Origin: an uncultured Pseudohongiella sp.
GTDB lineage: Bacteria > Pseudomonadota > Gammaproteobacteria > Pseudomonadales > Pseudohongiellaceae
Direction of reading: 5' to 3'
Assembly: GCA_951812965.1 (NCBI GenBank)
Contig: OX638341.1
Location: 124,001 to 188,000 of the forward strand
DNA: 64,000 nucleotides
The first letter of the stretch is position 1. Each line of letters starts with the position of its first letter. The notes beneath the pieces are model-generated. The model did no database searches and was not told the DNA's origin. It was given only the letters and a program-made list of their open reading frames with translations. A program made the position numbers and the translations under genes. Shown here piece by piece: positions 1-64,000 of the stretch.

Positions 1-64
1 GGAAGAAAAGCAGGCTGAATCGATTCGCAAGCTCTCCGCATTCGGCCTGATCGAACGCGCATAA
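1..64 (+). CDS. C-terminal end of an upstream gene (partial)
   Basis: An open frame enters from the left edge and ends at a TAA whose last base is the first base of the next gene's ATG (TAATG). About 20 residues are visible, ending in FGLIERA. The one-base overlap suggests translational coupling with the PepSY gene that follows. Too little is present to name the product. It does not end in the aromatic residue usual for an outer-membrane receptor. Confidence 0.5.
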   Translation, partial: EEKQAESIRKLSAFGLIERA

Positions 65-1239
65 TGACCGACGCAGGCAAGGCCGCAAAAAGACCCGCAA
101 CGGGCAAACAGGCGCGGGACCGGCTCTGGTTCTCCGTTCATTCCTGGATCGGCCTCAAACTTTCCCTGCTTATGACACTCATACTTGCAACGGGAACGAT
201 CGCGGTTTTCAGTTACGAAATCGACTGGCTGCTCACCCCGGAGATGCGGGCCGCGGAACGCATCGCACCCGAACAGGTCGCGTGGGGAGCGGCGTTCGAC
301 ACCATGCGGGGGGAGTATCCTGACCACCGCGTCCTGAATATCACCCGTTTTCAGGACAACTGGTTTTCATTGCAATTTCTTGCCCGCGGTCCGGGTGGAG
401 AGACCGTGCGTGTATGGCTGAATCCGTCCGATGGAGGATTGCTCGGCGAAACTTCGTTTTTCAATGTGCAAAGATTCTTCAGGGAGATCCACCGGCACCT
501 GATGCTGCCACTGAGCATCGGCATTCCCATAGTGACTTTCCTCGCCTTTCCCTTGCTGATCTCCCTGATCGCGGGATTTGTCGTCTACAAGAAATTCTGG
601 CGGGGCTTGTTCAGGTGGCCGCGATTCCAGCGCAATGCGCGGATCTGGAACGGCGACCTGCATCGGTTGATGGGACTTTGGGGAAGCTGGTTCATTGCCC
701 TCATCACCATTACGAGCCTTTGGTACTTCGTGGAGGAACTCGGGGGCCGCGCGCCGCCTTTTCCGCCGCCGGAGCCGGTAATGACCGGCAGGAATTCAGC
801 CTTGCCCGAAGGCTTCAGCGGCGCCGATCTTGAAATTGCGCTGCAGGGAGCCCGGGCACGACTTCCCGGGCTGCGGGTCAGCCGGATATTGCTGCCGGGC
901 AACGCCGCAGCGCCCTTGACGATTCAGGGGGAATTATCCGCCGCGCTGGTGCGGCCGCGAGCCAATACGGCTTTCGTCGATCCTGCCTCGCTCGCGATCA
1001 TTGGCGGTTACCGGGGTGAAGAGCTCGACATGCATACCCGTATTTCGGAAGCCTCGGACCCGCTGCATTTCGGCTATTTCGGCGGTATCGCCAGCAAAAT
1101 GATCTGGTTTGGGTTCGGATTGATGATGACTGCCATGTCGGTAACCGGCCTGGTCGTCAATGCGGCGCGGCTGCGGCGGTCGCTGCTGGAGTCGGCAACT
1201 TTCAGCCCCGGCGCGTTCCGGGCCGCCGGGCTGTCCTAG
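64..1239 (+). CDS. PepSY-associated inner-membrane protein
   Basis: 391-residue membrane protein of the PepSY-associated TM-helix type, often linked to iron or siderophore uptake or cell-surface redox. Hydrophobic segments lie near residues 33-50, 155-175, 205-225 and 345-368, with two large periplasmic parts between them. The [12 protein letters not shown] start of TM1, the HRHLMLP stretch before TM2 and the [11 protein letters not shown] stretch before TM3 are typical of the family. The start overlaps the upstream stop by one base, so it is probably the last gene of an operon. Its stop shares a CTAG tetramer with the stop of dnaJ on the other strand. The specific substrate cannot be told. 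Confidence 0.8.
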
Positions 1240-2354
1240 TTGCGCAGGCCATCGACGAAGCGCTTTACGCCGTCGAACCAGCTTTGCCGCTTCGGAGACT
1301 GGCGGCTGCCCTGCTCTTCCTGGATCTGGCGAAATTCCCGCAGCAGTTCACGCTGGCGCGAAGTCAGCTTGACCGGAGTTTCGACCACCAGACGATAAAG
1401 CAGGTCGCCGGGAGGGCCGCCGCGGACGGGGGTAATGCCCTTGCCGCGCAGGCGGAACAATTTGCCGGTCTGGGTTTCGGCGGGAATCTTGAGCTTGACC
1501 CTACCGCTCAAGGTGGGCACTTCGAGATCGTTGCCAAGGGCGGCGTCGCAGAAACTGATGGGAATATCGCAATGCAGGTCGGCGCCGTCGCGGTCGAATA
1601 CCGGGTGTGGGCGGACTTCGATGCGAACGTAGAGATCGCCCGGCGGGCCGCCGCGAGCGCCGACCTGGCCTTCGCCGGTGAGGCGGATGCGGTCGCCGGT
1701 GTCGACGCCGGCAGGCACCTTCACCGACAAGGTGCGCGATTCCTCGACGGTGCCGGAGCCATGACAGGATGAACAGGGATCCTTGATCTGCTTGCCTTCG
1801 CCGCGGCAGCGCGGGCAGGTTTGCTGCACCGAGAAGAATCCCTGCTGCATGCGTACCTGGCCGATGCCGCCGCAGGCGCTGCATTCCACGGGCTCGGTGC
1901 CCTTGCGGGCGCCGCTGCCGCCGCAGGCGGTGCAACGCACCTTGGCCGGAACCCGGATATTGCGCGATACGCCCTGAACGGCTTCTTCGAGGTTCAGCTC
2001 AAGATGATATTGCAGGTCGCTGCCCTGGCGGCGTCCGCCGCCGCGGCCGCCATGGCGTGCGCCGAAGATGTCGCCGAAGATATCTCCAAAGATGTCGGCG
2101 AAGTCCGCCGCTCCAGCGCCAGTCTGGCCTTCCACTCCGGCGTGCCCGAACTGATTGTAGCGGGCGCGCTTCTGATCATCGGACAGCACTTCAAAAGCCT
2201 CGCTCGCTTCCTTGAACTTGGCTTCCGACTCCTTGTCACCCGGATTGCGGTCCGGGTGGTGCTTCATGGCGGTGCGCCGATAGGCTTTCTTCAGGTCGGC
2301 CTGACTGGCGTCCCGGCCTATTCCGAGGACTTCGTAGTAGTCTCTCTTTGCCAT
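1236..2354 (-). CDS. dnaJ: Chaperone DnaJ (Hsp40)
   Basis: 372-residue type I J-protein, the co-chaperone that delivers unfolded clients to DnaK and stimulates its ATPase. The J domain (1-70) has the HPD motif ([10 protein letters not shown]). A Gly/Phe-rich segment with [10 protein letters not shown] follows. Four CxxCxGxG zinc-binding repeats ([32 protein letters not shown]) lie in the middle, then the C-terminal client-binding domains. Length is normal. It sits 29 bp downstream of dnaK, in the order grpE-dnaK-dnaJ, and is likely cotranscribed. It converges with the PepSY gene, and the two stops overlap in CTAG. Confidence 0.98.
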
Positions 2355-2383
2355 GATGCCGCCGACCCCTCAAGCCGAACGGC

Positions 2384-4306
<1,923 letters not shown>

Positions 4307-4393
4307 GCTAGGTCTCCGTTAACTATGCCGGCCCGCTTCGTTTTCACGGGCTGACACTAAGAATATTTGTTGCTTTCCATTTCGATTCAAGGA

Positions 4394-4414
4394 CGCGGGA
4401 TAATCCTTCCCGCG
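4394..4414 (-). promoter_or_regulatory. Intercistronic hairpin between grpE and dnaK
   Basis: A perfect 7-bp stem (CGCGGGA / TCCCGCG) with a 7-base loop lies in the 128-bp gap between grpE and dnaK. It has no T-run, so it is more likely an mRNA processing or partial attenuation site than a full terminator. The function is inferred from position only. Confidence 0.4.
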
Positions 4415-4434
4415 CCCGATATGCGTGCTTCCGG

Positions 4435-5073
4435 TCAAGCCGGGTCGGTGGAAACAACCACCATGGCCGGTCTTAGCACCCGTCCATGCAGGGTATAGCC
4501 TTTCTGCATGACCGCGATGACCGTGTTCGGCTCCACTTCGCCGTTTTCCTGAATTGACATCGCCTGATGCAACGCAGGATCGAACGGTTCGCCCATCGGG
4601 TCGACCGCTTCGATATTGAATTTCGCAAAACAGTCCGCGAAGCTCTTTAGAGTCAGATTCACACCTTCGTAAATCGCCTTGACCACATCGTCCTCGTGAT
4701 CGCTCGCCGCGCTCAATGCGCGTTCGAGATTGTCCATCACTATGAGCAATTCGCTGGAGAATCTTTCCTGGCCGAATTTGTGCGCTCGCTGGACGTCCTG
4801 TTCGGTGCGGCGGCGCAGATTCTGCATCTCCGCCTGCACACGCAAGAATCTGTCCTCGAACCGGCTGCATTCCTCTTCGGCATCGGACAACCGGGCCAGC
4901 GCCTCTTCCAGGGTCAGGTCGGCATTCGCCTCCGCCGTGCTTTCTTCGTCGCCGATTCCCACGGTCTCGGGCAGCTCTTCAGTCATCTCCCACTCCTCGA
5001 CCGTCTCCTGCTCCGCGGTATCCCGTGCGTCCGCGGGTTCTTTTCCAATGCTGGATTTTCCGGTTTTACTCAT
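4435..5073 (-). CDS. grpE: Nucleotide exchange factor GrpE
   Basis: 212-residue GrpE, which releases ADP from DnaK and acts as a thermosensor. An acidic, low-complexity N-terminus (residues 1-60) is followed by the long coiled coil (RFLRVQAEMQNLRRRTEQD) and the C-terminal beta domain (VDPMGEPFDPALHQAMS, LRPAMVVVS). All family landmarks are present. It is the first gene of grpE-dnaK-dnaJ, divergent from recN, and about 80 bp downstream of a clear sigma-32 promoter. Confidence 0.97.
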   Translation of the reverse strand: MSKTGKSSIGKEPADARDTAEQETVEEWEMTEELPETVGIGDEESTAEANADLTLEEALARLSDAEEECSRFEDRFLRVQAEMQNLRRRTEQDVQRAHKFGQERFSSELLIVMDNLERALSAASDHEDDVVKAIYEGVNLTLKSFADCFAKFNIEAVDPMGEPFDPALHQAMSIQENGEVEPNTVIAVMQKGYTLHGRVLRPAMVVVSTDPA

Positions 5074-5156
5074 GCCTCGAAGTCCTGACCCGACCTATTC
5101 CGACCTGCGTTGAAACAAACGAAGCCATTGACCCGATTCTCAGATCACGAAAACCT

Positions 5157-5184
5157 ATATGGGGACAGGGAATGATGTTTCAAG
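5157..5184 (-). promoter_or_regulatory. Sigma-32 heat-shock promoter for grpE-dnaK-dnaJ
   Basis: On the minus strand the -35 box CTTGAAA (5184-5178) is separated by 13 bp from the -10 box CCCCATAT (5164-5157). Both match the enterobacterial sigma-32 consensus (CTTGAAA, CCCCATNT) and the spacing lies in the normal 11-16 bp range. Transcription would start near 5150 and run into grpE at 5073. Confidence 0.88.
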
Positions 5185-5256
5185 GAAATTGACCCGCCGG
5201 CGTTCCGTTACGAATTCGTACTCTTTGTCCGGCTGATCAAATATACTTTTCGCGCC

Positions 5257-6936
5257 ATGCTGCAACACCTCTCCATACAGAACTACGCCACCGTGCAAAG
5301 CCTGCGGGTCGACTTCCGCGCGGGCATGTCGGCGCTCACCGGCGAGACCGGCGCGGGCAAGTCGATCATCGTCGGCGCGCTCGGGCTGGCGCTGGGAGAC
5401 CGGGCCGACAGGACCGTCGTCAGATCCGGCGCAAGGAAGACTGAAATCGCCGCCGAATTCGATGTTTCAAACAACGACGCCGCGAGCGTCTGGATGGAAG
5501 ATAACCAGTTGCAGGGAGACGGAGCGGATTGCTGCCTTATCCGCCGCGTAATCGGCGGCGACGGCCGCTCCAGAGCCTTCGTAAACGACTCCTCCGTAAC
5601 CTTGTCGAACCTGCAACAACTCGGCGTGCTGCTGGTGGATATCGTAAGCCAGCAGGAACACCAGTCGCTGCTGCAACGCCATACCCAATTGTCATTGCTC
5701 GATGATTATTGTGTCGAGCGAACGCTGCTTGAGGAGATGCGTTCGCTGCACGGCCAATGGCTTGCCAATCAGCACGAGATAGCGCGGCTGCGCGGCGATG
5801 AGGACGAGGGCGGCGTCCAGCTCCTGACTTACCAATTGGACGAACTGCTGGAGCTTGCGGTCGAAGACGGGGAAACGCAGACACTGGAACAGGAACACCG
5901 CCGGCTGAGCGGCGCCGAACAGGCACTGGCGGCCCTGGCAGGATCGGTTCAGGACATTTCCGACAACGAGCAATTCAACGCCTTGAGCGCTCTGCGGCGC
6001 GCCTTGCATCTGCTCGGCGATCTGCAAGGCGACAGCGGCCGCATCGCCAATGCCATGGAGCTGCTCGAATCGGCGTGCATTCAGATCGACGAGGCGGCCG
6101 CGGACCTGCGTGGCGCGGCGGACGAGTTTCCCATCGACCCCAAGCGCTTGTCCCAGGTCGATGAACGCCTCGGAAAATTGCATGAAATGGCGCGCAAGCA
6201 CAAAGTCAGGCCCGCCGAACTGGCGCGGTTGACGCGTTCACTGCAAGAGCGATTGCAGGACATTCACGGTCGTGAGGAAGAACTGGAGCGCCTTGAGGGG
6301 GAAGACTCGAATTTGCGCGGGAGATACGCCAAGGTCGCGGGGCGGGTCGGAAAGCAGCGCCGCGCAGGAGCGAGTCGGCTGTCGCGAGAGATCAAGCAAC
6401 ACATAGCCCGCCTCGACATGGGCAATGCGGGAATGGAGATCCGCTTCGAATCCCTGGCGCCTGACGCCGTCCACTCCGGCGGACTGGAGCGAGTCGAATT
6501 TTTCGTCAACACCAATCCGGGCCAGGATCCAGGCCCGTTGTCCAAGATCGCATCAGGCGGCGAACTTTCCCGAATCAGCCTTGCGATCCGGGTGGTTACC
6601 GCCCGGACATCCCAGACGCCTTGCCTGGTATTCGATGAAGTCGATGTGGGCATCGGCGGCGGTGTGGCTGCCCGGGTCGGCGCCTTGCTGCATACCCTGG
6701 GCGAGTCCGCCCAGATTCTCTGCGTAACCCATCAGCCGCAGGTCGCCAGCAAGGCGCACCGACAATATTCGGTCAGCAAGACCAGCGACGGCGCGAGCGC
6801 CCAAACCTCAATCAGGGAACTGAAGGAAGAGGAAAGAGCGCAGGAAGTGGCGCGCATGCTGGCCGGAGCGAAATTCAGCGATGCCTCGCTGGCTCACGCC
6901 CGGCAGATGCTCGCGGCCAATCAGGATTCCTGCTGA
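5257..6936 (+). CDS. recN: DNA repair protein RecN
   Basis: 559-residue SMC-like ATPase that acts at double-strand breaks. The N-terminal Walker A is GETGAGKSI (about residues 28-36). A long coiled-coil middle part follows, then the C-terminal ABC signature (SGGELSRISLAI) and Walker B (CLVFDEVDVGIGG). Length is normal. It is transcribed away from grpE, the usual gammaproteobacterial arrangement. I found no LexA-type palindrome (CTG-N10-CAG) in the upstream 180 bp, so SOS control is not evident. Its last 16 bases overlap the 3' end of fur on the other strand. Confidence 0.96.
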   Translation: MLQHLSIQNYATVQSLRVDFRAGMSALTGETGAGKSIIVGALGLALGDRADRTVVRSGARKTEIAAEFDVSNNDAASVWMEDNQLQGDGADCCLIRRVIGGDGRSRAFVNDSSVTLSNLQQLGVLLVDIVSQQEHQSLLQRHTQLSLLDDYCVERTLLEEMRSLHGQWLANQHEIARLRGDEDEGGVQLLTYQLDELLELAVEDGETQTLEQEHRRLSGAEQALAALAGSVQDISDNEQFNALSALRRALHLLGDLQGDSGRIANAMELLESACIQIDEAAADLRGAADEFPIDPKRLSQVDERLGKLHEMARKHKVRPAELARLTRSLQERLQDIHGREEELERLEGEDSNLRGRYAKVAGRVGKQRRAGASRLSREIKQHIARLDMGNAGMEIRFESLAPDAVHSGGLERVEFFVNTNPGQDPGPLSKIASGGELSRISLAIRVVTARTSQTPCLVFDEVDVGIGGGVAARVGALLHTLGESAQILCVTHQPQVASKAHRQYSVSKTSDGASAQTSIRELKEEERAQEVARMLAGAKFSDASLAHARQMLAANQDSC

Positions 6937-7343
6937 CAACTCGGACAAATGCCGTACAGATACATGCTGTGGTCGGTGATCTTGAAGCCGAGACTTTCCG
7001 CGACCCTGACCTGCCGGTCTTCGATGATATCGTCATAGAACTCCTCGACCTTGCCACAGGAAGTGCAAACGATATGATCGTGGTGATCTCCGGGCATCAG
7101 TTCGAAAATCGAGTGGCCCCCCTCGAAGTGGTGACGCATGACCAGGCCGGCGGCCTCGAACTGGGTAAGCACGCGATACACGGTCGCCAGACCGACTTCC
7201 TGATCGGATTCCACCAACGCCTTGTATACGTCTTCGGCGCTCATGTGCTTGTTTTCCGACGTTTCCAGAATCTGCAGGATTTTCACCCTGGGCAGGGTTA
7301 CCTTGAGCCCGGCCTTGCGCAATTCCTGATTTTCGGTGCCCAT
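6921..7343 (-). CDS. fur: Ferric uptake regulator Fur
   Basis: 140-residue Fur. The N-terminal winged helix ([19 protein letters not shown]) and recognition region ([19 protein letters not shown]) are intact. The dimerisation/metal domain contains [16 protein letters not shown] and a second CPSC pair near the C-terminus. These features favour Fur over Zur. It is divergent from bamE across about 170 bp, as in pseudomonads (fur/omlA), and converges on recN with a 16-bp overlap. It probably controls iron uptake genes genome-wide; no clear Fur box was identified in its own leader by eye. Confidence 0.96.
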
Positions 7344-7516
7344 GTATGCCTCGCGATTCGCGGGAATGGATTGTTGTTCTATCTTTCCTGCGTGAGTTCA
7401 TGCCCGGTGCGGGGCAATCGCCGACTGTTTCGGCGAGAACGCATGAGGTATTATGCCCACCTGCTGTCGCTTATGAAAGCCGCAGCTTGCGGCCCCTCAA
7501 GACATGGAATTTCCGC

Positions 7517-7879
7517 ATGATCAAATCGGCCAGAATTCTTCCCATTCTGCTGTTGACCGCCCTGGCGGGCTGTGCCAACAATCTGGGTTCGCTGGATTTC
7601 CCCGGCGTATACAAGATCTCAATAACCCAGGGCAATGTACTCCTGCAGAACATGGTCGATCAGTTGCGGCCCGGAATGACCAAGAACCAGGTCATCTTCG
7701 TCTTGGGCACGCCACTCGTGCGCGACCCTTTCCACCAGGACCGCTGGGACTATGTCTACAACTTCCAGCCCGGCGGCGGCGCGCGCACCCAGGAGCGCAT
7801 CACCGTTCTCTTCGTCGACGATGAACTCGCGACCGTAACCGGCGACTTCGTGCCGAATCCTCCCGAAGACCTGAACTGA
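7517..7879 (+). CDS. bamE: Outer-membrane assembly lipoprotein BamE (OmlA/SmpA)
   Basis: 120-residue lipoprotein of the BAM complex, which inserts beta-barrel proteins in the outer membrane. The ATG at 7517 is chosen because it puts a lipoprotein signal peptide first ([13 protein letters not shown], lipobox LAGC); the longer open frame upstream has no family similarity. The BamE fold signature is present: [19 protein letters not shown], then DRWDYVYNF. Divergent from fur, which is conserved synteny. Confidence 0.95.
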
Positions 7880-8055
7880 ACCCGCCTTCGCCGCTTCTCA
7901 CGCGGAAAACAACACAAAGTTGTTTACACACTTTCGGCATATTGGTATAAAGACTGGACTATCCATCCATTGTCCCAATCGTAGCGCACAAAATCCCGGC
8001 GTTTTCTGTAAAGTATGGACGACCTGAAATTGGAAAACCCGAAGGATAATGCCAA

Positions 8056-8802
8056 ATGACTGACAAGAGACTTTACAACACCGTCGCCCGGTCAATACTG
8101 GAATTGATTGAAAAAGGCGTCTATCCGACCGGTAGCCGCTTGCCCGCGGAGAGAAACCTGGCCGAGCAATTCAAGGTAAGCCGTGTGACGATTCGACAAG
8201 CCCTGGTGGCCCTGCAAGCTCGCGGCAAGGTCGATATAAGAACCGGTTCGGGGGTCTATGTGCTCGAAGACGTCGACCCCGGTCACGAAAGTCTTCCGAA
8301 GGTAAACGCCTTCGAGGTTACCGAAGCCAGATCGCTGTTCGAGTCGGAGGTGGCCGCGCTGGCCGCGCTGAATATCAGCGATGAGGAACTGGAAAAACTT
8401 GCCGGCTGCATAGAAAAAATGGCCTCTGACGACCCGCGGGACGAGGAAGCGGCGGAAAAGGCGGACCGGGACTTTCATCTCACGATCGCCGCGGCTTCGG
8501 GAAACTCGGCCGCGCGACATATTGTCGAACTCCTCTGGAAAATGCGCGACGAACTTCCGCAAGTAAAGGAAGTGTATGAATCCGTTTGTCTCGAAGACAC
8601 ATCGCAGCGCGGCGACGAGCACATGGAAATCTACGATGCGCTGCGTGAGCGAGACCCCGCCGCCGCTCGCATGGCCATGCGCAAGCATTTCGCGCGCCTG
8701 CTGGGGTCCATGCTCGATATCACTGAAGAACAGGCTCTGGAAAGAATACGCAAGCAGGCATCGGAAAGCCGCCATCGTTTTCTCAAAGTCGCGAATATCT
8801 GA
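8056..8802 (+). CDS. GntR-family (FadR/FCD subfamily) transcriptional regulator of uronate genes
   Basis: 248 residues. The N-terminal winged helix-turn-helix spans about residues 1-72 (GSRLPAERNLAEQFKVSRVT, then IRQALVALQARGKVDIRTGSG). The C-terminal all-helical FCD ligand domain keeps the Asp-X3-His pair (DRDFH) and a downstream His (MRKHF) used for metal/ligand binding. The relatives are UxuR/ExuR/PdhR-type regulators. It heads a run of a hexuronate-type MFS permease, SDR and KDG kinase, which argues for a uronate effector. FadR-type proteins bind TNGTNNNACNA; perfect matches of that form occur before two TonB receptors here (16077, 22745). The effector and the regulon are inference. Confidence 0.88.
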   Translation: MTDKRLYNTVARSILELIEKGVYPTGSRLPAERNLAEQFKVSRVTIRQALVALQARGKVDIRTGSGVYVLEDVDPGHESLPKVNAFEVTEARSLFESEVAALAALNISDEELEKLAGCIEKMASDDPRDEEAAEKADRDFHLTIAAASGNSAARHIVELLWKMRDELPQVKEVYESVCLEDTSQRGDEHMEIYDALRERDPAAARMAMRKHFARLLGSMLDITEEQALERIRKQASESRHRFLKVANI

Positions 8803-8838
8803 AATTTCCACAAATAAAATTGCAGGAGTGAGACTCGA

Positions 8839-10146
8839 ATGTTTCGCGGATACTTGAGATGGATTGTCGTCGGGCTGGTCGCCCTCGCCACCGTGATCAA
8901 CTATATCGACCGCAACGCGCTGGCGGTCATGTGGCCGACCATTTCCGAAGAACTGGGGATGGATTCGAACGACTATGCGCTGGTCATTTCGTTCTTCATG
9001 GTCGGATACGCCATCGGCCATTCCCTGTTCGGCAAGATCTTCGACATGATCGGAACGCGGCTGGGGTTTGTCCTGGCGATCGTGGTCTGGTCCATCTCTA
9101 TCATGATGCACGCCGCCACCCGCGGCGTTCTTTCGCTCGGGCTCGTACGGGCGACTCTCGGCATCAGTGAAGCCGGCAACTGGCCCGGCGCAACGAAGAG
9201 CAACGCCGAGTGGTTCCCCATCAAGGAGCGTGCGCTTGCGCAGGGAATTTTCAATTCGGGGGCTTCGGTGGGCGCAATCGTTTCCGCGCCGGTAATCGCA
9301 CTGCTGTATATTCAATTCGGCTGGCAGGGAACCTTTATCGCGGTGGGCTTGCTGGGATTCCTGTGGCTTATTCCCTGGCTGTTCGTGTACAAGGCGCCGC
9401 CGGATCGCCACCCATGGCTTTCCGAGGCGGAAAGGGAATACATTCTCTCGGGCCAGAAAACGGAAAAACTGTCCGAGGAAGATTATGAACAAGCCGCTCC
9501 GGGCTGGGGCGAAATGCTTCAGTACCGGCAAAGCTGGGCCGTTATTTCATCGCGATTTTTTCTCGATCCGGTCTGGTGGCTTTTCGTCAGTTGGTTGCCA
9601 ATTTATTTGGCCGACCGTTTCGGATTCGACATCGTGCAAATCGGATTGTTCGCCTGGGTGCCCTATGTAGGCGCGGCTCTCGGCGCGATTCTTGGCGGTT
9701 GGCTGGCAGGCAAGCTGATCAAGACCGGCTGGTCCGTCAATGCCGCCCGCAAGCTGACGATTACGCTGGGCGGCGCGATCATGATGCCAATGTTGATCGC
9801 TACGGCTTTCGCTTCCACCCCGCTGACGGCGGTGTTGCTGATCGCCGTAATCCTGTTCGGATTTCAATTCGCCATCGGCAACATTCAAACGCTGCCCAGC
9901 GACTTTTTCGCCGGCAAATCGGTCGGCTCGCTGGCGGGCGTAGGCGGGACGGCCGCGGTAGTCGGCGTATTGATCACGACCTGGATGGTGCCTGCCATCA
10001 CCCAGGAATCCTATGTGCCGTTTTTCCTGCTGGGCGCCTTGCTGGTTCCGCTCGCGGTGGCTTCGGTCTGGATTTTCGGCGGCCGGATAGAACCCGTGAC
10101 CTCGGCGCCCGGCGCAGCGGCTCCGGAGGCGGAAGCGGCCGGCTGA
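8839..10146 (+). CDS. MFS transporter, anion:cation symporter family (ExuT-like hexuronate permease)
   Basis: 435-residue permease with about 12 hydrophobic segments. The N-terminus (LRWIVVGLVALATVINYIDR) and the G-x-S-E-A-G-N-W-P region (GISEAGNWPGATKSNAEWFP) are hallmarks of the ACS family, which carries hexuronates, glucarate and similar sugar acids. It lies 36 bp after the GntR regulator and 19 bp before the SDR gene, so the four genes probably form one operon. A good Shine-Dalgarno (GCAGGAGTGAG) precedes the ATG. The most likely substrate is a monomeric uronate or DEH. Confidence 0.88.
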   Translation: MFRGYLRWIVVGLVALATVINYIDRNALAVMWPTISEELGMDSNDYALVISFFMVGYAIGHSLFGKIFDMIGTRLGFVLAIVVWSISIMMHAATRGVLSLGLVRATLGISEAGNWPGATKSNAEWFPIKERALAQGIFNSGASVGAIVSAPVIALLYIQFGWQGTFIAVGLLGFLWLIPWLFVYKAPPDRHPWLSEAEREYILSGQKTEKLSEEDYEQAAPGWGEMLQYRQSWAVISSRFFLDPVWWLFVSWLPIYLADRFGFDIVQIGLFAWVPYVGAALGAILGGWLAGKLIKTGWSVNAARKLTITLGGAIMMPMLIATAFASTPLTAVLLIAVILFGFQFAIGNIQTLPSDFFAGKSVGSLAGVGGTAAVVGVLITTWMVPAITQESYVPFFLLGALLVPLAVASVWIFGGRIEPVTSAPGAAAPEAEAAG

Positions 10147-10165
10147 ATCACCAATCATCAAAAAC

Positions 10166-10933
10166 TTGCTGGAAACAGGAATGAATATTGAAAACAAGGT
10201 AGCGATCGTAACCGGCGGCTCGCGCGACATCGGCAGGGCGATTTCGGAAACACTGGCCGCGAATGGCGCAAGGGTCGCCTTCACCTGGCTGAACAGCGCC
10301 GAGGATGGGGAGGCGACGTTAGCGGCAATCCAATCCGCCGGCGGCACGGCGATCAGCGTTCGCGGCGACATGACGAATAACGCGGACGTGGAAAATCTCA
10401 TCGAGCGGACGCGAAGCGAATTCGGCGATTCCATCGATATTCTCGTCAATGTCGCGGGCGGACTGGTCGCGCGCAAGACACTCGCGGAGATGAGCGAATC
10501 GTTTTTCGAACGCGTGATGAAACTGAACCTGACCAGCGCCTTCCTGACAGCCAAACATGCGGTTCCCCATATGGGCGCGGGAAGCTCGATCGTGAATTTC
10601 TCGTCCCAAGCCGGCCGCGACGGCGGCGGCCCCGGCGCAATTGCCTACGCCTCTTCAAAAGGCGCGCTGATGACTTTCACCAGAGGGCTGGCCAAGGAAC
10701 TGGGGCCCGCCGGCATCCGGGTAAATTGCGTTTGTCCCGGCATGATAGACACGACGTTTCACGACACCTTCACCAAGGATCAGGTGCGGGCGAACGTCGC
10801 CGGGGCAACGCCGCTGCGCCGCGAAGGACAGGCGCAGGAAGTGGCGGATCTGGCCGCGTATCTCGCCTCGCCAGAGTCGAGCTTCATTACCGGCGCAAGT
10901 CTGGATATCAACGGCGGACTCTACTTTTCCTGA
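10166..10933 (+). CDS. SDR oxidoreductase, probable DEH (4-deoxy-5-ketouronate) reductase
   Basis: 255-residue classical short-chain dehydrogenase. The cofactor loop is TGGSRDIGRA, with Asp where the common TGxxxGIG motif has Gly. NVAGG and the active-site YASSK (Tyr-X3-Lys) are present, as is the C-terminal ITGASLDINGG. Its position between a uronate permease and KDG kinase matches the NAD(P)H-dependent enzymes that turn the alginate monomer product DEH into 2-keto-3-deoxygluconate. No kduI or kduD pair is seen. Substrate is assigned from context only; a generic 3-oxoacyl-type reductase cannot be ruled out. Confidence 0.8.
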   Translation: MLETGMNIENKVAIVTGGSRDIGRAISETLAANGARVAFTWLNSAEDGEATLAAIQSAGGTAISVRGDMTNNADVENLIERTRSEFGDSIDILVNVAGGLVARKTLAEMSESFFERVMKLNLTSAFLTAKHAVPHMGAGSSIVNFSSQAGRDGGGPGAIAYASSKGALMTFTRGLAKELGPAGIRVNCVCPGMIDTTFHDTFTKDQVRANVAGATPLRREGQAQEVADLAAYLASPESSFITGASLDINGGLYFS

Positions 10934-10961
10934 CGCGCCCGTCTGAACAGGAGATCTGATC

Positions 10962-11987
10962 TTGGCATTCATCTGCTTCGGTGAAATCATGCTGCGCCTG
11001 AAATCGCCGTCCCATGAACGATTGTTCCAGTCGCCCGAGCTGGAAGCCACGTTCGGAGGCGGCGAGGCCAATGTCGCCGTCTCGCTGGCCAATTTCGGCC
11101 ACGACGCCGCGTTCGTCAGCGCACTGCCGGATAACGCGATCGGCGATGCGGCGATTCGCGAGTTGCGCAAGTACGGAGTGGATACCGGAAACATCAAGCG
11201 CACCGGCGACCGTGTCGGCATCTATTTTCTGGAGACCGGCGCCAACCAGCGGTCTTCGAAAGTCGTATACGATCGCGCCGGATCCTCGATCAGCACCGCG
11301 CAGCCCGGCGATTTCGACTGGAAAGAAATCTTCGCCGGAGCGAATTGGCTGCATATTACCGGCATCACACCGGCGCTAAGCGCTTCCTCGGCCCGGCTTA
11401 GCCTGGAAGCCGTGACCGCGGCAAGCGAAGCCGGAATTACCGTGTCCTGTGATTTCAATTTCCGCGGCAAGTTGTGGAAGTACGGCAAGACCGCACCGGA
11501 AGTCATGAACGAACTCGTCCGGTTCGTCGACGTCGGCATCGCCAACGAAGAAGACTGCCAGAAGTCACTCGGAGTCGAGGTCGATATCGATGTCGAAAGC
11601 GGTGAACTGGACACCGCCAAATACGAATTGCTCAGCGCGGAGATGTTGAAGCGGTTTCCGCGCATGTCGGTAATGGCGATTACCATGCGGGAATCGCTGA
11701 GCGCCGACCGGAATCAATGGTCCGCCTGTTTGCGCGACGCCGGCGGTTTCCACGTATCGCGGCGTTACGAAATTACCGACATCGTCGACCGGGTGGGCGG
11801 CGGAGACAGTTTTGCCGCTGGCCTGATCCATGGGCTGAACGCATTCGATAACCGCGGGCAGGCGCTGGAATTCGCCGTTGCCGCGAGTTGTCTGAAGCAT
11901 TCGATTCCTGGAGATTTCAATCGCGTCGACACCGCTGAAGTGTTGCAACTGATGCGCGGCAAGGGTTCGGGACGAGTACAGCGCTAG
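10962..11987 (+). CDS. kdgK: 2-dehydro-3-deoxygluconokinase (PfkB family)
   Basis: 341 residues. PfkB/ribokinase fold with the N-terminal [15 protein letters not shown] motif and the C-terminal catalytic [13 protein letters not shown] (Asp base). It phosphorylates KDG to KDPG, which Eda (46.6 kb) splits. Translation starts at a TTG preceded by AGGAG at 8 bases; no in-frame ATG lies close by. It is the last gene of the regulator-permease-SDR-kinase run. The stop shares a CTAG tetramer with the stop of the convergent ArsA-like gene. Confidence 0.92.
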
Positions 11988-13015
11988 TCTTGCAGACCTT
12001 GCGAAAACTCCTTCAGCGCCGCCAGGCCGGCAATATCCTGCGCCACCAGATCCAGATGCTCGCGGGGAATTTCCGGCAGGGCCTCGCCCAGGGATTGCAG
12101 GTGAATTTCCTGCTGGGCGCGACGCTCTTCCAGAAACTCGCCCGCCCCCGCGGGCAGACGCTTGTTCACCACCAGGCAGTCGATGGCCAGTCCCGCCTTG
12201 CGTAGTTGGTCACGCAATTCAATGGTTTCCAGAACCGGCAATCGCTCCGCCACCAGCACAATTACGAACGAGGTCAGTTCCGGGTCCGCCAGCGCGTCGC
12301 GCAAATGCACGAACTTGAGCCGGCGGCGGTTGAGGACGCTTCGAATCCTGCTTTCCTTCTCGGCGGCCGGATTCTTTTCGCCGACGATGTCCTCCGCCAA
12401 TGCCGAGTCCGAGCCGAGGCCGCGCACGAACTCGGCAAAGCGGTCGGCGCGCTCGCGGCGCTGAATCAGGCCTTCGGTCCATGCCGTCATCATCTCGGGC
12501 AGCGCCATGAGCCGGGCGGTATGCCCGGAAGGCGCAGTGTCGAAAATCACGTGTTCGTAATCCTTCCTGCCCTGCTCGACAATCTCCGCCATCTTTTCCA
12601 GGATCGCGGCTTCCTGCATGCCCGGAGCGTCTTTCGACAGCGCGATATGCTTGTCGATCTCCCCATGCATCTGCACCGGCATCAGGCTATGCAGGGCGCC
12701 TGATACTTCGCTCATGTGCTCATGCACAGTCGCTTCCGGATCGAGTTCGAGCCCGTCCAGATCCGGCGCGAGCCGCACCGGTCGCGGACCGATCTCACGA
12801 TTGAACAGATGACCGAGGTTATGGGCGGGGTCGGTGGACACGAGCAGCACCCGCCGGTCTTCGTTGGCGAGGGCAAGCGCCGTCGCCGCGGATACGGTGG
12901 TCTTGCCGACGCCGCCCTTGCCGCCGAAGAAAAGAATCTGCCTGGAACGCGCGAGATCTAGCAGCAATTCACATGATCCAATGGCGAGCGTTCCATGCCC
13001 ATGCGCTGATGCCAC
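11984..13015 (-). CDS. ArsA/Get3-family ATPase
   Basis: Up to 343 residues. Deviant Walker [11 protein letters not shown] (about residues 31-40), Switch [10 protein letters not shown] and Switch [11 protein letters not shown] are all present, placing it in the ArsA/Get3 branch of SIMIBI ATPases. It is single-domain, unlike the duplicated plasmid ArsA. No arsenic genes are nearby. The upstream gene codes for a cory-CC-star protein, a family known to pair with ArsA-like ATPases. The ATG at 13015 overlaps that gene by 58 bases; a TTG at 12967, at the edge of the upstream stop, is an equally plausible start. The function is unknown. Confidence 0.85.
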
Positions 13016-13233
13016 TCATGGAAACGCTCGTAGACAACAGGCAACAATTCCATGGTGTAGAACGCGGCAGGATTCGGCACGCCCATGCTTTCGGCGAAAA
13101 CAATCAGCATGAACAGGTCTTCTTCGTCACGCCCCGCCCGCGCCATGGCCCGCCGGTGCGGCGTTACATAGTACTCGTACAGACCCTGCTCGATGCGTTT
13201 CAGCAGCCCTGGTTTGCTGCGATCCTGTTTCAT
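12958..13233 (-). CDS. cory-CC-star family small protein
   Basis: 91 residues from the ATG at 13233, ending in Cys-Cys right before the stop, the feature that gave the family its name. Central landmarks are YYVTPHRRAMARAGRDEEDL and [17 protein letters not shown] longer open frame reaches 13368, but its extra N-terminus reads into a repeat and lacks family character. The gene overlaps the ArsA-like ATPase gene downstream and is surely coexpressed. No catalytic function is known. The paired C-terminal cysteines may bind metal or be a cargo signal for the ATPase; that is a guess. Confidence 0.85.
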   Translation of the reverse strand: MKQDRSKPGLLKRIEQGLYEYYVTPHRRAMARAGRDEEDLFMLIVFAESMGVPNPAAFYTMELLPVVYERFHEWHQRMGMERSPLDHVNCC

Positions 13234-13315
13234 GAACCCGGCTTCCTGGGGAATGGAACCCTTTCTTTCATTATGCGCGAGGCGCCTTGTTTTTGGAACC
13301 GGGTGTGCGTGTTCG

Positions 13316-13394
13316 GTAGGGGCTACGCATGCCTCGCCCGCGGGTGGCCCCGATACCGTGCAACGCACACGGGCGAGGCATGCCTCGCCCCTAC
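13316..13394. repeat. REP-like palindrome pair (BIME-like unit)
   Basis: Two copies of a palindromic unit sit head to head between outer flanks GTAGGGGC and GCCCCTAC. The right copy is the perfect 20-bp palindrome GGGCGAGGCATGCCTCGCCC (13371-13390). The left copy (13320-13340) is degenerate. The same 20-mer recurs at 50760, 57143 and 58757, with a half copy at 49467. The 167-bp gap between rnfH and the cory-CC-star gene holds nothing else that I can see. Confidence 0.85.
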
Positions 13395-13400
13395 AAGAAC

Positions 13401-13718
13401 CTACACACCGGGCCTGGTGGCGCGTAGCCGGCGGGCTTCCATGGGAGTGATGCGCAAGGGTCGGTAGATTTCGATGCGATCGCGGGGCTTGAGTACGTAG
13501 TCACCCGGCGCCGGAGCTCGCTTGCCGTCGAGTTTGCGCGAAAAGATGCCCATGACCGCTGCATCGAGATCGATTTCGGGAAATTCTTCGACGATACCGG
13601 ATAACTCCGCCGCTTCCCGGGCGGTCGTGCCGCGCGGCACTTGCAGGGTGATGATGCGCTGGCTATCGGGCGTAGCCCAGGCGACTTCCACGTCGATTGC
13701 GCCCACGGACTTGCTCAT
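13401..13718 (-). CDS. rnfH: RnfH-family ubiquitin-like protein
   Basis: 105 residues of the RnfH (UPF0125) family. It contains the beta-grasp segments IDVEVAWATPDSQRIITLQV and KPRDRIEIYRPLRITPMEARR, with the invariant DRIEIYRPL. Start set at 13718, where ATGA overlaps the ratA stop by 4 bases. ratA-rnfH next to smpB is conserved in Gammaproteobacteria. The molecular role is not established. Confidence 0.92.
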   Translation of the reverse strand: MSKSVGAIDVEVAWATPDSQRIITLQVPRGTTAREAAELSGIVEEFPEIDLDAAVMGIFSRKLDGKRAPAPGDYVLKPRDRIEIYRPLRITPMEARRLRATRPGV

Positions 13719-14149
13719 TTTCCGTAGACTGCCGCCGCCCGCTTCACCATGGCGTCGACCATGACGCTCGCGGTATCCCGGAACAGCGTGCCAACCGCAA
13801 GATTTACCAGCACTGAGCGGAACTCGAATTCCATTTGCAAACTGACCTTGCACGAACCTTCGCCGAGGCTGTCGAATCGCCATTGCGCCTGGAAATGCGA
13901 GAAATCGCCTTCCACCAGCTCCATGTCTATCGCCTCCGGCGGCCGCAGGCGGTTGCGGGTGACGAATTGCTGCCGGATACCCGCCCGTCCCAGGCTCAAT
14001 TTGCCGACGAGCTCATCGTCGCTCCGGGAAAGCACGCTGGCGGACTTGCAATGCGGCAGAAACAGGGGATATTGCTCGATGTCGTTCACCAGCTCGAACA
14101 TCTGCCGGGCGGAATGCGGCAGCAAAGCGCTGCGGACCACGGACACCAT
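13715..14149 (-). CDS. ratA: RatA / Coq10-type START-domain protein
   Basis: 144 residues. SRPBCC/START-like fold with the N-terminal signature VVRSALLPHSARQMFELVND and YPLFLPHCKSASVL, and a hydrophobic C-terminal helix. E. coli RatA was described as a 50S-binding toxin; the fold is that of coenzyme-Q-binding Coq10, so a ubiquinone role is equally likely. The ATG shares a base with the stop of the upstream transporter gene (TGATG), and its stop overlaps rnfH. The transporter is not part of the usual ratA neighbourhood. Confidence 0.92.
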   Translation of the reverse strand: MVSVVRSALLPHSARQMFELVNDIEQYPLFLPHCKSASVLSRSDDELVGKLSLGRAGIRQQFVTRNRLRPPEAIDMELVEGDFSHFQAQWRFDSLGEGSCKVSLQMEFEFRSVLVNLAVGTLFRDTASVMVDAMVKRAAAVYGK

Positions 14150-15552
14150 CAGAGATAGATCTGGTTGACGGTGCTCAGAAATACCACCAGCAGCACGACA
14201 GGAATGACGGTGCCGAGCGAGAGATCGATGTAGCGGTGCAGCCGGGAGCCGCGATAATTCGGATCGCCGACCTCGAGTTCGTCGGCCAGCCCGCTCAATT
14301 TCCATCGCCAGGCGCAGAAGATGCACACGGTAAAGCCCACCAGCGGCAGAATGGTCTCGTAGAACACGTCCGACACCAGATCGAAGAAAGACTTCGATAC
14401 GCCGCCGTAACTCGTGAAATTGGTGAAGAAATCGGAGATTCCCAGAGACATCGTAGCGGGAATGGTAACGATCGCCATCAGCACGGCCTGGACCACGATC
14501 GCCTTGCGCCGTGAGATCCGGAACTCGTCGATCCAGCAACTGATGGGAATCTCGATGATGGAAACCAGCGAAGTCAGCGCGGCGAAGAACACCAGCGTAA
14601 AGAATACGATGGCGGCGATGCTCGCGCCGATATAGCCCACGGCGGCTTCCATGGAAAGAAATATCTTCGGCAGGAAGCTGAAGATCAGCCCGACGCTGCT
14701 CGTGGAAAGGTCGTCGGTATTGGTATTCGGGTCGAATGCGAAAATCGCCGGCAGAATCAGCAGGCCGGCGAAGAAAGCGATGCTCGTGTCCGCGATCGCC
14801 ACCATGCGCGTCGAGCCGGCGATGCTGTCCTCGCGGCTGAAATACGAGCCGTAGGTAATCAGGATTCCCATGCCGAGCGACAGCGAGAAAAATGCCTGGG
14901 CCAGCGCGCCGTTGACCACCGCCAGGTTCATGCGCGAGAAATCGGGCACAAGATAGTAGGCGATGCCGACGCTGGCGTTATCCAGCGTCAGTACGAAGAT
15001 CGTCAGCGCCACCAGCATCACCGCGAGTGTCGGCATCAGCACCCGCGCCAGCCGCTCGATGCCGCCCTTGACACCGCCGAGCAGAATGACGAACACCAGT
15101 ATGAGCAGGAAAATCAGGTAGCCGAATGTCGTGGGCCGCGCGGCAATTTCGCCGAAGCTGGCGTCGTCGGCCAGCATGTTCAGACCGCCGAACATGAGTT
15201 CCCTCAGATAGACCAGCAACCAGACGGTAATGACAGAGTAAAACACCGCAATCATGAACGGCGTCAGGATCGCCAGCATGCCCACCGCGTGCCAGAGCCT
15301 GCTGCCGCCGGACAGCTTGAGAAATGCGCCCACGGGGTTGCGATGGGTATTTCGGCCCATGGCGACCTCGGCCATCATCACCGGATAGCAGATCACCGCG
15401 ATGAAAAACAGGTAGACGAGCAGAAACGCGGCGCCGCCGTTCTTCGAGGCCATCACCGGAAACGCCACCAGGTTGCCGAGCCCGACCGCGGATCCGGCCG
15501 CGGCAAGGATGAATCCCATTCTGGAAGAGAACTTCCCTCGTTCGTGCGCCAT
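14149..15552 (-). CDS. Neurotransmitter:sodium symporter family (NSS/SNF) transporter
   Basis: 467 residues from the ATG at 15552 (the open frame runs to 15633, but [20 protein letters not shown] is where NSS proteins begin). TM1 holds the sodium/substrate motif [16 protein letters not shown]. About 11-12 hydrophobic segments follow. The family imports amino acids or related amines with sodium, as LeuT does. It lies between ratA and smpB and is coupled to ratA by a TGATG overlap. The substrate is unknown. Confidence 0.92.
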
Positions 15553-15595
15553 TCGCCTGCCCCCTGTTATAGTTGCGCTTTCCTGGACGGCCGTC

Positions 15596-16066
15596 ATGAA
15601 AAAGAAAGCACCTGATACCACAATCGTGGTCAACAGAAAAGCAACGCACGACTATTATATCGAAGACAGCTTCGAGGCCGGCCTGTGCCTGCAAGGCTGG
15701 GAAGTAAAGAGCCTGCGTGCGAAGAAGGCGCAACTGGTCGACAGCTACGTGCTGATCAAGGATGGCGAGGCCTTTCTCCTGGGCTGTTACATCACACCCC
15801 TGCAAACCGCCAGCAGCCATGTCGTGGCCGATCCCGACCGCACGCGCAAGTTGCTGCTCAACAAGCAGGAATTGTCAAAACTGTTCGGCGCCACACAGCA
15901 AAAAGGCTATACCTGCGTTTGCACTCACCTCTACTGGCGCGACCACCTGGTCAAGTGCCGCATTGCCCTTGCCAAGGGCAAAAAGGATCACGACAAGCGC
16001 GCCAGCATCAAGGACCGAGAGTGGAATATCGACAAGCAGCGCATTGTGCGCCAGGCAAACCGCTGA
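15596..16066 (+). CDS. smpB: SsrA-binding protein SmpB
   Basis: 156 residues from the ATG at 15596. SmpB binds tmRNA and delivers it to stalled ribosomes. The oligonucleotide-binding core is complete: [33 protein letters not shown], and a basic C-terminal tail ([16 protein letters not shown]) that enters the ribosomal decoding site. The longer frame upstream overlaps the divergent transporter gene and lacks family similarity. Its partner tmRNA gene lies at 50920-51277 in this window. Confidence 0.97.
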
Positions 16067-16069
16067 GCA

Positions 16070-16123
16070 ACCAATATTGGTCTTACCAATAAAGTGAAAT
16101 TAATGCTACCTTTTGGTTTGCAT
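16070..16123 (+). promoter_or_regulatory. Uronate operator/promoter module before TonB receptor 1
   Basis: Contains the perfect FadR-type dyad TTGGTCTTACCAA (16077-16089), overlapped on its left by the 12-bp palindrome ACCAATATTGGT (16070-16081). Ten bases further on, a 25-bp stretch (16099-16123) matches 21 of 25 bases of the corresponding stretch before TonB receptor 2 and includes TGGTTTGCAT. The receptor ATG is 64 bases downstream. Likely the binding site of the GntR regulator at 8056, by family consensus (TNGTNNNACNA). Confidence 0.7.
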
Positions 16124-16187
16124 CGGTGGTACACTCCCGCCTGTCGTACTGGGCCTTCGCAAAATCAATTTTCGGGAGAGAATTCAA

Positions 16188-19166
16188 ATGAGTGCCAAAC
16201 GTAATACCACCTCCAGTGGTGGAAATTCCAGGTTCAAGCGCAATCCGCTATGTGCCGCGTTGACTTTAGGCGTATCCGCGCTGGCCACAATGCCTGCGAG
16301 TTATGCCCAGGATGCGGAAGTTGAACAAATCATCGTCACCGGTATCCGCTCGTCTCTTGCCAGCGCTCTTGAGCAAAAGCGAGCCGCGGATAACCTGGTC
16401 GAAGTGATTCAGGCGGAAGACATCGGCAAGCTGCCTGACCAGAATCTTGCGGAGGTACTCGAAAACGTTACGGGTATCCAGATTACGCGAACGGCCGGTG
16501 TCGGTACCGGCGTTCAGATTCGCGGCACCAACGCCAACCGGACCGAAATCAACGGCGTGTCAACAGTTGACTCCGGCGCCGGACGCACCGGCATCGATTT
16601 CGAAGACGTTTCCGCGGCTATCATCTCCGCGGTCGAAGTGACCAAGGCGCCTGAAGCAAAAACCATCGAAGGCTCCGTGGGTGGCACGATCAACCTCAGA
16701 ACCATTCGCCCTCTCCAGATTAACGAACGTATCGCGGCTATTCGGGCGCAAGGGGAAAACAGCAGCCTTACCACCGACGGTACTTTCACACCCAGGATAT
16801 CAGGCACCTGGGGCGACAACTGGACTACCGACGCCGGCGATTTCGGCATTGTAGTCAGCGGAAGTTTTACCGAGCAGGACGTAACCGCCTTCCGCCCCCG
16901 CACCGACCGCGACAACAACGTGGCCGCGGGCGGCAGCGCCGCAAGCGCTCAATCCTTCAACTTTCTGCCCATCCAGTTTCTCAACCAGGATTACGACAAT
17001 TTCGAGTATGAAACCACGAACTTTGCCGGCACGATGGAGTGGGCGCCGAGCGAAGAACTGACCTTGTACTTCGATGCGGTCATTAACGATCAGGAGCGCC
17101 GGCAGGAGAGTTCGCGGGTGCAGGGGTCGGGCGTGAGCAGCCTCAGGAACGCCTCGATTCCCGATGCGTTCGAAACGATCAATTTCGGTTCGGTCGACGG
17201 TCGCAACGGCACTCAGAATCTCGGCTCTATCGAAGCGGCGCTTCGGGGTGTGATCGGCGTCGACTTGTCGGTTGACGACGACGATCCGAATCTGCGGTTC
17301 TCGTCGGACACGAATTCGCGCCTGACGGAAAGCCAGATATACAGATGGGGCGCCGACTGGCAAAGAGGCAGGTGGTCAGGACGAGCGGAAATATCGACCT
17401 CCAGGTCCGACTCCACCACTCCGAGTTTCAATACCACGCTCAACTTCATCAATCCGAACGTGCCCCTGGACCCAGGTGGCGCCAACGATAACAGCACACC
17501 TTTCCGCTACGATCTGACGGATGGCACGCTGTCATGGGGCGTCGCGTTCGGTGAACCGGGCGCGCCGACGGTTGCGCAATTGCTCGATCCCGCGAACGTT
17601 GTATTGCGCGATACCAACATCAGCCAGGACATAGCCGAAAGCGGCGAAGACGCTTTGGTGTTCGACTTCACTTACGACCTGGACTGGTCGGGTTTTACCA
17701 CGGTCGATTTTGGCTATCGCAACAGCACTGCGTCGAATTTCAACAACGACATCCGCACCAACCGCGGGTTAAGGAGAATGTCTGATTCTCCCAGAGGAAA
17801 CTTGTTCTCGGAACTTCTCGTGCCGGGCCCTGACAACTTCAATGCGGCCGATGACAGAGCGCTGTACATCGGCAATTTTCTACTCATCAACCCGGAACTC
17901 GTGGCTTCGGACCCGGACGGCGTGCTGGCCACGCTGAATGGCGCAATTAACGCCCACGGTGGTTCCAATTCGATTAACGAGCCCACGTCGAGCGTCGCCG
18001 CATTTTTCGATATCGAAGAAGTAACCGACGCGCTGTACGCGCAAGCGAATTTCGAGAGCGGCATTTTTCGCGGAAATTTCGGAGTGCGCTATCTGGAAAC
18101 CGAGGTCGACTCGACCGGCAATTCGGTAACCAACGGCGTGGCTACTCCGACGACTTCTAGCGGCAGCTACAACTTCCTGTTGCCGCGATTCAATCTGGTT
18201 GCAAACGCAAGCGAGGACGTATTGCTTCGCGCAGGTTGGGGCAAGGATATCAGACGCCCGAGTTTCAGCAGTCTGTCGACTTCCACTACATTCAGCACCA
18301 GCCCCAATCCTCCGGTTTCGATCGGCAACCCGGGTCTGGAGCCTGAAGAGGTAGTTTCGTTCGATCTCTCCGCCGAATGGTATTTCGCGCCTTCTAGCGT
18401 GGTGAGCATCGGCTATTTCCACAAGGAGCGCACCGGCCTGTTCGTTCGCACCCAGGACGATCCGTTCGAGGATCCGGTCACCGGATTCCGCGACGTTACC
18501 GCCCCCTGTGAGCAAGGCGGCATTTACAACCCCATCGCGGACGTCAATGTTTTCGGCGACGCCGGTGGCGTAGGGGTCTGCGTTCCGGCGGCGACGACAG
18601 TCAATGGCGCCGGGGAAACCACCCAGGAAGGATTTGAGCTTGCCTTGCAGTACGATCTTGCACAGTTCGAGGACGAACTGGGTTGGGCTTCCGGATTCGG
18701 TTTTATCGCTAACCTGACCGAGCAGGAATTCACCGGCGGCGATACCTTCCTCAATCCGACCAGCCGCGCCCGGGCAGCATTTGCCTTGATGTCAGCGGGC
18801 GCTACCGACGTTTCGCTACGGGGGCAACTGGTCGACCTTTCCGGGACCTCCTACAACATCACGACGTATTACGAGAAATTCGGCATCTCAGCCAGGATGC
18901 GTTATACGTGGCGTGAGGCGTACCGTTCGACCGATTTCGGCAGCACTTCCAGCTTCCCCTGGGGCTTTCCGGTCGTACAGGAGGATAGAGGGCAGCTCAA
19001 TGCCAGCGTAAGTTATGCCGTGAACGACAATCTGAGCGTCGGTGTCGAAGCCGTCAACCTCACTGAGTCGGATGTCAGGCAATCCTGTGTCAACGGAGGC
19101 GCACTCGTGTGCTTCCAGGGGCTGACGGACCGCCGCATAACCATCGGCGCCACTTACCGCTTGTAA
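16188..19166 (+). CDS. TonB-dependent receptor 1 (Xanthomonas/Caulobacter-type)
   Basis: 992-residue outer-membrane receptor. Signal peptide ends near ALATMPASYAQ. A TonB box-like segment (EQIIVTGIRSSL) precedes the plug, which has IQAEDIGKLPDQNLAEVLEN, GVQIRGT and IEGSVGGTINLRT. The rest is a 22-strand-type barrel ending in the expected aromatic/aliphatic strand (ITIGATYRL). The ATG at 16188 is preceded by GGGAGAG. It is followed by a strong terminator and then uxuA. The EDIGKLPDQN plug motif marks the receptor class used for oligosaccharides in Proteobacteria. Substrate inferred as alginate or another uronate oligomer. Confidence 0.93.
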   Translation: MSAKRNTTSSGGNSRFKRNPLCAALTLGVSALATMPASYAQDAEVEQIIVTGIRSSLASALEQKRAADNLVEVIQAEDIGKLPDQNLAEVLENVTGIQITRTAGVGTGVQIRGTNANRTEINGVSTVDSGAGRTGIDFEDVSAAIISAVEVTKAPEAKTIEGSVGGTINLRTIRPLQINERIAAIRAQGENSSLTTDGTFTPRISGTWGDNWTTDAGDFGIVVSGSFTEQDVTAFRPRTDRDNNVAAGGSAASAQSFNFLPIQFLNQDYDNFEYETTNFAGTMEWAPSEELTLYFDAVINDQERRQESSRVQGSGVSSLRNASIPDAFETINFGSVDGRNGTQNLGSIEAALRGVIGVDLSVDDDDPNLRFSSDTNSRLTESQIYRWGADWQRGRWSGRAEISTSRSDSTTPSFNTTLNFINPNVPLDPGGANDNSTPFRYDLTDGTLSWGVAFGEPGAPTVAQLLDPANVVLRDTNISQDIAESGEDALVFDFTYDLDWSGFTTVDFGYRNSTASNFNNDIRTNRGLRRMSDSPRGNLFSELLVPGPDNFNAADDRALYIGNFLLINPELVASDPDGVLATLNGAINAHGGSNSINEPTSSVAAFFDIEEVTDALYAQANFESGIFRGNFGVRYLETEVDSTGNSVTNGVATPTTSSGSYNFLLPRFNLVANASEDVLLRAGWGKDIRRPSFSSLSTSTTFSTSPNPPVSIGNPGLEPEEVVSFDLSAEWYFAPSSVVSIGYFHKERTGLFVRTQDDPFEDPVTGFRDVTAPCEQGGIYNPIADVNVFGDAGGVGVCVPAATTVNGAGETTQEGFELALQYDLAQFEDELGWASGFGFIANLTEQEFTGGDTFLNPTSRARAAFALMSAGATDVSLRGQLVDLSGTSYNITTYYEKFGISARMRYTWREAYRSTDFGSTSSFPWGFPVVQEDRGQLNASVSYAVNDNLSVGVEAVNLTESDVRQSCVNGGALVCFQGLTDRRITIGATYRL

Positions 19167-19192
19167 AGCGAAGAGAATCGCCGCTAAGAATG

Positions 19193-19226
19193 GGGCGCCA
19201 ATGTTTAACATTGGCGCCCTTTTTTT
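19193..19226 (+). terminator. Rho-independent terminator after TonB receptor 1
   Basis: GGGCGCCAATG (19193-19203) pairs with CATTGGCGCCC (19209-19219) around a short T/A loop, followed directly by a run of seven T. It should end the receptor transcript, so uxuA downstream must be read by leak-through or from its own promoter in the remaining 46 bases. Confidence 0.93.
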
Positions 19227-19272
19227 AATCGACAATACAGAACCGGCGAGTTATTGAATCAACGAGACGAAC

Positions 19273-20487
19273 ATGCGTGAGTCATGGAGATGGTTTGGGC
19301 CGGGCGATCCCGTCACCGTGGATCATATAAGGCAAACCGGCGCGACCGACATCGTCAGTGCACTGCACTCCATTCCCACCGGCGAAGTCTGGTCCGTCGA
19401 CGCAATACGCGAACATCAGGCGCTGATAGAACACACTGAACCCGGCCTTGCGTCACTGAAGTGGAGCGTGGTGGAAAGCATTCCCATACATGAGGACATC
19501 AAGCTGGCGCGGCCGGGCCATCAGGAATACACGAACCGCTGGATCGCATCGATGGAAAATCTGGCGCGCTGCGGAATCAGAACCATCTGCTATAACTTCA
19601 TGTCGGTCATCGACTGGACCCGCACAGACCTTGACTTCAAGCTTCCCAGCGGCGCCTACGCATTACGCTTCGACCAGAAAAAATTTGCCGCTTTCGATCT
19701 TTTCGTTCTTCAGCGAAACGATGCCGGCGCCGAGTACACCAAGGCGGAAATCGCCGAGGCAAGGCAAATCCACGAAGCCATGTCCGCAGCAGAGCGGGAA
19801 GAGCTGACCAGAAACATCATCGCCGGTCTTCCGGGCAAAATGACGGAAAGCTATGGTCTGGACGATTTTCGCGGCATGTTATCCAGATACAGGGATGTGG
19901 ACCACGATACACTGCGCGCGAATCTGTTTGCTTTCCTGTCCCCGGTTCTGCCCAGAGCGGAATCTCTGGGAGTCAAGCTGGCCATCCATCCCGACGATCC
20001 TCCACGCGATTTGCTGGGGCTGCCGCGAGTTATCTGCACCGCGGAAGATTTGGATCTCCTGTTCAATGAACTGCCAAGTCCGTCCAACGGCATGACGCTC
20101 TGCGTGGGCACCTACGGCAGCCGCCCAGACAACGATTTGCCTGCCATGGCCAGGAAGTTCGGCTCACGCATACATTTTTCCCACCTGCGCGGCGTCAGCC
20201 TGGACTCCGGAGAGCAGCGGTCTTTCCATGAGGCCGGACACCTGGATAGCGATGTGGACATGGTTCAGGTGATCAGGGAATTGTTGAACGAGGAGGAGCG
20301 GCGCGCACGGGCGGAATCCGCTGGCGACGACATCTATATCCGCCCCGACCATGGCCATCGCATGATGGACGACATCGACAAGACCGTGAATCCCGGCTAT
20401 TCAAGTATCGGCCGCCTGAAGGGCCTCGCTGAAATTCGGGGCGTAATCCGGACGCTTTCCGCCCGGGAAATGGAGACGCAATCTTAA
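19273..20487 (+). CDS. uxuA: Mannonate dehydratase UxuA
   Basis: 404 residues. UxuA-family TIM-barrel metalloenzyme that converts D-mannonate to 2-keto-3-deoxygluconate. Family landmarks: MRESWRWFGPGDPV at the N-terminus, FMSVIDWTRTDLD, the metal/catalytic segments LAIHPDDPP, LCVGTYGSRPDND, FSHLRGV, and RPDHGHRMMDD near the C-terminus. Normal length. Two bases separate it from the Nramp-like gene, so they are cotranscribed. The window also codes for an unrelated ManD-type enzyme for the same reaction (25941). Confidence 0.95.
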   Translation: MRESWRWFGPGDPVTVDHIRQTGATDIVSALHSIPTGEVWSVDAIREHQALIEHTEPGLASLKWSVVESIPIHEDIKLARPGHQEYTNRWIASMENLARCGIRTICYNFMSVIDWTRTDLDFKLPSGAYALRFDQKKFAAFDLFVLQRNDAGAEYTKAEIAEARQIHEAMSAAEREELTRNIIAGLPGKMTESYGLDDFRGMLSRYRDVDHDTLRANLFAFLSPVLPRAESLGVKLAIHPDDPPRDLLGLPRVICTAEDLDLLFNELPSPSNGMTLCVGTYGSRPDNDLPAMARKFGSRIHFSHLRGVSLDSGEQRSFHEAGHLDSDVDMVQVIRELLNEEERRARAESAGDDIYIRPDHGHRMMDDIDKTVNPGYSSIGRLKGLAEIRGVIRTLSAREMETQS

Positions 20488-20489
20488 GC

Positions 20490-21767
20490 ATGACTCCAAT
20501 GCAGGGCAGAGCGGCTAACGACTCCTTCTCGCAAAAGTTCGCCAGGGCGCTTTCGCTATTTCTTCCGGGAATTTTTTTGCTGGGTTTCAATATCGGTACC
20601 GGTAGCGTTACCGCTATGGCCAAGGCGGGGGCAGAGTATGGCATGAGCCTGTTGTGGACGATCGCCGCGTCGTGCCTCTGCACTTTTTTCATGATAAATC
20701 TCTATGGCCGCTATACGTTGGTTACCGGCGAGACTGCACTGGAGGCTTTTCGAAAACACATCCATCCGCTGGTCGGTATTTTCTTTATTGTGGCTCTGAC
20801 TGCCGGAGTCTGCGGAAGTGTCATGGGAGTGATGGGAATCGTCGCGGAAATCAGTCATGAGTGGTCAAAGTCCATGGTTGCGGGAGGCGTCCCGCCGATC
20901 TATTTCGCGGCCATTTTTGTCGCCCTGGTTTATTTCATATTCTGGAACGGTAAAACACAGTTTTTCGAACGAAGTCTGGCTGTGATCGTTGCCGTCATGT
21001 CAGCCTGTTTTCTGATCAATTTCTTTATCATGATGCCCCCGCCCGTCGATATTGTCAGAGGGTTGATTCCGAGCATCCCCCAGGCCTCAGTCGATATCGG
21101 GCAAGGTCCTCTTCTGGTAATGGCATCGATGGTGGGGACCACCGTGTTTTCCGGCCTGTTTATCATTCGAACCACGCTGGTCAAGGAGGCAGGCTGGTCG
21201 CTGGATGATTATAAAAAGCAACGAAATGACGCCATTGTTTCCGTAGCCCTGATGTTTGTAATCAGTGCGGCGGTCATGGCCGCGGCCGCCGGCGCCTTGT
21301 ACGCGGAGGGCATGGTCTTGTCGCAGGCGCCCCAAATGATCGTACTGCTGGAGCCGCTCACGGGTTCCATGGCTGTTTCGATATTTGCGCTGGGTCTCGT
21401 CGCGGCGGGAGTATCTTCTCAATTTCCCAACGTGCTTATGCTGCCCTGGTTGTTATGTGATTATTCCGGCACGGAACGCGATATGACGCTGGGCAAGTAT
21501 CGAGCGATGGTGTTCCTGATTTCCATGCTCGGTCTGGTAGTGCCGATTTTCGGAGCCAGGCCAGTGTTCGTGATGATCGTTTCGCAAGCCTTCAATGCTA
21601 TCGTCCTCCCCATTACGGTCGCCTGCATTTTTTATCTCTGCAACCGAAAAGATTTAATGGGAATGCACAAGAATATCTGGATCGGCAATGGCATTCTTGG
21701 GGCGATTTTACTGTTCTCGATCTTCACGGCTTTTGTCGGAATCAAGGGTGTTTGGCAATTACTATGA
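20490..21767 (+). CDS. Nramp-fold transporter lacking metal-binding motifs (copy 1)
   Basis: 425 residues, about 11 hydrophobic segments. Overall architecture is that of Nramp/SLC11 proteins: LFLPGIFLLGFNIGTGS in TM1 and TLVTGETALEAFRKH before TM3. Canonical Nramp metal transporters carry DPGN in TM1 and MPH in TM6. Here TM1 reads GFNIGTGSVTAM (residues 32-43) and TM6 reads GTTVFSG (216-222), so both ion-binding motifs are absent. It lies 2 bases after uxuA and just before a hydratase gene. A role in uptake of a sugar acid rather than a divalent metal is my inference. A paralogue sits at 37443-38690. Confidence 0.82.
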   Translation: MTPMQGRAANDSFSQKFARALSLFLPGIFLLGFNIGTGSVTAMAKAGAEYGMSLLWTIAASCLCTFFMINLYGRYTLVTGETALEAFRKHIHPLVGIFFIVALTAGVCGSVMGVMGIVAEISHEWSKSMVAGGVPPIYFAAIFVALVYFIFWNGKTQFFERSLAVIVAVMSACFLINFFIMMPPPVDIVRGLIPSIPQASVDIGQGPLLVMASMVGTTVFSGLFIIRTTLVKEAGWSLDDYKKQRNDAIVSVALMFVISAAVMAAAAGALYAEGMVLSQAPQMIVLLEPLTGSMAVSIFALGLVAAGVSSQFPNVLMLPWLLCDYSGTERDMTLGKYRAMVFLISMLGLVVPIFGARPVFVMIVSQAFNAIVLPITVACIFYLCNRKDLMGMHKNIWIGNGILGAILLFSIFTAFVGIKGVWQLL

Positions 21768-21813
21768 AGAGCAGGGCAAACAATCAGCGCTACATCAGAT
21801 TCGAGGTCGTGAA

Positions 21814-22665
21814 ATGGAGAATAAAGTGGCTATAGCAAACGCTGCAGATGTACGTACGTCATTGTCCGTACCGGACGAAGAAGTATCCAGGCGCCTGGTC
21901 GCGGCGCGGTTGAGCGCCAGACCGATGGCGGATTTTCCCGGCCGCCTGCCGACGACTCTGGAGCAGGCATACGCCGTTCAGTCGGCTTCAGCAAACCGTT
22001 GGCCCGACAAAGTCGCAGCATGGAAAATCGGGAAGTTGTCGGCGCCCGACCGGGAGCGCTTCAAGGCCGAAAGACTTGCCGGCCCGATATTCAAGTCGAC
22101 CATCCGCACCGCCAGTCCCGGTGCATGCGAGGCGATGGCGATCTATGAGGGTGGATTCGCCGCTATTGAAGCTGAATATGCTCTGGAACTGGGTTGTGCC
22201 GTGCTGCCTTCGGATAAAAACTACTCGGACGAAGAATTGGCCGACCTCGTCCGTGCAGTGTATGGCGTGGCGGAAATCGCCAGCAGTCCGATGGCTCTTG
22301 TAAATGAACTTGGCGCAATGTCGGTGATATCCGATTTCGGCGCAAACGCCGGCCTCGTTGTCGGCCCGAAGATTTCCGGGTGGCGCTCGTTGGGGCCGGA
22401 ATCCCTGTTCGCCAGCGTAGCCGTGGACGATTTCACGGTTGGCGAGGCCAACCCCGAACCCATCGAACGAAATGCGCTGCAGGCATTGAGGTTTCTGATT
22501 GGCCTCAGCGCCAGCCGGGGCATTGCGCTGGCCGAAGGCGCCCTGGTCTCGACAGGCGCGCTCACCGGGGTTCACGAAGTGCAGGCGCGTTCAACGGCGC
22601 ACGTTGGTTTCGGATCGTTTGGCTCGTTCGAAGTGAAGTTTCAACCGGCGGCGCCGAAGCAATAG
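21814..22665 (+). CDS. 2-keto-4-pentenoate hydratase / fumarylacetoacetase-fold protein
   Basis: 283 residues from the ATG at 21814 (a longer frame starts inside the transporter gene). Fold indicators are QAYAVQSA, WKIGKLSA, YEGGFAAIEAEYALELG (metal-binding Glu cluster), VADLVRAVYGVAEIASSP-like helix and GVHEVQARSTAHVGFGSFGS at the C-terminus. MhpD-type enzymes add water to unsaturated 2-keto acids. In a uronate operon it could act on a keto-deoxy sugar acid. It follows the Nramp-like gene by 46 bases. The exact reaction is unknown. Confidence 0.75.
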   Translation: MENKVAIANAADVRTSLSVPDEEVSRRLVAARLSARPMADFPGRLPTTLEQAYAVQSASANRWPDKVAAWKIGKLSAPDRERFKAERLAGPIFKSTIRTASPGACEAMAIYEGGFAAIEAEYALELGCAVLPSDKNYSDEELADLVRAVYGVAEIASSPMALVNELGAMSVISDFGANAGLVVGPKISGWRSLGPESLFASVAVDDFTVGEANPEPIERNALQALRFLIGLSASRGIALAEGALVSTGALTGVHEVQARSTAHVGFGSFGSFEVKFQPAAPKQ

Positions 22666-22743
22666 CTCGCAAACATCAATGAGTGCTAGTGGAAAATCGA
22701 CAAGCTGTGCATCGAGCACCCGGAAAAACACTGGGAATCTATA

Positions 22744-22792
22744 ATTGGTCCTACCAATAATTCGGCATTAGTAATACCTTCTGGTTTGCATT
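22744..22792 (+). promoter_or_regulatory. Uronate operator/promoter module before TonB receptor 2
   Basis: The dyad ATTGGTCCTACCAAT (22744-22758) has 6-base arms around CCT. A 25-bp element (22768-22792, ending CTGGTTTGCAT) follows at nearly the same distance as in front of receptor 1 and matches it at 21 positions. The surrounding sequence is not similar, so the shared module is specific. The receptor ATG is 70 bases downstream. Confidence 0.7.
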
Positions 22793-22861
22793 GTCGTTAA
22801 GATGTGGATTACAATATTGGCCGTACGCACTGCAATCTGCCAAACTGGGGAGAGAAACCTA

Positions 22862-25765
22862 ATGAAATTCAAACTTACTTTGGTTGCGTCGGCTGTGGGC
22901 GCGGCTGTGCAGGCGCTTGCACCGCAGGCTTTTGCGCAAGATATTGAAGAGATCGTCACCATCGGCATTCGCGGCTCCCTGCAGGCGGCTGCAGACTTAA
23001 AACGTAATGATGCCCGGATCATTGACGCAATCGCTGCAGAAGATATCGGCAAATTACCAGACAACAACATTGCTGAAGCACTTCAGCGTGTTACTGGCGT
23101 TTCGATTAACCGTGAATATGGTGTGGGAAATGAAGTATCTATTCGCGGTCTTAATAATAACCGTGTTGAGATTAACGGTCGTTCCACGCTTGGCGATAGC
23201 CGTAACGGCATAAGCCTGGACGATATGCCTTCTGCTTTCCTCTCGGCGGTTGAAGTCGTCAAGTCTCCAACACCAGAAATGATTGAAGGCGCTTTGGGTG
23301 GCACTGTCAACATGAAAACCCTTAGACCCATCGATTTAGGCGAGCAAATTGTTTCGGTCAGTCTGGACATGGAATATGCGGACAAGACAGAGAATTCTGC
23401 GCCCATTTTAAACGCAACATATGGCAACAACTGGGAGCTCGATAATGGCGGCGCTTTCGGCGTTATGGCATCTCTTTCCTATCAGGACAGAAGTTTACGA
23501 CAAGACACATTCCAGCAGGACTTGAGAGTTCAGGATGGCTTCGACATCAACAATGATGGAGTAATCAATCTTACTGATGAAGCTCAAAATACGCCAAGCG
23601 GTAATTACGTTATTTCGCGGGAGCACAAATATGAGCCCTGGGTTGAACACAGAGAGCGTACGGCTGCGAACCTTAGTTTTCAGTGGGCGCCAAATGAAAG
23701 AGGCAATCTGTATACCGATTTGAACTTTACAGATCGTTCCGGTGGTGAAGAGGCTTACTCGGTACTGATGGCCGGTGGTTCTGCTACCAACGCTCTTGGT
23801 ACTGCTTTTGAAGATGCTAATGGCCAACTCAGCGATTATGTTTTAGAAGGTGCTTTTATCCTTCCGAAAACATGGAGTGAATTTCGGGAAACCAAGTCAT
23901 ACTCACACGCCTTTGGCGGAGAATTTGATCTAACGGAAAAAATGCAAGTTAGTTTTGAATTTGCAACAGCTGAGTCTGATCAAACTGAGCCTAAGTCAGA
24001 ATTTAACTGGCGCGCACACGATCAGGCAGCAGAAGCTCTTAACCCGGCAGGTCAAAACCGACATTTCGTCGACGCCGTTATCGACGTAAGTAACCACAAT
24101 TCGGTGCCTGGTGTGGATTACTTGAACGATGCGAATCCCTTTTTGGAGATGGACAGACTTGCACTTCGTGAGTTCAGGCATTTGACCGATGATGTTTTCA
24201 ATGCTGAAGATGCTTACCGTGTTGATTTTGAGTACAACAACCCAGTTGATCTGGAGTGGTTTACTGCATTTAAAGCGGGTTTTCGCGCAACAGATAGAGA
24301 TTACGAAAGATCTTCCAAAGAGTTTCGCTCGGCCAATTTGCACCAAGATCTGACTACAGCGGACGGCAGCGAATACGTCGTATGGACTATGACAGAATTT
24401 GATGCACTCTTTCCCGGTACGCTCGTGAACCCATACCAGCCTGGCGACCTGTTCGATCAGGCAGGTTATTCTTCCGCAAACCAGACAGCACCATTTGTTC
24501 TTTACGATGCGGCCCGATTGAGTGGTGATCTAGAAGGAACTTTTGACATTGTCAAGCAATTACTAGCAGGTACGAATAGGGAAGTTTCTGGTAGTTTAGC
24601 CAGTAATTTGACGGCTCGGGACTCGGCATATACCAAGATCGGCGAAGAAACTGCAGCCGCCTATTTGCAAGCTGACTTGGATTTTGATCGCGTTAGAATT
24701 GTATTAGGTGGTCGCTATGTCGAAACCGACGTCACTTCATCTGCTTTTCAGGACGGTGTTTTGGTGACCGACACTGAAACTTATGCTGATTTCCTGCCTA
24801 GTATCAATGCGTCGGTAGATTTGACAGATAACACTATCCTGCGCGCGACTGGCGCCAAGGTGATGCGTCGCGCCAACTTCGGAGATTTGAGCCCTGCGTA
24901 CAACTTTAACTCTGATGTTATTTTGGCAACTCGCGGTAATCCAGGGTTGGAGCCTTTCCGTGCGGCGCAATTTGATTTCGGGGTGGAGCACTATTGGGAC
25001 GGCAACATGGTATCGGCTACTGTGTTCTATAAGGATGTAGCTTCATTCTTGAAGGAATCCATTTACTGTGCCTATTTCCCTGGTGGTGTTTCAGGTCAAA
25101 ACCACAATGCAGGCGCATTTGATCAGATCTGTATCCTACCCGCGGGTGTTCGAGCTGATTCAGACATATATACCGACACTGAAGACGAAGCTGAGTTTCT
25201 CGCCTTTGTGGCAGACGGGCGTAATGGCGTGAAGACGACTACGTCCACTAATGGCTCTAATGGTACGATTCAGGGCGTTGAATTAGGCGCTGTTTACAAC
25301 TTTGATTACCTGCCCGGCGCTTGGTCCGGTTTAGGAATCAACGCTAATTTTACTCTCTCGCAAAGCGAAGACCCGAATGGTGTAGCTCTCGAAGATATCT
25401 CTGAGACATCCTATAACCTTCAACTGTTCTGGGAATACGAAAATTGGGGTGCTCGTTTAGCCTGGACATCTCGTGAAATGTTCCTGGATGACACAGCACA
25501 AAAGCGTACTGAGCATATTGGTGCGCTAGTGGCCAGTAATACTATTGATCTGGATAATGATCCCACGCAGGGTAATAGCTTCCGTGATGGGATCGATCAA
25601 CTGGACGTTTCTGGCAGCTGGCAGGTAAATGATTCGCTGACTATTGTTGCTAGCATTACGAACCTGACTGGTGAGCATTTGATAAATTCAACTATCAATG
25701 GTATTGCCTGGCAGGTTCGAGAAAGTGATCGCAGGTTTAGCTTAGGAGCACGTTACTCTTTTTAA
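22862..25765 (+). CDS. TonB-dependent receptor 2
   Basis: 967 residues from the ATG at 22862, which is preceded by GGGGAGAG and starts a normal signal peptide (LVASAVGAAVQALAPQAFAQ). The plug has EEIVTIGIRGSL, AAEDIGKLPDNNIAEALQ, EVSIRGLNNNRVEING and IEGALGGTVNMKT. The barrel ends in RRFSLGARYSF with the C-terminal Phe needed for BAM recognition. Base composition differs from its neighbours: it is clearly AT-richer, with many AAT, TTT, GTT and TTA codons. It therefore looks like a recent import into the locus. A terminator follows. The ligand is inferred to be a uronate oligomer. Confidence 0.93.
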   Translation: MKFKLTLVASAVGAAVQALAPQAFAQDIEEIVTIGIRGSLQAAADLKRNDARIIDAIAAEDIGKLPDNNIAEALQRVTGVSINREYGVGNEVSIRGLNNNRVEINGRSTLGDSRNGISLDDMPSAFLSAVEVVKSPTPEMIEGALGGTVNMKTLRPIDLGEQIVSVSLDMEYADKTENSAPILNATYGNNWELDNGGAFGVMASLSYQDRSLRQDTFQQDLRVQDGFDINNDGVINLTDEAQNTPSGNYVISREHKYEPWVEHRERTAANLSFQWAPNERGNLYTDLNFTDRSGGEEAYSVLMAGGSATNALGTAFEDANGQLSDYVLEGAFILPKTWSEFRETKSYSHAFGGEFDLTEKMQVSFEFATAESDQTEPKSEFNWRAHDQAAEALNPAGQNRHFVDAVIDVSNHNSVPGVDYLNDANPFLEMDRLALREFRHLTDDVFNAEDAYRVDFEYNNPVDLEWFTAFKAGFRATDRDYERSSKEFRSANLHQDLTTADGSEYVVWTMTEFDALFPGTLVNPYQPGDLFDQAGYSSANQTAPFVLYDAARLSGDLEGTFDIVKQLLAGTNREVSGSLASNLTARDSAYTKIGEETAAAYLQADLDFDRVRIVLGGRYVETDVTSSAFQDGVLVTDTETYADFLPSINASVDLTDNTILRATGAKVMRRANFGDLSPAYNFNSDVILATRGNPGLEPFRAAQFDFGVEHYWDGNMVSATVFYKDVASFLKESIYCAYFPGGVSGQNHNAGAFDQICILPAGVRADSDIYTDTEDEAEFLAFVADGRNGVKTTTSTNGSNGTIQGVELGAVYNFDYLPGAWSGLGINANFTLSQSEDPNGVALEDISETSYNLQLFWEYENWGARLAWTSREMFLDDTAQKRTEHIGALVASNTIDLDNDPTQGNSFRDGIDQLDVSGSWQVNDSLTIVASITNLTGEHLINSTINGIAWQVRESDRRFSLGARYSF

Positions 25766-25825
25766 GTGAAGTAAATTGTGGAACTGTTATGAACCTTGTT
25801 CCTGGCACGACCACAAGCGCGATAA

Positions 25826-25860
25826 AGGCAGCGCTCTGAACTAGAGCGCTGCCTTTTTTT
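25826..25860 (+). terminator. Rho-independent terminator after TonB receptor 2
   Basis: AGGCAGCGCTCT (25826-25837) pairs perfectly with AGAGCGCTGCCT (25843-25854) around a 5-base loop, followed by seven T. A strong terminator that isolates the receptor from the manD operon. Confidence 0.94.
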
Positions 25861-25879
25861 GGATAGTCGCTGCCTGTTC

Positions 25880-25936
25880 GATACCTTAGTATCCGGATCT
25901 GCACAACGAATCATGTTTTTGATCGGAGAAACCGAT
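25880..25936 (+). promoter_or_regulatory. Leader of the manD operon with two small dyads
   Basis: GATAC-CTTA-GTATC (25880-25893) is a perfect inverted repeat and a possible operator. ATCGG-AGAAA-CCGAT (25922-25936) is a second one that includes the likely Shine-Dalgarno GGAG, so it could hide the ribosome site in the mRNA. The downstream gene starts with GTG at 25941. Function inferred from position. Confidence 0.35.
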
Positions 25937-25940
25937 AAAC

Positions 25941-27158
25941 GTGAAAATCACGCAGATTAAGGTCATCGTCTGCTGCCCCGGCCGGAATTTCGTGACGATA
26001 AAAATTATTACCGATAGCGGCCTGTTCGGGCTCGGGGACGCCACACTCAACGGTAGGGAAATGGCTGTGGCCGCCTATCTAGAGGAGCATGCGGCGCCCT
26101 GTCTCGTAGGGCGCGATCCCCAGGAAATCGAGGATATATGGCAGTACCTGTACAGGGGTGTCTACTGGCGAACAGGTGCGGTCACGATGACGGCAATAGG
26201 CGGTATCGACATGGCGCTCTGGGATATCAAGGGCAAGGCAGCGGGCATGCCGCTGTACCAGCTATTGGGCGGGAGGAGTCGGACTGGAGTCACTCTGTAC
26301 GCACATGCCAGCGGTAAGAATACCGAGGAAACACTGGGTGAGGCCAAGAAACTGGTTGAAGCGGGATTCAAGGCGATCCGTATTCAGTCCGCGATTCCCG
26401 GCCTGGAAGCCACCTATGGCGTGATAGGCGACATGAAGGATTATTATGAGATGCAGGGAAACCGGCCTCTTCCTCCCGAGGAAGAGTGGTCAACCCAAAA
26501 GTATTTCGGCATGGTGGAAGAATTGTTTCGCGAAGCGCGACACCATCTAGGAAGTGATGTGCATCTGCTTCATGATGTTCATAATCGGCTGACACCCATC
26601 GAATCGGCCAGGTTGGGCAAGCTGCTGGAGAAATACAATCTTCTGTTTCTGGAAGATGCGTCCATCGCAGAAAATCAGGAAAGCTATAAGGTAATTCGCC
26701 AACACACGACCACTCCGCTTGCTATCGGTGAGACCTATAACACGATTTGGGACTGCAAAGAGCTGGTTCAGAACCAACTGATCGATTACATCAGAATGGC
26801 AGCTACCCATGCCGGCGGTATTACTGCAATGCGGCGCATTGCTGACTTCGCAGGAATCTACAGCGTCAAAATCGCCCCTCATGGTGCACCGGATCTGTCA
26901 CCAATCTGCGTCGCGGCACATCTTCACTTGAACACCTGGGCGCCCAATTTTGGCATTCAGGAGTTTGTTGGCCTCGGTAGTGAGCAATGCCGGCAAATTT
27001 TCAAACAGGATTTCCAAATCAAAAATGGCATGGCCCATGTCAGCGAGGCGCCGGGCCTTGGCATAGACTTTGATGAGGAGGCCGCAAAAGAATATCCCTA
27101 CAAACGATCTTATCTTCCGGTTAGCAGGCTGGAAGATGGTACGCTGTGGCATTGGTAG
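25941..27158 (+). CDS. ManD-type D-mannonate/D-gluconate dehydratase (enolase superfamily)
   Basis: 405 residues, starting with GTG. It has the ManD N-terminal capping domain (CCPGRNFVTIKI, IEDIWQYLYRG, GIDMALWDIKGK) and a barrel with Arg147, Tyr168/169, metal ligands Asp212, Glu238 and Glu264, and catalytic His214 and His314. The C-terminus YKRSYLPVSRLEDGTLWHW is typical of ManD. ManD enzymes make KDG from mannonate, and low-activity subgroups also take gluconate. Which applies here cannot be judged. It precedes a Gfo/Idh oxidoreductase by 25 bases. It is not related in sequence to UxuA at 19273. Confidence 0.9.
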   Translation: MKITQIKVIVCCPGRNFVTIKIITDSGLFGLGDATLNGREMAVAAYLEEHAAPCLVGRDPQEIEDIWQYLYRGVYWRTGAVTMTAIGGIDMALWDIKGKAAGMPLYQLLGGRSRTGVTLYAHASGKNTEETLGEAKKLVEAGFKAIRIQSAIPGLEATYGVIGDMKDYYEMQGNRPLPPEEEWSTQKYFGMVEELFREARHHLGSDVHLLHDVHNRLTPIESARLGKLLEKYNLLFLEDASIAENQESYKVIRQHTTTPLAIGETYNTIWDCKELVQNQLIDYIRMAATHAGGITAMRRIADFAGIYSVKIAPHGAPDLSPICVAAHLHLNTWAPNFGIQEFVGLGSEQCRQIFKQDFQIKNGMAHVSEAPGLGIDFDEEAAKEYPYKRSYLPVSRLEDGTLWHW

Positions 27159-27183
27159 GCGGCGACTGGATTACGAGAACGAT

Positions 27184-28326
27184 TTGAATAGTAAAAGACT
27201 GAAAGTGCTGGTTCACGGAACTGGATTTGCCGGGCAGGGCCACACCAGAGGATTCAGATTAGCGGGCGCGGAAGTGATCGGCATGGTGGGAAGAACAGAA
27301 CCCATCGTAATGGAAGTGGCCGAAAAAATGGGCATTCCCTACTGCGGTATTGATTGGAATCAGGCACTAAGGGATTGTCAGCCGGATATTGTGTCCATTG
27401 CTACTCCGGGTGGCGCGCATGCAAAGCCCATCAAGCAGGCCATTGCGCAGGGCTGTCATGTGTTTTGCGACAAACCATTGACCGACAGTGGCGAGACCGC
27501 GAAGGAGCTTTATGAGATTGCGATAGCGAAAGGCGTCAAGACAGCTTTCTCCGCCAGCTTCAGATATGAGCCACATGTCATGCACGCCAAAAAGCTTGTC
27601 GCCGAAGGTGCAATTGGTGAACCGCTGGAAGTCGAGTGCATTTCGCATTTCAATCTTGAGCGGGATATTCCTTTTGGCTGGTCTCACTGCAAGGAAGAGG
27701 GCGGCGGCCGACTGAACAACAATTTCACGCACAAGCTATCGATTGTGACCTCGGTGGTGGGCGAGAAGATCCTCTCGATCATGGCTGAGGTGCGTAATGA
27801 TCTGGGCAAGGCCCCCATTGTCGAGGGTATGCACAACTTCAAGACCAGACGCGAGCATATCCCCAAAGATCTGGATGATCCCTTCCTGAAATGGCGTGAG
27901 TCCAATGTGGAGTGGACATACACCGTTCTGGCGCGAATGGAAAGCGAATACGCCAGCAAACCCGTTTCAGTGTTGTTCAAACATGGTGGGCTCAATCCCC
28001 GCTTCAACGAAGACCACATTGTTTTCTATGGCAGTAAAGGGGCCATCTATATCAAGGGCCACTATGGTACCGGACCACTCTTCCTCTATGGAAAGAACAA
28101 GGAATGGCTCGAAATCGCGCTTCCGGAGGAAATTGCCGCAAGTGTGCCCGCCATCGAGGATAGCACCGAGCGAAACTGGAGCTACCTGATCCGGAAACTG
28201 GTTCGGGACGTACACGGCGAGACTGTGGCATCCTACCAGACATTCAAGGAAGGAAGTCTGTATCAGCAGCTAATCGACATCATTCGGCAGAACGGAAACT
28301 GGGTCGATGTTCGTCACCTGCAGTAG
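27184..28326 (+). CDS. Gfo/Idh/MocA-family NAD(P)-dependent oxidoreductase
   Basis: 380 residues from a proposed TTG start at 27184, right before the Rossmann strand RLKVLVHGTGFAGQGHTRGF. The open frame reaches back into manD, but that part does not look like protein. The catalytic Lys is in CDKPLT (usual EKP). The C-terminal beta-sheet domain follows. Such enzymes oxidise or reduce sugars and sugar acids. Located between manD and a sodium symporter, it probably interconverts a uronate-derived acid. The substrate is unknown. Confidence 0.82.
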   Translation: MNSKRLKVLVHGTGFAGQGHTRGFRLAGAEVIGMVGRTEPIVMEVAEKMGIPYCGIDWNQALRDCQPDIVSIATPGGAHAKPIKQAIAQGCHVFCDKPLTDSGETAKELYEIAIAKGVKTAFSASFRYEPHVMHAKKLVAEGAIGEPLEVECISHFNLERDIPFGWSHCKEEGGGRLNNNFTHKLSIVTSVVGEKILSIMAEVRNDLGKAPIVEGMHNFKTRREHIPKDLDDPFLKWRESNVEWTYTVLARMESEYASKPVSVLFKHGGLNPRFNEDHIVFYGSKGAIYIKGHYGTGPLFLYGKNKEWLEIALPEEIAASVPAIEDSTERNWSYLIRKLVRDVHGETVASYQTFKEGSLYQQLIDIIRQNGNWVDVRHLQ

Positions 28327-28390
28327 ATACCAGTCCAGTCGAAACGATAATGCTCACGAGAATGGAGCTTGAATTACGCTGCCAAAGCTC

Positions 28391-30160
28391 ATGATTTATG
28401 AGTATGTAGTAATCGCCGGCTATTTCCTGCTTGTCCTGGGAATCGGACTTTCGTTCAGGAAAATGGGCAAAAGGTCCACTAGCGATTACTTTCGTGGTGG
28501 CGGTCGCATGCTCTGGTGGATGGTCGGGTCAACGGCCTTCATGATGCAGTTTTCCGCCTGGACCTTTACGGGGGCGGCGGGCAAGGCCTTCTCAGATGGG
28601 TTTGCAGTCTGCCTCGTATTTCTTGCCAATACGTTTTCCTACTTTTGCGGTTGGGCATACTTTGCGCAGCGCTTTCGCCAGTTGCGCGTGGACACGCCTA
28701 CCGAAGCGATCAGGCGTCGATTCGGTCATCAGAATGAGCTTTTTTTCTCCTGGGCGCTGATCGTCTTCAGCCTGATCAACGCCGGAATATGGCTCAATGC
28801 GCTGGGCGTCTTTGCCAGCGCTGCATTCGGTGCCGATATCAGCATGACCATCCTTGTCACAGGGCTGACCGTGGTCTTTGTATCTGTACTTGCTGGAGCC
28901 TGGGGTGTCGTGGCATCCGATCTTGTGCAAACTCTGGTGGTGGCCGTGCTCTCCGTGGCTTGTGCGATAGTGGCGCTCGTCGAGGTCGGAGGCCCGGTCG
29001 AGCTGGTTGCCAATTTCCCCTCCGGCTTCTTGATGGGGCCGGATATGAACTACGGTCTGCTGCTGGTCGGAACCTTTGTGTTCTTTCTTGCCAAACAGCT
29101 CATTACCATTATGAACCTCCATGACTCCTTCCGCTTCTTGACGGCCAGGGATTCCGCCAATGCGCGCAAGGCAGCCTTGCTGGCGATGTGTTTGATGGGC
29201 GTGGGCAGCATCATCTGGTTCATACCCCCCTGGGCTTCGGCCATTCTTTACCCTGAAGCAGCCTCCGCTTACCCCGAACTGGGAAACAAGGCGGGCGATG
29301 CCATTTACCTTGTCTTCGCCCGCAACGCGATGCCGATCGGCACGGTCGGTATGTTGTTTGCCGGGCTGTTTGCGGCGTCCATGTCATCCATGGATTCTGC
29401 GCTGAACAAGAATGCTGGGATCTTTGTACGAAGTGTGTACCAGCCGTTTCTGGCTAAAAGGGGAAAACAGACGAATGACAGGAAGCTGTTAAGACTGAGC
29501 ATGATGCTCAGCCTGTTCAGCGGCGTTCTGGTTATTTTCATAGCCTCATTCTTCACATCACTGCAAGAACTTAGCCTGTTTGATCTGATGATGTCAGTAT
29601 CCACGATGATTCAGGTGCCGATTCTAATTCCTTTGATCGTTGGTCTCTTCGTAAGAAAAACCCCGCCCTGGGCACCATGGACGACAGTTTTGCTGGGTTT
29701 GTTCGTATCCTGGTTCATGACCGATGTGCTTACACCGCAAGTGTTTGCAGGCTGGATCGGCCTGCCGGAACTGACCTCGAGGGAAGCAGTCGATATGAAT
29801 CTTATGCTCACACTGGCGGCGCACATCTTTATTACTGCCGGTTTTTTCTGCCTTACAGCATATTTTTACAGAGAAGAAACCGATAGTGAGAAAACTCGGC
29901 TGGAGAGCTTCTTCAAGGATCTGGAAACCCCAGTGATCGCCGATGATGCCCAAGATGAATACGATTGCCGGCAAAGGAACAAGCTGGGTTCCATGGTCAT
30001 GATCATGGGCACAGGAATTTTGTTGATGGCGCTAATTCCCAACCCTCTCTCGGGGCGGATGATTTTTGTGTATTGCGCGCTGGTAATATTGAGCTTGGGC
30101 TATTTGTTAAAGGGAAGTATGCGACTGGAAGCCCGTGGCGACAATTCGCTATTGGAATGA
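28391..30160 (+). CDS. Sodium:solute symporter (SSS family), probable alginate-oligomer/uronate uptake
   Basis: 589 residues, 14-15 hydrophobic segments, with SSS landmarks DYFRGGGRMLWWMVGSTAFM near the N-terminus, the long TM region WGVVASDLVQTLVVAVLSVA and the sodium-binding FAASMSSMDSALNKNAG. An additional charged C-terminal segment (about residues 495-530) precedes one or two further helices. It lies directly upstream of a PL7 alginate lyase. SSS proteins next to alginate lyases (ToaA/ToaB type) import unsaturated uronates or short oligomers; that assignment is by context. Confidence 0.9.
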   Translation: MIYEYVVIAGYFLLVLGIGLSFRKMGKRSTSDYFRGGGRMLWWMVGSTAFMMQFSAWTFTGAAGKAFSDGFAVCLVFLANTFSYFCGWAYFAQRFRQLRVDTPTEAIRRRFGHQNELFFSWALIVFSLINAGIWLNALGVFASAAFGADISMTILVTGLTVVFVSVLAGAWGVVASDLVQTLVVAVLSVACAIVALVEVGGPVELVANFPSGFLMGPDMNYGLLLVGTFVFFLAKQLITIMNLHDSFRFLTARDSANARKAALLAMCLMGVGSIIWFIPPWASAILYPEAASAYPELGNKAGDAIYLVFARNAMPIGTVGMLFAGLFAASMSSMDSALNKNAGIFVRSVYQPFLAKRGKQTNDRKLLRLSMMLSLFSGVLVIFIASFFTSLQELSLFDLMMSVSTMIQVPILIPLIVGLFVRKTPPWAPWTTVLLGLFVSWFMTDVLTPQVFAGWIGLPELTSREAVDMNLMLTLAAHIFITAGFFCLTAYFYREETDSEKTRLESFFKDLETPVIADDAQDEYDCRQRNKLGSMVMIMGTGILLMALIPNPLSGRMIFVYCALVILSLGYLLKGSMRLEARGDNSLLE

Positions 30161-30177
30161 TTACAAGAGGCTACTGT

Positions 30178-31332
30178 ATGTTGAATATCAATAAAGTAAC
30201 GTTACTGATGATCGCCGTTATTACCTGCCTGGTGAGCCCAAGCTGCGCGAAACGTGATGCGCAGGCTCGGAGCACCGGTGAGAACGATCCGCCAGCGCAA
30301 GGCAACAGTGTTGAACTTGATTCATCAACACCGAGAATTGTGGAGGACGACGTGGAACGTTTTCCGGCGAGCGAGTTCGATCTGAGTAACTGGTCAATAA
30401 CCCTGCCTTTAGATCTCGATGGCGATGAAGTGGCCGATACGATCCGCGTCGCGGAAATCCAGACCTACTCCCATCCCGAGTTTTTCTATCTCGATGAGAA
30501 TGATCGCATGGTGTTTACCAGCCCAAACAAGGCGATTACGTCTCCCAACTCCACCAATACACGTAGTGAACTGCGATATGAGAGCCGGGGATCGGACAGT
30601 TCGATATCCACTTCATCGCCTAAAAATAACTTTGCGTTGGCGTCTCATGAAGATGCAGATCAATTTGCGTCCATAGGAAGCAGGATGGAGGCGACGCTGC
30701 AAGTTGATCAGGTATCCCTGCATGCAGGTCACCCCGAAAAACCTCCCGCCTACTCGGTGGTGATAGGGCAGATTCACGCGCTTCGCCGGGATGAAAAAAT
30801 GGACGGCTTCGGTTATGGCAACGAGCCGCTCAAGATTTCCTACAAGAAGTGGCCTGACCACGAAACCGGCTCCGTTTTTTGGGCTTATGAAAGAAACCTG
30901 CCTACGGATGACCCGAATCGGACAGACATTGCCTACGTTGTGTGGGGAAACAACTGGGATGACCCAACCGATCCCGGCGAACGCGGAATCGCATTGGGTG
31001 AGGTGTTCCGCTACACGGTCAATGTGCACGAAGACACGCTGCATCTGATCTTCGAGAGTGAAACCAAAGGTACGGTTCGACATCAGATCAATCTCGCTGA
31101 CAATGTCGATGCACATGGAAGCGTCGACACCGCCGACCATCCTCATGGCTATGCTCAAGAATCCCTTTACTTCAAAGCGGGCGCCTACAATCAATGCAGT
31201 ACATCAGAGGCCGATAGCTGGCGATATCCCACATGCCCAGGCACGGGCGACTGGGAATCGGATCAAGCCAATGGAGATTTCGTCCGGGCAAGATTCCATG
31301 GTTTAGTCGTGAGCGAATCCACGCCCATGTAG
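30178..31332 (+). CDS. Alginate lyase, PL7 family, lipoprotein
   Basis: 384 residues from the ATG at 30178, 17 bases after the symporter stop. The signal peptide ends at a lipobox-like LVSPSC (Cys23), followed by a Ser/Pro-rich linker to about residue 60. The three PL7 active-site motifs are all present: RSELR (129-133), QIH (198-200) and YFKAGAYNQ (331-339). Ile in QIH is generally linked to cleavage at guluronate-containing sites. Predicted to be anchored in the outer membrane or its periplasmic face and to cut alginate by beta-elimination. Confidence 0.93.
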   Translation: MLNINKVTLLMIAVITCLVSPSCAKRDAQARSTGENDPPAQGNSVELDSSTPRIVEDDVERFPASEFDLSNWSITLPLDLDGDEVADTIRVAEIQTYSHPEFFYLDENDRMVFTSPNKAITSPNSTNTRSELRYESRGSDSSISTSSPKNNFALASHEDADQFASIGSRMEATLQVDQVSLHAGHPEKPPAYSVVIGQIHALRRDEKMDGFGYGNEPLKISYKKWPDHETGSVFWAYERNLPTDDPNRTDIAYVVWGNNWDDPTDPGERGIALGEVFRYTVNVHEDTLHLIFESETKGTVRHQINLADNVDAHGSVDTADHPHGYAQESLYFKAGAYNQCSTSEADSWRYPTCPGTGDWESDQANGDFVRARFHGLVVSESTPM

Positions 31333-31455
31333 ACCAACAGATAGTTGGCGAACAGGAATCTACGAATTTTGAGACACTCTCTCTGGATCGCTCCGTCTGG
31401 CGTCCACGAATTTTCGCTAGAATTACCATTCTTGTTCGACGCGTGGAGAACAACC

Positions 31456-32718
31456 ATGAAAAACGTTTCACCGATCGTAATTCTGGTCACTCAGCTACTT
31501 GCGCTGGCGCCTGTTGCGACAGCCGCTACGCTTGACGAAAAGATCGACGAGACGCTCGCCTTCGCGCAAGTGCAGTTGGAACAACACGCCCAACGAAGCG
31601 GCCCCATGCGGTTCACCTGTTATACGGAACCGTCGGGCAAGTGGGAAGACAGAGGCTTGGAAGGGTGGTGCTGCGGCTTTTCGGCGGGCCTGATGTGGAT
31701 GATGTACAGCTACACCGGGGACGAGAAGTGGGCAAACTACGGGCGGGATTGGAACGACTCGATTCGGCCGAGAGCGACGGCAACGGACAACGACATCGGA
31801 TTCCAGGTGTACAACGCTTTCGGGTACGCGCTTCGGTACGCTTCGACCGCGCTGTCGGAAGAAGAGATTCGAGACTACGAAGGTGTCATCCGTTGGGCCA
31901 GCGAGACGTTTACGGCGCAGCGGTACAATGCTCACGTTGGCGGATTTCGCGCGTGGCCGGCGTTGTTTTTCAAGCCCTACGAGGGCGAGTTTGAGATCAA
32001 CAGCGACATGGTGATGAACATGGAGCTGCCGATTTACGTTGCGACGACGACCGGGGACATGAATCTCGTTGACAAAGTCACGCGCCATGCGGAGACGACA
32101 TGGCGGCACAACGTGTACAAGCCAGGCGACGCTCAATGGGAACGGCCCTCCAGCGAGGAATATGTTCCGCGCAAACATGGAAGTCACTGGCATGTAGTCG
32201 GTTTTGATCCTGAAACAGGATCGGTGATCAACAAGCGGACCGAGCAGGGGGACAGGACGGAGAGCACGTGGTCGCGAGGTCAGGCCTGGTTAATCTACGG
32301 TTACACCATGCTATATCGATACACCGGCTATGAGACCATGTTGCAGCGGGCCGAGTTCAGTTTCGACTACTTCATCTCCGCCCTGACAGCGCAATCCGAA
32401 GACCATATCCCTTACTCGGATTTCGACGCTCCGGTCAATGAGTCGCATCCGCTGGACACAGCGGCCGCGGCGATCGTCGCGTCGGCGGCGATTGAGCTGT
32501 ATCAGTTCACGAAGGAAGAGAAATACCTGAACGCCACGGAGAACATGCTCAACGATTTGACTTCGCCGCCGTACCTGGCCACCAATACGTCGTTCGAATC
32601 GGTGTTGACGCGAGGGTCCCACAGTTACGACAGGCACTCAGAGGCTGGAACCATTTTCGGCGACTTCTACCTCGTTGAAGCGATGTTGCGGTACAAAGCG
32701 CTCAAGGCTGGAGAATAA
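31456..32718 (+). CDS. GH88-type unsaturated uronyl hydrolase
   Basis: 420 residues from the ATG at 31456, with GTGGAG before it. Sec signal peptide ends near VATA|ATL. The (alpha/alpha)6 family pattern is visible: DNDIGFQVY (Asp113) and NSDMVMNMELPIY (Asp184) fit the two catalytic aspartates, and TWSRGQAWLIYGYTMLY is the GH88 active-site helix. GH88 removes unsaturated glucuronyl residues left by lyases on glucuronate-containing polymers; it is not needed for pure alginate. The 123-bp leader separates it from PL7. It converges with edd. Confidence 0.87.
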   Translation: MKNVSPIVILVTQLLALAPVATAATLDEKIDETLAFAQVQLEQHAQRSGPMRFTCYTEPSGKWEDRGLEGWCCGFSAGLMWMMYSYTGDEKWANYGRDWNDSIRPRATATDNDIGFQVYNAFGYALRYASTALSEEEIRDYEGVIRWASETFTAQRYNAHVGGFRAWPALFFKPYEGEFEINSDMVMNMELPIYVATTTGDMNLVDKVTRHAETTWRHNVYKPGDAQWERPSSEEYVPRKHGSHWHVVGFDPETGSVINKRTEQGDRTESTWSRGQAWLIYGYTMLYRYTGYETMLQRAEFSFDYFISALTAQSEDHIPYSDFDAPVNESHPLDTAAAAIVASAAIELYQFTKEEKYLNATENMLNDLTSPPYLATNTSFESVLTRGSHSYDRHSEAGTIFGDFYLVEAMLRYKALKAGE

Positions 32719-32759
32719 GCCGGTTCGCGGCGCGAAGCGTTTTCGCATCGGTCTTCTGT

Positions 32760-34610
32760 TCAATCTTCGTTCTTCCGAATATGGGCAACGGTCCAGCCCG
32801 TGTCATCGAACAATACAGTGGCTCCCATTTCCGGCGGGGACACCAGATGGCGGAAATTGGCGAACAATTCCCTCCCTACGCCTCGGGTCGCACATTCCTC
32901 GGCAACGGCCCCGGTTCGCGCACTGATCGCTTTCGCGTTCACGAGGCAGTCAAGCGTCCCCGCATTGGCGTCCAGTCGAATCATATCGCCGTCCTTCAGT
33001 TTACCGATCAGACCTCCAGCGGCTGCTTCGGGCGAAAGGTGGATCGCCGCCGGCACCTTGCCCGAGGCGCCGGACATTCTGCCGTCGGTAACCAACGCCA
33101 CCTTGAAGCCGCGGTCCTGCAAGGATCCGAGCAAGGGCGTCAAGCCGTGCAGCTCTGGCATGCCATTGGCGCGCGGGCCCTGAAATCTGACTACCACCAC
33201 GCAATCACGCTCAATCTCGCCGGACTCGAATTTCAGTTTCAATGCTTGCTGGCTGTCGACCACAACTGCCGGCGCCTGGATAATCCGGTGTTCTTCAGCC
33301 ACTGCCGAAACCTTGATCATGCTCCTGCCCAGATTGCCCCTCAGCAGGCGCAGACCCCCTTGTTCCGCGAACGGTTCGCCGGCCGGTCGCAATACCGAAG
33401 GGTCCAGGCTCGCGACGGCGGCCTTTCGCCAAATCAGCCTACCGCCTTCAAGCACTGGTTCAACGGAAAATTCCGCCAAATTCTCACCCCAGACCGTGCG
33501 CGCCTTGCCATGCAGCAGGCCTGCGGTCAGCAGTTCCCTGAATAGGAAACCGGCGCCGCCGGCAGCGTGGAAACGATTGATGTCAGCTTCGCCATTTGGA
33601 TAGATCCGGCACAGTAACGGCACGACTTTCGAAAGCGCGTCGAAGTCGTCCCAATTGATGCGGATGCCGGCTGCCCGCGCCATGGCGACCAGATGAATGC
33701 CATGATTGGTCGAACCGCCGGAAGCGAGCAATACGACCATGGCGTTGACGATCGAACGCTCGTCGATGACTTCTCCCACTGGGCGGGGATCGCCTGCCTG
33801 TGCGGTGATACGGGTGAGTTGGCGGCAGGCCTCCTCCGTCAGGGCATCGCGCAATGGCGTGTTCGGGTTGACGAAAGACCCCCCTGGCAGTTGCAGGCCC
33901 ATGACTTCCATCAGCAATTGATTGCTGTTGGCAGTACCATAGAAGGTGCAGGTGCCGGGGCTGTGGTAGGAGGCGGCCTCAGCATCGAGCAGTTCGTCCC
34001 GGCCGATCTTTCCTTCGGCGAACTGCTGGCGCACACTGGCCTTTTCCTTGTTGGGCATGCCTGAAGGCATGGGGCCCGCGGGCGCGAACATCGCCGGAAG
34101 ATGACCGAAACGCAAGGCGCCGATGAACAGGCCGGGAACGATCTTGTCGCAGATTCCCAGCATCATAACGCCATCGAACATCTGGTGGGATAGCGCAATG
34201 GCGGTTGCCTGGGCGATGTTGTCGCGGCTGAACAGGCTCAATTCCATTCCCGCCTGGCCCTGTGTAATGCCGTCGCACATGGCCGGAACGCCGCCGGCAA
34301 CCTGGGCGGTGGAGCCAAGCTCGCGGATGTGGCGCTTGATCCGGGCTGGAAAATCAGCGTAGGGCTGATGCGCCGAAAGCATGTCATTATAGGCGGTGAC
34401 AATGCCGATGTTGGCGGAATTTGCGAGCCGGATGCGGTTCTTGTCCGCCAGTTCGCAGGCGGCGAAACCGTGGGCGAGATTACCGCAACTCAGACGCGTT
34501 CGCTCCGGCTGATTCAGGCCGGCATCCCTGATCTGCCCCAGGTAGCGGCTCCGGTCCTCACGACTGCGATCCACGATTCGGCGGGTAATTTCGCGCACAA
34601 CGGGATTCAT
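32760..34610 (-). CDS. edd: Phosphogluconate dehydratase (Edd)
   Basis: 616 residues of the IlvD/Edd family, converting 6-phosphogluconate to KDPG in the Entner-Doudoroff pathway. Motifs: SANIGIVTAYNDMLSAHQP, MCDGITQGQAGMELS, LGICDKIVPG, SPGTCTFYGTANSNQ (Fe-S cysteines among these), and VTDGRMSGASGKVPAAIH. Length is typical of Edd rather than IlvD. It follows gntK by 24 bases, so gluconate can be phosphorylated and dehydrated by one operon. Last gene of the Nramp2-PL17-gntK-edd transcript. Confidence 0.96.
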   Translation of the reverse strand: MNPVVREITRRIVDRSREDRSRYLGQIRDAGLNQPERTRLSCGNLAHGFAACELADKNRIRLANSANIGIVTAYNDMLSAHQPYADFPARIKRHIRELGSTAQVAGGVPAMCDGITQGQAGMELSLFSRDNIAQATAIALSHQMFDGVMMLGICDKIVPGLFIGALRFGHLPAMFAPAGPMPSGMPNKEKASVRQQFAEGKIGRDELLDAEAASYHSPGTCTFYGTANSNQLLMEVMGLQLPGGSFVNPNTPLRDALTEEACRQLTRITAQAGDPRPVGEVIDERSIVNAMVVLLASGGSTNHGIHLVAMARAAGIRINWDDFDALSKVVPLLCRIYPNGEADINRFHAAGGAGFLFRELLTAGLLHGKARTVWGENLAEFSVEPVLEGGRLIWRKAAVASLDPSVLRPAGEPFAEQGGLRLLRGNLGRSMIKVSAVAEEHRIIQAPAVVVDSQQALKLKFESGEIERDCVVVVRFQGPRANGMPELHGLTPLLGSLQDRGFKVALVTDGRMSGASGKVPAAIHLSPEAAAGGLIGKLKDGDMIRLDANAGTLDCLVNAKAISARTGAVAEECATRGVGRELFANFRHLVSPPEMGATVLFDDTGWTVAHIRKNED

Positions 34611-34634
34611 GTACGAGCCCCCTGGCCCATCGAG

Positions 34635-35120
34635 TCAGTTCCCGAGCCGTTGCAACACATCGCTCAGGATTGCTTCCGGCGCGGCGCCGGCATCATACAG
34701 CCAGCCGTAATCCGGCGCCTCGTATTCATCGAATTGCGATTCGAGAAGTGCGGCGTCAAAGAAATGTCCCTTGCGCGACCTCAATCTTGCGCCGATCAGT
34801 GACCGCGAGCCATGCAGAACGATCCACGTAATCGGGGCTGAGCATTTTCTGGACAATTCCAAGCGGTGGATTTCCTTCAAAGCCGAACAGGCAAGTATCG
34901 CGCCACCTCCCTCGTTCCACGCGGCAAGTTTACTCGCAAGAATCTCAAGCCATGGCTGCCGATCATAGTCGCATAGTGGAATTCCGCTACGCATTTTCCG
35001 TACATTGGAACGGGGATGAAAGTCGTCCGCGTCGAAAAAAGGGACATTCAATGCTTCAGACAACAATCGGCCTATCGTCGTTTTTCCGGTGCCGGCGACA
35101 CCACAAACAATGATAATCAC
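34635..35120 (-). CDS. gntK: Gluconokinase (GntK type)
   Basis: 161 residues starting with GTG. P-loop GVAGTGKTTIGRLL at the N-terminus, FFDADDFHPRSNVRKM and GIPLCDYDRQPWL (usual GIPLtDeDRxPWL, here with Cys and Tyr), then CSALKEIHR. The C-terminal GHFFDAALLESQFDEYEAP is typical. It makes 6-phosphogluconate for Edd downstream. It lies 64 bases after PL17, showing that gluconate use is wired into the alginate operon. Confidence 0.93.
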   Translation of the reverse strand: MIIIVCGVAGTGKTTIGRLLSEALNVPFFDADDFHPRSNVRKMRSGIPLCDYDRQPWLEILASKLAAWNEGGGAILACSALKEIHRLELSRKCSAPITWIVLHGSRSLIGARLRSRKGHFFDAALLESQFDEYEAPDYGWLYDAGAAPEAILSDVLQRLGN

Positions 35121-35184
35121 GTTTACTCGATACTTCCTGGCGTTGGTGGCCGAACGGTCAAGGGTAGTTTCACTGAATCGACCG

Positions 35185-37446
35185 CTAGTTGATCCTCGTA
35201 TAGTGGAACGGCCCGGTCCAGTCGAACGTCCGGCTGTCTATTTCCAGCCGGTGCGCGGCAGCGGTGGATGAGTCCGTATTCGACAGAATGAAGATAACGG
35301 TTTGTCCACTCGAGTCCTCCATCGTAACCGCGGTGTAGTCCCGGTCGTCGTGAATGACTTTCAGTTCGGCGACATTGCTGTTTGCATTGCGCGCGATTTC
35401 GGAAACCGGGCTGTAATTGCCGTGCGGCTCCAGAATCGAGACGAAAATCGTATTGCCAGCGCCCTTCCTGCGAATCATCAAGGCTGCATCCCTGCGCAGA
35501 TTGTAATCGGGGTCGTTCGCGCCGATTCTCGTAAAGAGCAATTCATCGCTTGATTCGGTAGCGGAAGTCAGCGTGTAGAAACCTCGCTTGCCCAGCCAGG
35601 AGAACTTCGCGTTGCCGGAGACTGGCGTCCCTGCCGCTTCCAGATACAGATGCTGATACCCGTTCTCTTCCCCCAGGGCCGCCAGTTCGGCTTGCGCCTC
35701 GAATGCAAAATTGGCCGTAATCGCCTGGCCCATGAAATAGAAAGGTAGGTCGTATTGATTTTCTCCGCCTGAGTTCACTTTCAAAATGTCCAGCACATAG
35801 GGTTTTTCGAAACTCTCTCCCTTGATCATGGCCATGGTCCGGAGCATTTCCGTACCGGGATAGGCATTGGTTTCCCTGGCGCTTACGACCTGCACATCGT
35901 CGGCCGCCGCATCGAAAAAATGCAACTCCGAGTGATGTCTGCTGCCGATTTCGTACCGGCCTTCAAAATGCGAAATTTCATTTTGGGTAAGCGTGTTGTG
36001 CGCGATTGTCTGTTTTGCCCAGGTGGTGTTTTCCTCCAGGTAATTGCCGCCGCCTTTCTGCTCGATGTTGACGAATCGCGCCATACCATAGTCCTGGAAG
36101 ACTTCTTCACCCTGCTCGAACAGGGAAAACGACAACTTGTCGTAGTGTCCGTGGCTCAATCCCTGGGCGGAATACTTGAATACCAGCGTGAGCGCTTCAT
36201 CGCCTTGGCGCAGGATGGCCACGCCACCCTGATTGCCGTCGGCGCCATCGGAGAGATTCAGAGAGCGCTTCGTGAAAGGCCGCGAGGCGCCATCGCGAAT
36301 TCCCTTCGCAACGGAAAAGCCCGCGTCATTCAGGAGTACCTGGCCCTGCTGTTCTGCGATGTTCAGGAGTTGCGGGTCGCCTCCGCCGAAATGGTAGGCG
36401 ACATTCACGGCCGAAACCAATTCCCGGGAATGGTAGGACATGCCTTTCTGGCCGTCGTTAAGCGGAAAAAACTCTCCGTCCGCGTCGGACAGATTCAACA
36501 GCACGTCAACGGACCGGAGCAGTACCCTATTCTTGTGTTGGAAGATACCCAGTTCCGGTTTCACGTTCTGCAGACCGACCGCAAAAATCAGGAACGGGTA
36601 CATGGCATATCGCTGGTAGTACGGACCTTCGGTGTAATAGCCTTCCGGCGAAAACGGCTCGTCGATATTAGCCAGAAATCCAGCCTGCTGCCCTTCCTCC
36701 CTGATAAATCCGCCGTCATCGTCCCTGGCGCCCGCGACAAGACTGTCATCCTCGATGCCGTACAACGCTCGCTGGACCAGATCGTCGTCTCCCATGACCA
36801 GGCCGATCATACCCACGGCCGCCGCGCCCCAGGTGCTGTGGTTATGCACCCGATTGAAGAACTGCGGGTTTTCTACGGAAATGAAATCGGCGAAAGGACG
36901 AAACAGGTTGTCCTCGAGTTGTGCACGTTCCTCGGGGGACAGCCAGTCATGGATCGCATCGTAGGCCTGACTCATGTACACCAGCCAGTTTGCTTCGTTC
37001 AGGCACTGCCAGAAAAGTTTTCCTCTCGCGTATGACCGTTCCTGCGGATGCAAGGGAAGATCCGGATACATTTCCTCGTATTGAAACAGCATGTCGCGAA
37101 CGTAAACCGCATACTTCTCGTCCTCCAGAATCTGGAAGAGCATTCCCGCTTTTTCGGCAATCAGAAAATTCTGTTTATGCCGTTCATGGGTATAGCCGCC
37201 TGAAAAATCCTTCGGGATCGGGGTATCTATTCCCATGGCGAATTCGGCATCCACTTCTGCCTGGACCGATCGCAGCGTGGCGTCAAAAAGGGGAATCTTG
37301 CCCAATTCCTCCCTGATCTGTTCGACGCCTGCCCTGGTCATGATCAAGTTGGGATGTTCCGCCGAATGCGACGCCGCTGATACAGTGAGCGCCGACACAA
37401 TTAATACTGCGGACGAGAACTTACGGATTTTCATAGGGTCGCTCAC
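35185..37446 (-). CDS. Oligoalginate lyase, PL17 family
   Basis: 753 residues. Signal peptide (VLIVSALTVSAASHSA), then an (alpha/alpha)-toroid alginate_lyase domain and a C-terminal heparinase II/III-like beta-sandwich. Active-site residues of the exolytic PL17 enzymes are visible: Asn202-His203 (NHSTWGAA), the tyrosines in YYTEGPYYQRYA (270-281) and the HGHYDKLSF histidines. It should release unsaturated monomer from oligomers. The first start is GTG at 37446, whose bases overlap the Nramp2 TGA (GTGA); an ATG four codons later (37434) is the alternative. Confidence 0.94.
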   Translation of the reverse strand: MSDPMKIRKFSSAVLIVSALTVSAASHSAEHPNLIMTRAGVEQIREELGKIPLFDATLRSVQAEVDAEFAMGIDTPIPKDFSGGYTHERHKQNFLIAEKAGMLFQILEDEKYAVYVRDMLFQYEEMYPDLPLHPQERSYARGKLFWQCLNEANWLVYMSQAYDAIHDWLSPEERAQLEDNLFRPFADFISVENPQFFNRVHNHSTWGAAAVGMIGLVMGDDDLVQRALYGIEDDSLVAGARDDDGGFIREEGQQAGFLANIDEPFSPEGYYTEGPYYQRYAMYPFLIFAVGLQNVKPELGIFQHKNRVLLRSVDVLLNLSDADGEFFPLNDGQKGMSYHSRELVSAVNVAYHFGGGDPQLLNIAEQQGQVLLNDAGFSVAKGIRDGASRPFTKRSLNLSDGADGNQGGVAILRQGDEALTLVFKYSAQGLSHGHYDKLSFSLFEQGEEVFQDYGMARFVNIEQKGGGNYLEENTTWAKQTIAHNTLTQNEISHFEGRYEIGSRHHSELHFFDAAADDVQVVSARETNAYPGTEMLRTMAMIKGESFEKPYVLDILKVNSGGENQYDLPFYFMGQAITANFAFEAQAELAALGEENGYQHLYLEAAGTPVSGNAKFSWLGKRGFYTLTSATESSDELLFTRIGANDPDYNLRRDAALMIRRKGAGNTIFVSILEPHGNYSPVSEIARNANSNVAELKVIHDDRDYTAVTMEDSSGQTVIFILSNTDSSTAAAHRLEIDSRTFDWTGPFHYTRIN

Positions 37447-38690
37447 TGAAACTGTGCGCCGAGCGCAAGAATTCCATTGTAGGAGATAATCACGGAGAAC
37501 AGGAATGCCAGTCCCAGTATCGCATTGAGGAAATAACCGGCCACGTGATTCTTCATCAATTCCCGGTTATTGACCATCAGTATAATCCCTACGATCACCA
37601 GAGGAAGAATAAATACATTGAAAACCTGCGTTAAGAGTTGCCCTCTGATCGGGTTGAATCCCAGAACGGGAATAGTAAGCGCGAGTATCGAGGCAATGCC
37701 GGTGACTATGCGAAACATCCGGGATTGCGTGTCCAGTTTTCCGGACCGGTAGTCCTCAATCAGCAATGGCGCGATCAACAGGCAGGGAAACACCGAGGAC
37801 AGGCCCGCGGCGAGTGTGCCGAAGAAGAAAACGGTTAGCGACAGCCTGCCGGCAATCGGTTCCAGCGCGCCCGCCATGTCCAGTACATCGGTGACGCTCT
37901 CGCCGTTGTTGTAGAGTGCGCCATGGGCCACGGCCATTACCGACCCGCTGATGATGAATACCAGCACTGCTGCCACGATTGCGTCTTTCTTTTGTTGAGC
38001 AAGATTTTCCCCGGTCCAGCCCTTGCCCTGGATAAACAGCGGCCGGGAAAGAAAAGTCGCCGACGCCATCGTGGTTCCCACGAACGCGGCGACCAGCGTC
38101 CGCCCTCCCTCTACTTGAGGAATGGTGGGTATCAGCCCCCTGGCTACTTCACCGGGCAATGGGTATACGAACACAAGCGACACCACGAACGAAAGGCCCA
38201 TGCAGGATACGAAGAGAACCAGTATTTTTTCGAACAGTGTGTAATTTCCCACCAGCAATATTGCGTACATGGCACCGATAATGACGGCGGCGATCGCGAT
38301 AACCGCAAAGTACTCGTGAGATGCGATCGCCGGCAGGTACAGAGCGGCAATCTCGAAGATGATATTCGACGAAATGCCGAGAATGCCTATTAGAGAGTTC
38401 CATTGGCCAAAGGTAACGCCGATGATGATGAGGATGGCGATCGGCTTGCCGAATTTCAGGTGTTTTCTGAAACTGTAGAGGGCGGTTTCTCCGGTAACCA
38501 GAGAGAAATTGCCGTAAGCATAGATGAGAGCCCCGGAAAAAAGGCAGCTAAGCAGCAAAACCCACAACAACTGCATCCCGAACGTACTTCCCGCAACGAT
38601 CATGGAAGTCACGCTGCCGGTGCCTACGGTGTACCCGATTGCGAAAAATCCGGGGCCAAAACTCAAAATGGCGCGGACCAGTCTATTCAT
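37443..38690 (-). CDS. Nramp-fold transporter lacking metal-binding motifs (copy 2)
   Basis: 415 residues with about 11 hydrophobic segments, related to the protein at 20490. TM1 reads GYTVGTGSVTSM (residues 19-30) in place of the DPGN motif, and TM6 reads GTTMASA (205-211) in place of MPH. SLVTGETALYSFRKHLK is shared with copy 1. It heads the PL17-gntK-edd operon, with a four-base GTGA overlap into PL17, so its substrate is probably tied to alginate breakdown. Divergent from PL6-1 across a 165-bp region with a dyad. Confidence 0.82.
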   Translation of the reverse strand: MNRLVRAILSFGPGFFAIGYTVGTGSVTSMIVAGSTFGMQLLWVLLLSCLFSGALIYAYGNFSLVTGETALYSFRKHLKFGKPIAILIIIGVTFGQWNSLIGILGISSNIIFEIAALYLPAIASHEYFAVIAIAAVIIGAMYAILLVGNYTLFEKILVLFVSCMGLSFVVSLVFVYPLPGEVARGLIPTIPQVEGGRTLVAAFVGTTMASATFLSRPLFIQGKGWTGENLAQQKKDAIVAAVLVFIISGSVMAVAHGALYNNGESVTDVLDMAGALEPIAGRLSLTVFFFGTLAAGLSSVFPCLLIAPLLIEDYRSGKLDTQSRMFRIVTGIASILALTIPVLGFNPIRGQLLTQVFNVFILPLVIVGIILMVNNRELMKNHVAGYFLNAILGLAFLFSVIISYNGILALGAQFQ

Positions 38691-38771
38691 TGCAACTCAA
38701 TCCATGCTTTATTTCAGTGGGCCATTTAAACCAATATTCAGACACATGTCACCCTCTATGATATTCCACTA

Positions 38772-38815
38772 CATTATAATTGGCATGACCGCTTGGTATA
38801 TGCCGACAAATAATG
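38772..38815. promoter_or_regulatory. Dyad in the divergent Nramp2 / PL6-1 promoter region
   Basis: CATTAT (38772-38777) and GGCAT (38782-38786) on the left mirror ATGCC (38800-38804) and ATAATG (38810-38815) on the right, giving a 44-bp imperfect inverted repeat. Inside it, TTGGCATGACCGC (38780) resembles the uronate operator TTGGTNNNACCAA at 7 of 10 fixed positions. A shared operator for both directions is plausible but not shown. Confidence 0.4.
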
Positions 38816-38855
38816 CATCATAGGAAATATCAACCAACCCTGACTCGGATGAATC

Positions 38856-41096
38856 ATGAAAATCAACGCAATATCGCGCCTGATCCCATTTGCCGTGATT
38901 GCAGCGCTGGTTTCCTGCGCGCCGAACGACGGTGCCCGACTCGTAAGAACCATGGAAGAATTCGATCAAGCCGTAGCCGCGCTGCAACCCGGTGACCAGA
39001 TCGTTCTCGCGAATGGGGTCTGGACCGACGTGGAATTCAGGCTCAAGGGGGAAGGTTTGCCGGACCAGCCGATCGAACTCAAGGCGGAAGAACCGGGCAA
39101 GGTGATCATTTCAGGTCAATCGAATCTCGGCATTTCCGGTGAGCACATCGTCGTTTCCGGTCTGGTGTTCAAGGATGGTTTCACACCAACCAGCGAAGTC
39201 ATCTCATTTCGGACGTCGGCGGACGAATTGGCCAACCATACCAGGGTGACCAATACCGTAATCGATAATTTCAGCAACCCGGAACGACATGTATCCGATA
39301 TATGGGTTTCCATATACGGCAAGAATAATCGATTCGACCACAATTCATTGCTGAACAAGGGCAACAGCGGAGTGACCCTGGCGGTAAGGTTGAACACGGA
39401 AGACAGCCTCGATAACGACCATGTAATCGAATACAACTACTTCGGCCCGCGGCAGATCCTGGGTTCAAACGGCGGCGAGACTTTGAGAATCGGTACCAGT
39501 CATTATTCCCGGGAATTTTCCAATACCCTGGTTCAATATAACTACTTCGACCGCACCAACGGCGAGCACGAGATTGTTTCGAACAAAGCCTGCGGTAATG
39601 TTTACCGGGGCAATGTGTTTTTCGAAAGCCAAGGCACCTTGACCATGCGTCACGGACATACCACGCTGGTTGAAAACAACTATTTTCTGGGTAATCGAAA
39701 GCCCAATACGGGCGGCATCCGAGTCATCAACGAATACCAGACGGTGCGGTACAACTACCTGTACGGACTTACGGGCCACCGCTTCCGCGGCGCGCTCGTC
39801 ATAATGAACGGCGTTCCCGACTCACCGCCAAACCGGTACAACCAGGTCGTCGATTCGGTAATGGACGGCAACATCGTCGTCGACAGCGACTACATTCAGT
39901 TGTGCGCTGGAAGCGACGAGGAGCGCTCGGCAGTCCCCATTGGCTCATCGATGCGAGACAACATCATTATGAGCAGAACCAATCTAGACCCATTCACCGT
40001 CTACGACGATATCTCCGGCATCAGTTTCGAGGGAAACGTGCTGAACGAGGAAGCCAGTGTCCCGATAAGCACCGGATTCAGCAAGGAACTTTATTCCGTG
40101 CTGGAAAACGATAACGGCTTGCGTGTTCCGGCCCAATCGCTGATTGATCGGATTTCGTTCGGCGAAGTCAGATTGCCCGTTACCAGGAAAGAGACGGGAG
40201 CGAGTTTCTATCCAAAGTCCGACGATGCGACCGAGTTTGAAAGTGGCGACACAATCGGCGTAGAGCCTGGCGTGGACACGGTCGTGCAAGCGTTGCGCAG
40301 CAGCGGTCCGGGCGACACTCTGGTGCTCAAGAACGGGGGTGAATACCTGATGACCAGATACGCCTATATCGATCATCCGGTCACGATCAAGACGGGCGAC
40401 GGTGAAAGAGCCGTTGTCCGATCCGAGAAATCGAGCTTTTTCATCATCGAAAACGGCGGCGCTCTGGAACTCGAAAATCTGTGGATGGACGGGGCGGCGT
40501 CACCCGACCTGGCGGGCAATAACGTAGTCAGTACCAGCCGGTATTCGATGAACCGTAACTATTCCCTGTCCGTTCGAAACAGCAGGATTACCAACCTTGA
40601 TGTGAACCGCAACTTTGATTTTCTCAAGGTCTACATGAGCACTTTCGCAGATTCTATCGAGATCCTCGATACGGAGATGAGCAACATTACCGGGTCGGTC
40701 CTGTCCCTGGACAAGGAAACAGACGATCTGGGCATTTACAACGTCGAAAATGTCAGTATACAAGGCAGCAGATTTACGGATATTCAAGGCGCGGTAGCAA
40801 GTATCTACCGCGGCGGCACAGACGAAAGCACGTTCGGGCCGATAGTCGTCATCAAAGGAAACGAGTTCACCAATACCGGACTCGGCGCGCAGAACAAGTC
40901 TGGAGCTTCACTCAAGTTTCACGGCGTTCAAAATCTGCGTATCTCGGACTCGAACTGGAGTAACAGCGCCCCACTTGAGTTATTCCTGACCAATGGCGAG
41001 CCGATCACGTTGATCGAAAATCTCGTGATGACGAATACCGGCAAGATACGCGCGAATAACGACGAATTCACTATTGGAAATGTCGTGTACCAGTAG
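38856..41096 (+). CDS. Alginate lyase, PL6 family, lipoprotein (PL6-1)
   Basis: 746 residues. Lipobox ALVSC (Cys21) after a short signal peptide. N-terminal parallel beta-helix of the chondroitinase-B/PL6 fold with ISGQSNLGISGEHIVVSGL, YGKNNRFDHN and the active site EIVSNK (Lys244) and LTMRHG (Arg265, His266), plus NGGETLRIG for calcium. A second beta-helix follows from about residue 465. Two-helix proteins of this size include exolytic PL6 enzymes of the AlyGC type. It starts the plus-strand run PL6-1, TonB receptor 3, PL6-2, eda. Confidence 0.94.
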   Translation: MKINAISRLIPFAVIAALVSCAPNDGARLVRTMEEFDQAVAALQPGDQIVLANGVWTDVEFRLKGEGLPDQPIELKAEEPGKVIISGQSNLGISGEHIVVSGLVFKDGFTPTSEVISFRTSADELANHTRVTNTVIDNFSNPERHVSDIWVSIYGKNNRFDHNSLLNKGNSGVTLAVRLNTEDSLDNDHVIEYNYFGPRQILGSNGGETLRIGTSHYSREFSNTLVQYNYFDRTNGEHEIVSNKACGNVYRGNVFFESQGTLTMRHGHTTLVENNYFLGNRKPNTGGIRVINEYQTVRYNYLYGLTGHRFRGALVIMNGVPDSPPNRYNQVVDSVMDGNIVVDSDYIQLCAGSDEERSAVPIGSSMRDNIIMSRTNLDPFTVYDDISGISFEGNVLNEEASVPISTGFSKELYSVLENDNGLRVPAQSLIDRISFGEVRLPVTRKETGASFYPKSDDATEFESGDTIGVEPGVDTVVQALRSSGPGDTLVLKNGGEYLMTRYAYIDHPVTIKTGDGERAVVRSEKSSFFIIENGGALELENLWMDGAASPDLAGNNVVSTSRYSMNRNYSLSVRNSRITNLDVNRNFDFLKVYMSTFADSIEILDTEMSNITGSVLSLDKETDDLGIYNVENVSIQGSRFTDIQGAVASIYRGGTDESTFGPIVVIKGNEFTNTGLGAQNKSGASLKFHGVQNLRISDSNWSNSAPLELFLTNGEPITLIENLVMTNTGKIRANNDEFTIGNVVYQ

Positions 41097-41107
41097 CGGG
41101 GCGCCGG

Positions 41108-41138
41108 CCGGTGCTCCGAAGACTATACGGAGCGCCGG
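41108..41138 (+). promoter_or_regulatory. Hairpin after PL6-1
   Basis: CCGGTGCTCCG (41108-41118) pairs with CGGAGCGCCGG (41128-41138), 11 bp with one G-U. No T-run follows, so it may be an RNA-stability or attenuation element between PL6-1 and the receptor gene rather than a full terminator. Confidence 0.5.
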
Positions 41139-41185
41139 TACTGTGCTTCCGATTGACACTGATCTGGAATAGTGGCAATGTCGGA

Positions 41186-41198
41186 TTGGAGTTACCGA
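41186..41198 (+). promoter_or_regulatory. Degenerate uronate operator before TonB receptor 3
   Basis: TTGGAGTTACCGA matches TTGGTNNNACCAA at 8 of 10 fixed positions and lies 33 bases upstream of the receptor ATG, closer than at receptors 1 and 2. The adjoining GTAATACC is also seen in the receptor 2 module. A weak-affinity site is possible. Confidence 0.35.
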
Positions 41199-41231
41199 TT
41201 TGTAATACCAAACACTCCCGGGAGGCCCAAC

Positions 41232-44200
41232 ATGCGCACTACTAATGATTTTACCCTGCGGCGTTCGTCACTGTTACTTGCGCTATGCGCGCCAACCCTG
41301 TTGCCAGCGACCGCGGCTCTCGCCCAGCAGGCCGAAAGCGCCGAACTCATTGAGGAGATCGTCGTTACCGGCGTGCGGCGCGATATCCAGAATTCCATCC
41401 AGCTCAAGCGCAACTCGACCGAGATCGTCGATGGACTGAACGCCGATGAAATCGGCGCGCTGCCGGCACTGTCGATCGGCGAGGCGCTGGAGATCATTAC
41501 GGGCGCCGCGACCCACCGTGAGAACGGAGGCGCCTCCGAGGTCGCCGTCCGGGGCCTGGGACCCTACCTGGGCAATACGGTCGTGAACTTTCGCGAGTCG
41601 ACCAACGGCAGCGGCAACCGCGCGGTGAACTTCAGTATCTTTCCTTCGGAGTTGTTCAATTCCGTCGCTATTCATAAAACCCAGTCCGCGAGCTATATCG
41701 AAGGCTCTGTCAGTGGCCAGGTACAGCTAAGCACCAGGCGGCCGATCGATTACGGCGAACAGCGCGTGCAATTCAGCCTCAAGGGTTCGCAACATCCCGA
41801 CGACAAGAACATCATCGGCCAGGATAACGGTTACCGCGGCACCGCCAGCTACATCAATTCATGGGAAGTCGAGGGCCTGGGCAGGATCGGCATTTCCGTC
41901 GGCGGGCAAAAGCGCGACGATTCGAATCCCGAGGCGGAAGCGACGCACACCACCGGCGGCGGGCGGTTCGAGGCCTGTGTGCTGGAATCGTTCGACGCCT
42001 TTGCACAGCCGCTGGATACATCCGGCCGCTGCGATGAAAACGGCAGCAATCCCGATCTGAGCAACGACCAGCTTCAGGACCTGATCGATTCCGACCCCGC
42101 TTATAACAGCGTCGAAGACATTCCGTTCGCCTATATTCCCCGTGACCGCACTTTCCGGCGCAACACGACGGACGATGACCGTCAGGCCCTGTTCGGAGCG
42201 TTCCAGTGGCAGCCGAACGATGATTGGGATGTCTTCGTGGATTTTCAGCAGTCCGAACGGGACCAGAAGGAACTGCGCCAGGATCTTCAGTTCGGATCGA
42301 CCCAGAATAATTTGACAAACCTCGTTTCCAACCCGCATACGGGGCTCTTGCAACGATTCACCACCGATACCGATATCCGATCCAATACCACGGACTTCAC
42401 ACGCTTCGAAGAGTACCAGGGCGCCGGACTTAACATTGCCTGGCAAGCCACGGACAGCCTGGAAATCGCATTCGACGCGGCATTCGCGGATACCATGCGC
42501 ACCGAGACGGACGTCGAGGTTCGCATGGCCGCGAACGAGGTTTTGATCACCGACCCCGACAATACTTCGAGCAGGGAAGAGTTCCTGGTCAGTTTCGATG
42601 TGAATGCGCCCGGCACGGATGGACTTACGCTGCCCACGATTCTCTGCACGGATGGCAGCAGTTCTTGCGATCCGGATTCGCTGCTGGATTTCGACATCAC
42701 CGATCCTCGCTATTTCACCGCCCGCGACCGTGCGCGAATTCGCGCCAGGCAGCAGATTCGCGAGCATACGATCGACGCTTACAGACTGGACCTGAACTGG
42801 GACACCGACTCCCTGGGCTTCGTCAACAACGTGCAGGCGGGCGTCCGCTCTTCCACGCTTACGTATCGCACGTTTGGCGGCAATCGCAACGACGACGGTT
42901 TCAGCCTGTTCGAGGACGAGGACTTTGACGGAGTTCCCGGCGGGACCTCCAGCACTCCTGAATCCCGTGCAGCCGTCTTCAATGCAGCCAATAACTGCGG
43001 TCAGTCCAGCTTCCCGGAGCCCGGCTTCCTGTCGGAATCCAGGGGCGGCAAAGACCTGGTCACGGTCGCGAGCGGTATCGGCACCGGCACCGGATGGGCG
43101 ACTTTCGATCACGGCTGTCTGCTCGATGAACTGACCGCGAATTACGGCGGCAGATCCGCGATCGGCTTCCAGAACGGAATCCAGACCAACAGTATCGACC
43201 TGACCGAAGATACGACGGCTCTCTACGTGCAGGCCAATTACGAGTCGGAAATGTCCGGCAGGCCTGTCCGCGGCAATTTCGGCCTGCGAATCGTCGACAC
43301 GGAAGTTGCATCGATCGGATACCGAACCCCGCTGACCGTCGTACAGCAGGACGGCCTGTTTTTCGTCGAGCAGCAATCGGGCTCGGACTACGAGACAGTA
43401 CTGCAGACCAACAGCTATACGGAAGTCTTGCCCAGCATGACTTTCATCATGGATCTCAATCCCGATTGGGTATTCCGGGCCGGTGTATTCAAGGGCATAT
43501 CGCGTCCTGATCCGCACTCCTACGGAAACAGCCGCGCAATCAGCACCAATGACTCCGACGACCCGGACTCCGGTTACGCCAGCCTGGCGGAAGCGGTGCA
43601 AGGCATCGGCGCACCGGGCAACCCGAAACTGGAGCCGCTGCCTTCCTGGAATCTGGACGTCGGACTGGAGTGGTACGCCAACGAAGATACGATGCTGGCG
43701 GGCGGCGTCTACTGGAAGCGGTTTCAGGGCGCATTCGTAAATGCCTACCAGCAGGAAGACTTCCTGATCGATGGAAATACGGTCAGCGGCACCGTCAGGA
43801 CCACCCAGGTTTCCGATGAAACGAGCGACCTCACTGGCCTTGAATTCACCGCCACGCACTCCTTTGACTATCTCGAAGGATTTCTCGGCGGCTTCGGCGC
43901 GAAGTTCAGCTATAACTATGCGGATTCGGATTTTGAATTCGAAGACGGTCACGGCGGAGACGGAGTCGCCTTCGACTCCAACGGCAATCCGACTCCACTC
44001 CTGGGCCTGTTGCCGCCGGCCGGGCTATGGGGGCTGTCTCGCCATACCAGCGCAACACAGGTTTACTGGCAAAACGATCGCTTTAACGCGCAGGCGATCT
44101 ACAAGGCGCGTTCCCAGTATTTCCAGGGTTACGGTCGCGACACCGGCGCACGAATTCGATATGTGGACGACTACAATACGCTCGACCTGCGCTTGAGATA

Positions 44201-44348
44201 CGATATCACCGACGAGATTCAGCTCTCGCTGGAAGGTATCAACTTGCTGAGCGAGCCGCGTGTCGATTTTCGCGGCCTGGATGGCGAGGTCGTTCAAACC
44301 CTCGAGTATGGTCCCCGTGTATTCGCCGGCGTCACAGCAAGGTTTTAA
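41232..44348 (+). CDS. TonB-dependent receptor 3, in the alginate lyase cluster
   Basis: 1038 residues from the ATG at 41232, with GGGAGG seven bases before it. Signal peptide ends near PATAALAQQ. Plug features: EEIVVTGVRRDIQNSIQLKR, LNADEIGALPALSIGEALE, EVAVRGLGPYLGNTVVNF. The barrel ends in RVFAGVTARF with the terminal Phe. It sits between the two PL6 genes and 12 bases before PL6-2, so it is the best candidate for the outer-membrane alginate-oligomer importer. There is no SusD-like partner, as expected outside Bacteroidota. Confidence 0.94.
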   Translation: MRTTNDFTLRRSSLLLALCAPTLLPATAALAQQAESAELIEEIVVTGVRRDIQNSIQLKRNSTEIVDGLNADEIGALPALSIGEALEIITGAATHRENGGASEVAVRGLGPYLGNTVVNFRESTNGSGNRAVNFSIFPSELFNSVAIHKTQSASYIEGSVSGQVQLSTRRPIDYGEQRVQFSLKGSQHPDDKNIIGQDNGYRGTASYINSWEVEGLGRIGISVGGQKRDDSNPEAEATHTTGGGRFEACVLESFDAFAQPLDTSGRCDENGSNPDLSNDQLQDLIDSDPAYNSVEDIPFAYIPRDRTFRRNTTDDDRQALFGAFQWQPNDDWDVFVDFQQSERDQKELRQDLQFGSTQNNLTNLVSNPHTGLLQRFTTDTDIRSNTTDFTRFEEYQGAGLNIAWQATDSLEIAFDAAFADTMRTETDVEVRMAANEVLITDPDNTSSREEFLVSFDVNAPGTDGLTLPTILCTDGSSSCDPDSLLDFDITDPRYFTARDRARIRARQQIREHTIDAYRLDLNWDTDSLGFVNNVQAGVRSSTLTYRTFGGNRNDDGFSLFEDEDFDGVPGGTSSTPESRAAVFNAANNCGQSSFPEPGFLSESRGGKDLVTVASGIGTGTGWATFDHGCLLDELTANYGGRSAIGFQNGIQTNSIDLTEDTTALYVQANYESEMSGRPVRGNFGLRIVDTEVASIGYRTPLTVVQQDGLFFVEQQSGSDYETVLQTNSYTEVLPSMTFIMDLNPDWVFRAGVFKGISRPDPHSYGNSRAISTNDSDDPDSGYASLAEAVQGIGAPGNPKLEPLPSWNLDVGLEWYANEDTMLAGGVYWKRFQGAFVNAYQQEDFLIDGNTVSGTVRTTQVSDETSDLTGLEFTATHSFDYLEGFLGGFGAKFSYNYADSDFEFEDGHGGDGVAFDSNGNPTPLLGLLPPAGLWGLSRHTSATQVYWQNDRFNAQAIYKARSQYFQGYGRDTGARIRYVDDYNTLDLRLRYDITDEIQLSLEGINLLSEPRVDFRGLDGEVVQTLEYGPRVFAGVTARF

Positions 44349-44360
44349 GTTGGGAAATCG

Positions 44361-46556
44361 ATGATTCGCATTACGCTGACCGTACTGACTTTCGTACTGA
44401 GCCAGACCGGGTTTGCCGAGACACTGCTCGTCAGCACGCAGGAAGAGTACGAAAATGCCGTCGAGGCTTTGGAGCCCGGCGACACGATCGTACTCGCTAA
44501 CGGCGAATGGCGGGATTTCGAGATTCTCTTCACGGGAACAGGAGAACCCGACAATCCCATCACGCTCACGGCCGAGACCAAGGGCGAAGTCTTCATTACG
44601 GGGCAGTCGAACCTGCGGATTGCCGGGGAGTACCTCGTCGTCTCCGGACTGGTGTTTCGCGACGGCTACACACCCACCAACACGGTGATCTCGTTCCGGC
44701 GCACCCGGGGCGACCTGGCGTATCACTCGCGCGTGACCGAGACTGTCATCGACCACTTCAACAACCCGGAACGTCAGGAAACCGATTTCTGGGTCATGAT
44801 GTACGGCAAAAACAACCGCTTCGACCACAACCACCTGGTGGGCAAGAGCAACGCCGGAGTAACGATGGCGGTGCGACTGGACAGCGAGGAAAGTCAGCAA
44901 AACCGTCACCGCATCGACCATAATTACTTCGGGCCCCGACCGGTTCTCGGCTCCAACGGCGGCGAGACCTTGAGGATTGGCACCAGCCAGTATTCCCTGA
45001 CCGACTCATTGACCGTGGTCGAGAACAACTTTTTCGACCGGTGCAACGGGGAACTCGAAATAATTTCGATCAAGTCCGGGAGCAATACGTTGCGGGGCAA
45101 CCTTTTCGTTGAATCGCGCGGCACCCTCACATTCCGGCACGGCAACGGCAATCTGGTGGAGAACAACGTATTCCTGGGCAACGGCGTGGATCACACCGGC
45201 GGCATTCGCGTCATCAACTTCGACCAGATCGTGCGCAACAACTACCTCCACGGGCTGACGGGCCACCGTTTCGGCGGCGCCTTCGTGGTCATGAACGGCG
45301 TGCCGGACTCGCCGATCAACCGTTACTTCCAGGTCGACAACGCATTGATCGAGAACAACACGATCATCGACAGCGACCACATAGAACTTGCGGCGGGCAG
45401 CGACGAGGAACGTTCGGCGACGCCGGTCAACAGCGTGTTCAGATCGAACCTGATCCATAACGAAGACCGGCGCAACATCGTAACGGTGCATGACGACATC
45501 AGCGGCATCGAATTCCGCGCGAACGCGCTCAACGGAGTCGAAGATTCACCGCTCGCTGACGGCTTCGATAATTCCGGATTTGAACTTCGCAGGGCAGCCA
45601 ACGGTCTGCTGTATCCCGTGGACGAGGCGCTTGCCGATGCGGGTGTGTCCCGGGACCTTCAAGTTCTTGACCGGTCGAATACCGGCGTATCCTGGTATCC
45701 CAAGCCCGGTCCGGACAACCGCTTCGATACCGGCGATACCATCGAGATCGAACCCGGTCTGGATACGCTTACTGATGCGGCTGCCGGCGCGGATGCCGGC
45801 GATGTAATCACCATGGCGCCGGGCGAGTATCTGGTAACGAAGACTATCGTCGTGGACTGCCCGCTAACGTTTCAGGCCGCCGCGGGGACGGCTACCGTCG
45901 AGTTTGAGCGCACCGCATTGTTCGAACTTGTCGACGACGGCAGCCTGAAACTGGATGGCGTAACAATTTCCGGAAGGGCGGCGCCCGATGTTGCCGGGAA
46001 TTCCGCCATTCGAACCAGCAGGTATTCGATGCTGAACAATTTCATTCTGATTGTCAGGAACGCGACCGTTGAGGATCTCAACACGAATCATTCCTTCAAT
46101 TTCTTTACCTCTTCGAAACACACCTTTGCTGACCGGATCGAAATTGCCGACTCGAGTTTCAGCGATATCACAGGGCACATTCTCCCGTTGAACAGGGAAA
46201 TCGACGACCTTGGTCTCTACAATGGCGAATACATTTCGATCACCGGGTCGAGTTTCCGTAACATCGAAGGCGCCGTGGCCGACATCTACCGGGGCGGGAC
46301 CGACGAAAGCACTTTCGGCCCGCACTTCGAATTACGGTCTTCGTCACTGGAGTCGGTGGGCATTGGGTCGCGTAACAAGTCGGAAGCATCGGTCCGGCTA
46401 CACGGGGTGCAGGATACGAATATTGTCGATAACGAGTTTGCAGACAGTCAGCCGGTGCGCGTGACTCATATTGTCGGCGAGCCGGTTACCATGATGTCGC
46501 GAAACCGGTTTATCGAAACGCCGGAACCGCATATGATCGAATTTGTAGCGCAATAG
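44361..46556 (+). CDS. Alginate lyase, PL6 family, secreted (PL6-2)
   Basis: 731 residues, paralogous along its whole length to PL6-1 (same two beta-helix layout). It has a Sec signal peptide ending LSQTGFAE without a lipobox Cys, so it is soluble in the periplasm or exported. Active site: EIISIK (Lys238) and LTFRHG (Arg259, His260). The residue before Lys is Ile, where PL6-1 and most PL6 proteins have Asn. It starts 12 bases after the receptor stop and precedes eda. Confidence 0.93.
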   Translation: MIRITLTVLTFVLSQTGFAETLLVSTQEEYENAVEALEPGDTIVLANGEWRDFEILFTGTGEPDNPITLTAETKGEVFITGQSNLRIAGEYLVVSGLVFRDGYTPTNTVISFRRTRGDLAYHSRVTETVIDHFNNPERQETDFWVMMYGKNNRFDHNHLVGKSNAGVTMAVRLDSEESQQNRHRIDHNYFGPRPVLGSNGGETLRIGTSQYSLTDSLTVVENNFFDRCNGELEIISIKSGSNTLRGNLFVESRGTLTFRHGNGNLVENNVFLGNGVDHTGGIRVINFDQIVRNNYLHGLTGHRFGGAFVVMNGVPDSPINRYFQVDNALIENNTIIDSDHIELAAGSDEERSATPVNSVFRSNLIHNEDRRNIVTVHDDISGIEFRANALNGVEDSPLADGFDNSGFELRRAANGLLYPVDEALADAGVSRDLQVLDRSNTGVSWYPKPGPDNRFDTGDTIEIEPGLDTLTDAAAGADAGDVITMAPGEYLVTKTIVVDCPLTFQAAAGTATVEFERTALFELVDDGSLKLDGVTISGRAAPDVAGNSAIRTSRYSMLNNFILIVRNATVEDLNTNHSFNFFTSSKHTFADRIEIADSSFSDITGHILPLNREIDDLGLYNGEYISITGSSFRNIEGAVADIYRGGTDESTFGPHFELRSSSLESVGIGSRNKSEASVRLHGVQDTNIVDNEFADSQPVRVTHIVGEPVTMMSRNRFIETPEPHMIEFVAQ

Positions 46557-46622
46557 TCCGACAGACACTCTCCTTTTCTCGTAAGCGAACGGCTGAATCA
46601 TCCGCCGCAGGCCTGTAGCAAG

Positions 46623-47273
46623 ATGAAAGATAGAATTGCCAGTTTGCTACAACAGACGCCGCTGATCGCCCTCGTCCAGGCGGACGACACGGACACGGCT
46701 GTCTGCACTTCACGAGCCCTCGCGGCCGGCGGCATATCCATCATCGAAGTGCTGTTCCGCACCGATGCCGCGCTCGATTGCCTCAGTGCAGTCGCACGGG
46801 AAGTTCCCGAGGCGATCGCTGGCGCGGGCACGGTATTATCGGCCGCGCAGGCCGAAGTGGCGCTTGATGCGGGAGCGAAATTCATTGTTTCGCCAGGGCT
46901 CGACGAAGGCGTGGTCGGCGTGGCCCGGTCTGAGGGAGTGCCGGTCTATCCCGGCGTCTGTACGGCGACCGAATTGCAACGCGCACACAATCTCGGTCTG
47001 GATACCGTCAAGTTCTTTCCGGCTTCGGTGGCCGGAGGCGTACCCGCGCTCAAGGCTTTGTCGAGCGTATTCCGATCGATGCGCTTCATCCCCACCGGAG
47101 GCGTTTCTCCCGGCAATCTTGCCGATTTCCTTGCAATCCCAGCCGTCCTCGCCTGCGGCGGAAGCTGGCTGACGCCCGCAAGCCTGATCCGGGATCGCGA
47201 TTTCGAAGGCATCGGCAGGCTGGCCAGAGAAGCTGTGTCCATTGCGGAAAAAGCGCGACAAAACAAGAAGTAA
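46623..47273 (+). CDS. eda: KDPG aldolase (Eda)
   Basis: 216 residues. Class I aldolase splitting 2-keto-3-deoxy-6-phosphogluconate into pyruvate and glyceraldehyde-3-phosphate. The catalytic Glu lies in SIIEVLFRT, the phosphate/GAGTVL strand is present, and the Schiff-base Lys is in TVKFFPAS. FIPTGGVSP follows. Last gene of the plus-strand alginate run, 66 bases after PL6-2; it closes the pathway fed by KdgK (10962) and Edd (32760). Confidence 0.96.
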   Translation: MKDRIASLLQQTPLIALVQADDTDTAVCTSRALAAGGISIIEVLFRTDAALDCLSAVAREVPEAIAGAGTVLSAAQAEVALDAGAKFIVSPGLDEGVVGVARSEGVPVYPGVCTATELQRAHNLGLDTVKFFPASVAGGVPALKALSSVFRSMRFIPTGGVSPGNLADFLAIPAVLACGGSWLTPASLIRDRDFEGIGRLAREAVSIAEKARQNKK

Positions 47274-47288
47274 ACCAAGGTCACACAG

Positions 47289-49379
47289 TCACTCCGGCGC
47301 GGCGTCGGTCCCCGGAACGGTCGGCGGCATCGCGGCAAAGGCCGCGCCGGCGAAGGGCAGCGAGACCGACGCGATCTCCCGGTCGCACAGCATCCTTACC
47401 TCGCCGCCCATGAAATCGTCTGCCAACTCGAACAGGTCGGCCAGGAACCGCACCGCAGTGGATTCGCCCGCAACCCGGATCGGCGTTGTTGCCGAGACAG
47501 TCTCTTCCCGCCCTGGCATCGCCAGCACCGCCTCGCAAGAGGCGTCGGATTCGGCGTCGTTGGCAAGAACCAGCGCCAGCCGCCCCAATCGGGGCGCGAC
47601 CGGAAACCGGGCTTCCCGCGCGAATTGCGCGGGCGCAATTACCGCCATGCCGGCCAGGCCTTGCGGTATATATAAAGTCAGCAGATTGCGCGCGTCGGCC
47701 GGGGCGTCGCAATCCAGCGCAGCATGGCCGAACGCCAGCGTATGCCTGCCGAAACTTGACAGCGAGATCCGGCCGCCATCCGCCGCCAGTTCCAGCGTCG
47801 CCCCGCCTGAATCCTCCCGGGTCACGCCTTCGGCGTTTTCGAACCGGGCCATGTTCATACCCGCGCCGCGCAGACGCAAGGCGCATCGATTGACTTCGTT
47901 GGAGAGATTCGTCACCAACAGGCGGGATTGGAAGCCGCCGCCGTCCAGCATAAGGGGCAGCAGCGCCCGATACGGCTGCGACTCGTCGCGGTCTTCCGGG
48001 CCGATGGACTCCAGCGCGGTGAATACTCCACCGTTCAGCAGCATGCCCAGGGGGCCGACAGCCCGGCTGCAGGTTAGCGAGGCCGCTCCGCCGGACCTGT
48101 CGTCCTGCGTCGAAATCAACTCGTCCAGAAACCGGAACACAGTTGATTGCGCGGGAACCGTGAGGTCACTCCCGCCGACGCTGGTTCCGTCGGCAGTCTC
48201 CAATTCCACGGCGCAAGCGGCGTCCAGCGCGTTGCCGTTGGCCAGGACCAGCCCCAACCTGCCCGACCGGGGCAATACCGGAAAATGAAAGGTCTGTCGT
48301 TCGCGCACGCGTTCCAGGGTCGTCATGGCCACCGGCGTGCCGCCGCCCTCCAGGACGAGCAGCATTCGCGCCACCGCTGGATGCACGCAGGTGAGTTTCG
48401 CGGAACCAAAGCTCAGACCCGAATTGCCGGCGGTCGTGAGTGCAACGCCGGCGCCGACCGCATCAATGTCGATCTCGATTCCGGTGTCCAATGCCGTCAG
48501 CGCGGCGTGTTCCTCGAAAAGGGCGGCGTCCAGCCCCTCGCCCTGCAATTCCAGCGCGCAGCGATTGCCCGGCGCCGAGACATTGTTCAGGAAAAGGCGG
48601 CTATGGAAGCCGTCCCCGTCGGCAACCAGGGGAAACCGGTGTTCCCGGGCCGCGGCGGCGTCGAGCGGCACGGGAGCGGCGTCCTCGCCTCCAGGAACCG
48701 GATCAGGGTCGGGTTCGGGTTCCGGGTCCGGTTGTGGAGGAGGCGTCAGAAGCGTAAACGTTACTGTCGCGATCGGCTCGTTGGTGAATTTGCCCGTCCC
48801 CCTGATGCTGGTGATCACGCCTTGAGGCGAGGTTGATGGATTGCTCAGCGAGAACTGCGTGCCGTTCTCGGTCCCGGCGTCGTACGGATACAGGTTTACC
48901 GTCTTTGCAGCCAACCAGTTGTCGCCTTCACGCAAAGACAGGCCGGATACGCCGACAAACCAGTCCGGGCTGGGGGCCACCATGGTTACCAGAGTGACGA
49001 GGGGATGCGCGGGGGTGGTCGTGAATTCGATCGTGGCGGAGCCGGTCCCGCCGGAAGAGATGGTTTTCTGCAGGGTGGCATGGGCATTCGGGCCGGCGGA
49101 AGCGATCTCCCGCCTGAGAGCGCTCGTCCCTCCAGTCTCCGCCATGCTCTCGATCCCGGCGCTGGCGGTTCCCCCACTGTTCCAGAATGTGACCTGATCG
49201 TTGTGGACCGCGCCGATCAAAGGCGAAAAATGCGCACCGGAGGGCAGGCCGCCCGGAGACACGGCGGTGGTCCATTTGCCCTCGAAGGTCACTTGATAGG
49301 TGACCGATTGTGCGTTGGCGAGGGTAGCCTGTAACAGGATGAGCAGGAGAGCGAAAATGGCGGACAATTTGTTGGTCAT
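47289..49379 (-). CDS. Secreted spondin-N domain protein with a duplicated unknown domain
   Basis: 696 residues from the ATG at 49379, which begins a clean signal peptide (IFALLLILLQATLANAQ). Residues about 20-200 fit the spondin_N fold (VTYQVTFEGKWT, SPLIGAVHNDQVTFW, STSPQGVITSIRGTGKF). A Pro/Asp/Glu-rich linker follows. The remainder is two tandem copies of a domain of roughly 220 residues, each with matched landmarks: FHSRLFLNNVS / FQSRLLVTNLS, NRCALELQG / NRCALRLRG, RLGLVLAN / RLALVLAN. Each copy has about four cysteines in the same places. Function unknown; probably exported or surface-attached. It converges with eda. Confidence 0.78.
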   Translation of the reverse strand: MTNKLSAIFALLLILLQATLANAQSVTYQVTFEGKWTTAVSPGGLPSGAHFSPLIGAVHNDQVTFWNSGGTASAGIESMAETGGTSALRREIASAGPNAHATLQKTISSGGTGSATIEFTTTPAHPLVTLVTMVAPSPDWFVGVSGLSLREGDNWLAAKTVNLYPYDAGTENGTQFSLSNPSTSPQGVITSIRGTGKFTNEPIATVTFTLLTPPPQPDPEPEPDPDPVPGGEDAAPVPLDAAAAREHRFPLVADGDGFHSRLFLNNVSAPGNRCALELQGEGLDAALFEEHAALTALDTGIEIDIDAVGAGVALTTAGNSGLSFGSAKLTCVHPAVARMLLVLEGGGTPVAMTTLERVRERQTFHFPVLPRSGRLGLVLANGNALDAACAVELETADGTSVGGSDLTVPAQSTVFRFLDELISTQDDRSGGAASLTCSRAVGPLGMLLNGGVFTALESIGPEDRDESQPYRALLPLMLDGGGFQSRLLVTNLSNEVNRCALRLRGAGMNMARFENAEGVTREDSGGATLELAADGGRISLSSFGRHTLAFGHAALDCDAPADARNLLTLYIPQGLAGMAVIAPAQFAREARFPVAPRLGRLALVLANDAESDASCEAVLAMPGREETVSATTPIRVAGESTAVRFLADLFELADDFMGGEVRMLCDREIASVSLPFAGAAFAAMPPTVPGTDAAPE

Positions 49380-49466
49380 AAGTGAATTTGGAACGAAAAC
49401 AAACCTCATTTGGCCCGGCTTGGTAACATACCACGCAACGCGATCGCAAACCGGTGTGCGGAACTG

Positions 49467-49484
49467 GTAGGGGCGAGGCATGCC
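49467..49484. repeat. Truncated REP-like palindrome at the left end of IS110 element 1
   Basis: GTAGGGGCGAGGCATGCC is the left part of the palindrome found whole at 13371, 50760, 57143 and 58757. It stops exactly where the sequence TTGTCTGTT begins, which resembles the start of the second element (TTGTTTGTT at 57164). Confidence 0.7.
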
Positions 49485-49542
49485 TTGTCTGTTACTAGTC
49501 TGTTAGATTGAATCCCACATCTGGGCCCACGGGAGGGTCCAG

Positions 49543-49706
49543 CCTTCGGCGCCCGATGCATCGGGCGCCGAAGGTGGCGGTGGACGGGCCGTAGGCATGC
49601 TGGTCTTAGAGACCGTGGGCGAGCGTGGCCGCCACCGTCTTTCCCGACATCCTGAACGGTTGCGTGGGCTACGAGCCCGAATGACAAGGTGAGGAGGACG
49701 GAAAAG
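49543..49706 (+). ncRNA. Candidate bridge (seek) RNA region of IS110 element 1
   Basis: A perfect 32-bp palindrome (49543-49574: 14-base arms around TGCA) is followed by an 8-bp long-range stem, GGTGGCGG (49573-49580) with CCGCCACC (49629-49636). The stem encloses a GGTCT-TAG-AGACC hairpin (49602-49614). IS110-group elements are known to encode a guide RNA in the non-coding region before the transposase. Element 2 has the same order of structures with different sequence. Expression and boundaries are unproven. The rest of 49380-49706 has no gene. Confidence 0.4.
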
Positions 49707-50672
49707 ATGTCTGAGTATAACCCGGATTTTGTTGGTGTCGATGTATCGAAAGACTTTCTGGACGCGCATCGGCTGCGTGACGGCGTAGCAAAGCGCTATG
49801 CCAATGATCCCGGCGGGATCCGCGCACTATTGCGCTGGGCCGGACCGGAGGTGCGCGGCGTGGTGTACGAGCCGAGCGGCCCCTACCACCGCGATCTCGA
49901 GCAGGCGCTGCTGAACGCGAGCATGACAGCGCTGAAAGCGAACCCGCGGCGGGCGCGGGAGTTCGCGCGTGCGGCCGGGCGACTGGCCAAGACCGATCGC
50001 GCCGATGCCGAATGTCTGGCGCGCATGGGCGTTGCGCTGCCCCTGCGCCCGGTCAAACCGCGCTCGAAGCAGCAGCGGGAACTGGCCGAACTTACCCTGC
50101 TGCGCGATAGCCTGGTCCGGCAACATGTGGCCGAGAACAATCGCAGCGGGCAACTCCAGTTCGCCTATGCCAAACGCTTCCAGCAACAGTGCATCCGCCA
50201 ACTGGCGAGAAAAATCGCCCAGTTGGACAAGCGCATCGCAGAACTGGTCCAGGCCGATCCCGACTTGGCGCATAGCTTGGCCTTGCTGACCTCCATCCCT
50301 GGCATCGGCCACCAGACCGCCGTCATCCTGTTGACCGACATGCCCGAACTCGGACAGCTCGATCCCAAGGCCGTCGGCAGCCTCGCCGGCCTGGCTCCGG
50401 TGGCGCGCGACTCCGGCTTGCGCAGTGGGAAGCGGCATATCCAGGGCGGACGACCACGTGTACGCCGAAGCTTGTACATGGCTGCGCTCGCCGCAATTCG
50501 TTGCGCGCCACCGCTGAAAATCAAGTACCAGCGAATGAAAAACGCCGGCAAACCCCCAAAAGTCGCCATCGTCGCCATCATGCGCAATCTCGCCGTACTC
50601 GCGAACCACTTGCTCGCCGAAAATCAGCCATGGTCTCCCGAACCACCACGAAGAGCGGCTTGCGCCTCTTGA
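49707..50672 (+). CDS. IS110-family transposase (DEDD recombinase), element 1
   Basis: 321 residues from the ATG at 49707 (GAGGAGGA just before). N-terminal RuvC-like domain: VGVDVSKDFLDAHRL with the first Asp, YEPSGPYHRDLEQAL with the Glu, and KTDRADAECLARMG with the Asp pair. A coiled-coil linker follows. The C-terminal Tnp domain has LLTSIPGIGHQTAVILLTD, GSLAGLAPVARDSG and a RRSLYMAALAAIR stretch with the conserved Ser region. Full length and apparently intact. It shares family but only moderate similarity with element 2. Confidence 0.94.
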   Translation: MSEYNPDFVGVDVSKDFLDAHRLRDGVAKRYANDPGGIRALLRWAGPEVRGVVYEPSGPYHRDLEQALLNASMTALKANPRRAREFARAAGRLAKTDRADAECLARMGVALPLRPVKPRSKQQRELAELTLLRDSLVRQHVAENNRSGQLQFAYAKRFQQQCIRQLARKIAQLDKRIAELVQADPDLAHSLALLTSIPGIGHQTAVILLTDMPELGQLDPKAVGSLAGLAPVARDSGLRSGKRHIQGGRPRVRRSLYMAALAAIRCAPPLKIKYQRMKNAGKPPKVAIVAIMRNLAVLANHLLAENQPWSPEPPRRAACAS

Positions 50673-50759
50673 TTACAACGACTTCAACCCGGAGGATACA
50701 ATCTGAATCAATACTTCACGCAACACGGTTGCTCGCCCGCAGGCGTTGCGAAGTTCCGT

Positions 50760-50779
50760 GGGCGAGGCATGCCTCGCCC
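50760..50779. repeat. REP-like 20-bp palindrome
   Basis: Perfect copy of GGGCGAGGCATGCCTCGCCC, followed by CTAC. It lies 88 bases after the IS110 element 1 transposase stop and 140 bases before ssrA. The remainder of the 50673-50919 gap shows no gene; a TATCCT hexamer at 50901 could be the ssrA -10 box. Confidence 0.85.
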
Positions 50780-50919
50780 CTACCGTCGTCTCACATGTAT
50801 CTGAACCTTGACACCGGCGCCGACGATTTTTTCAGTGTGGCAATTCCGCGGGCATGGGGAAATTTACCTGCGAAGCAGAGAAAATTCCGGCCTGCTGTGT
50901 TATCCTGATTGGTCTTCTC

Positions 50920-51277
50920 GGGGGCGATTCGGATTCGACGCCGGTATCAACACCTGGGGTGCATGCCGAGAGGGTAGTGACTCTCGTTAATCAATTGCTG
51001 CAACTGCATAGTTGCCGAAGACAGAAGCTACGCCCTAGCCGCCTGACCGCGGTTAGCGATTGCCGAAGGGATGCCCGTAAACCTCCGATTGCAATCGTCA
51101 TATAGAACGGGATCGCGGTGAGACGCGCCTGGCGTCGATCCGTCAAACCTTTCCAGGCTCGCCCTGTTCGCCCTGCCCGTCGGGTAGATATGGGCTAACT
51201 CAATAGACGACGCTAAGCATGTAGATCTTCAGGCCGCGAACTGACGGACGGGAGTTCAACTCTCCCCGCCTCCACCA
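50920..51277 (+). ncRNA. ssrA: Transfer-messenger RNA (tmRNA, ssrA)
   Basis: One-piece tmRNA of about 358 nt. The 5' end GGGGGCG pairs with CGCCTCC before the terminal ACCA (51277), giving the 7-bp acceptor stem with one G-U. The conserved GGATTCGACG and GGTGCATGCCGAG follow at the 5' side. The T-arm GGGAGTTCAACTCTCCC and the anticodon-like TAAGCATGTAGAT are at the 3' side. The tag reading frame (51014-51046) codes AEDRSYALAA then TGA, ending in the ALAA degron. Its partner SmpB is at 15596. Confidence 0.96.
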
Positions 51278-51286
51278 ATCCACCAC

Positions 51287-51317
51287 GAGCTTTGCCGGGA
51301 TTCTTCCGGCAAAGCTC
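51287..51317. terminator. Hairpin between ssrA and hipA
   Basis: GAGCTTTGCCGG (51287-51298) pairs perfectly with CCGGCAAAGCTC (51306-51317) around 7 bases. It lies 9 bases after the tmRNA CCA end and overlaps the hipA stop region. No T-run follows on either strand, so it may protect or process the tmRNA 3' end or act as a weak bidirectional terminator. Confidence 0.55.
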
Positions 51318-52632
51318 ACAATCCAAGCCGCAAATTCGACTCGACTGTTTTGATCAGGGCTGCGGGTACCTCGTGTTCCGTGGCCAGCTTCCGCCATTGC
51401 GATACCTGGGAAACGGTTTCGTCGAGGATCCGATCGATTCTAGAGCGCGTGAACAGTGGGCTGAGTTTGTTCATGCCGTGGAAATCATCTCGCGTGAAGT
51501 CCTCCCGTTTGCCGTTCATCGTCATCCAGTGGCTGTTGGTCCATCGGCTTCCAGGCTTGAAGCTGTAGGCCAGATCGTAGGCCGGAGCAAGTTCCCAGCC
51601 GCCGCCTTTCAACATGAATGAGAAATTTCTGGAATGGTCGTCATGATTTCTCGCGACGATGTTGAAAGCCATGCGGCGGAACAATTGTTCCGCCGCCGGG
51701 GCGGCGAGCCCGAGCCGTCTGGCGACGCCGAACAATTCCGCGTAGGAATAGAATCCCGGCATTCTGTAATCGACATGGGCCAGACCGTTAAGCGTCTGCA
51801 CATGGATTTTCCGATTGCCGCTTCGATCGAAGCGTTTGGTGATGAAATGCCGGCGCTCTCCTTCCACCAACAATTCGCAGGGCATCATCGTCACACCGCA
51901 AGCCGTGGCCATCAAGTGGTACACGAATTCCATCGCGCTGTATCCCAGCGGGTCGCCGAAGGACTCGCCGCCCTTGCGGTGTTCGCTGACGCCGTCGAAT
52001 TTCAATAGATAATGGGTGAACCCTTCCGGCGCGTCGACCTGTCCCGACCTGACTTCGGTGAAGTCTTCGTTGAACGCCACGACCGCTTTGGGACGCGCTC
52101 CGCCGGCGCTTGTTCCGATGGACAGCAGCGCCACCATGGCGTCGCGGTCCTCTTTCCCGTCGCCGCTCATTTCGACGGCGAAATCGGCCCGGTTGTCGAG
52201 TACTTCCTGTGCGATTTCGACCAGCCGGTCCAATTGCAAATCCTGCGAGGCGTTCAATCCCTTCAATCTCGCGGCGGGCGCGAATTCGAGTGCGCCGATC
52301 CCTCGTTTCCCGATGTACTGGAGTTTTTCGAGCGGACTCAACTCGTCCGCCGCGCGGCCCTGGCGGGCGGCCCACTCTTTGAATACCGCGTTGCCGAAAT
52401 CGTCCGGGAGAGAGTCCGCGAGCATTCCCGGCAGCCCGTCGAAAGTTTCCCGCCCCAATCCCGGAAACGAATAAATACGATTTGCCAGTGGCATACCGAT
52501 CGGCGAAAGCTCGATGCCGCCTTCGATAAACGATCGCACGTATTCGAATGCACCGATGCCGGTGTCGGCATTGAAGCTGACCGCCCCTACCCGGTCTTCG
52601 CGGTAAATGACTTCAACGACCTGATCTACCAT
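51316..52632 (-). CDS. hipA: HipA-type serine/threonine kinase toxin
   Basis: 438 residues. N-terminal HipA domain (GGIELSPIGMPLANRIY, FDGLPGMLADSLPDDFG) and C-terminal PI3K-like kinase core: HFITKRFDRSGNRKIHVQTL, NIVARNHDDHSRNFSFML (catalytic and metal-binding Asp) and LAPAYDLAYS. All key segments are intact. HipA toxins phosphorylate glutamyl-tRNA synthetase or related targets and cause growth arrest. hipB overlaps its start by 7 bases. The pair lies in AT-rich DNA immediately downstream of ssrA, a common integration site. Confidence 0.92.
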   Translation of the reverse strand: MVDQVVEVIYREDRVGAVSFNADTGIGAFEYVRSFIEGGIELSPIGMPLANRIYSFPGLGRETFDGLPGMLADSLPDDFGNAVFKEWAARQGRAADELSPLEKLQYIGKRGIGALEFAPAARLKGLNASQDLQLDRLVEIAQEVLDNRADFAVEMSGDGKEDRDAMVALLSIGTSAGGARPKAVVAFNEDFTEVRSGQVDAPEGFTHYLLKFDGVSEHRKGGESFGDPLGYSAMEFVYHLMATACGVTMMPCELLVEGERRHFITKRFDRSGNRKIHVQTLNGLAHVDYRMPGFYSYAELFGVARRLGLAAPAAEQLFRRMAFNIVARNHDDHSRNFSFMLKGGGWELAPAYDLAYSFKPGSRWTNSHWMTMNGKREDFTRDDFHGMNKLSPLFTRSRIDRILDETVSQVSQWRKLATEHEVPAALIKTVESNLRLGL

Positions 52633-52955
52633 TCCGGAGGCCCTTCAGTCCTGGTCTTGCGTTGGCCCGAGGCCCTTTGCCGCGCTTTCCCCTTGAGCCG
52701 CGCAAGTTGAACCGGTGAAACCTCCTGCGTCGGCAGAAACAATTCCAAATGCCCGTCCAGATCGAGGGCGGACATGATTGCTATCAGGATTTTCAGCCGC
52801 ACGTTTCCTTTCTCGGCATTGAGCACCGCCAATCTGGATACGCCCGCGCGTTCGGCTACTTCCGACTGCGTCATGTCCTGATTCAGCCGGGCCCGCTTCA
52901 GTCGTTCTCCGAATTCTTCCGCAATTGCGGTAGATGCATTTTCGTGAGTAGCCAT
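52626..52955 (-). CDS. hipB: HipB-type antitoxin, Xre-family HTH repressor
   Basis: 109 residues. Cro/C1 helix-turn-helix at about residues 15-70 (RLKRARLNQDMTQSEVAERA, GVSRLAVLNAEKGN). The C-terminal tail is basic and probably contacts HipA. It is the first gene of the hipBA operon, and the hipA ATG lies within its last codons. A perfect 14-bp inverted repeat just upstream (52968-53005) is the likely autoregulatory operator. Confidence 0.92.
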   Translation of the reverse strand: MATHENASTAIAEEFGERLKRARLNQDMTQSEVAERAGVSRLAVLNAEKGNVRLKILIAIMSALDLDGHLELFLPTQEVSPVQLARLKGKARQRASGQRKTRTEGPPEW

Positions 52956-52967
52956 AATATTCTTTAT

Positions 52968-53005
52968 TTCGTATCTAACTCTTTATTTCATGAGTTAGAT
53001 ACGAA
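52968..53005 (-). promoter_or_regulatory. Operator dyad of hipBA
   Basis: TTCGTATCTAACTC (52968-52981) and GAGTTAGATACGAA (52992-53005) are perfect 14-base inverted arms around a 10-base spacer, 12 bp upstream of the hipB ATG. A direct repeat CTTTATTTC also occurs twice. Antitoxin repressors of this type bind such dyads; binding here is inferred. Confidence 0.8.
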
Positions 53006-53193
53006 TAATAGCACTTTATAGGAAGCAAGCAAGTCACTATGATCTGCTTAATTGCAAACACTCATAGTGTGCGTTATTTGATATTTATCTAGCATTTTTA
53101 CAAGATAAGTTTGATTATCCATACTTTATATATGATGCTGCCATATGCGCTTGCAACAGCTTCATTCGTCAATTGGATTCGCCGCGGGCGCGG
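53006..53193. other. AT-rich intergenic stretch between hipBA and pcaG
   Basis: No open frame of interest. Base composition is far more AT-rich than the surrounding genes, with runs such as TATTTGATATTTATC. It probably marks imported DNA carrying hipBA or its promoter region. Confidence 0.6.
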
Positions 53194-53778
53194 TCAATCG
53201 GCAATAGGATGCGGCAGCTTGAAAAACACGGTTTCCCGGTCGCCCTGCATGTGTACGTTGAACTCGTAGCTGACGGCATCCACCGATTCCACGTGCCGGG
53301 CGAGCAAGGATTCGCGGCGGTGTTCGGGCAGGCGGATGAAAACAGGATCGTTCGCATTGGCGGCCTCGTCCGCGAAGTAGATTCGCGTGAAGGTGTGCAG
53401 CAGCATGCCGCGCATGAAGACGATCATGCAGATATACGGGGCCTCGCCCTTGCCAAGAGGGCCGGGCTTGACCGTCGTGAACCGGTAAGAGTTGTCGACG
53501 GCATCGCCGGTTCCGGCGCGGGCGAAACCGGTGAATCCCGGCGCATCGAGTCGGCCGTTGCCGTCGGCCTGGATGATCTCGAGCATGGCGTCGTTCACGG
53601 GCTCGCCCGCCCCATCGAAGACCTTGCCATGGATCGTGATCGGTTCGCCTTCTCCGCGGATTTCGTTCGTAATCAACGGACCCAAGCCGGATTCGTGTTT
53701 TTCCGGTGTCAACCCCAGTGTGAAATAGGGTCCGACGGTCTGCGACGGCGTCAGCGGCAGGCCGGTCTCATCGTTCAT
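53194..53778 (-). CDS. pcaG: Protocatechuate 3,4-dioxygenase alpha subunit
   Basis: 194 residues. Intradiol dioxygenase fold with LTPSQTVGPYFTLGL at the N-terminus, VNDAMLEIIQADGNGR and GEAPYICMIVFMRGMLLHTFTRIYF. The alpha subunit does not carry the iron ligands but completes the active site. Its start overlaps the pcaH stop by 4 bases. Together the two cleave protocatechuate to beta-carboxymuconate; the other pca genes are not in the window. Confidence 0.95.
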   Translation of the reverse strand: MNDETGLPLTPSQTVGPYFTLGLTPEKHESGLGPLITNEIRGEGEPITIHGKVFDGAGEPVNDAMLEIIQADGNGRLDAPGFTGFARAGTGDAVDNSYRFTTVKPGPLGKGEAPYICMIVFMRGMLLHTFTRIYFADEAANANDPVFIRLPEHRRESLLARHVESVDAVSYEFNVHMQGDRETVFFKLPHPIAD

Positions 53779-54503
53779 TTTCCGCTCCCGTGATTGTCTC
53801 GCGGAGTGGCGCCGGATCCGGCCACGACGATGTCGAAGTGGTAGCCGAGCGCGAATTCAGGCTGTGTCAGTCCGAGGTCGAACCGGGCGATGAGACGGCT
53901 GCGGGCTGCATCAGGAACCGACTCGAAGATCGGATCGAAATCGAGTAGCGGGTCGCCGGGGAAATACATTTGGGTGACGAGCCTGCTGACCAGGGAGTCG
54001 CCGATCACGGAAAAATGTATATGCCGCGGACGCCAGGCGTTGTGGTGGTTTTTCCAGGGATAAGCGCCGGGTTGAATCGTGCAGAAACGATAACAGCCTT
54101 CGCGGTCGGTTACGCATCTTCCCGCACCGAGAAAATTCGGGTCAACAGGCGCATCGTGTTCATCCGCCTTGTGCAGATAGCGTCCGGCGGCGTTCGCTTG
54201 CCAGATTTCGACGAGCACGCCTGGAGCCGGATTACCGCATTCGTCGAGCACCCGACCCGACACCACGAGTCGCTCTCCGAGCGGCTCGCCTCCCCGCCGC
54301 GCATTGCGCGTCAGGTCATGGTCGAGTTCGCCGGGCCTGAAACGGCCCGCGAGCAAAACCCCGGACTCCACGCCCATGCTCGATGGGTGCTTTGCATCGA
54401 GTCTGTCCAGGTCGATCGGATCCCTGCCCGGCCCACGCAAAATCGACGACTTGTAATCGGGATACGTGTATGGAGGATGTGCCGACCGTCTTTTTCCCGA
54501 CAT
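53775..54503 (-). CDS. pcaH: Protocatechuate 3,4-dioxygenase beta subunit
   Basis: 242 residues. Iron-binding subunit: VEIWQANAAGRYLH carries the first Tyr ligand, and YPWKNHHNAWRPRHIHFS carries the Tyr-His-His set. N-terminal PPYTYPDYKSSILRGP is typical. Normal length. Divergent from the pobA remnant, with 74 bp between the two starts, the layout expected for a p-hydroxybenzoate to protocatechuate route. Confidence 0.96.
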   Translation of the reverse strand: MSGKRRSAHPPYTYPDYKSSILRGPGRDPIDLDRLDAKHPSSMGVESGVLLAGRFRPGELDHDLTRNARRGGEPLGERLVVSGRVLDECGNPAPGVLVEIWQANAAGRYLHKADEHDAPVDPNFLGAGRCVTDREGCYRFCTIQPGAYPWKNHHNAWRPRHIHFSVIGDSLVSRLVTQMYFPGDPLLDFDPIFESVPDAARSRLIARFDLGLTQPEFALGYHFDIVVAGSGATPRDNHGSGK

Positions 54504-54577
54504 CCCGAATTCTCTCGGCGTGTGTAAACTGGCAGGATACTGGTTTCATTGCCGCAAGCAAGAATCGGAGAGCCAAA

Positions 54578-55069
54578 ATGCGGACTCAGGTAGGAATCAT
54601 TGGCGCCGGTCCCGCCGGGCTGCTGCTTTCCCACATCCTGCATCTGCGCGGAATCGATTCGGTCGTGCTGGAAAAGCATGACCGGGCCTATATCGAGAAC
54701 CGTGTCCGCGCCGGCGTGCTCGAACAAGGCACGGTCAATCTGCTGACCGGAGATGCCGCTCATATCGTGCCGCCAACCGGCGTCAAGGGCATGAATCTGG
54801 CGATTTCCGATGTCGAAAAGCTGAGCCGGTCGCTGGTGGAATGGTACGAAAACGGCTCGGAAGACTTATTGCTCGCTTATCCGGAAAATTGTTTGCGTGC
54901 GGTCTGGCGGCGCGTGCATTTTTCCTGGCACATGACTTCGCTGCTGCACAGGTTTCCGGGCCACAGCGAGTTCGAACGCCGGCTGCAACTCGCCGAACTT
55001 GAATACCTGAGCCAATCGCAATCGGCATCGGCGGCATTGGCGGAAAATTATGTAGGATTCGTGTCTTGA
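54578..55069 (+). pseudogene. pobA: 4-hydroxybenzoate 3-monooxygenase PobA, large in-frame internal deletion
   Basis: 163 residues remain of an enzyme normally near 390. The N-terminal FAD motif is intact (VGIIGAGPAGLLLSHILHLR, IRAGVLEQG-like RVRAGVLEQGTV). At about residue 56 the sequence jumps from NLL directly to TGDAAHIVPPTGVKGMNLA, which belongs near residue 285 of a full enzyme, and continues to the normal C-terminus (SQSASAALAENYVGF). About 230 residues, including the substrate domain, are missing without a frameshift. It cannot be an active hydroxylase. It is divergent from pcaHG. Confidence 0.9.
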
Positions 55070-55124
55070 CGGTTACGGTATACCCTCGCCAAACCGACTC
55101 GGCGGGGGGTAGGGAGAGAACTTG

Positions 55125-56753
55125 ATGCTTCAACGAAATGCGCCAATTCGGAAGATCGCTTGCGGCTTGTTATTGATTCTCGCGCAGTCCGCCGCAGCCG
55201 CGGATGAGCAAAGACCGAATATCCTGCTGATCATCGCGGACGATATGGGTTACGCCGACCTCGGCGTATTCGGCAGCGATATTCGCACCCCGAGCATCGA
55301 CAGGCTCGCCACTGAGGGCATACGATTCACGCATTTCCATACCGCGCCCCAATGCGCCCCAACCCGGGCGATGCTTTATTCCGGCAACAATAATCACGTT
55401 GCCGGAATGGGTCGGCAGTACATCGTGCCTTTACTGTCGTTCGAGATGGAAATACCGGGCTATGAAGCCCACCTTTCCGATCGGGTGGCGCCGGTTTCTC
55501 GAGTGTTGCAGGACGCGGGTTATTACACTTATTTCGCCGGAAAATGGCATCTCGGCGACGCGGTCGAACAACGGCCCCATGCAAAGGGCTTCGATCAGAC
55601 ATTCGCCGTTATGCATGGCACGGCGAATCATTTCAACGGAATTGGCTATGTCGAGGGCGGCACCGTGTATACGCGAAACGGAGAACTCGCCGCCTGGCCC
55701 GACGGCGCCTATTCCTCTGAACTTTTTACGGACGAATTGATCGGATTCATCGAAGCCGGCCGCGAAGACGGCGAACCGTTCTTCGCCGTCGCCTCCTACA
55801 CGGCGCCTCACGCGCCCTTGCAGGTTCCCGATGATTATCTCGAACGTTACGCAGGCCGGTTCGACGACGGGTACGACGCGCTGCGGGAACGGCGCTTCCG
55901 GGAATTGCAGGGCGCCGACATCGTTTCACGGGAAGCGGCGCTGCCGCCGCGCAATCCGGAGATCACGCCCTGGGAGGAGTTAAGTGAATCGGACAAGCGC
56001 CTCGAAGCGCGCAAGATGGAACTCTATGCCGCGCTGGTCGAAAACCTCGATTTTCACGTTGGCAGGCTGCTGCAATATCTGAAGGACGAGGAACTATACC
56101 AAGACACGCTGATCGTCTTCATGTCCGACAACGGGGCAGCCAATGAGGACTTCTACGCCGGCGGCCCGCGCGCGCCCTTCGTCAGGGCGAACTACGATAA
56201 CGATTATGAAAACATGGGCAAGGAGTCGTCCTGGGTGTCGCTGGGGCCGGCCTGGGCGGAAGCGAATTCCGCGCCTTTTCGCGGCGTCAAGACATACGCC
56301 CTGCAAGGCGGAATCGTTTCGCCCCTGATCGTGGCCGGGGCCGGAGTGAATCGGGCCGATGTGATAGATCGCAGCTATGTGACCGTCATGGACATCGCGC
56401 CGACCCTGATCGAAGCCGCGAACGGAGTCTACCCGGAAGGCGGCTCGATACGACCCATGCTCGGGGAGAGCATGCGGCCGCTGCTGGCCGGCGCCGGTGA
56501 CCGGGTACACGACGAGGACTACGTGACGGCGTTCTTCCATGTCGGACAAGCGTATCTGCGCCAGGGCAGATGGAAAATCGTCCATTCAAGCAGTCAGTTC
56601 GACGAATCGGCATTCGAACTTTACAATGTGATCGCCGACCCCGGAGAAACGAGAAATCTCAATGAAGATATGCCCGACCTGTACGGGCGAATGATCCAAC
56701 TCTGGCGGGAAGAACGCGTGGAACTGGGAATCCTGCTGCCGAGCGATCTGTAA
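55125..56753 (+). CDS. Secreted sulfatase (formylglycine-dependent arylsulfatase family)
   Basis: 542 residues from the ATG at 55125 (a TTG codon precedes it; AGGGAGAG is the ribosome site). Signal peptide ends near AQSAAAADE. The metal site is IIADDMGYADLG (Asp39, Asp40), the active-site Cys77 lies in CAPTR (C-x-P-x-R, matured to formylglycine), and MSDNGAANED supplies the second metal pair. KWHLGD and the C-terminal LYNVIADPGETRNL are typical of sulfatases. It may desulfate algal polysaccharides; no maturase gene is in the window. It converges with the BON gene, with one base between stops. Confidence 0.93.
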   Translation: MLQRNAPIRKIACGLLLILAQSAAAADEQRPNILLIIADDMGYADLGVFGSDIRTPSIDRLATEGIRFTHFHTAPQCAPTRAMLYSGNNNHVAGMGRQYIVPLLSFEMEIPGYEAHLSDRVAPVSRVLQDAGYYTYFAGKWHLGDAVEQRPHAKGFDQTFAVMHGTANHFNGIGYVEGGTVYTRNGELAAWPDGAYSSELFTDELIGFIEAGREDGEPFFAVASYTAPHAPLQVPDDYLERYAGRFDDGYDALRERRFRELQGADIVSREAALPPRNPEITPWEELSESDKRLEARKMELYAALVENLDFHVGRLLQYLKDEELYQDTLIVFMSDNGAANEDFYAGGPRAPFVRANYDNDYENMGKESSWVSLGPAWAEANSAPFRGVKTYALQGGIVSPLIVAGAGVNRADVIDRSYVTVMDIAPTLIEAANGVYPEGGSIRPMLGESMRPLLAGAGDRVHDEDYVTAFFHVGQAYLRQGRWKIVHSSSQFDESAFELYNVIADPGETRNLNEDMPDLYGRMIQLWREERVELGILLPSDL

Positions 56754-56754
56754 G

Positions 56755-57105
56755 TCAGTTGAGTTCGTTGGTGTAATCGAGCTGAAACCGCACTTCTGTT
56801 ACGCCGGGCACGGCGCGCACCACGGTGCCGAGGGATTGCTGGATCGTTCCGATGTTGCCGGGCGTTCGATTGCCGCCGCAGTTTTCGCAGGCAAGCGAGC
56901 CGGAAATAATCACCACGCCATCGTCGACCTCCACCGACAATTCCGGCGGCAGATCGGAGGCCGACTCCAGCGCGGCCTGCACGCGGCCGGCGAGTGCCTG
57001 ATCGTCGCCGGGCGCCAATTCGGCGCCGGTTTGTTGCGGGCCGCAGCCTGCAAACAGTAGCAGGCCGCATGCGAAAAGCGCCGACAGTCTTCCGAATCTT
57101 CTCAT
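56755..57105 (-). CDS. BON-domain lipoprotein
   Basis: 116 residues from the ATG at 57105. Signal peptide with lipobox LFAGC, then a single BON-like domain: DDQALAGRVQAALESASDLP, LSVEVDDGVVIISGSLAC and TVVRAVPGVTEVRF. BON domains bind membranes and occur in osmotic-stress proteins such as OsmY. An insertion with CENCGG in the middle is unusual for a BON domain. Role unknown. Confidence 0.78.
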   Translation of the reverse strand: MRRFGRLSALFACGLLLFAGCGPQQTGAELAPGDDQALAGRVQAALESASDLPPELSVEVDDGVVIISGSLACENCGGNRTPGNIGTIQQSLGTVVRAVPGVTEVRFQLDYTNELN

Positions 57106-57142
57106 ATCACGATCTCCACGGTTTTCGCCGTTGGTGGCGAGC

Positions 57143-57162
57143 GGGCGAGGCATGCCTCGCCC
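57143..57162. repeat. REP-like 20-bp palindrome at the left end of IS110 element 2
   Basis: Perfect copy of GGGCGAGGCATGCCTCGCCC, one C before the proposed left end of element 2 at 57164. Confidence 0.85.
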
Positions 57163-57181
57163 CTTGTTTGTTTAAATAGTG

Positions 57182-57339
57182 CTGCCGACGGCCCACTGGT
57201 GGGCCGTCGGCAGGCGGTGGCGAACCCGTATCGCCCCTCGCATGAAATGCGAATCGTAGAGTGGGACCACCGCCTTTCCAATCAAACCTGAATAGATACG
57301 CGGATCAAGACCGCAAACAAGGATAGGAGACTGGAAAGC
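57182..57339 (+). ncRNA. Candidate bridge (seek) RNA region of IS110 element 2
   Basis: A perfect 32-bp palindrome (57182-57213: 15-base arms around TG) overlaps the start of a 9-bp long-range stem, AGGCGGTGG (57212-57220) with CCACCGCCT (57267-57275). Inside is a TCGCAT-GAA-ATGCGA hairpin (57238-57252). Order and spacing match element 1 although the sequence differs, which suggests conserved RNA structure. Expression unproven. Confidence 0.4.
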
Positions 57340-58344
57340 ATGAAGAAGCATAGCGCAAGATGTGTACATCCAAAAGACGACCCCGGCCCTTGCACGGTCG
57401 GCATCGACGTTTCCAAGCGTCATCTTGACGTGCGTGAACTCCCCAGCGGACGCGAGGCCCGGTTCCCGAATACCAGGGAAGGCGTTCGCGCGTTTCGCAC
57501 CTGGGCCTGCCCCCGCGTCGAGCGAGTGGTATACGAGTCCACCGGCTCCTACCACGTACTGTTGGAGGATATGTTGGTCGATCGGCTGCCGTTGTCGCGG
57601 ATCAACCCCCAGCGAGGCAAGCGCTTTGCCGAAGCGCTGGGTTCGGTTGCGAAGACGGACCGGGCGGACGCGCTGGCGCTGGCGAAGATGGGCCGGGCGC
57701 TGGCGGACGACCTGAAAGGGACGCCGGCGCGTACCCGACAGGAGAAAGATCTGGACGAGTTGCGTAGCGCGCGCGAGGCGGTAACGAAGTCGCTCACCGT
57801 GCTGAAAGGCAGGCGGGAGCACACCCGGAACCGTCTGGTTCGTCGCGAGATCGAGAAGGACATTACCCGCGCCATGCAGCAGACCGAACGCTTGGACAAA
57901 GAACTGGAGCGGCTGGTGACGGCCGACGCCGAGTTGACCCGAAACATGGCGCTGCTGGAATCAATCCCGGGCATTGGCCGCCCTACCGCTATCGGGCTGC
58001 TGGTACAGGTGCCCGAATTGGGTAGACTCAGCACCCGCGAGGCGGGAAGCCTGTTGGGCTTGGCGCCCGTGGCCGACGACTCCGGCAATAGGCACGGGAA
58101 ACGGTCCATCCGCGGCGGCCGCAAACGCGCACGCACGCTGCTGTACATGCCAACGCTGGCTGCAATCCGCTGGAATCCCGTCATGCGGGAGCGACACCTG
58201 CGATTCAAACAACAGGGCAAACCCGGCAAAGTCGCGGTCACCGCGGCCATGCGAAAGATGGTGCTGATCGCGAATGCCATCGTACGGGAAGGAAAACCCT
58301 GGCAGGCAGATCACATGCCCAAACCGGCCCATGTCGCGGGATGA
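57340..58344 (+). CDS. IS110-family transposase (DEDD recombinase), element 2
   Basis: 334 residues. RuvC-like domain with VGIDVSKRHLDVREL, YESTGSYHVLLEDML and KTDRADALALAKMG, a basic coiled-coil middle part, and the C-terminal domain with LLESIPGIGRPTAIGLLVQ, GSLLGLAPVADDSG and RTLLYMPTLAAIR. Full length. Clearly a different IS110 species from element 1, so two separate insertions. Confidence 0.94.
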   Translation: MKKHSARCVHPKDDPGPCTVGIDVSKRHLDVRELPSGREARFPNTREGVRAFRTWACPRVERVVYESTGSYHVLLEDMLVDRLPLSRINPQRGKRFAEALGSVAKTDRADALALAKMGRALADDLKGTPARTRQEKDLDELRSAREAVTKSLTVLKGRREHTRNRLVRREIEKDITRAMQQTERLDKELERLVTADAELTRNMALLESIPGIGRPTAIGLLVQVPELGRLSTREAGSLLGLAPVADDSGNRHGKRSIRGGRKRARTLLYMPTLAAIRWNPVMRERHLRFKQQGKPGKVAVTAAMRKMVLIANAIVREGKPWQADHMPKPAHVAG

Positions 58345-58449
58345 CGCAAACGCCTGACCAATGCAAACAGCCCGCGATCACATCCCCTAATCAACTAGCT
58401 GTCGGAGCCTGTTGCTATCCGTACAACAGAACACTTGCAAACATAGATA

Positions 58450-58887
58450 CTACGGGGTCTGTTTGGTGATTTCAGATTGTGGCGCGGACACAACCTCGCC
58501 GCCTGCCGTTTGAAACGCAATCAATAATTGTTCGACATGCTGCCGCAATTCGGCATCGCCGAGCCATTCCTTATCGGCCAGTTCGAGCCTGCGCTTGCCA
58601 TGCAAGGCTTCGCCCAGGCGGCGGAAAAACGTATCGGGAGACTCCCGCGCCAGCTCGGATTCGGGTTCGCCCGCCCACCACTCGACATTATCCGTCGACG
58701 CCTTGGCAATATCGGATTCCACCCGCTCCAATTCATGGCAATGCTCGTACTTGTAGGGGCGAGGCATGCCTCGCCCGTGAGATTCCGCTCGAGTCAGATC
58801 ACGGAAATGCATGTACAGTTGCTGGCAGGACAGATGCACGCTTCCGTCTCCCGCATGGGTAAGAAAGAGGAAATCCCTGCGTTTCAT
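58450..58887 (-). CDS. Small unknown protein carrying an in-frame palindromic repeat
   Basis: 145 residues with no recognised domain. It begins MKRRDFLFLTH, then a Cys-containing stretch LSCQQLYMHFRD. Residues about 37-49 (HGRGMPRPYKYEH) are coded by a copy of the REP-like palindrome and look like an insertion into an older reading frame. The rest is acidic and helical, ending in SAPQSEITKQTP. No hydrophobic core follows the double Arg, so a Tat signal is unlikely. It could be a real gene with a neutral insertion or a decaying one. Confidence 0.5.
   Translation of the reverse strand: MKRRDFLFLTHAGDGSVHLSCQQLYMHFRDLTRAESHGRGMPRPYKYEHCHELERVESDIAKASTDNVEWWAGEPESELARESPDTFFRRLGEALHGKRRLELADKEWLGDAELRQHVEQLLIAFQTAGGEVVSAPQSEITKQTP
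58757..58776. repeat. REP-like 20-bp palindrome inside the small gene
   Basis: Perfect GGGCGAGGCATGCCTCGCCC, preceded by GTAG, within the open frame at 58450-58887. The other copies in this window are intergenic. Confidence 0.85.
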
Positions 58888-58996
58888 TTCGGTTCTCGTC
58901 TCATGACTCTATCACGCACCGACCGGACAACGCACATTTTGATAGGCCGTACATGCCATCCCTGGCGGGGCTGTATCGATTTCGATTAACCCCAGC

Positions 58997-59131
58997 CTTG
59001 CCATCCTTGGCAAGTCGTTCGTCCAGCCACCGAGCACAGCTCGGTGTCGCTCGGCCTGCGCATGAAGCTGCGCTTCATAAACGCTTGGCGTCGCCCCTCA
59101 AGAAGCTGCGCTTCTTGTCGGCTGCGCCGAC
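58997..59131. repeat. Array of five short hairpins
   Basis: Five perfect stem-loops lie in 135 bp: CTTGCCA/TGGCAAG (58997-59014), CACCGAGC-ACA-GCTCGGTG (59028-59046), ATGAAGC-TGC-GCTTCAT (59062-59078), CAAGAAGC-TGC-GCTTCTTG (59099-59117) and GTCGGC-TGC-GCCGAC (59117-59131). The last three share the loop TGC, and two share AAGCTGCGCTT. The array ends just before the stop of the FAD subunit gene. The remaining part of 58888-59137 has no gene. Confidence 0.7.
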
Positions 59132-59137
59132 CGGGCC

Positions 59138-60124
59138 TCACCCAGCCGCCAACCCAATAACCGCGCGTTCCACGGCGGTGCTCGTCATGGGCAACTTGTG
59201 GCGGTTCTTTGCCAGTGGCTGGGCGTCTTCGACAGACATCTCGCCGGCCTCCCGCGCGACTTCGGCGGTGATCTGCCTGCCCGTCAGGAATTCCTCGACC
59301 GCTCGCAACCGCCAGGGTATAGGCGCCACGCCAGAAAGCACGACTCTGGCGTCCGTCACAGCGGCGCCGTCGCGTTGAATGACCGTGGCTACACCGATTT
59401 CGGCGTGAGTCCACGCCGCCCGGTCCATGACCTTGTGATAGCTGCTCACGGTATTCAGGGCCGGCGACGGCACCAGGATTCTGGCAAGCATCTCCGACTC
59501 GCCGAGGACATTCTCATTTACAGGATCGACTCTCGGCAGCACAAAGAACTCCGCCGCCGGAACTTCGCGTTCGCCGTCCGGGCCGGCTAGCTGGAAGACC
59601 GCTTCGAACGCCACCAGCACCGGAGCGATGTCGGAAGGATGCACGATGAAGCTCGGGCCGCCGCCGAAAATGGCGTGCTGGCCGTTTTCGCCGTTCACCG
59701 AAAAGCACTCTTCGCCGCCCGACTTGAAGCAATGAAAGCCGTTGCGGTAATACCAGCACCAGGGGCGTTGAGTCATGTTTCCGGCAATCGTCGCCACGTT
59801 GCGAATCTGCGGAGTACCCACGCTTTCTGCGGACTGGGCCAGCGCCGGCAAGCGGGCTCGCACCGCCGCGTCGTCCATCACCTGGGTCAATGTGGCCAGA
59901 CCGCCGATGGAAATTCCGCCGGCGGACTCTTCGATCTCGCGCGCTTCATCCACGCTGCGCAGATTGATAATGACGTTCGCCGGGTCGGTGCCGTCCTTGA
60001 CTTGCTGCAACAGGTCCGTGCCGCCGCCGGAAAACGCCGGAATCCGGCCTTCGGCGCGCGCCCTGGCCGCGGCCTGGACCGCATCCGCGATACTGCTGGC
60101 GTCGTGGTTGCTGAGCGCTCTCAT
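59138..60124 (-). CDS. Molybdenum hydroxylase, FAD-binding subunit (YagS/XdhB type)
   Basis: 328 residues. FAD-binding type-2 domain: FSGGGTDLLQQVKDGTD, GGLATLTQVMDD, and GTPQIRNVATIAGNM with TQRPWCWYYRNGFHCFKSGG, which resembles the Fe-S-binding insertion of the PaoB/YagS type. The C-terminal CO-dehydrogenase flavoprotein domain follows. The start overlaps the large-subunit stop by 4 bases. Third gene of a three-subunit operon. Confidence 0.92.
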   Translation of the reverse strand: MRALSNHDASSIADAVQAAARARAEGRIPAFSGGGTDLLQQVKDGTDPANVIINLRSVDEAREIEESAGGISIGGLATLTQVMDDAAVRARLPALAQSAESVGTPQIRNVATIAGNMTQRPWCWYYRNGFHCFKSGGEECFSVNGENGQHAIFGGGPSFIVHPSDIAPVLVAFEAVFQLAGPDGEREVPAAEFFVLPRVDPVNENVLGESEMLARILVPSPALNTVSSYHKVMDRAAWTHAEIGVATVIQRDGAAVTDARVVLSGVAPIPWRLRAVEEFLTGRQITAEVAREAGEMSVEDAQPLAKNRHKLPMTSTAVERAVIGLAAG

Positions 60125-62292
60125 GCCGAAACCTCCTCAAGTAGCTTGTCCCGCGTGATCGGCAGCGACCGCATGCGCTTGCCCGCGGCGTTCGCCACTG
60201 CATTGGCGACCGCCGCCGGCGCGAGAATGATGCCGGACTCGCCGGCGGTCTTGGCGCCGAACGGACCGTATCCGTCGTCGACTTCGATGAAGGTCACGTC
60301 GATGTCGGGAATATCCTGATGCGTCAGATGCCGCCCGCGGTAATAGCCCGGACTGAGCGGCTGGCCGTTGCGCGAGTCGTAGAGCAAGTCCTCGTGCAAG
60401 GCCTGGCCAATGCCCTGGATTGCCGCGCCGCGAATCTGGTCCCTGGCCGTGGTCGGATTGATGATGCGGCCTGATTCATGCACCGCGGTGTATTTCAGCA
60501 CTCGCGTCGTGCCCGTGCCGGTATCGACCTCCACTTCGACGAAGTGGGCGGCGAAGCACTGGCGGATCAGGCCGTCGGTGCTCGGTACCGGCGTCGCGGT
60601 GCCGATCAGCACATCCGCCCCACCCGGCATGCCGCGGTCGGCAATCTGCTGCTTCAGATTCTCGGCGGCCTGGACCACCGCGTAACCGGTCATGATGGTC
60701 GTTCGGCTGCCGGATTCGCCTACCGAATACGGCGTGCGATCGGTATCGCCCCAGACTACTTCGACCTGGGACAGCGGCACGCCCAAAGCCTCGGCGGCGA
60801 TCATGCCCAGGGTGGTCTTGGCGCCGGGGCCGATGTCGGTAACGCCGACATACAAGGTGTAGCGACGCTGCGAGTCGACCCGCACCACCGCGCTGCTGGT
60901 GCCGAGACCGGCGCGGAACATCATGAAGGAGAAACCGGCGCCGCGCTTGAGCGGGCCTTCGTCCGAGCCGGGCTGAACCCGCCGCCGCGCCTGCCAGTCG
61001 AATTGTTCGGCGCCGGTGGTAATGACCTCTTCCAGTGAATAGTTCGTGAAGGGCGCCTCTTCCGTGGGCCGCCGCATGTTCCGCAGGGCGAATTCGACCG
61101 GATCGATTCCCATCTCATAGGCGATGTCGTCCATGATCGACTCGACGCCATAGACGCCATGCGGGTCTGACGGAGCGCGGAAGTTGCCCGAAGTCGTGCG
61201 GTTGGTATAGACCGGATAGATCTCCCGCAGCCGATTGGGGCAAGCATAGTAATCCATGCCGGAGATGCCGCCGGAGTTCTTGCGGTACGGCCCCATGCCG
61301 CTATAACCGCGCATCTGCATTGCGGTCACCGTGCCGTCGTTTCTTACGCCCACCCGGTATTCCTGCACCGTGGGCCAGCGTCCGTGCACGCCGAGCCAGT
61401 CTTCGCGGCGGGAGTATTCGAGCATCACCGGACGGTCTAAGCGGCGCGACAGTTCGGCCGCGATCAGGTCCGCGTCCTGGTTCTGGTTCTTGTTGCCGAA
61501 GCCGCCGCCCATGTATTGGGAGACGATCCGCACCTGGTGGTCCTGGAGGCCGAGGTCGCGGGCGGTATCGTGGCGACAATTGGAAATGCCCTGAGACGGC
61601 GTATACAAGGTCAACTTGTCGCCTTCCCAGGTTGCCAGTGCGCAACGCGGCTCCATCTGGGCGTTATGCACGAACCCGGTCTCGTAACGCTGTTCGAAGA
61701 CTCGATCCGCCTCGGCGAATCCCGCTTCCACGTCGCCGATGCGCGATGTCATGGGCGCGAATTCATTGCGTGTATCCGGGCACATGTTGCCTTCGGGCCA
61801 GATACGCGGCGCGTCGTCGGCCAGGGCTTCCTCCGGTTCGAGCACGAACGGCAGTTCCTCGTATTCGACTTCTATCAATTCCAGCGCTTGCTCGGCGATA
61901 TTGCGGTCGGTGGCGGCGACCGCGGCGACCGAATCGCCCACGCAACGCACCGGGTTGTTGAAGATGTAACGCCGGTGGATCGTCGCGTCCTTGATCGGAT
62001 CGTTGTATTGCCGCCCGCCGGATACGCATCCCGCTCCCCAGACGATGGGACTGGTCTCGTTGGTAATCACATCGAGCACGCCCGGCAGCGCCAGGGCGGC
62101 GGAAACATCGATGGAGAGGATGCGCGCATGAGGGTGCGGGCTGCGCAGCACTCGCGCATAGACCATGCCGGGCAGTTTGAAGTCCCTGGTGTATTGCGCC
62201 GCGCCGGTGACGCGTTCTACCGCGTCGATGCGTGGCGTGTCGTTGCCGATGGTCTGCAACGGTTCGAGGCCGATTCGGGTTGGCTGTGTCAT
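60121..62292 (-). CDS. Molybdenum hydroxylase, molybdopterin-binding large subunit (YagR/XdhA-like)
   Basis: 723 residues. Aldehyde oxidase/xanthine dehydrogenase a/b hammerhead (TGAAQYTRDFKLPGMVYARV, LRSPHPHARI), then the Mo-pterin domain: NAQMEPRCALATWEG, QYMGGGFGNKNQ, VVWGDTDRTPYSVGESGSRT and the catalytic Glu in TAGESGIIL. It oxidises aldehydes or aromatic heterocycles, with electrons passing to the small and FAD subunits. Substrate not evident. Overlaps both neighbours by 4 bases. Confidence 0.94.
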   Translation of the reverse strand: MTQPTRIGLEPLQTIGNDTPRIDAVERVTGAAQYTRDFKLPGMVYARVLRSPHPHARILSIDVSAALALPGVLDVITNETSPIVWGAGCVSGGRQYNDPIKDATIHRRYIFNNPVRCVGDSVAAVAATDRNIAEQALELIEVEYEELPFVLEPEEALADDAPRIWPEGNMCPDTRNEFAPMTSRIGDVEAGFAEADRVFEQRYETGFVHNAQMEPRCALATWEGDKLTLYTPSQGISNCRHDTARDLGLQDHQVRIVSQYMGGGFGNKNQNQDADLIAAELSRRLDRPVMLEYSRREDWLGVHGRWPTVQEYRVGVRNDGTVTAMQMRGYSGMGPYRKNSGGISGMDYYACPNRLREIYPVYTNRTTSGNFRAPSDPHGVYGVESIMDDIAYEMGIDPVEFALRNMRRPTEEAPFTNYSLEEVITTGAEQFDWQARRRVQPGSDEGPLKRGAGFSFMMFRAGLGTSSAVVRVDSQRRYTLYVGVTDIGPGAKTTLGMIAAEALGVPLSQVEVVWGDTDRTPYSVGESGSRTTIMTGYAVVQAAENLKQQIADRGMPGGADVLIGTATPVPSTDGLIRQCFAAHFVEVEVDTGTGTTRVLKYTAVHESGRIINPTTARDQIRGAAIQGIGQALHEDLLYDSRNGQPLSPGYYRGRHLTHQDIPDIDVTFIEVDDGYGPFGAKTAGESGIILAPAAVANAVANAAGKRMRSLPITRDKLLEEVSA

Positions 62293-62930
62293 GCCACACC
62301 TCCTTCACCGGCCGCGACCACCGCTTCCACTATGGCGTTGTAATTGGAACAGCGGCACAGATTGCCGACCAGCGCCGCCCGGGCCTCGACCGCGGTCGGA
62401 CTCGGATTGGCCTCAAGCAATGCAGTGGCGGACATCAATTGGCCGGGCGTGCAGAATCCGCATTGCGGCGCGTTGTTGTCGACGAAAGACTGCTGCAACG
62501 GGGACAGGGTGCCGTTTTGCGCCAGGCCCTCCACGGTGCGAATTTCGGCCCCGTCCGCCCAGGCCGCAAGCTGGCTGCAGGAATACACCGGCGCGCCGTT
62601 CATCAATACGGTACAGGCGCCGCATTCGCTGCGGTCGCAACCGATCTTGGTGCCGGTCAGGCCGATGCCGTCGCGCAACATCTCCGCCAGGGTCCAGCGG
62701 TCTTCGACTTCGATTTCATGCCGCACGCCATTGACGCTGACCGAAATCGCGGTCCGCGGCGCGGCCGCGTCGGTGGATTGCGCCATGGCAGGCGTAGCAA
62801 AGGAAGCAACGGTGGAAGCCGCAACAGTCGCGCCGGTAGTTTCGAGAAACTCGCGGCGCGACGGCGACTCAGGCGCATCAGGCTCGACCGCCTGCCCGTC
62901 TGCCGCCGGATCGAACGAATCGGAATTCAT
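62289..62930 (-). CDS. Molybdenum hydroxylase, [2Fe-2S] small subunit with Tat signal (YagT type)
   Basis: 213 residues from the ATG at 62930, with AGGAG before it. A twin-arginine signal (SRREFLETTGATVAAS, then TPAMAQ) shows export of the folded complex to the periplasm. The ferredoxin-type cluster is CDRSECGACTVLMNG plus a later Cys (YSCSQL), and the second cluster is CGFCTPGQ with CRCSNY. First gene of the operon, so the promoter lies in the 62931-63050 region. Confidence 0.94.
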   Translation of the reverse strand: MNSDSFDPAADGQAVEPDAPESPSRREFLETTGATVAASTVASFATPAMAQSTDAAAPRTAISVSVNGVRHEIEVEDRWTLAEMLRDGIGLTGTKIGCDRSECGACTVLMNGAPVYSCSQLAAWADGAEIRTVEGLAQNGTLSPLQQSFVDNNAPQCGFCTPGQLMSATALLEANPSPTAVEARAALVGNLCRCSNYNAIVEAVVAAGEGGVA

Positions 62931-63051
62931 AAGTCTGCTCCTCTGATTCGGGAACATCATGCGGGGAATGCTGAATATATGCGGAAGTTCGGGCGCTGTG
63001 CAAGATTGGTGGAACTGCGATGTCGAGCGCTTGACGAACAATAGTCTGAAA

Positions 63052-63143
63052 ATTCGACATTTTTCGGGTTGTATATTCGACAAATAGCGGGTTGAATTCT
63101 CGCCAAATCACCGGTTATATTTTCGACAAATCATCGGTTTATT
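63052..63143 (+). repeat. Four exact-period 23-bp tandem repeats
   Basis: Units at 63052, 63075, 63098 and 63121, each 23 bp, with consensus close to WTTCGACAAATNNCGGGTT plus four A/T-rich bases. The first three match best in TCG-C-A and CGGTT. The short motif TGACGAACA flanks the array on both sides (63032, 63147). It lies 70 bp upstream of the AAA_14/DUF4143 gene. The rest of 62931-63212 shows no gene. Confidence 0.85.
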
Positions 63144-63212
63144 GGCTGACGAACAGTCAATCTCGTAGTCTGTCGGCCTGAATCGGTTAATCAACGCAGA
63201 GTTATCTTGACC

Positions 63213-64000
63213 ATGGAGTATCTTCCCTGAATCGTCGACGCGGAACTGTCCTTGCTGCTCGAAGCAACCGGAGCGGCGCCCATTGAAGGCCCGAACGCTT
63301 GCGGGAAGACCGAAACTGCATTGCGCGCGGCGGCAAGCGAGGTGCGACTCGACCGCGACGAGAACACGAAACAGATGGTCGATTTGGATGCCGGAATGGT
63401 GCTGGCCGGCGAGACGCCACGCTTGATCGACGAATGGCAACTTGCACCGAGGATCTGGAATCATGTGCGGCATGAAGTCGACAGGAGGCGCGCTCCGGGC
63501 CAGTTCATTCTCACAGATTCCGCCAAACCCGCAGACGACCATACCAGACACTCTGGAGCGGGCCGCTTTTCCCGGCTGAGGATCCGGCCCTGCGCTCTGA
63601 GTGAGTCGGGGCAGTCATCGAGCCGGATTTCACTTGCCAAGCTGCTGCGGAGCGAGCCTCAAAGCGCTGTGCGACAGGAAATGACGATTTCCTCGCTCGC
63701 CGAAATCGTCTGCGCCGGTGGCTGGCCCGCAAACGTCGGCAAGCCCCTGGCCGCGGCAATTCGCGCCAATCGCGGCTATGTCAGGGAAATCTGCCACGTC
63801 GACATCTCGCAAGGGAGCGGCAAATCACATGATCCGACCAGGGTGGAGCGATTGCTGCGGTCACTGGCGAGAAATGTGGCAACTCCTGTGGCCACAAGCA
63901 GACTGGCTGCCGATGTCGGCGGAGCGAACGGTCAGAAGTTGAATCCGGAAACAGCCGCGGAGTATCTCAAGGCGCTCACCCGGCTGATGGTTGTGGAAAA
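63213..64000 (+). pseudogene. AAA_14/DUF4143-family ATPase, early stop codon, cut by window end
   Basis: Reads MEYLP-stop-IVDAELSLLLEATGA in one frame. TGA at 63228 replaces a codon that is usually Arg in the family (CGA to TGA is a single change). After it the frame stays open to the end of the window and has Walker A (EGPNACGKTET), Walker B (RLIDEWQLAP), QFILTDSAKP and EIVCAGGWPA. The family codes for ATP-binding proteins of unclear role with a C-terminal DUF4143 nuclease-like domain. Probably inactive, unless translation begins at a TTG after the stop. Confidence 0.75.

Follow-up and report, generated by a model that had tools for sequence, protein, structure and literature searches.

A branch of the Nramp fold with replaced metal-site residues, encoded among uronate and alginate genes, as a proposed importer of sugar acids

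We describe a transporter gene and its surroundings in a stretch of 64,000 nucleotides from an uncultured Pseudohongiella sp. (the window). It is an alginate/uronate setting in which two genes, those of P0001 and P0002 (Table 1), are Nramp-like, and it contains in total one PL7-type and two PL6-type lyases and at least three TonB-dependent receptors; the product of its PL17-type gene comes nearest to the NCBIfam model olalg_lyase, at 680 bits and under that model's cut-off of 1400. The ATG of P0001 lies at position 20490, 2 bases after the uxuA stop, exactly the spacing from mannonate dehydratase given in an initial annotation of this DNA. The P0002 gene lies 16 kb away and overlaps the PL17-type lyase gene by 4 bases. 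P0001 and P0002 are the two matches to PF01566 at E ≤0.001 in the genome, both within the window, and P0002 as query at E 1e-20 matched 7 of 369 genomes of the window's class, three of them, own genome included, at more than 35% identity.

Table 1. Features of the window around the two Nramp-like genes
Feature	Coordinates	Strand	Evidence
TonB-dependent receptor upstream of uxuA	16113..19166	+	Pfam TonB_dep_Rec and Plug
uxuA, mannonate dehydratase	19273..20487	+	Pfam UxuA 376 bits; NCBIfam TIGR00695 482 bits, cut-off 199.6
P0001, Nramp-like transporter, subclade A, 425 aa	20490..21767	+	Pfam Nramp 194 bits; AlphaFold; Nramp fold
TM1 motif G36-T37-G38-S39 replacing DPGN, at the TM1 helix break	20595..20606	+	alignment and model
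R227 codon, invariant Arg of TM6b; His in metal Nramps	21168..21170	+	aligned rows
Small enzyme after P0001, weak HpaH-type hydratase match	21781..22665	+	NCBIfam HpaH 19 bits; no Pfam match
TonB-dependent receptor	22802..25765	+	Pfam search
ManD, D-mannonate dehydratase, enolase superfamily	25941..27158	+	NCBIfam NF043051 673 bits, cut-off 550
Gfo/Idh/MocA oxidoreductase, candidate mannuronate reductase	27178..28326	+	Pfam search
SSS-family symporter	28391..30160	+	Pfam SSF 106 bits
PL7-type alginate lyase	30184..31332	+	Pfam Alginate_lyase2 187 bits
GH88/GH76-like protein	31345..32718	+	weak match
Edd/IlvD-family dehydratase	32760..34610	-	
PL17-type oligoalginate lyase	35185..37446	-	Pfam Alginate_lyase and Hepar_II_III_C
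P0002, second Nramp-like transporter, subclade B, 415 aa, motif GYTVGTGSVT	37443..38690	-	Pfam Nramp 197.5 bits
PL6-type alginate lyase	38856..41096	+	Pfam Chondroitinas_B 380 bits
TonB-dependent receptor	41172..44348	+	
PL6-type alginate lyase	44361..46556	+	Pfam Chondroitinas_B 388 bits

Several parts of the region recur elsewhere. A relative of the receptor upstream of uxuA adjoins UxuA in loci L251 (as two ORF pieces) and L253, and relatives of the HpaH-like enzyme occur near a UxuA-Nramp pair in L050 and in L042, which seems to be one record with L255. The ManD, Gfo/Idh/MocA and SSS symporter genes (25941-30160, forward strand) reappear as a module beside the UxuA-Nramp pair in L061 and L068, with the symporter-oxidoreductase part in L080 and L254; the module may represent a second uronate route that uses a different carrier. 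Further along, between 49689 and 52632, a tmRNA gene (50920-51277) is grouped with a HipA gene and a transposase-like ORF, by eye of IS110 type, in an arrangement that resembles a mobile-element insertion site.

An Nramp fold with its metal-holding residues replaced

Profile search and structure prediction agree that P0001 has the Nramp fold and lacks the metal motifs, as the initial annotation had claimed. The Pfam Nramp profile scores 194 bits against a cut-off of 29.8 and is covered from position 1 to 355 of 357, the AlphaFold model has a pLDDT of 89.8 with the TM1 break at residues 35-36, and the PDB entries ranked highest for the predicted structure are of the Nramp family. A Pfam FixQ match in the same protein (15 bits, cut-off 29) is noise. 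Among NCBIfam models, NF037982, 'Nramp family divalent metal transporter', takes in P0001 at 72 bits (cut-off 50), whereas the MntH model NF001923 (84 bits against 430) and TIGR01197 (35 bits against 272.5) reject it, and the three models sort P0002 in the same way.

Residues 32-39 of P0001 read GFNIGTGS and residues 216-222 GTTVFSG. When P0001 is aligned by phmmer to DraNramp (6c3i), D-P-G-N falls opposite G36-T37-G38-S39, M-P-H opposite F220-S221-G222 and the next conserved His opposite R227, which bears out the two replacements, at TM1 and TM6, that had been read from the letters. Where canonical Slc11/Nramp/MntH proteins such as DraNramp and BfraNramp have DPGN, MPH and a second TM6 His, P0001 thus has GTGS, FSG and Arg, and we regard the replacement of the metal-holding residues as confirmed. 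A Na2-like pair of serines in TM8 (S309, S310) was set aside as not distinctive, DraNramp also aligning Ser there.

The same pattern extends across a family alignment of 191 Nramp-family rows, taken without exact duplicates, stretches of 300 aa or less and repeats of the window (L001-L003, L033, L040), of which 93 are GTGS (92 non-redundant), 33 DPGN, 32 GPGT and 33 other. Position 227 is Arg in 93 of 93 GTGS rows (92 of 92 non-redundant) as against His in 33 of 33 DPGN rows, so the GTGS/FSG replacement is not due to chance; among GPGT rows it is His in 30 and Gln in 2. The acidic TM3 columns conserved in DPGN proteins have no Asp or Glu opposite them in the GTGS rows, in a part of the alignment that is gapped. 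A tree of 112 of the 191 rows, built by a quick method without bootstrap, separates GTGS from the other rows by a branch with SH-aLRT 100; the DPGN, GPGT and DPSG proteins cluster together (SH-aLRT 98), and the deep order is unsure owing to several long branches.

P0001 and P0002 both fall inside this one well-supported GTGS clade, in two subclades told apart by residues aligned in TM6 and TM8. Subclade A, that of P0001, has F220, S221 and G222 in 79, 80 and 79 of 82 rows and both Q311 and N314 in all 82, one row being a duplicate, whereas the ten subclade-B rows are uniformly Ala-rich at 220-222, with V or I at 311 and C or I at 314.

A paraphyletic group of Nramp-related proteins that have neither DPGN nor MPH is already recognised (PMC12873925). 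Within the family, the NRMTs, such as EleNRMT, are Mg2+ carriers (PMC8806188, PMC4072509) with the signature DxxG in TM1 and TxxA/T in TM6, in which the TM1 Asp is kept (PMC8806188). P0001 differs from them, with GxxS (G36-T-G-S39) and TxxF (T217-T-V-F220) at these places. Some NRMTs follow magnesium riboswitches (PMC4072509); an Rfam search of the window and 11 loci found no metal riboswitch, the magnesium type included, a result that is not decisive for the comparison.

Gene neighbourhoods of the GTGS proteins

With alignment A1, a scan limited to a single genome per species yielded at least 597 pattern matches and at least 585 confirmed relatives, from which the best 80 by similarity to P0001 (55-80% identity) were surveyed. 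Since the scan patterns hold GTGSVT or the TM1 stretch preceding it, the TM1 uniformity of the 80 is partly by construction; members from whole-protein searches, which are free of this constraint, also have GTGS. Three records (G093, G310, G482) are apparently the same as L051, L057 and L042 and were counted once each, and the partial match L107 was kept. Record titles of the 80, many of them metagenome-assembled, name eight phyla: Pseudomonadota (44), Bacteroidota (26), Fidelibacterota (Neomarinimicrobiota; 3), Planctomycetota (2), and Kiritimatiellota, Lentisphaerota, Calditrichota and Raymondiibacteriota with one each, one record being without a phylum. Such high similarity across phyla suggests that the clade has spread horizontally.

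Two sets of controls accompanied the survey. Matched controls were 20 of the 21 other-Nramp matches obtained when 30 of the 80 loci, chosen by hand, had their genomes searched; the DPGN controls were 20 of 30 loci from other genomes, all 20 holding a DPGN Nramp and 15 of them centred by position, the query not having found the gene. Nine subclade-B stretches were also taken, three of which (L152-L154) overlap subclade-A loci (L113, L112 and L117), while L160, whose divergent GTGS copy has ManD and an SSS gene nearby, was counted in no group. Partner genes sought within 10 kb were UxuA, UxuB-like, PMI-like, AGE-like, PL6, PL7, PL17 and KdgF-like cupin genes, with labels assigned by phmmer and representatives also run against Pfam or NCBIfam; KdgF and KdgK are named from broad families (cupin, PfkB) and from context.

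At least one partner gene was present in 63 of 80 subclade-A loci and in 8 of 9 subclade-B stretches, the ninth (L159) having ManD alone, against 1 of 20 other Nramps of the same genomes (PL7 in L161) and 0 of 20 DPGN Nramps. The neighbourhood survey proposed in the initial annotation therefore puts GTGSVT homologues next to genes for uronate and alginate use, a kind of neighbour seen for none of the 20 DPGN Nramps. UxuA occurred in 46 of the 80 loci and in none of the 40 controls, and alginate lyases in 30 of the 80. In 35 loci UxuA lay within 300 bp, upstream in 14, downstream in 14 and divergent in 7, with at least four changes of arrangement among 34 linked rows; the Fisher values calculated with these data take no account of common descent. 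Partner genes were absent from 16 of the 80 loci, 6 of which are on pieces shorter than 16 kb. Gene linkage of the GTGS proteins is in this sense established alongside their fold, clade and residue replacement.

A Pfam scan of immediate neighbours, restricted to 110-900 aa and covering 138 of 142 proteins (four long ones were left out), found UxuA in 35 and, among the 25 commonest of 92 families, no metal-homeostasis family. The annotation had named homologues mainly beside metal-homeostasis genes as what would overturn a non-metal reading, and the commonest flanking families are of other kinds.

Mannosidase-type genes form a second setting, in 6 of the 80 loci, none with UxuA or alginate lyases. 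The label is firm for GH92 in L071 (NCBIfam, 584 bits, cut-off 250); GH38-like rests on a weak match in L066 and on inspection by eye elsewhere, and GH99-like on inspection by eye. In five (L054, L066, L071, L086, L089) the Nramp-like gene is paired with a PMI-like (ManA-like) gene, most with sulfatases, and the five transporters inspected from such loci have the same aligned TM1, TM6 and TM8 residues save one FAG for FSG.

The enzymes that accompany the transporter fit a route from mannuronate through fructuronate and mannonate to 2-keto-3-deoxygluconate (KDG), with two D-manno isomerase families, a fructuronate reductase and mannonate dehydratase. All 12 UxuB-like genes occurred with UxuA, and 11 of them also with an isomerase, ManA-like or AGE-like. 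The partners examined are divergent: three UxuB-like partners score 249-312 bits to fructuronate reductase (cut-off 603), three PMI-like partners 81-106 bits to ManA (cut-off 116.2) and one AGE-like partner 205 bits to D-mannose isomerase (cut-off 600). One genome of the window's genus has receptor, UxuA, PMI, PL17, UxuB and Nramp genes in a row, and another has a TonB-dependent receptor (two ORF pieces), UxuA, Nramp and PL17. A candidate D-mannuronate isomerase is the ManA-like family, divergent and scoring under the ManA cut-off, that accompanies UxuA/UxuB and an Nramp-like gene in L045, L079, L092 and other loci.

Some other Nramps of the same genomes also sit beside catabolic genes. Four of the 20 matched controls (L162, L164, L167, L168), all GPGT and from genomes that also carry the GTGS type, adjoin a LamB_YcsF (PxpA-type) gene by Pfam, so that at least four are pxp-linked, and all three pxp-type genes were confirmed in L162. 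Among the window neighbours scanned with Pfam there was no LamB_YcsF, CT_A_B or CT_C_D (pxpABC). GPGT-type Nramps in L172, L175 and L176 adjoin a MalY/PatB-like aminotransferase class I/II gene (assigned by Pfam in L172 and L175 and by eye in L176), where a further organic substrate is possible. GPGS-type Nramps in L169 and L170 have the same two genes next to them, of about 338 and 356 aa, in sulfatase-bearing regions; one of the two gave no Pfam family at E 1e-6.

PxpT of Corynebacterium glutamicum is required for growth on 5-oxoproline, its authors leaving metal transport possible (PMC13274462), and its homologue YcsG has been argued to be a Mn importer (PMC10448178). Like the GTGS clade, both are Nramp family members encoded with catabolic enzymes, and PxpT is a partial precedent for an organic-acid Nramp relative. 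The pxp-linked homologues found here, to which the comparison of motifs is confined, belong to another clade, with GPGT, VPY and His; YcsG, sought among PDB sequences for its motif, was not among 16 matches. Closer in setting is Alteromonas sp. 76-1, whose alginolytic systems AS1 and AS2 list a 'Nramp, metal-ion transporter' in a supplementary-figure legend (PMC6431674). The likeness to the window noted here is that of the alginate setting, and the protein is labelled a metal transporter and goes undiscussed in the accessible text.

Proposed substrate and significance for the family

The initial annotation suggested a branch of the Nramp fold that moves sugar acids or another organic solute, and the residues together with the controlled, clade-wide gene context support it. 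For the GTGS proteins we infer the substrate, the pocket, the direction and the coupling ion. We propose, with a probability of roughly 0.6, that P0001 is an inner-membrane LeuT-fold importer of a D-manno-configured sugar acid, most likely D-mannuronate from alginate. The substrate would bind at the TM1 and TM6 breaks, with GTGS taking over from the D and N that bind metal, and its carboxylate would pair with R227 of TM6b, which is invariant. Imported D-mannuronate would then reach the KDG pathway through the adjoining UxuA, in some relatives by way of D-fructuronate (ManA-like or mannose-isomerase-like enzyme) and D-mannonate (UxuB-like enzyme). P0002, beside PL17 and PL6 lyases and with different aligned TM6 and TM8 residues, may for these reasons carry the unsaturated product DEH.

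Several points weigh on this proposal. Sixteen of the 80 loci have no partner gene, the mannosidase-type loci would suit mannose, and in the wider family some relatives are reported to move metals, YcsG Mn (PMC10448178) and EleNRMT, with DxxG in TM1, Mg (PMC8806188). Alginate lyases convert nearly all residues to DEH, and as they leave little saturated mannuronate its supply is a puzzle. The enzyme leading from D-mannuronate into mannonate was moreover not recognised in the window's own genome, which gave no match to Mannitol_dh (UxuB), AGE, PMI type I or UxaC, families that each turned up in 2 or in 7 of the 14 control genomes. The PMI type I search used PF20511, which is absent from the families, 25 of them listed, recorded for the divergent PMI-like partners; a PMI-like partner as query also had no match in the own genome, in a search run without a positive control. 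Glucuronate via UxaC was rejected as the main route there, UxaC (positive in 7 of the 14) having no match. Given that UxuB, AGE, UxaC and PMI gave no match, we propose that D-mannuronate would in this genome be reduced directly to D-mannonate, a reaction known as EC 1.1.1.131 and possible because D-mannitol is symmetric. This is the simplest route, and the Gfo/Idh/MocA gene is a candidate for the enzyme.

Among the alternatives, import of D-mannose fares best, though we consider it unlikely. UxuA would then serve an oxidative path from mannose by way of mannonate to KDG, with fructose made by the ManA-like and AGE-like partners. It draws on the five mannosidase-type loci with a ManA-like gene next to the Nramp-like gene and no UxuA, on the nearest matches of the isomerase-like partners (D-mannose isomerase and ManA) and on the unchanged transporter residues in those loci, which make mannose possible if the substrate is the same everywhere. 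An invariant TM6b Arg suits a carboxylate, however, UxuB-like genes and the alginate lyases of 30 of the 80 loci are foreign to mannose use, and mannosidase-type genes and lyases share none of the 80 loci.

Slightly less probable still is that P0001 imports the aldonate D-mannonate, the direct substrate of UxuA. UxuA is indeed the gene most often found directly beside the transporter gene (within 300 bp in 35 of 80 loci), and an own genome in which the step upstream of mannonate goes unrecognised would suit this reading, but the 11 loci of 80 with an isomerase and a UxuB-like gene would have no need of them, and free mannonate is not known to arise from alginate. Least probable of all, at long odds, is import of Mn2+ or Fe2+ for metal-dependent enzymes such as UxuA, which does need metal: the Pfam family, the fold and the name of NF037982 favour it, but all GTGS rows have lost the aligned metal ligands and share an invariant, cation-repelling Arg. 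None of the six mannosidase-type loci has UxuA, nor do 7 of 9 subclade-B stretches; neither the Rfam search of the window and 11 loci nor the 25 commonest neighbour families point to metal; and linkage to UxuA was seen in 0 of 20 DPGN Nramps.

Hexuronate carriers of the ExuT/MFS type share the job proposed for P0001, hexuronate import, and are of a different fold and family. ExuT itself is a hexuronate carrier (PMC6353982), and the passages at hand from the same hexuronate review treat alginate only through DEH. On the side of metal transport, the relative YcsG has been reported to raise cell Mn (PMC10448178). Our search of the open-licence literature found no paper proposing a uronate carrier in the Nramp family or linking Nramp to uronate use; the fold and the Nramp-related group are already known, and the substrate class proposed here is new.

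More broadly, and tentatively, at a little under even odds, the Nramp fold may hold a large, horizontally spread family of hexuronate importers in which subclade A would carry D-mannuronate and subclade B DEH, with the TM6b Arg as carboxylate anchor; metal transport would then be one specialty of an organic-acid fold, and hundreds of 'divalent metal transporters' in polysaccharide loci of marine origin would be misnamed. The uronate reading of P0001 predicts that a ManA-like or AGE-like enzyme acts on mannuronate. If it is true, a family treated as metal importers has a sugar-acid branch, which would offer a clean test of one fold switching between cations and organic anions and would bear on the dispute over whether PxpT/YcsG handles 5-oxoproline or Mn2+. 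Many of the at least 585 related loci would need renaming, and a gap would be filled in how marine bacteria take up alginate monomers.
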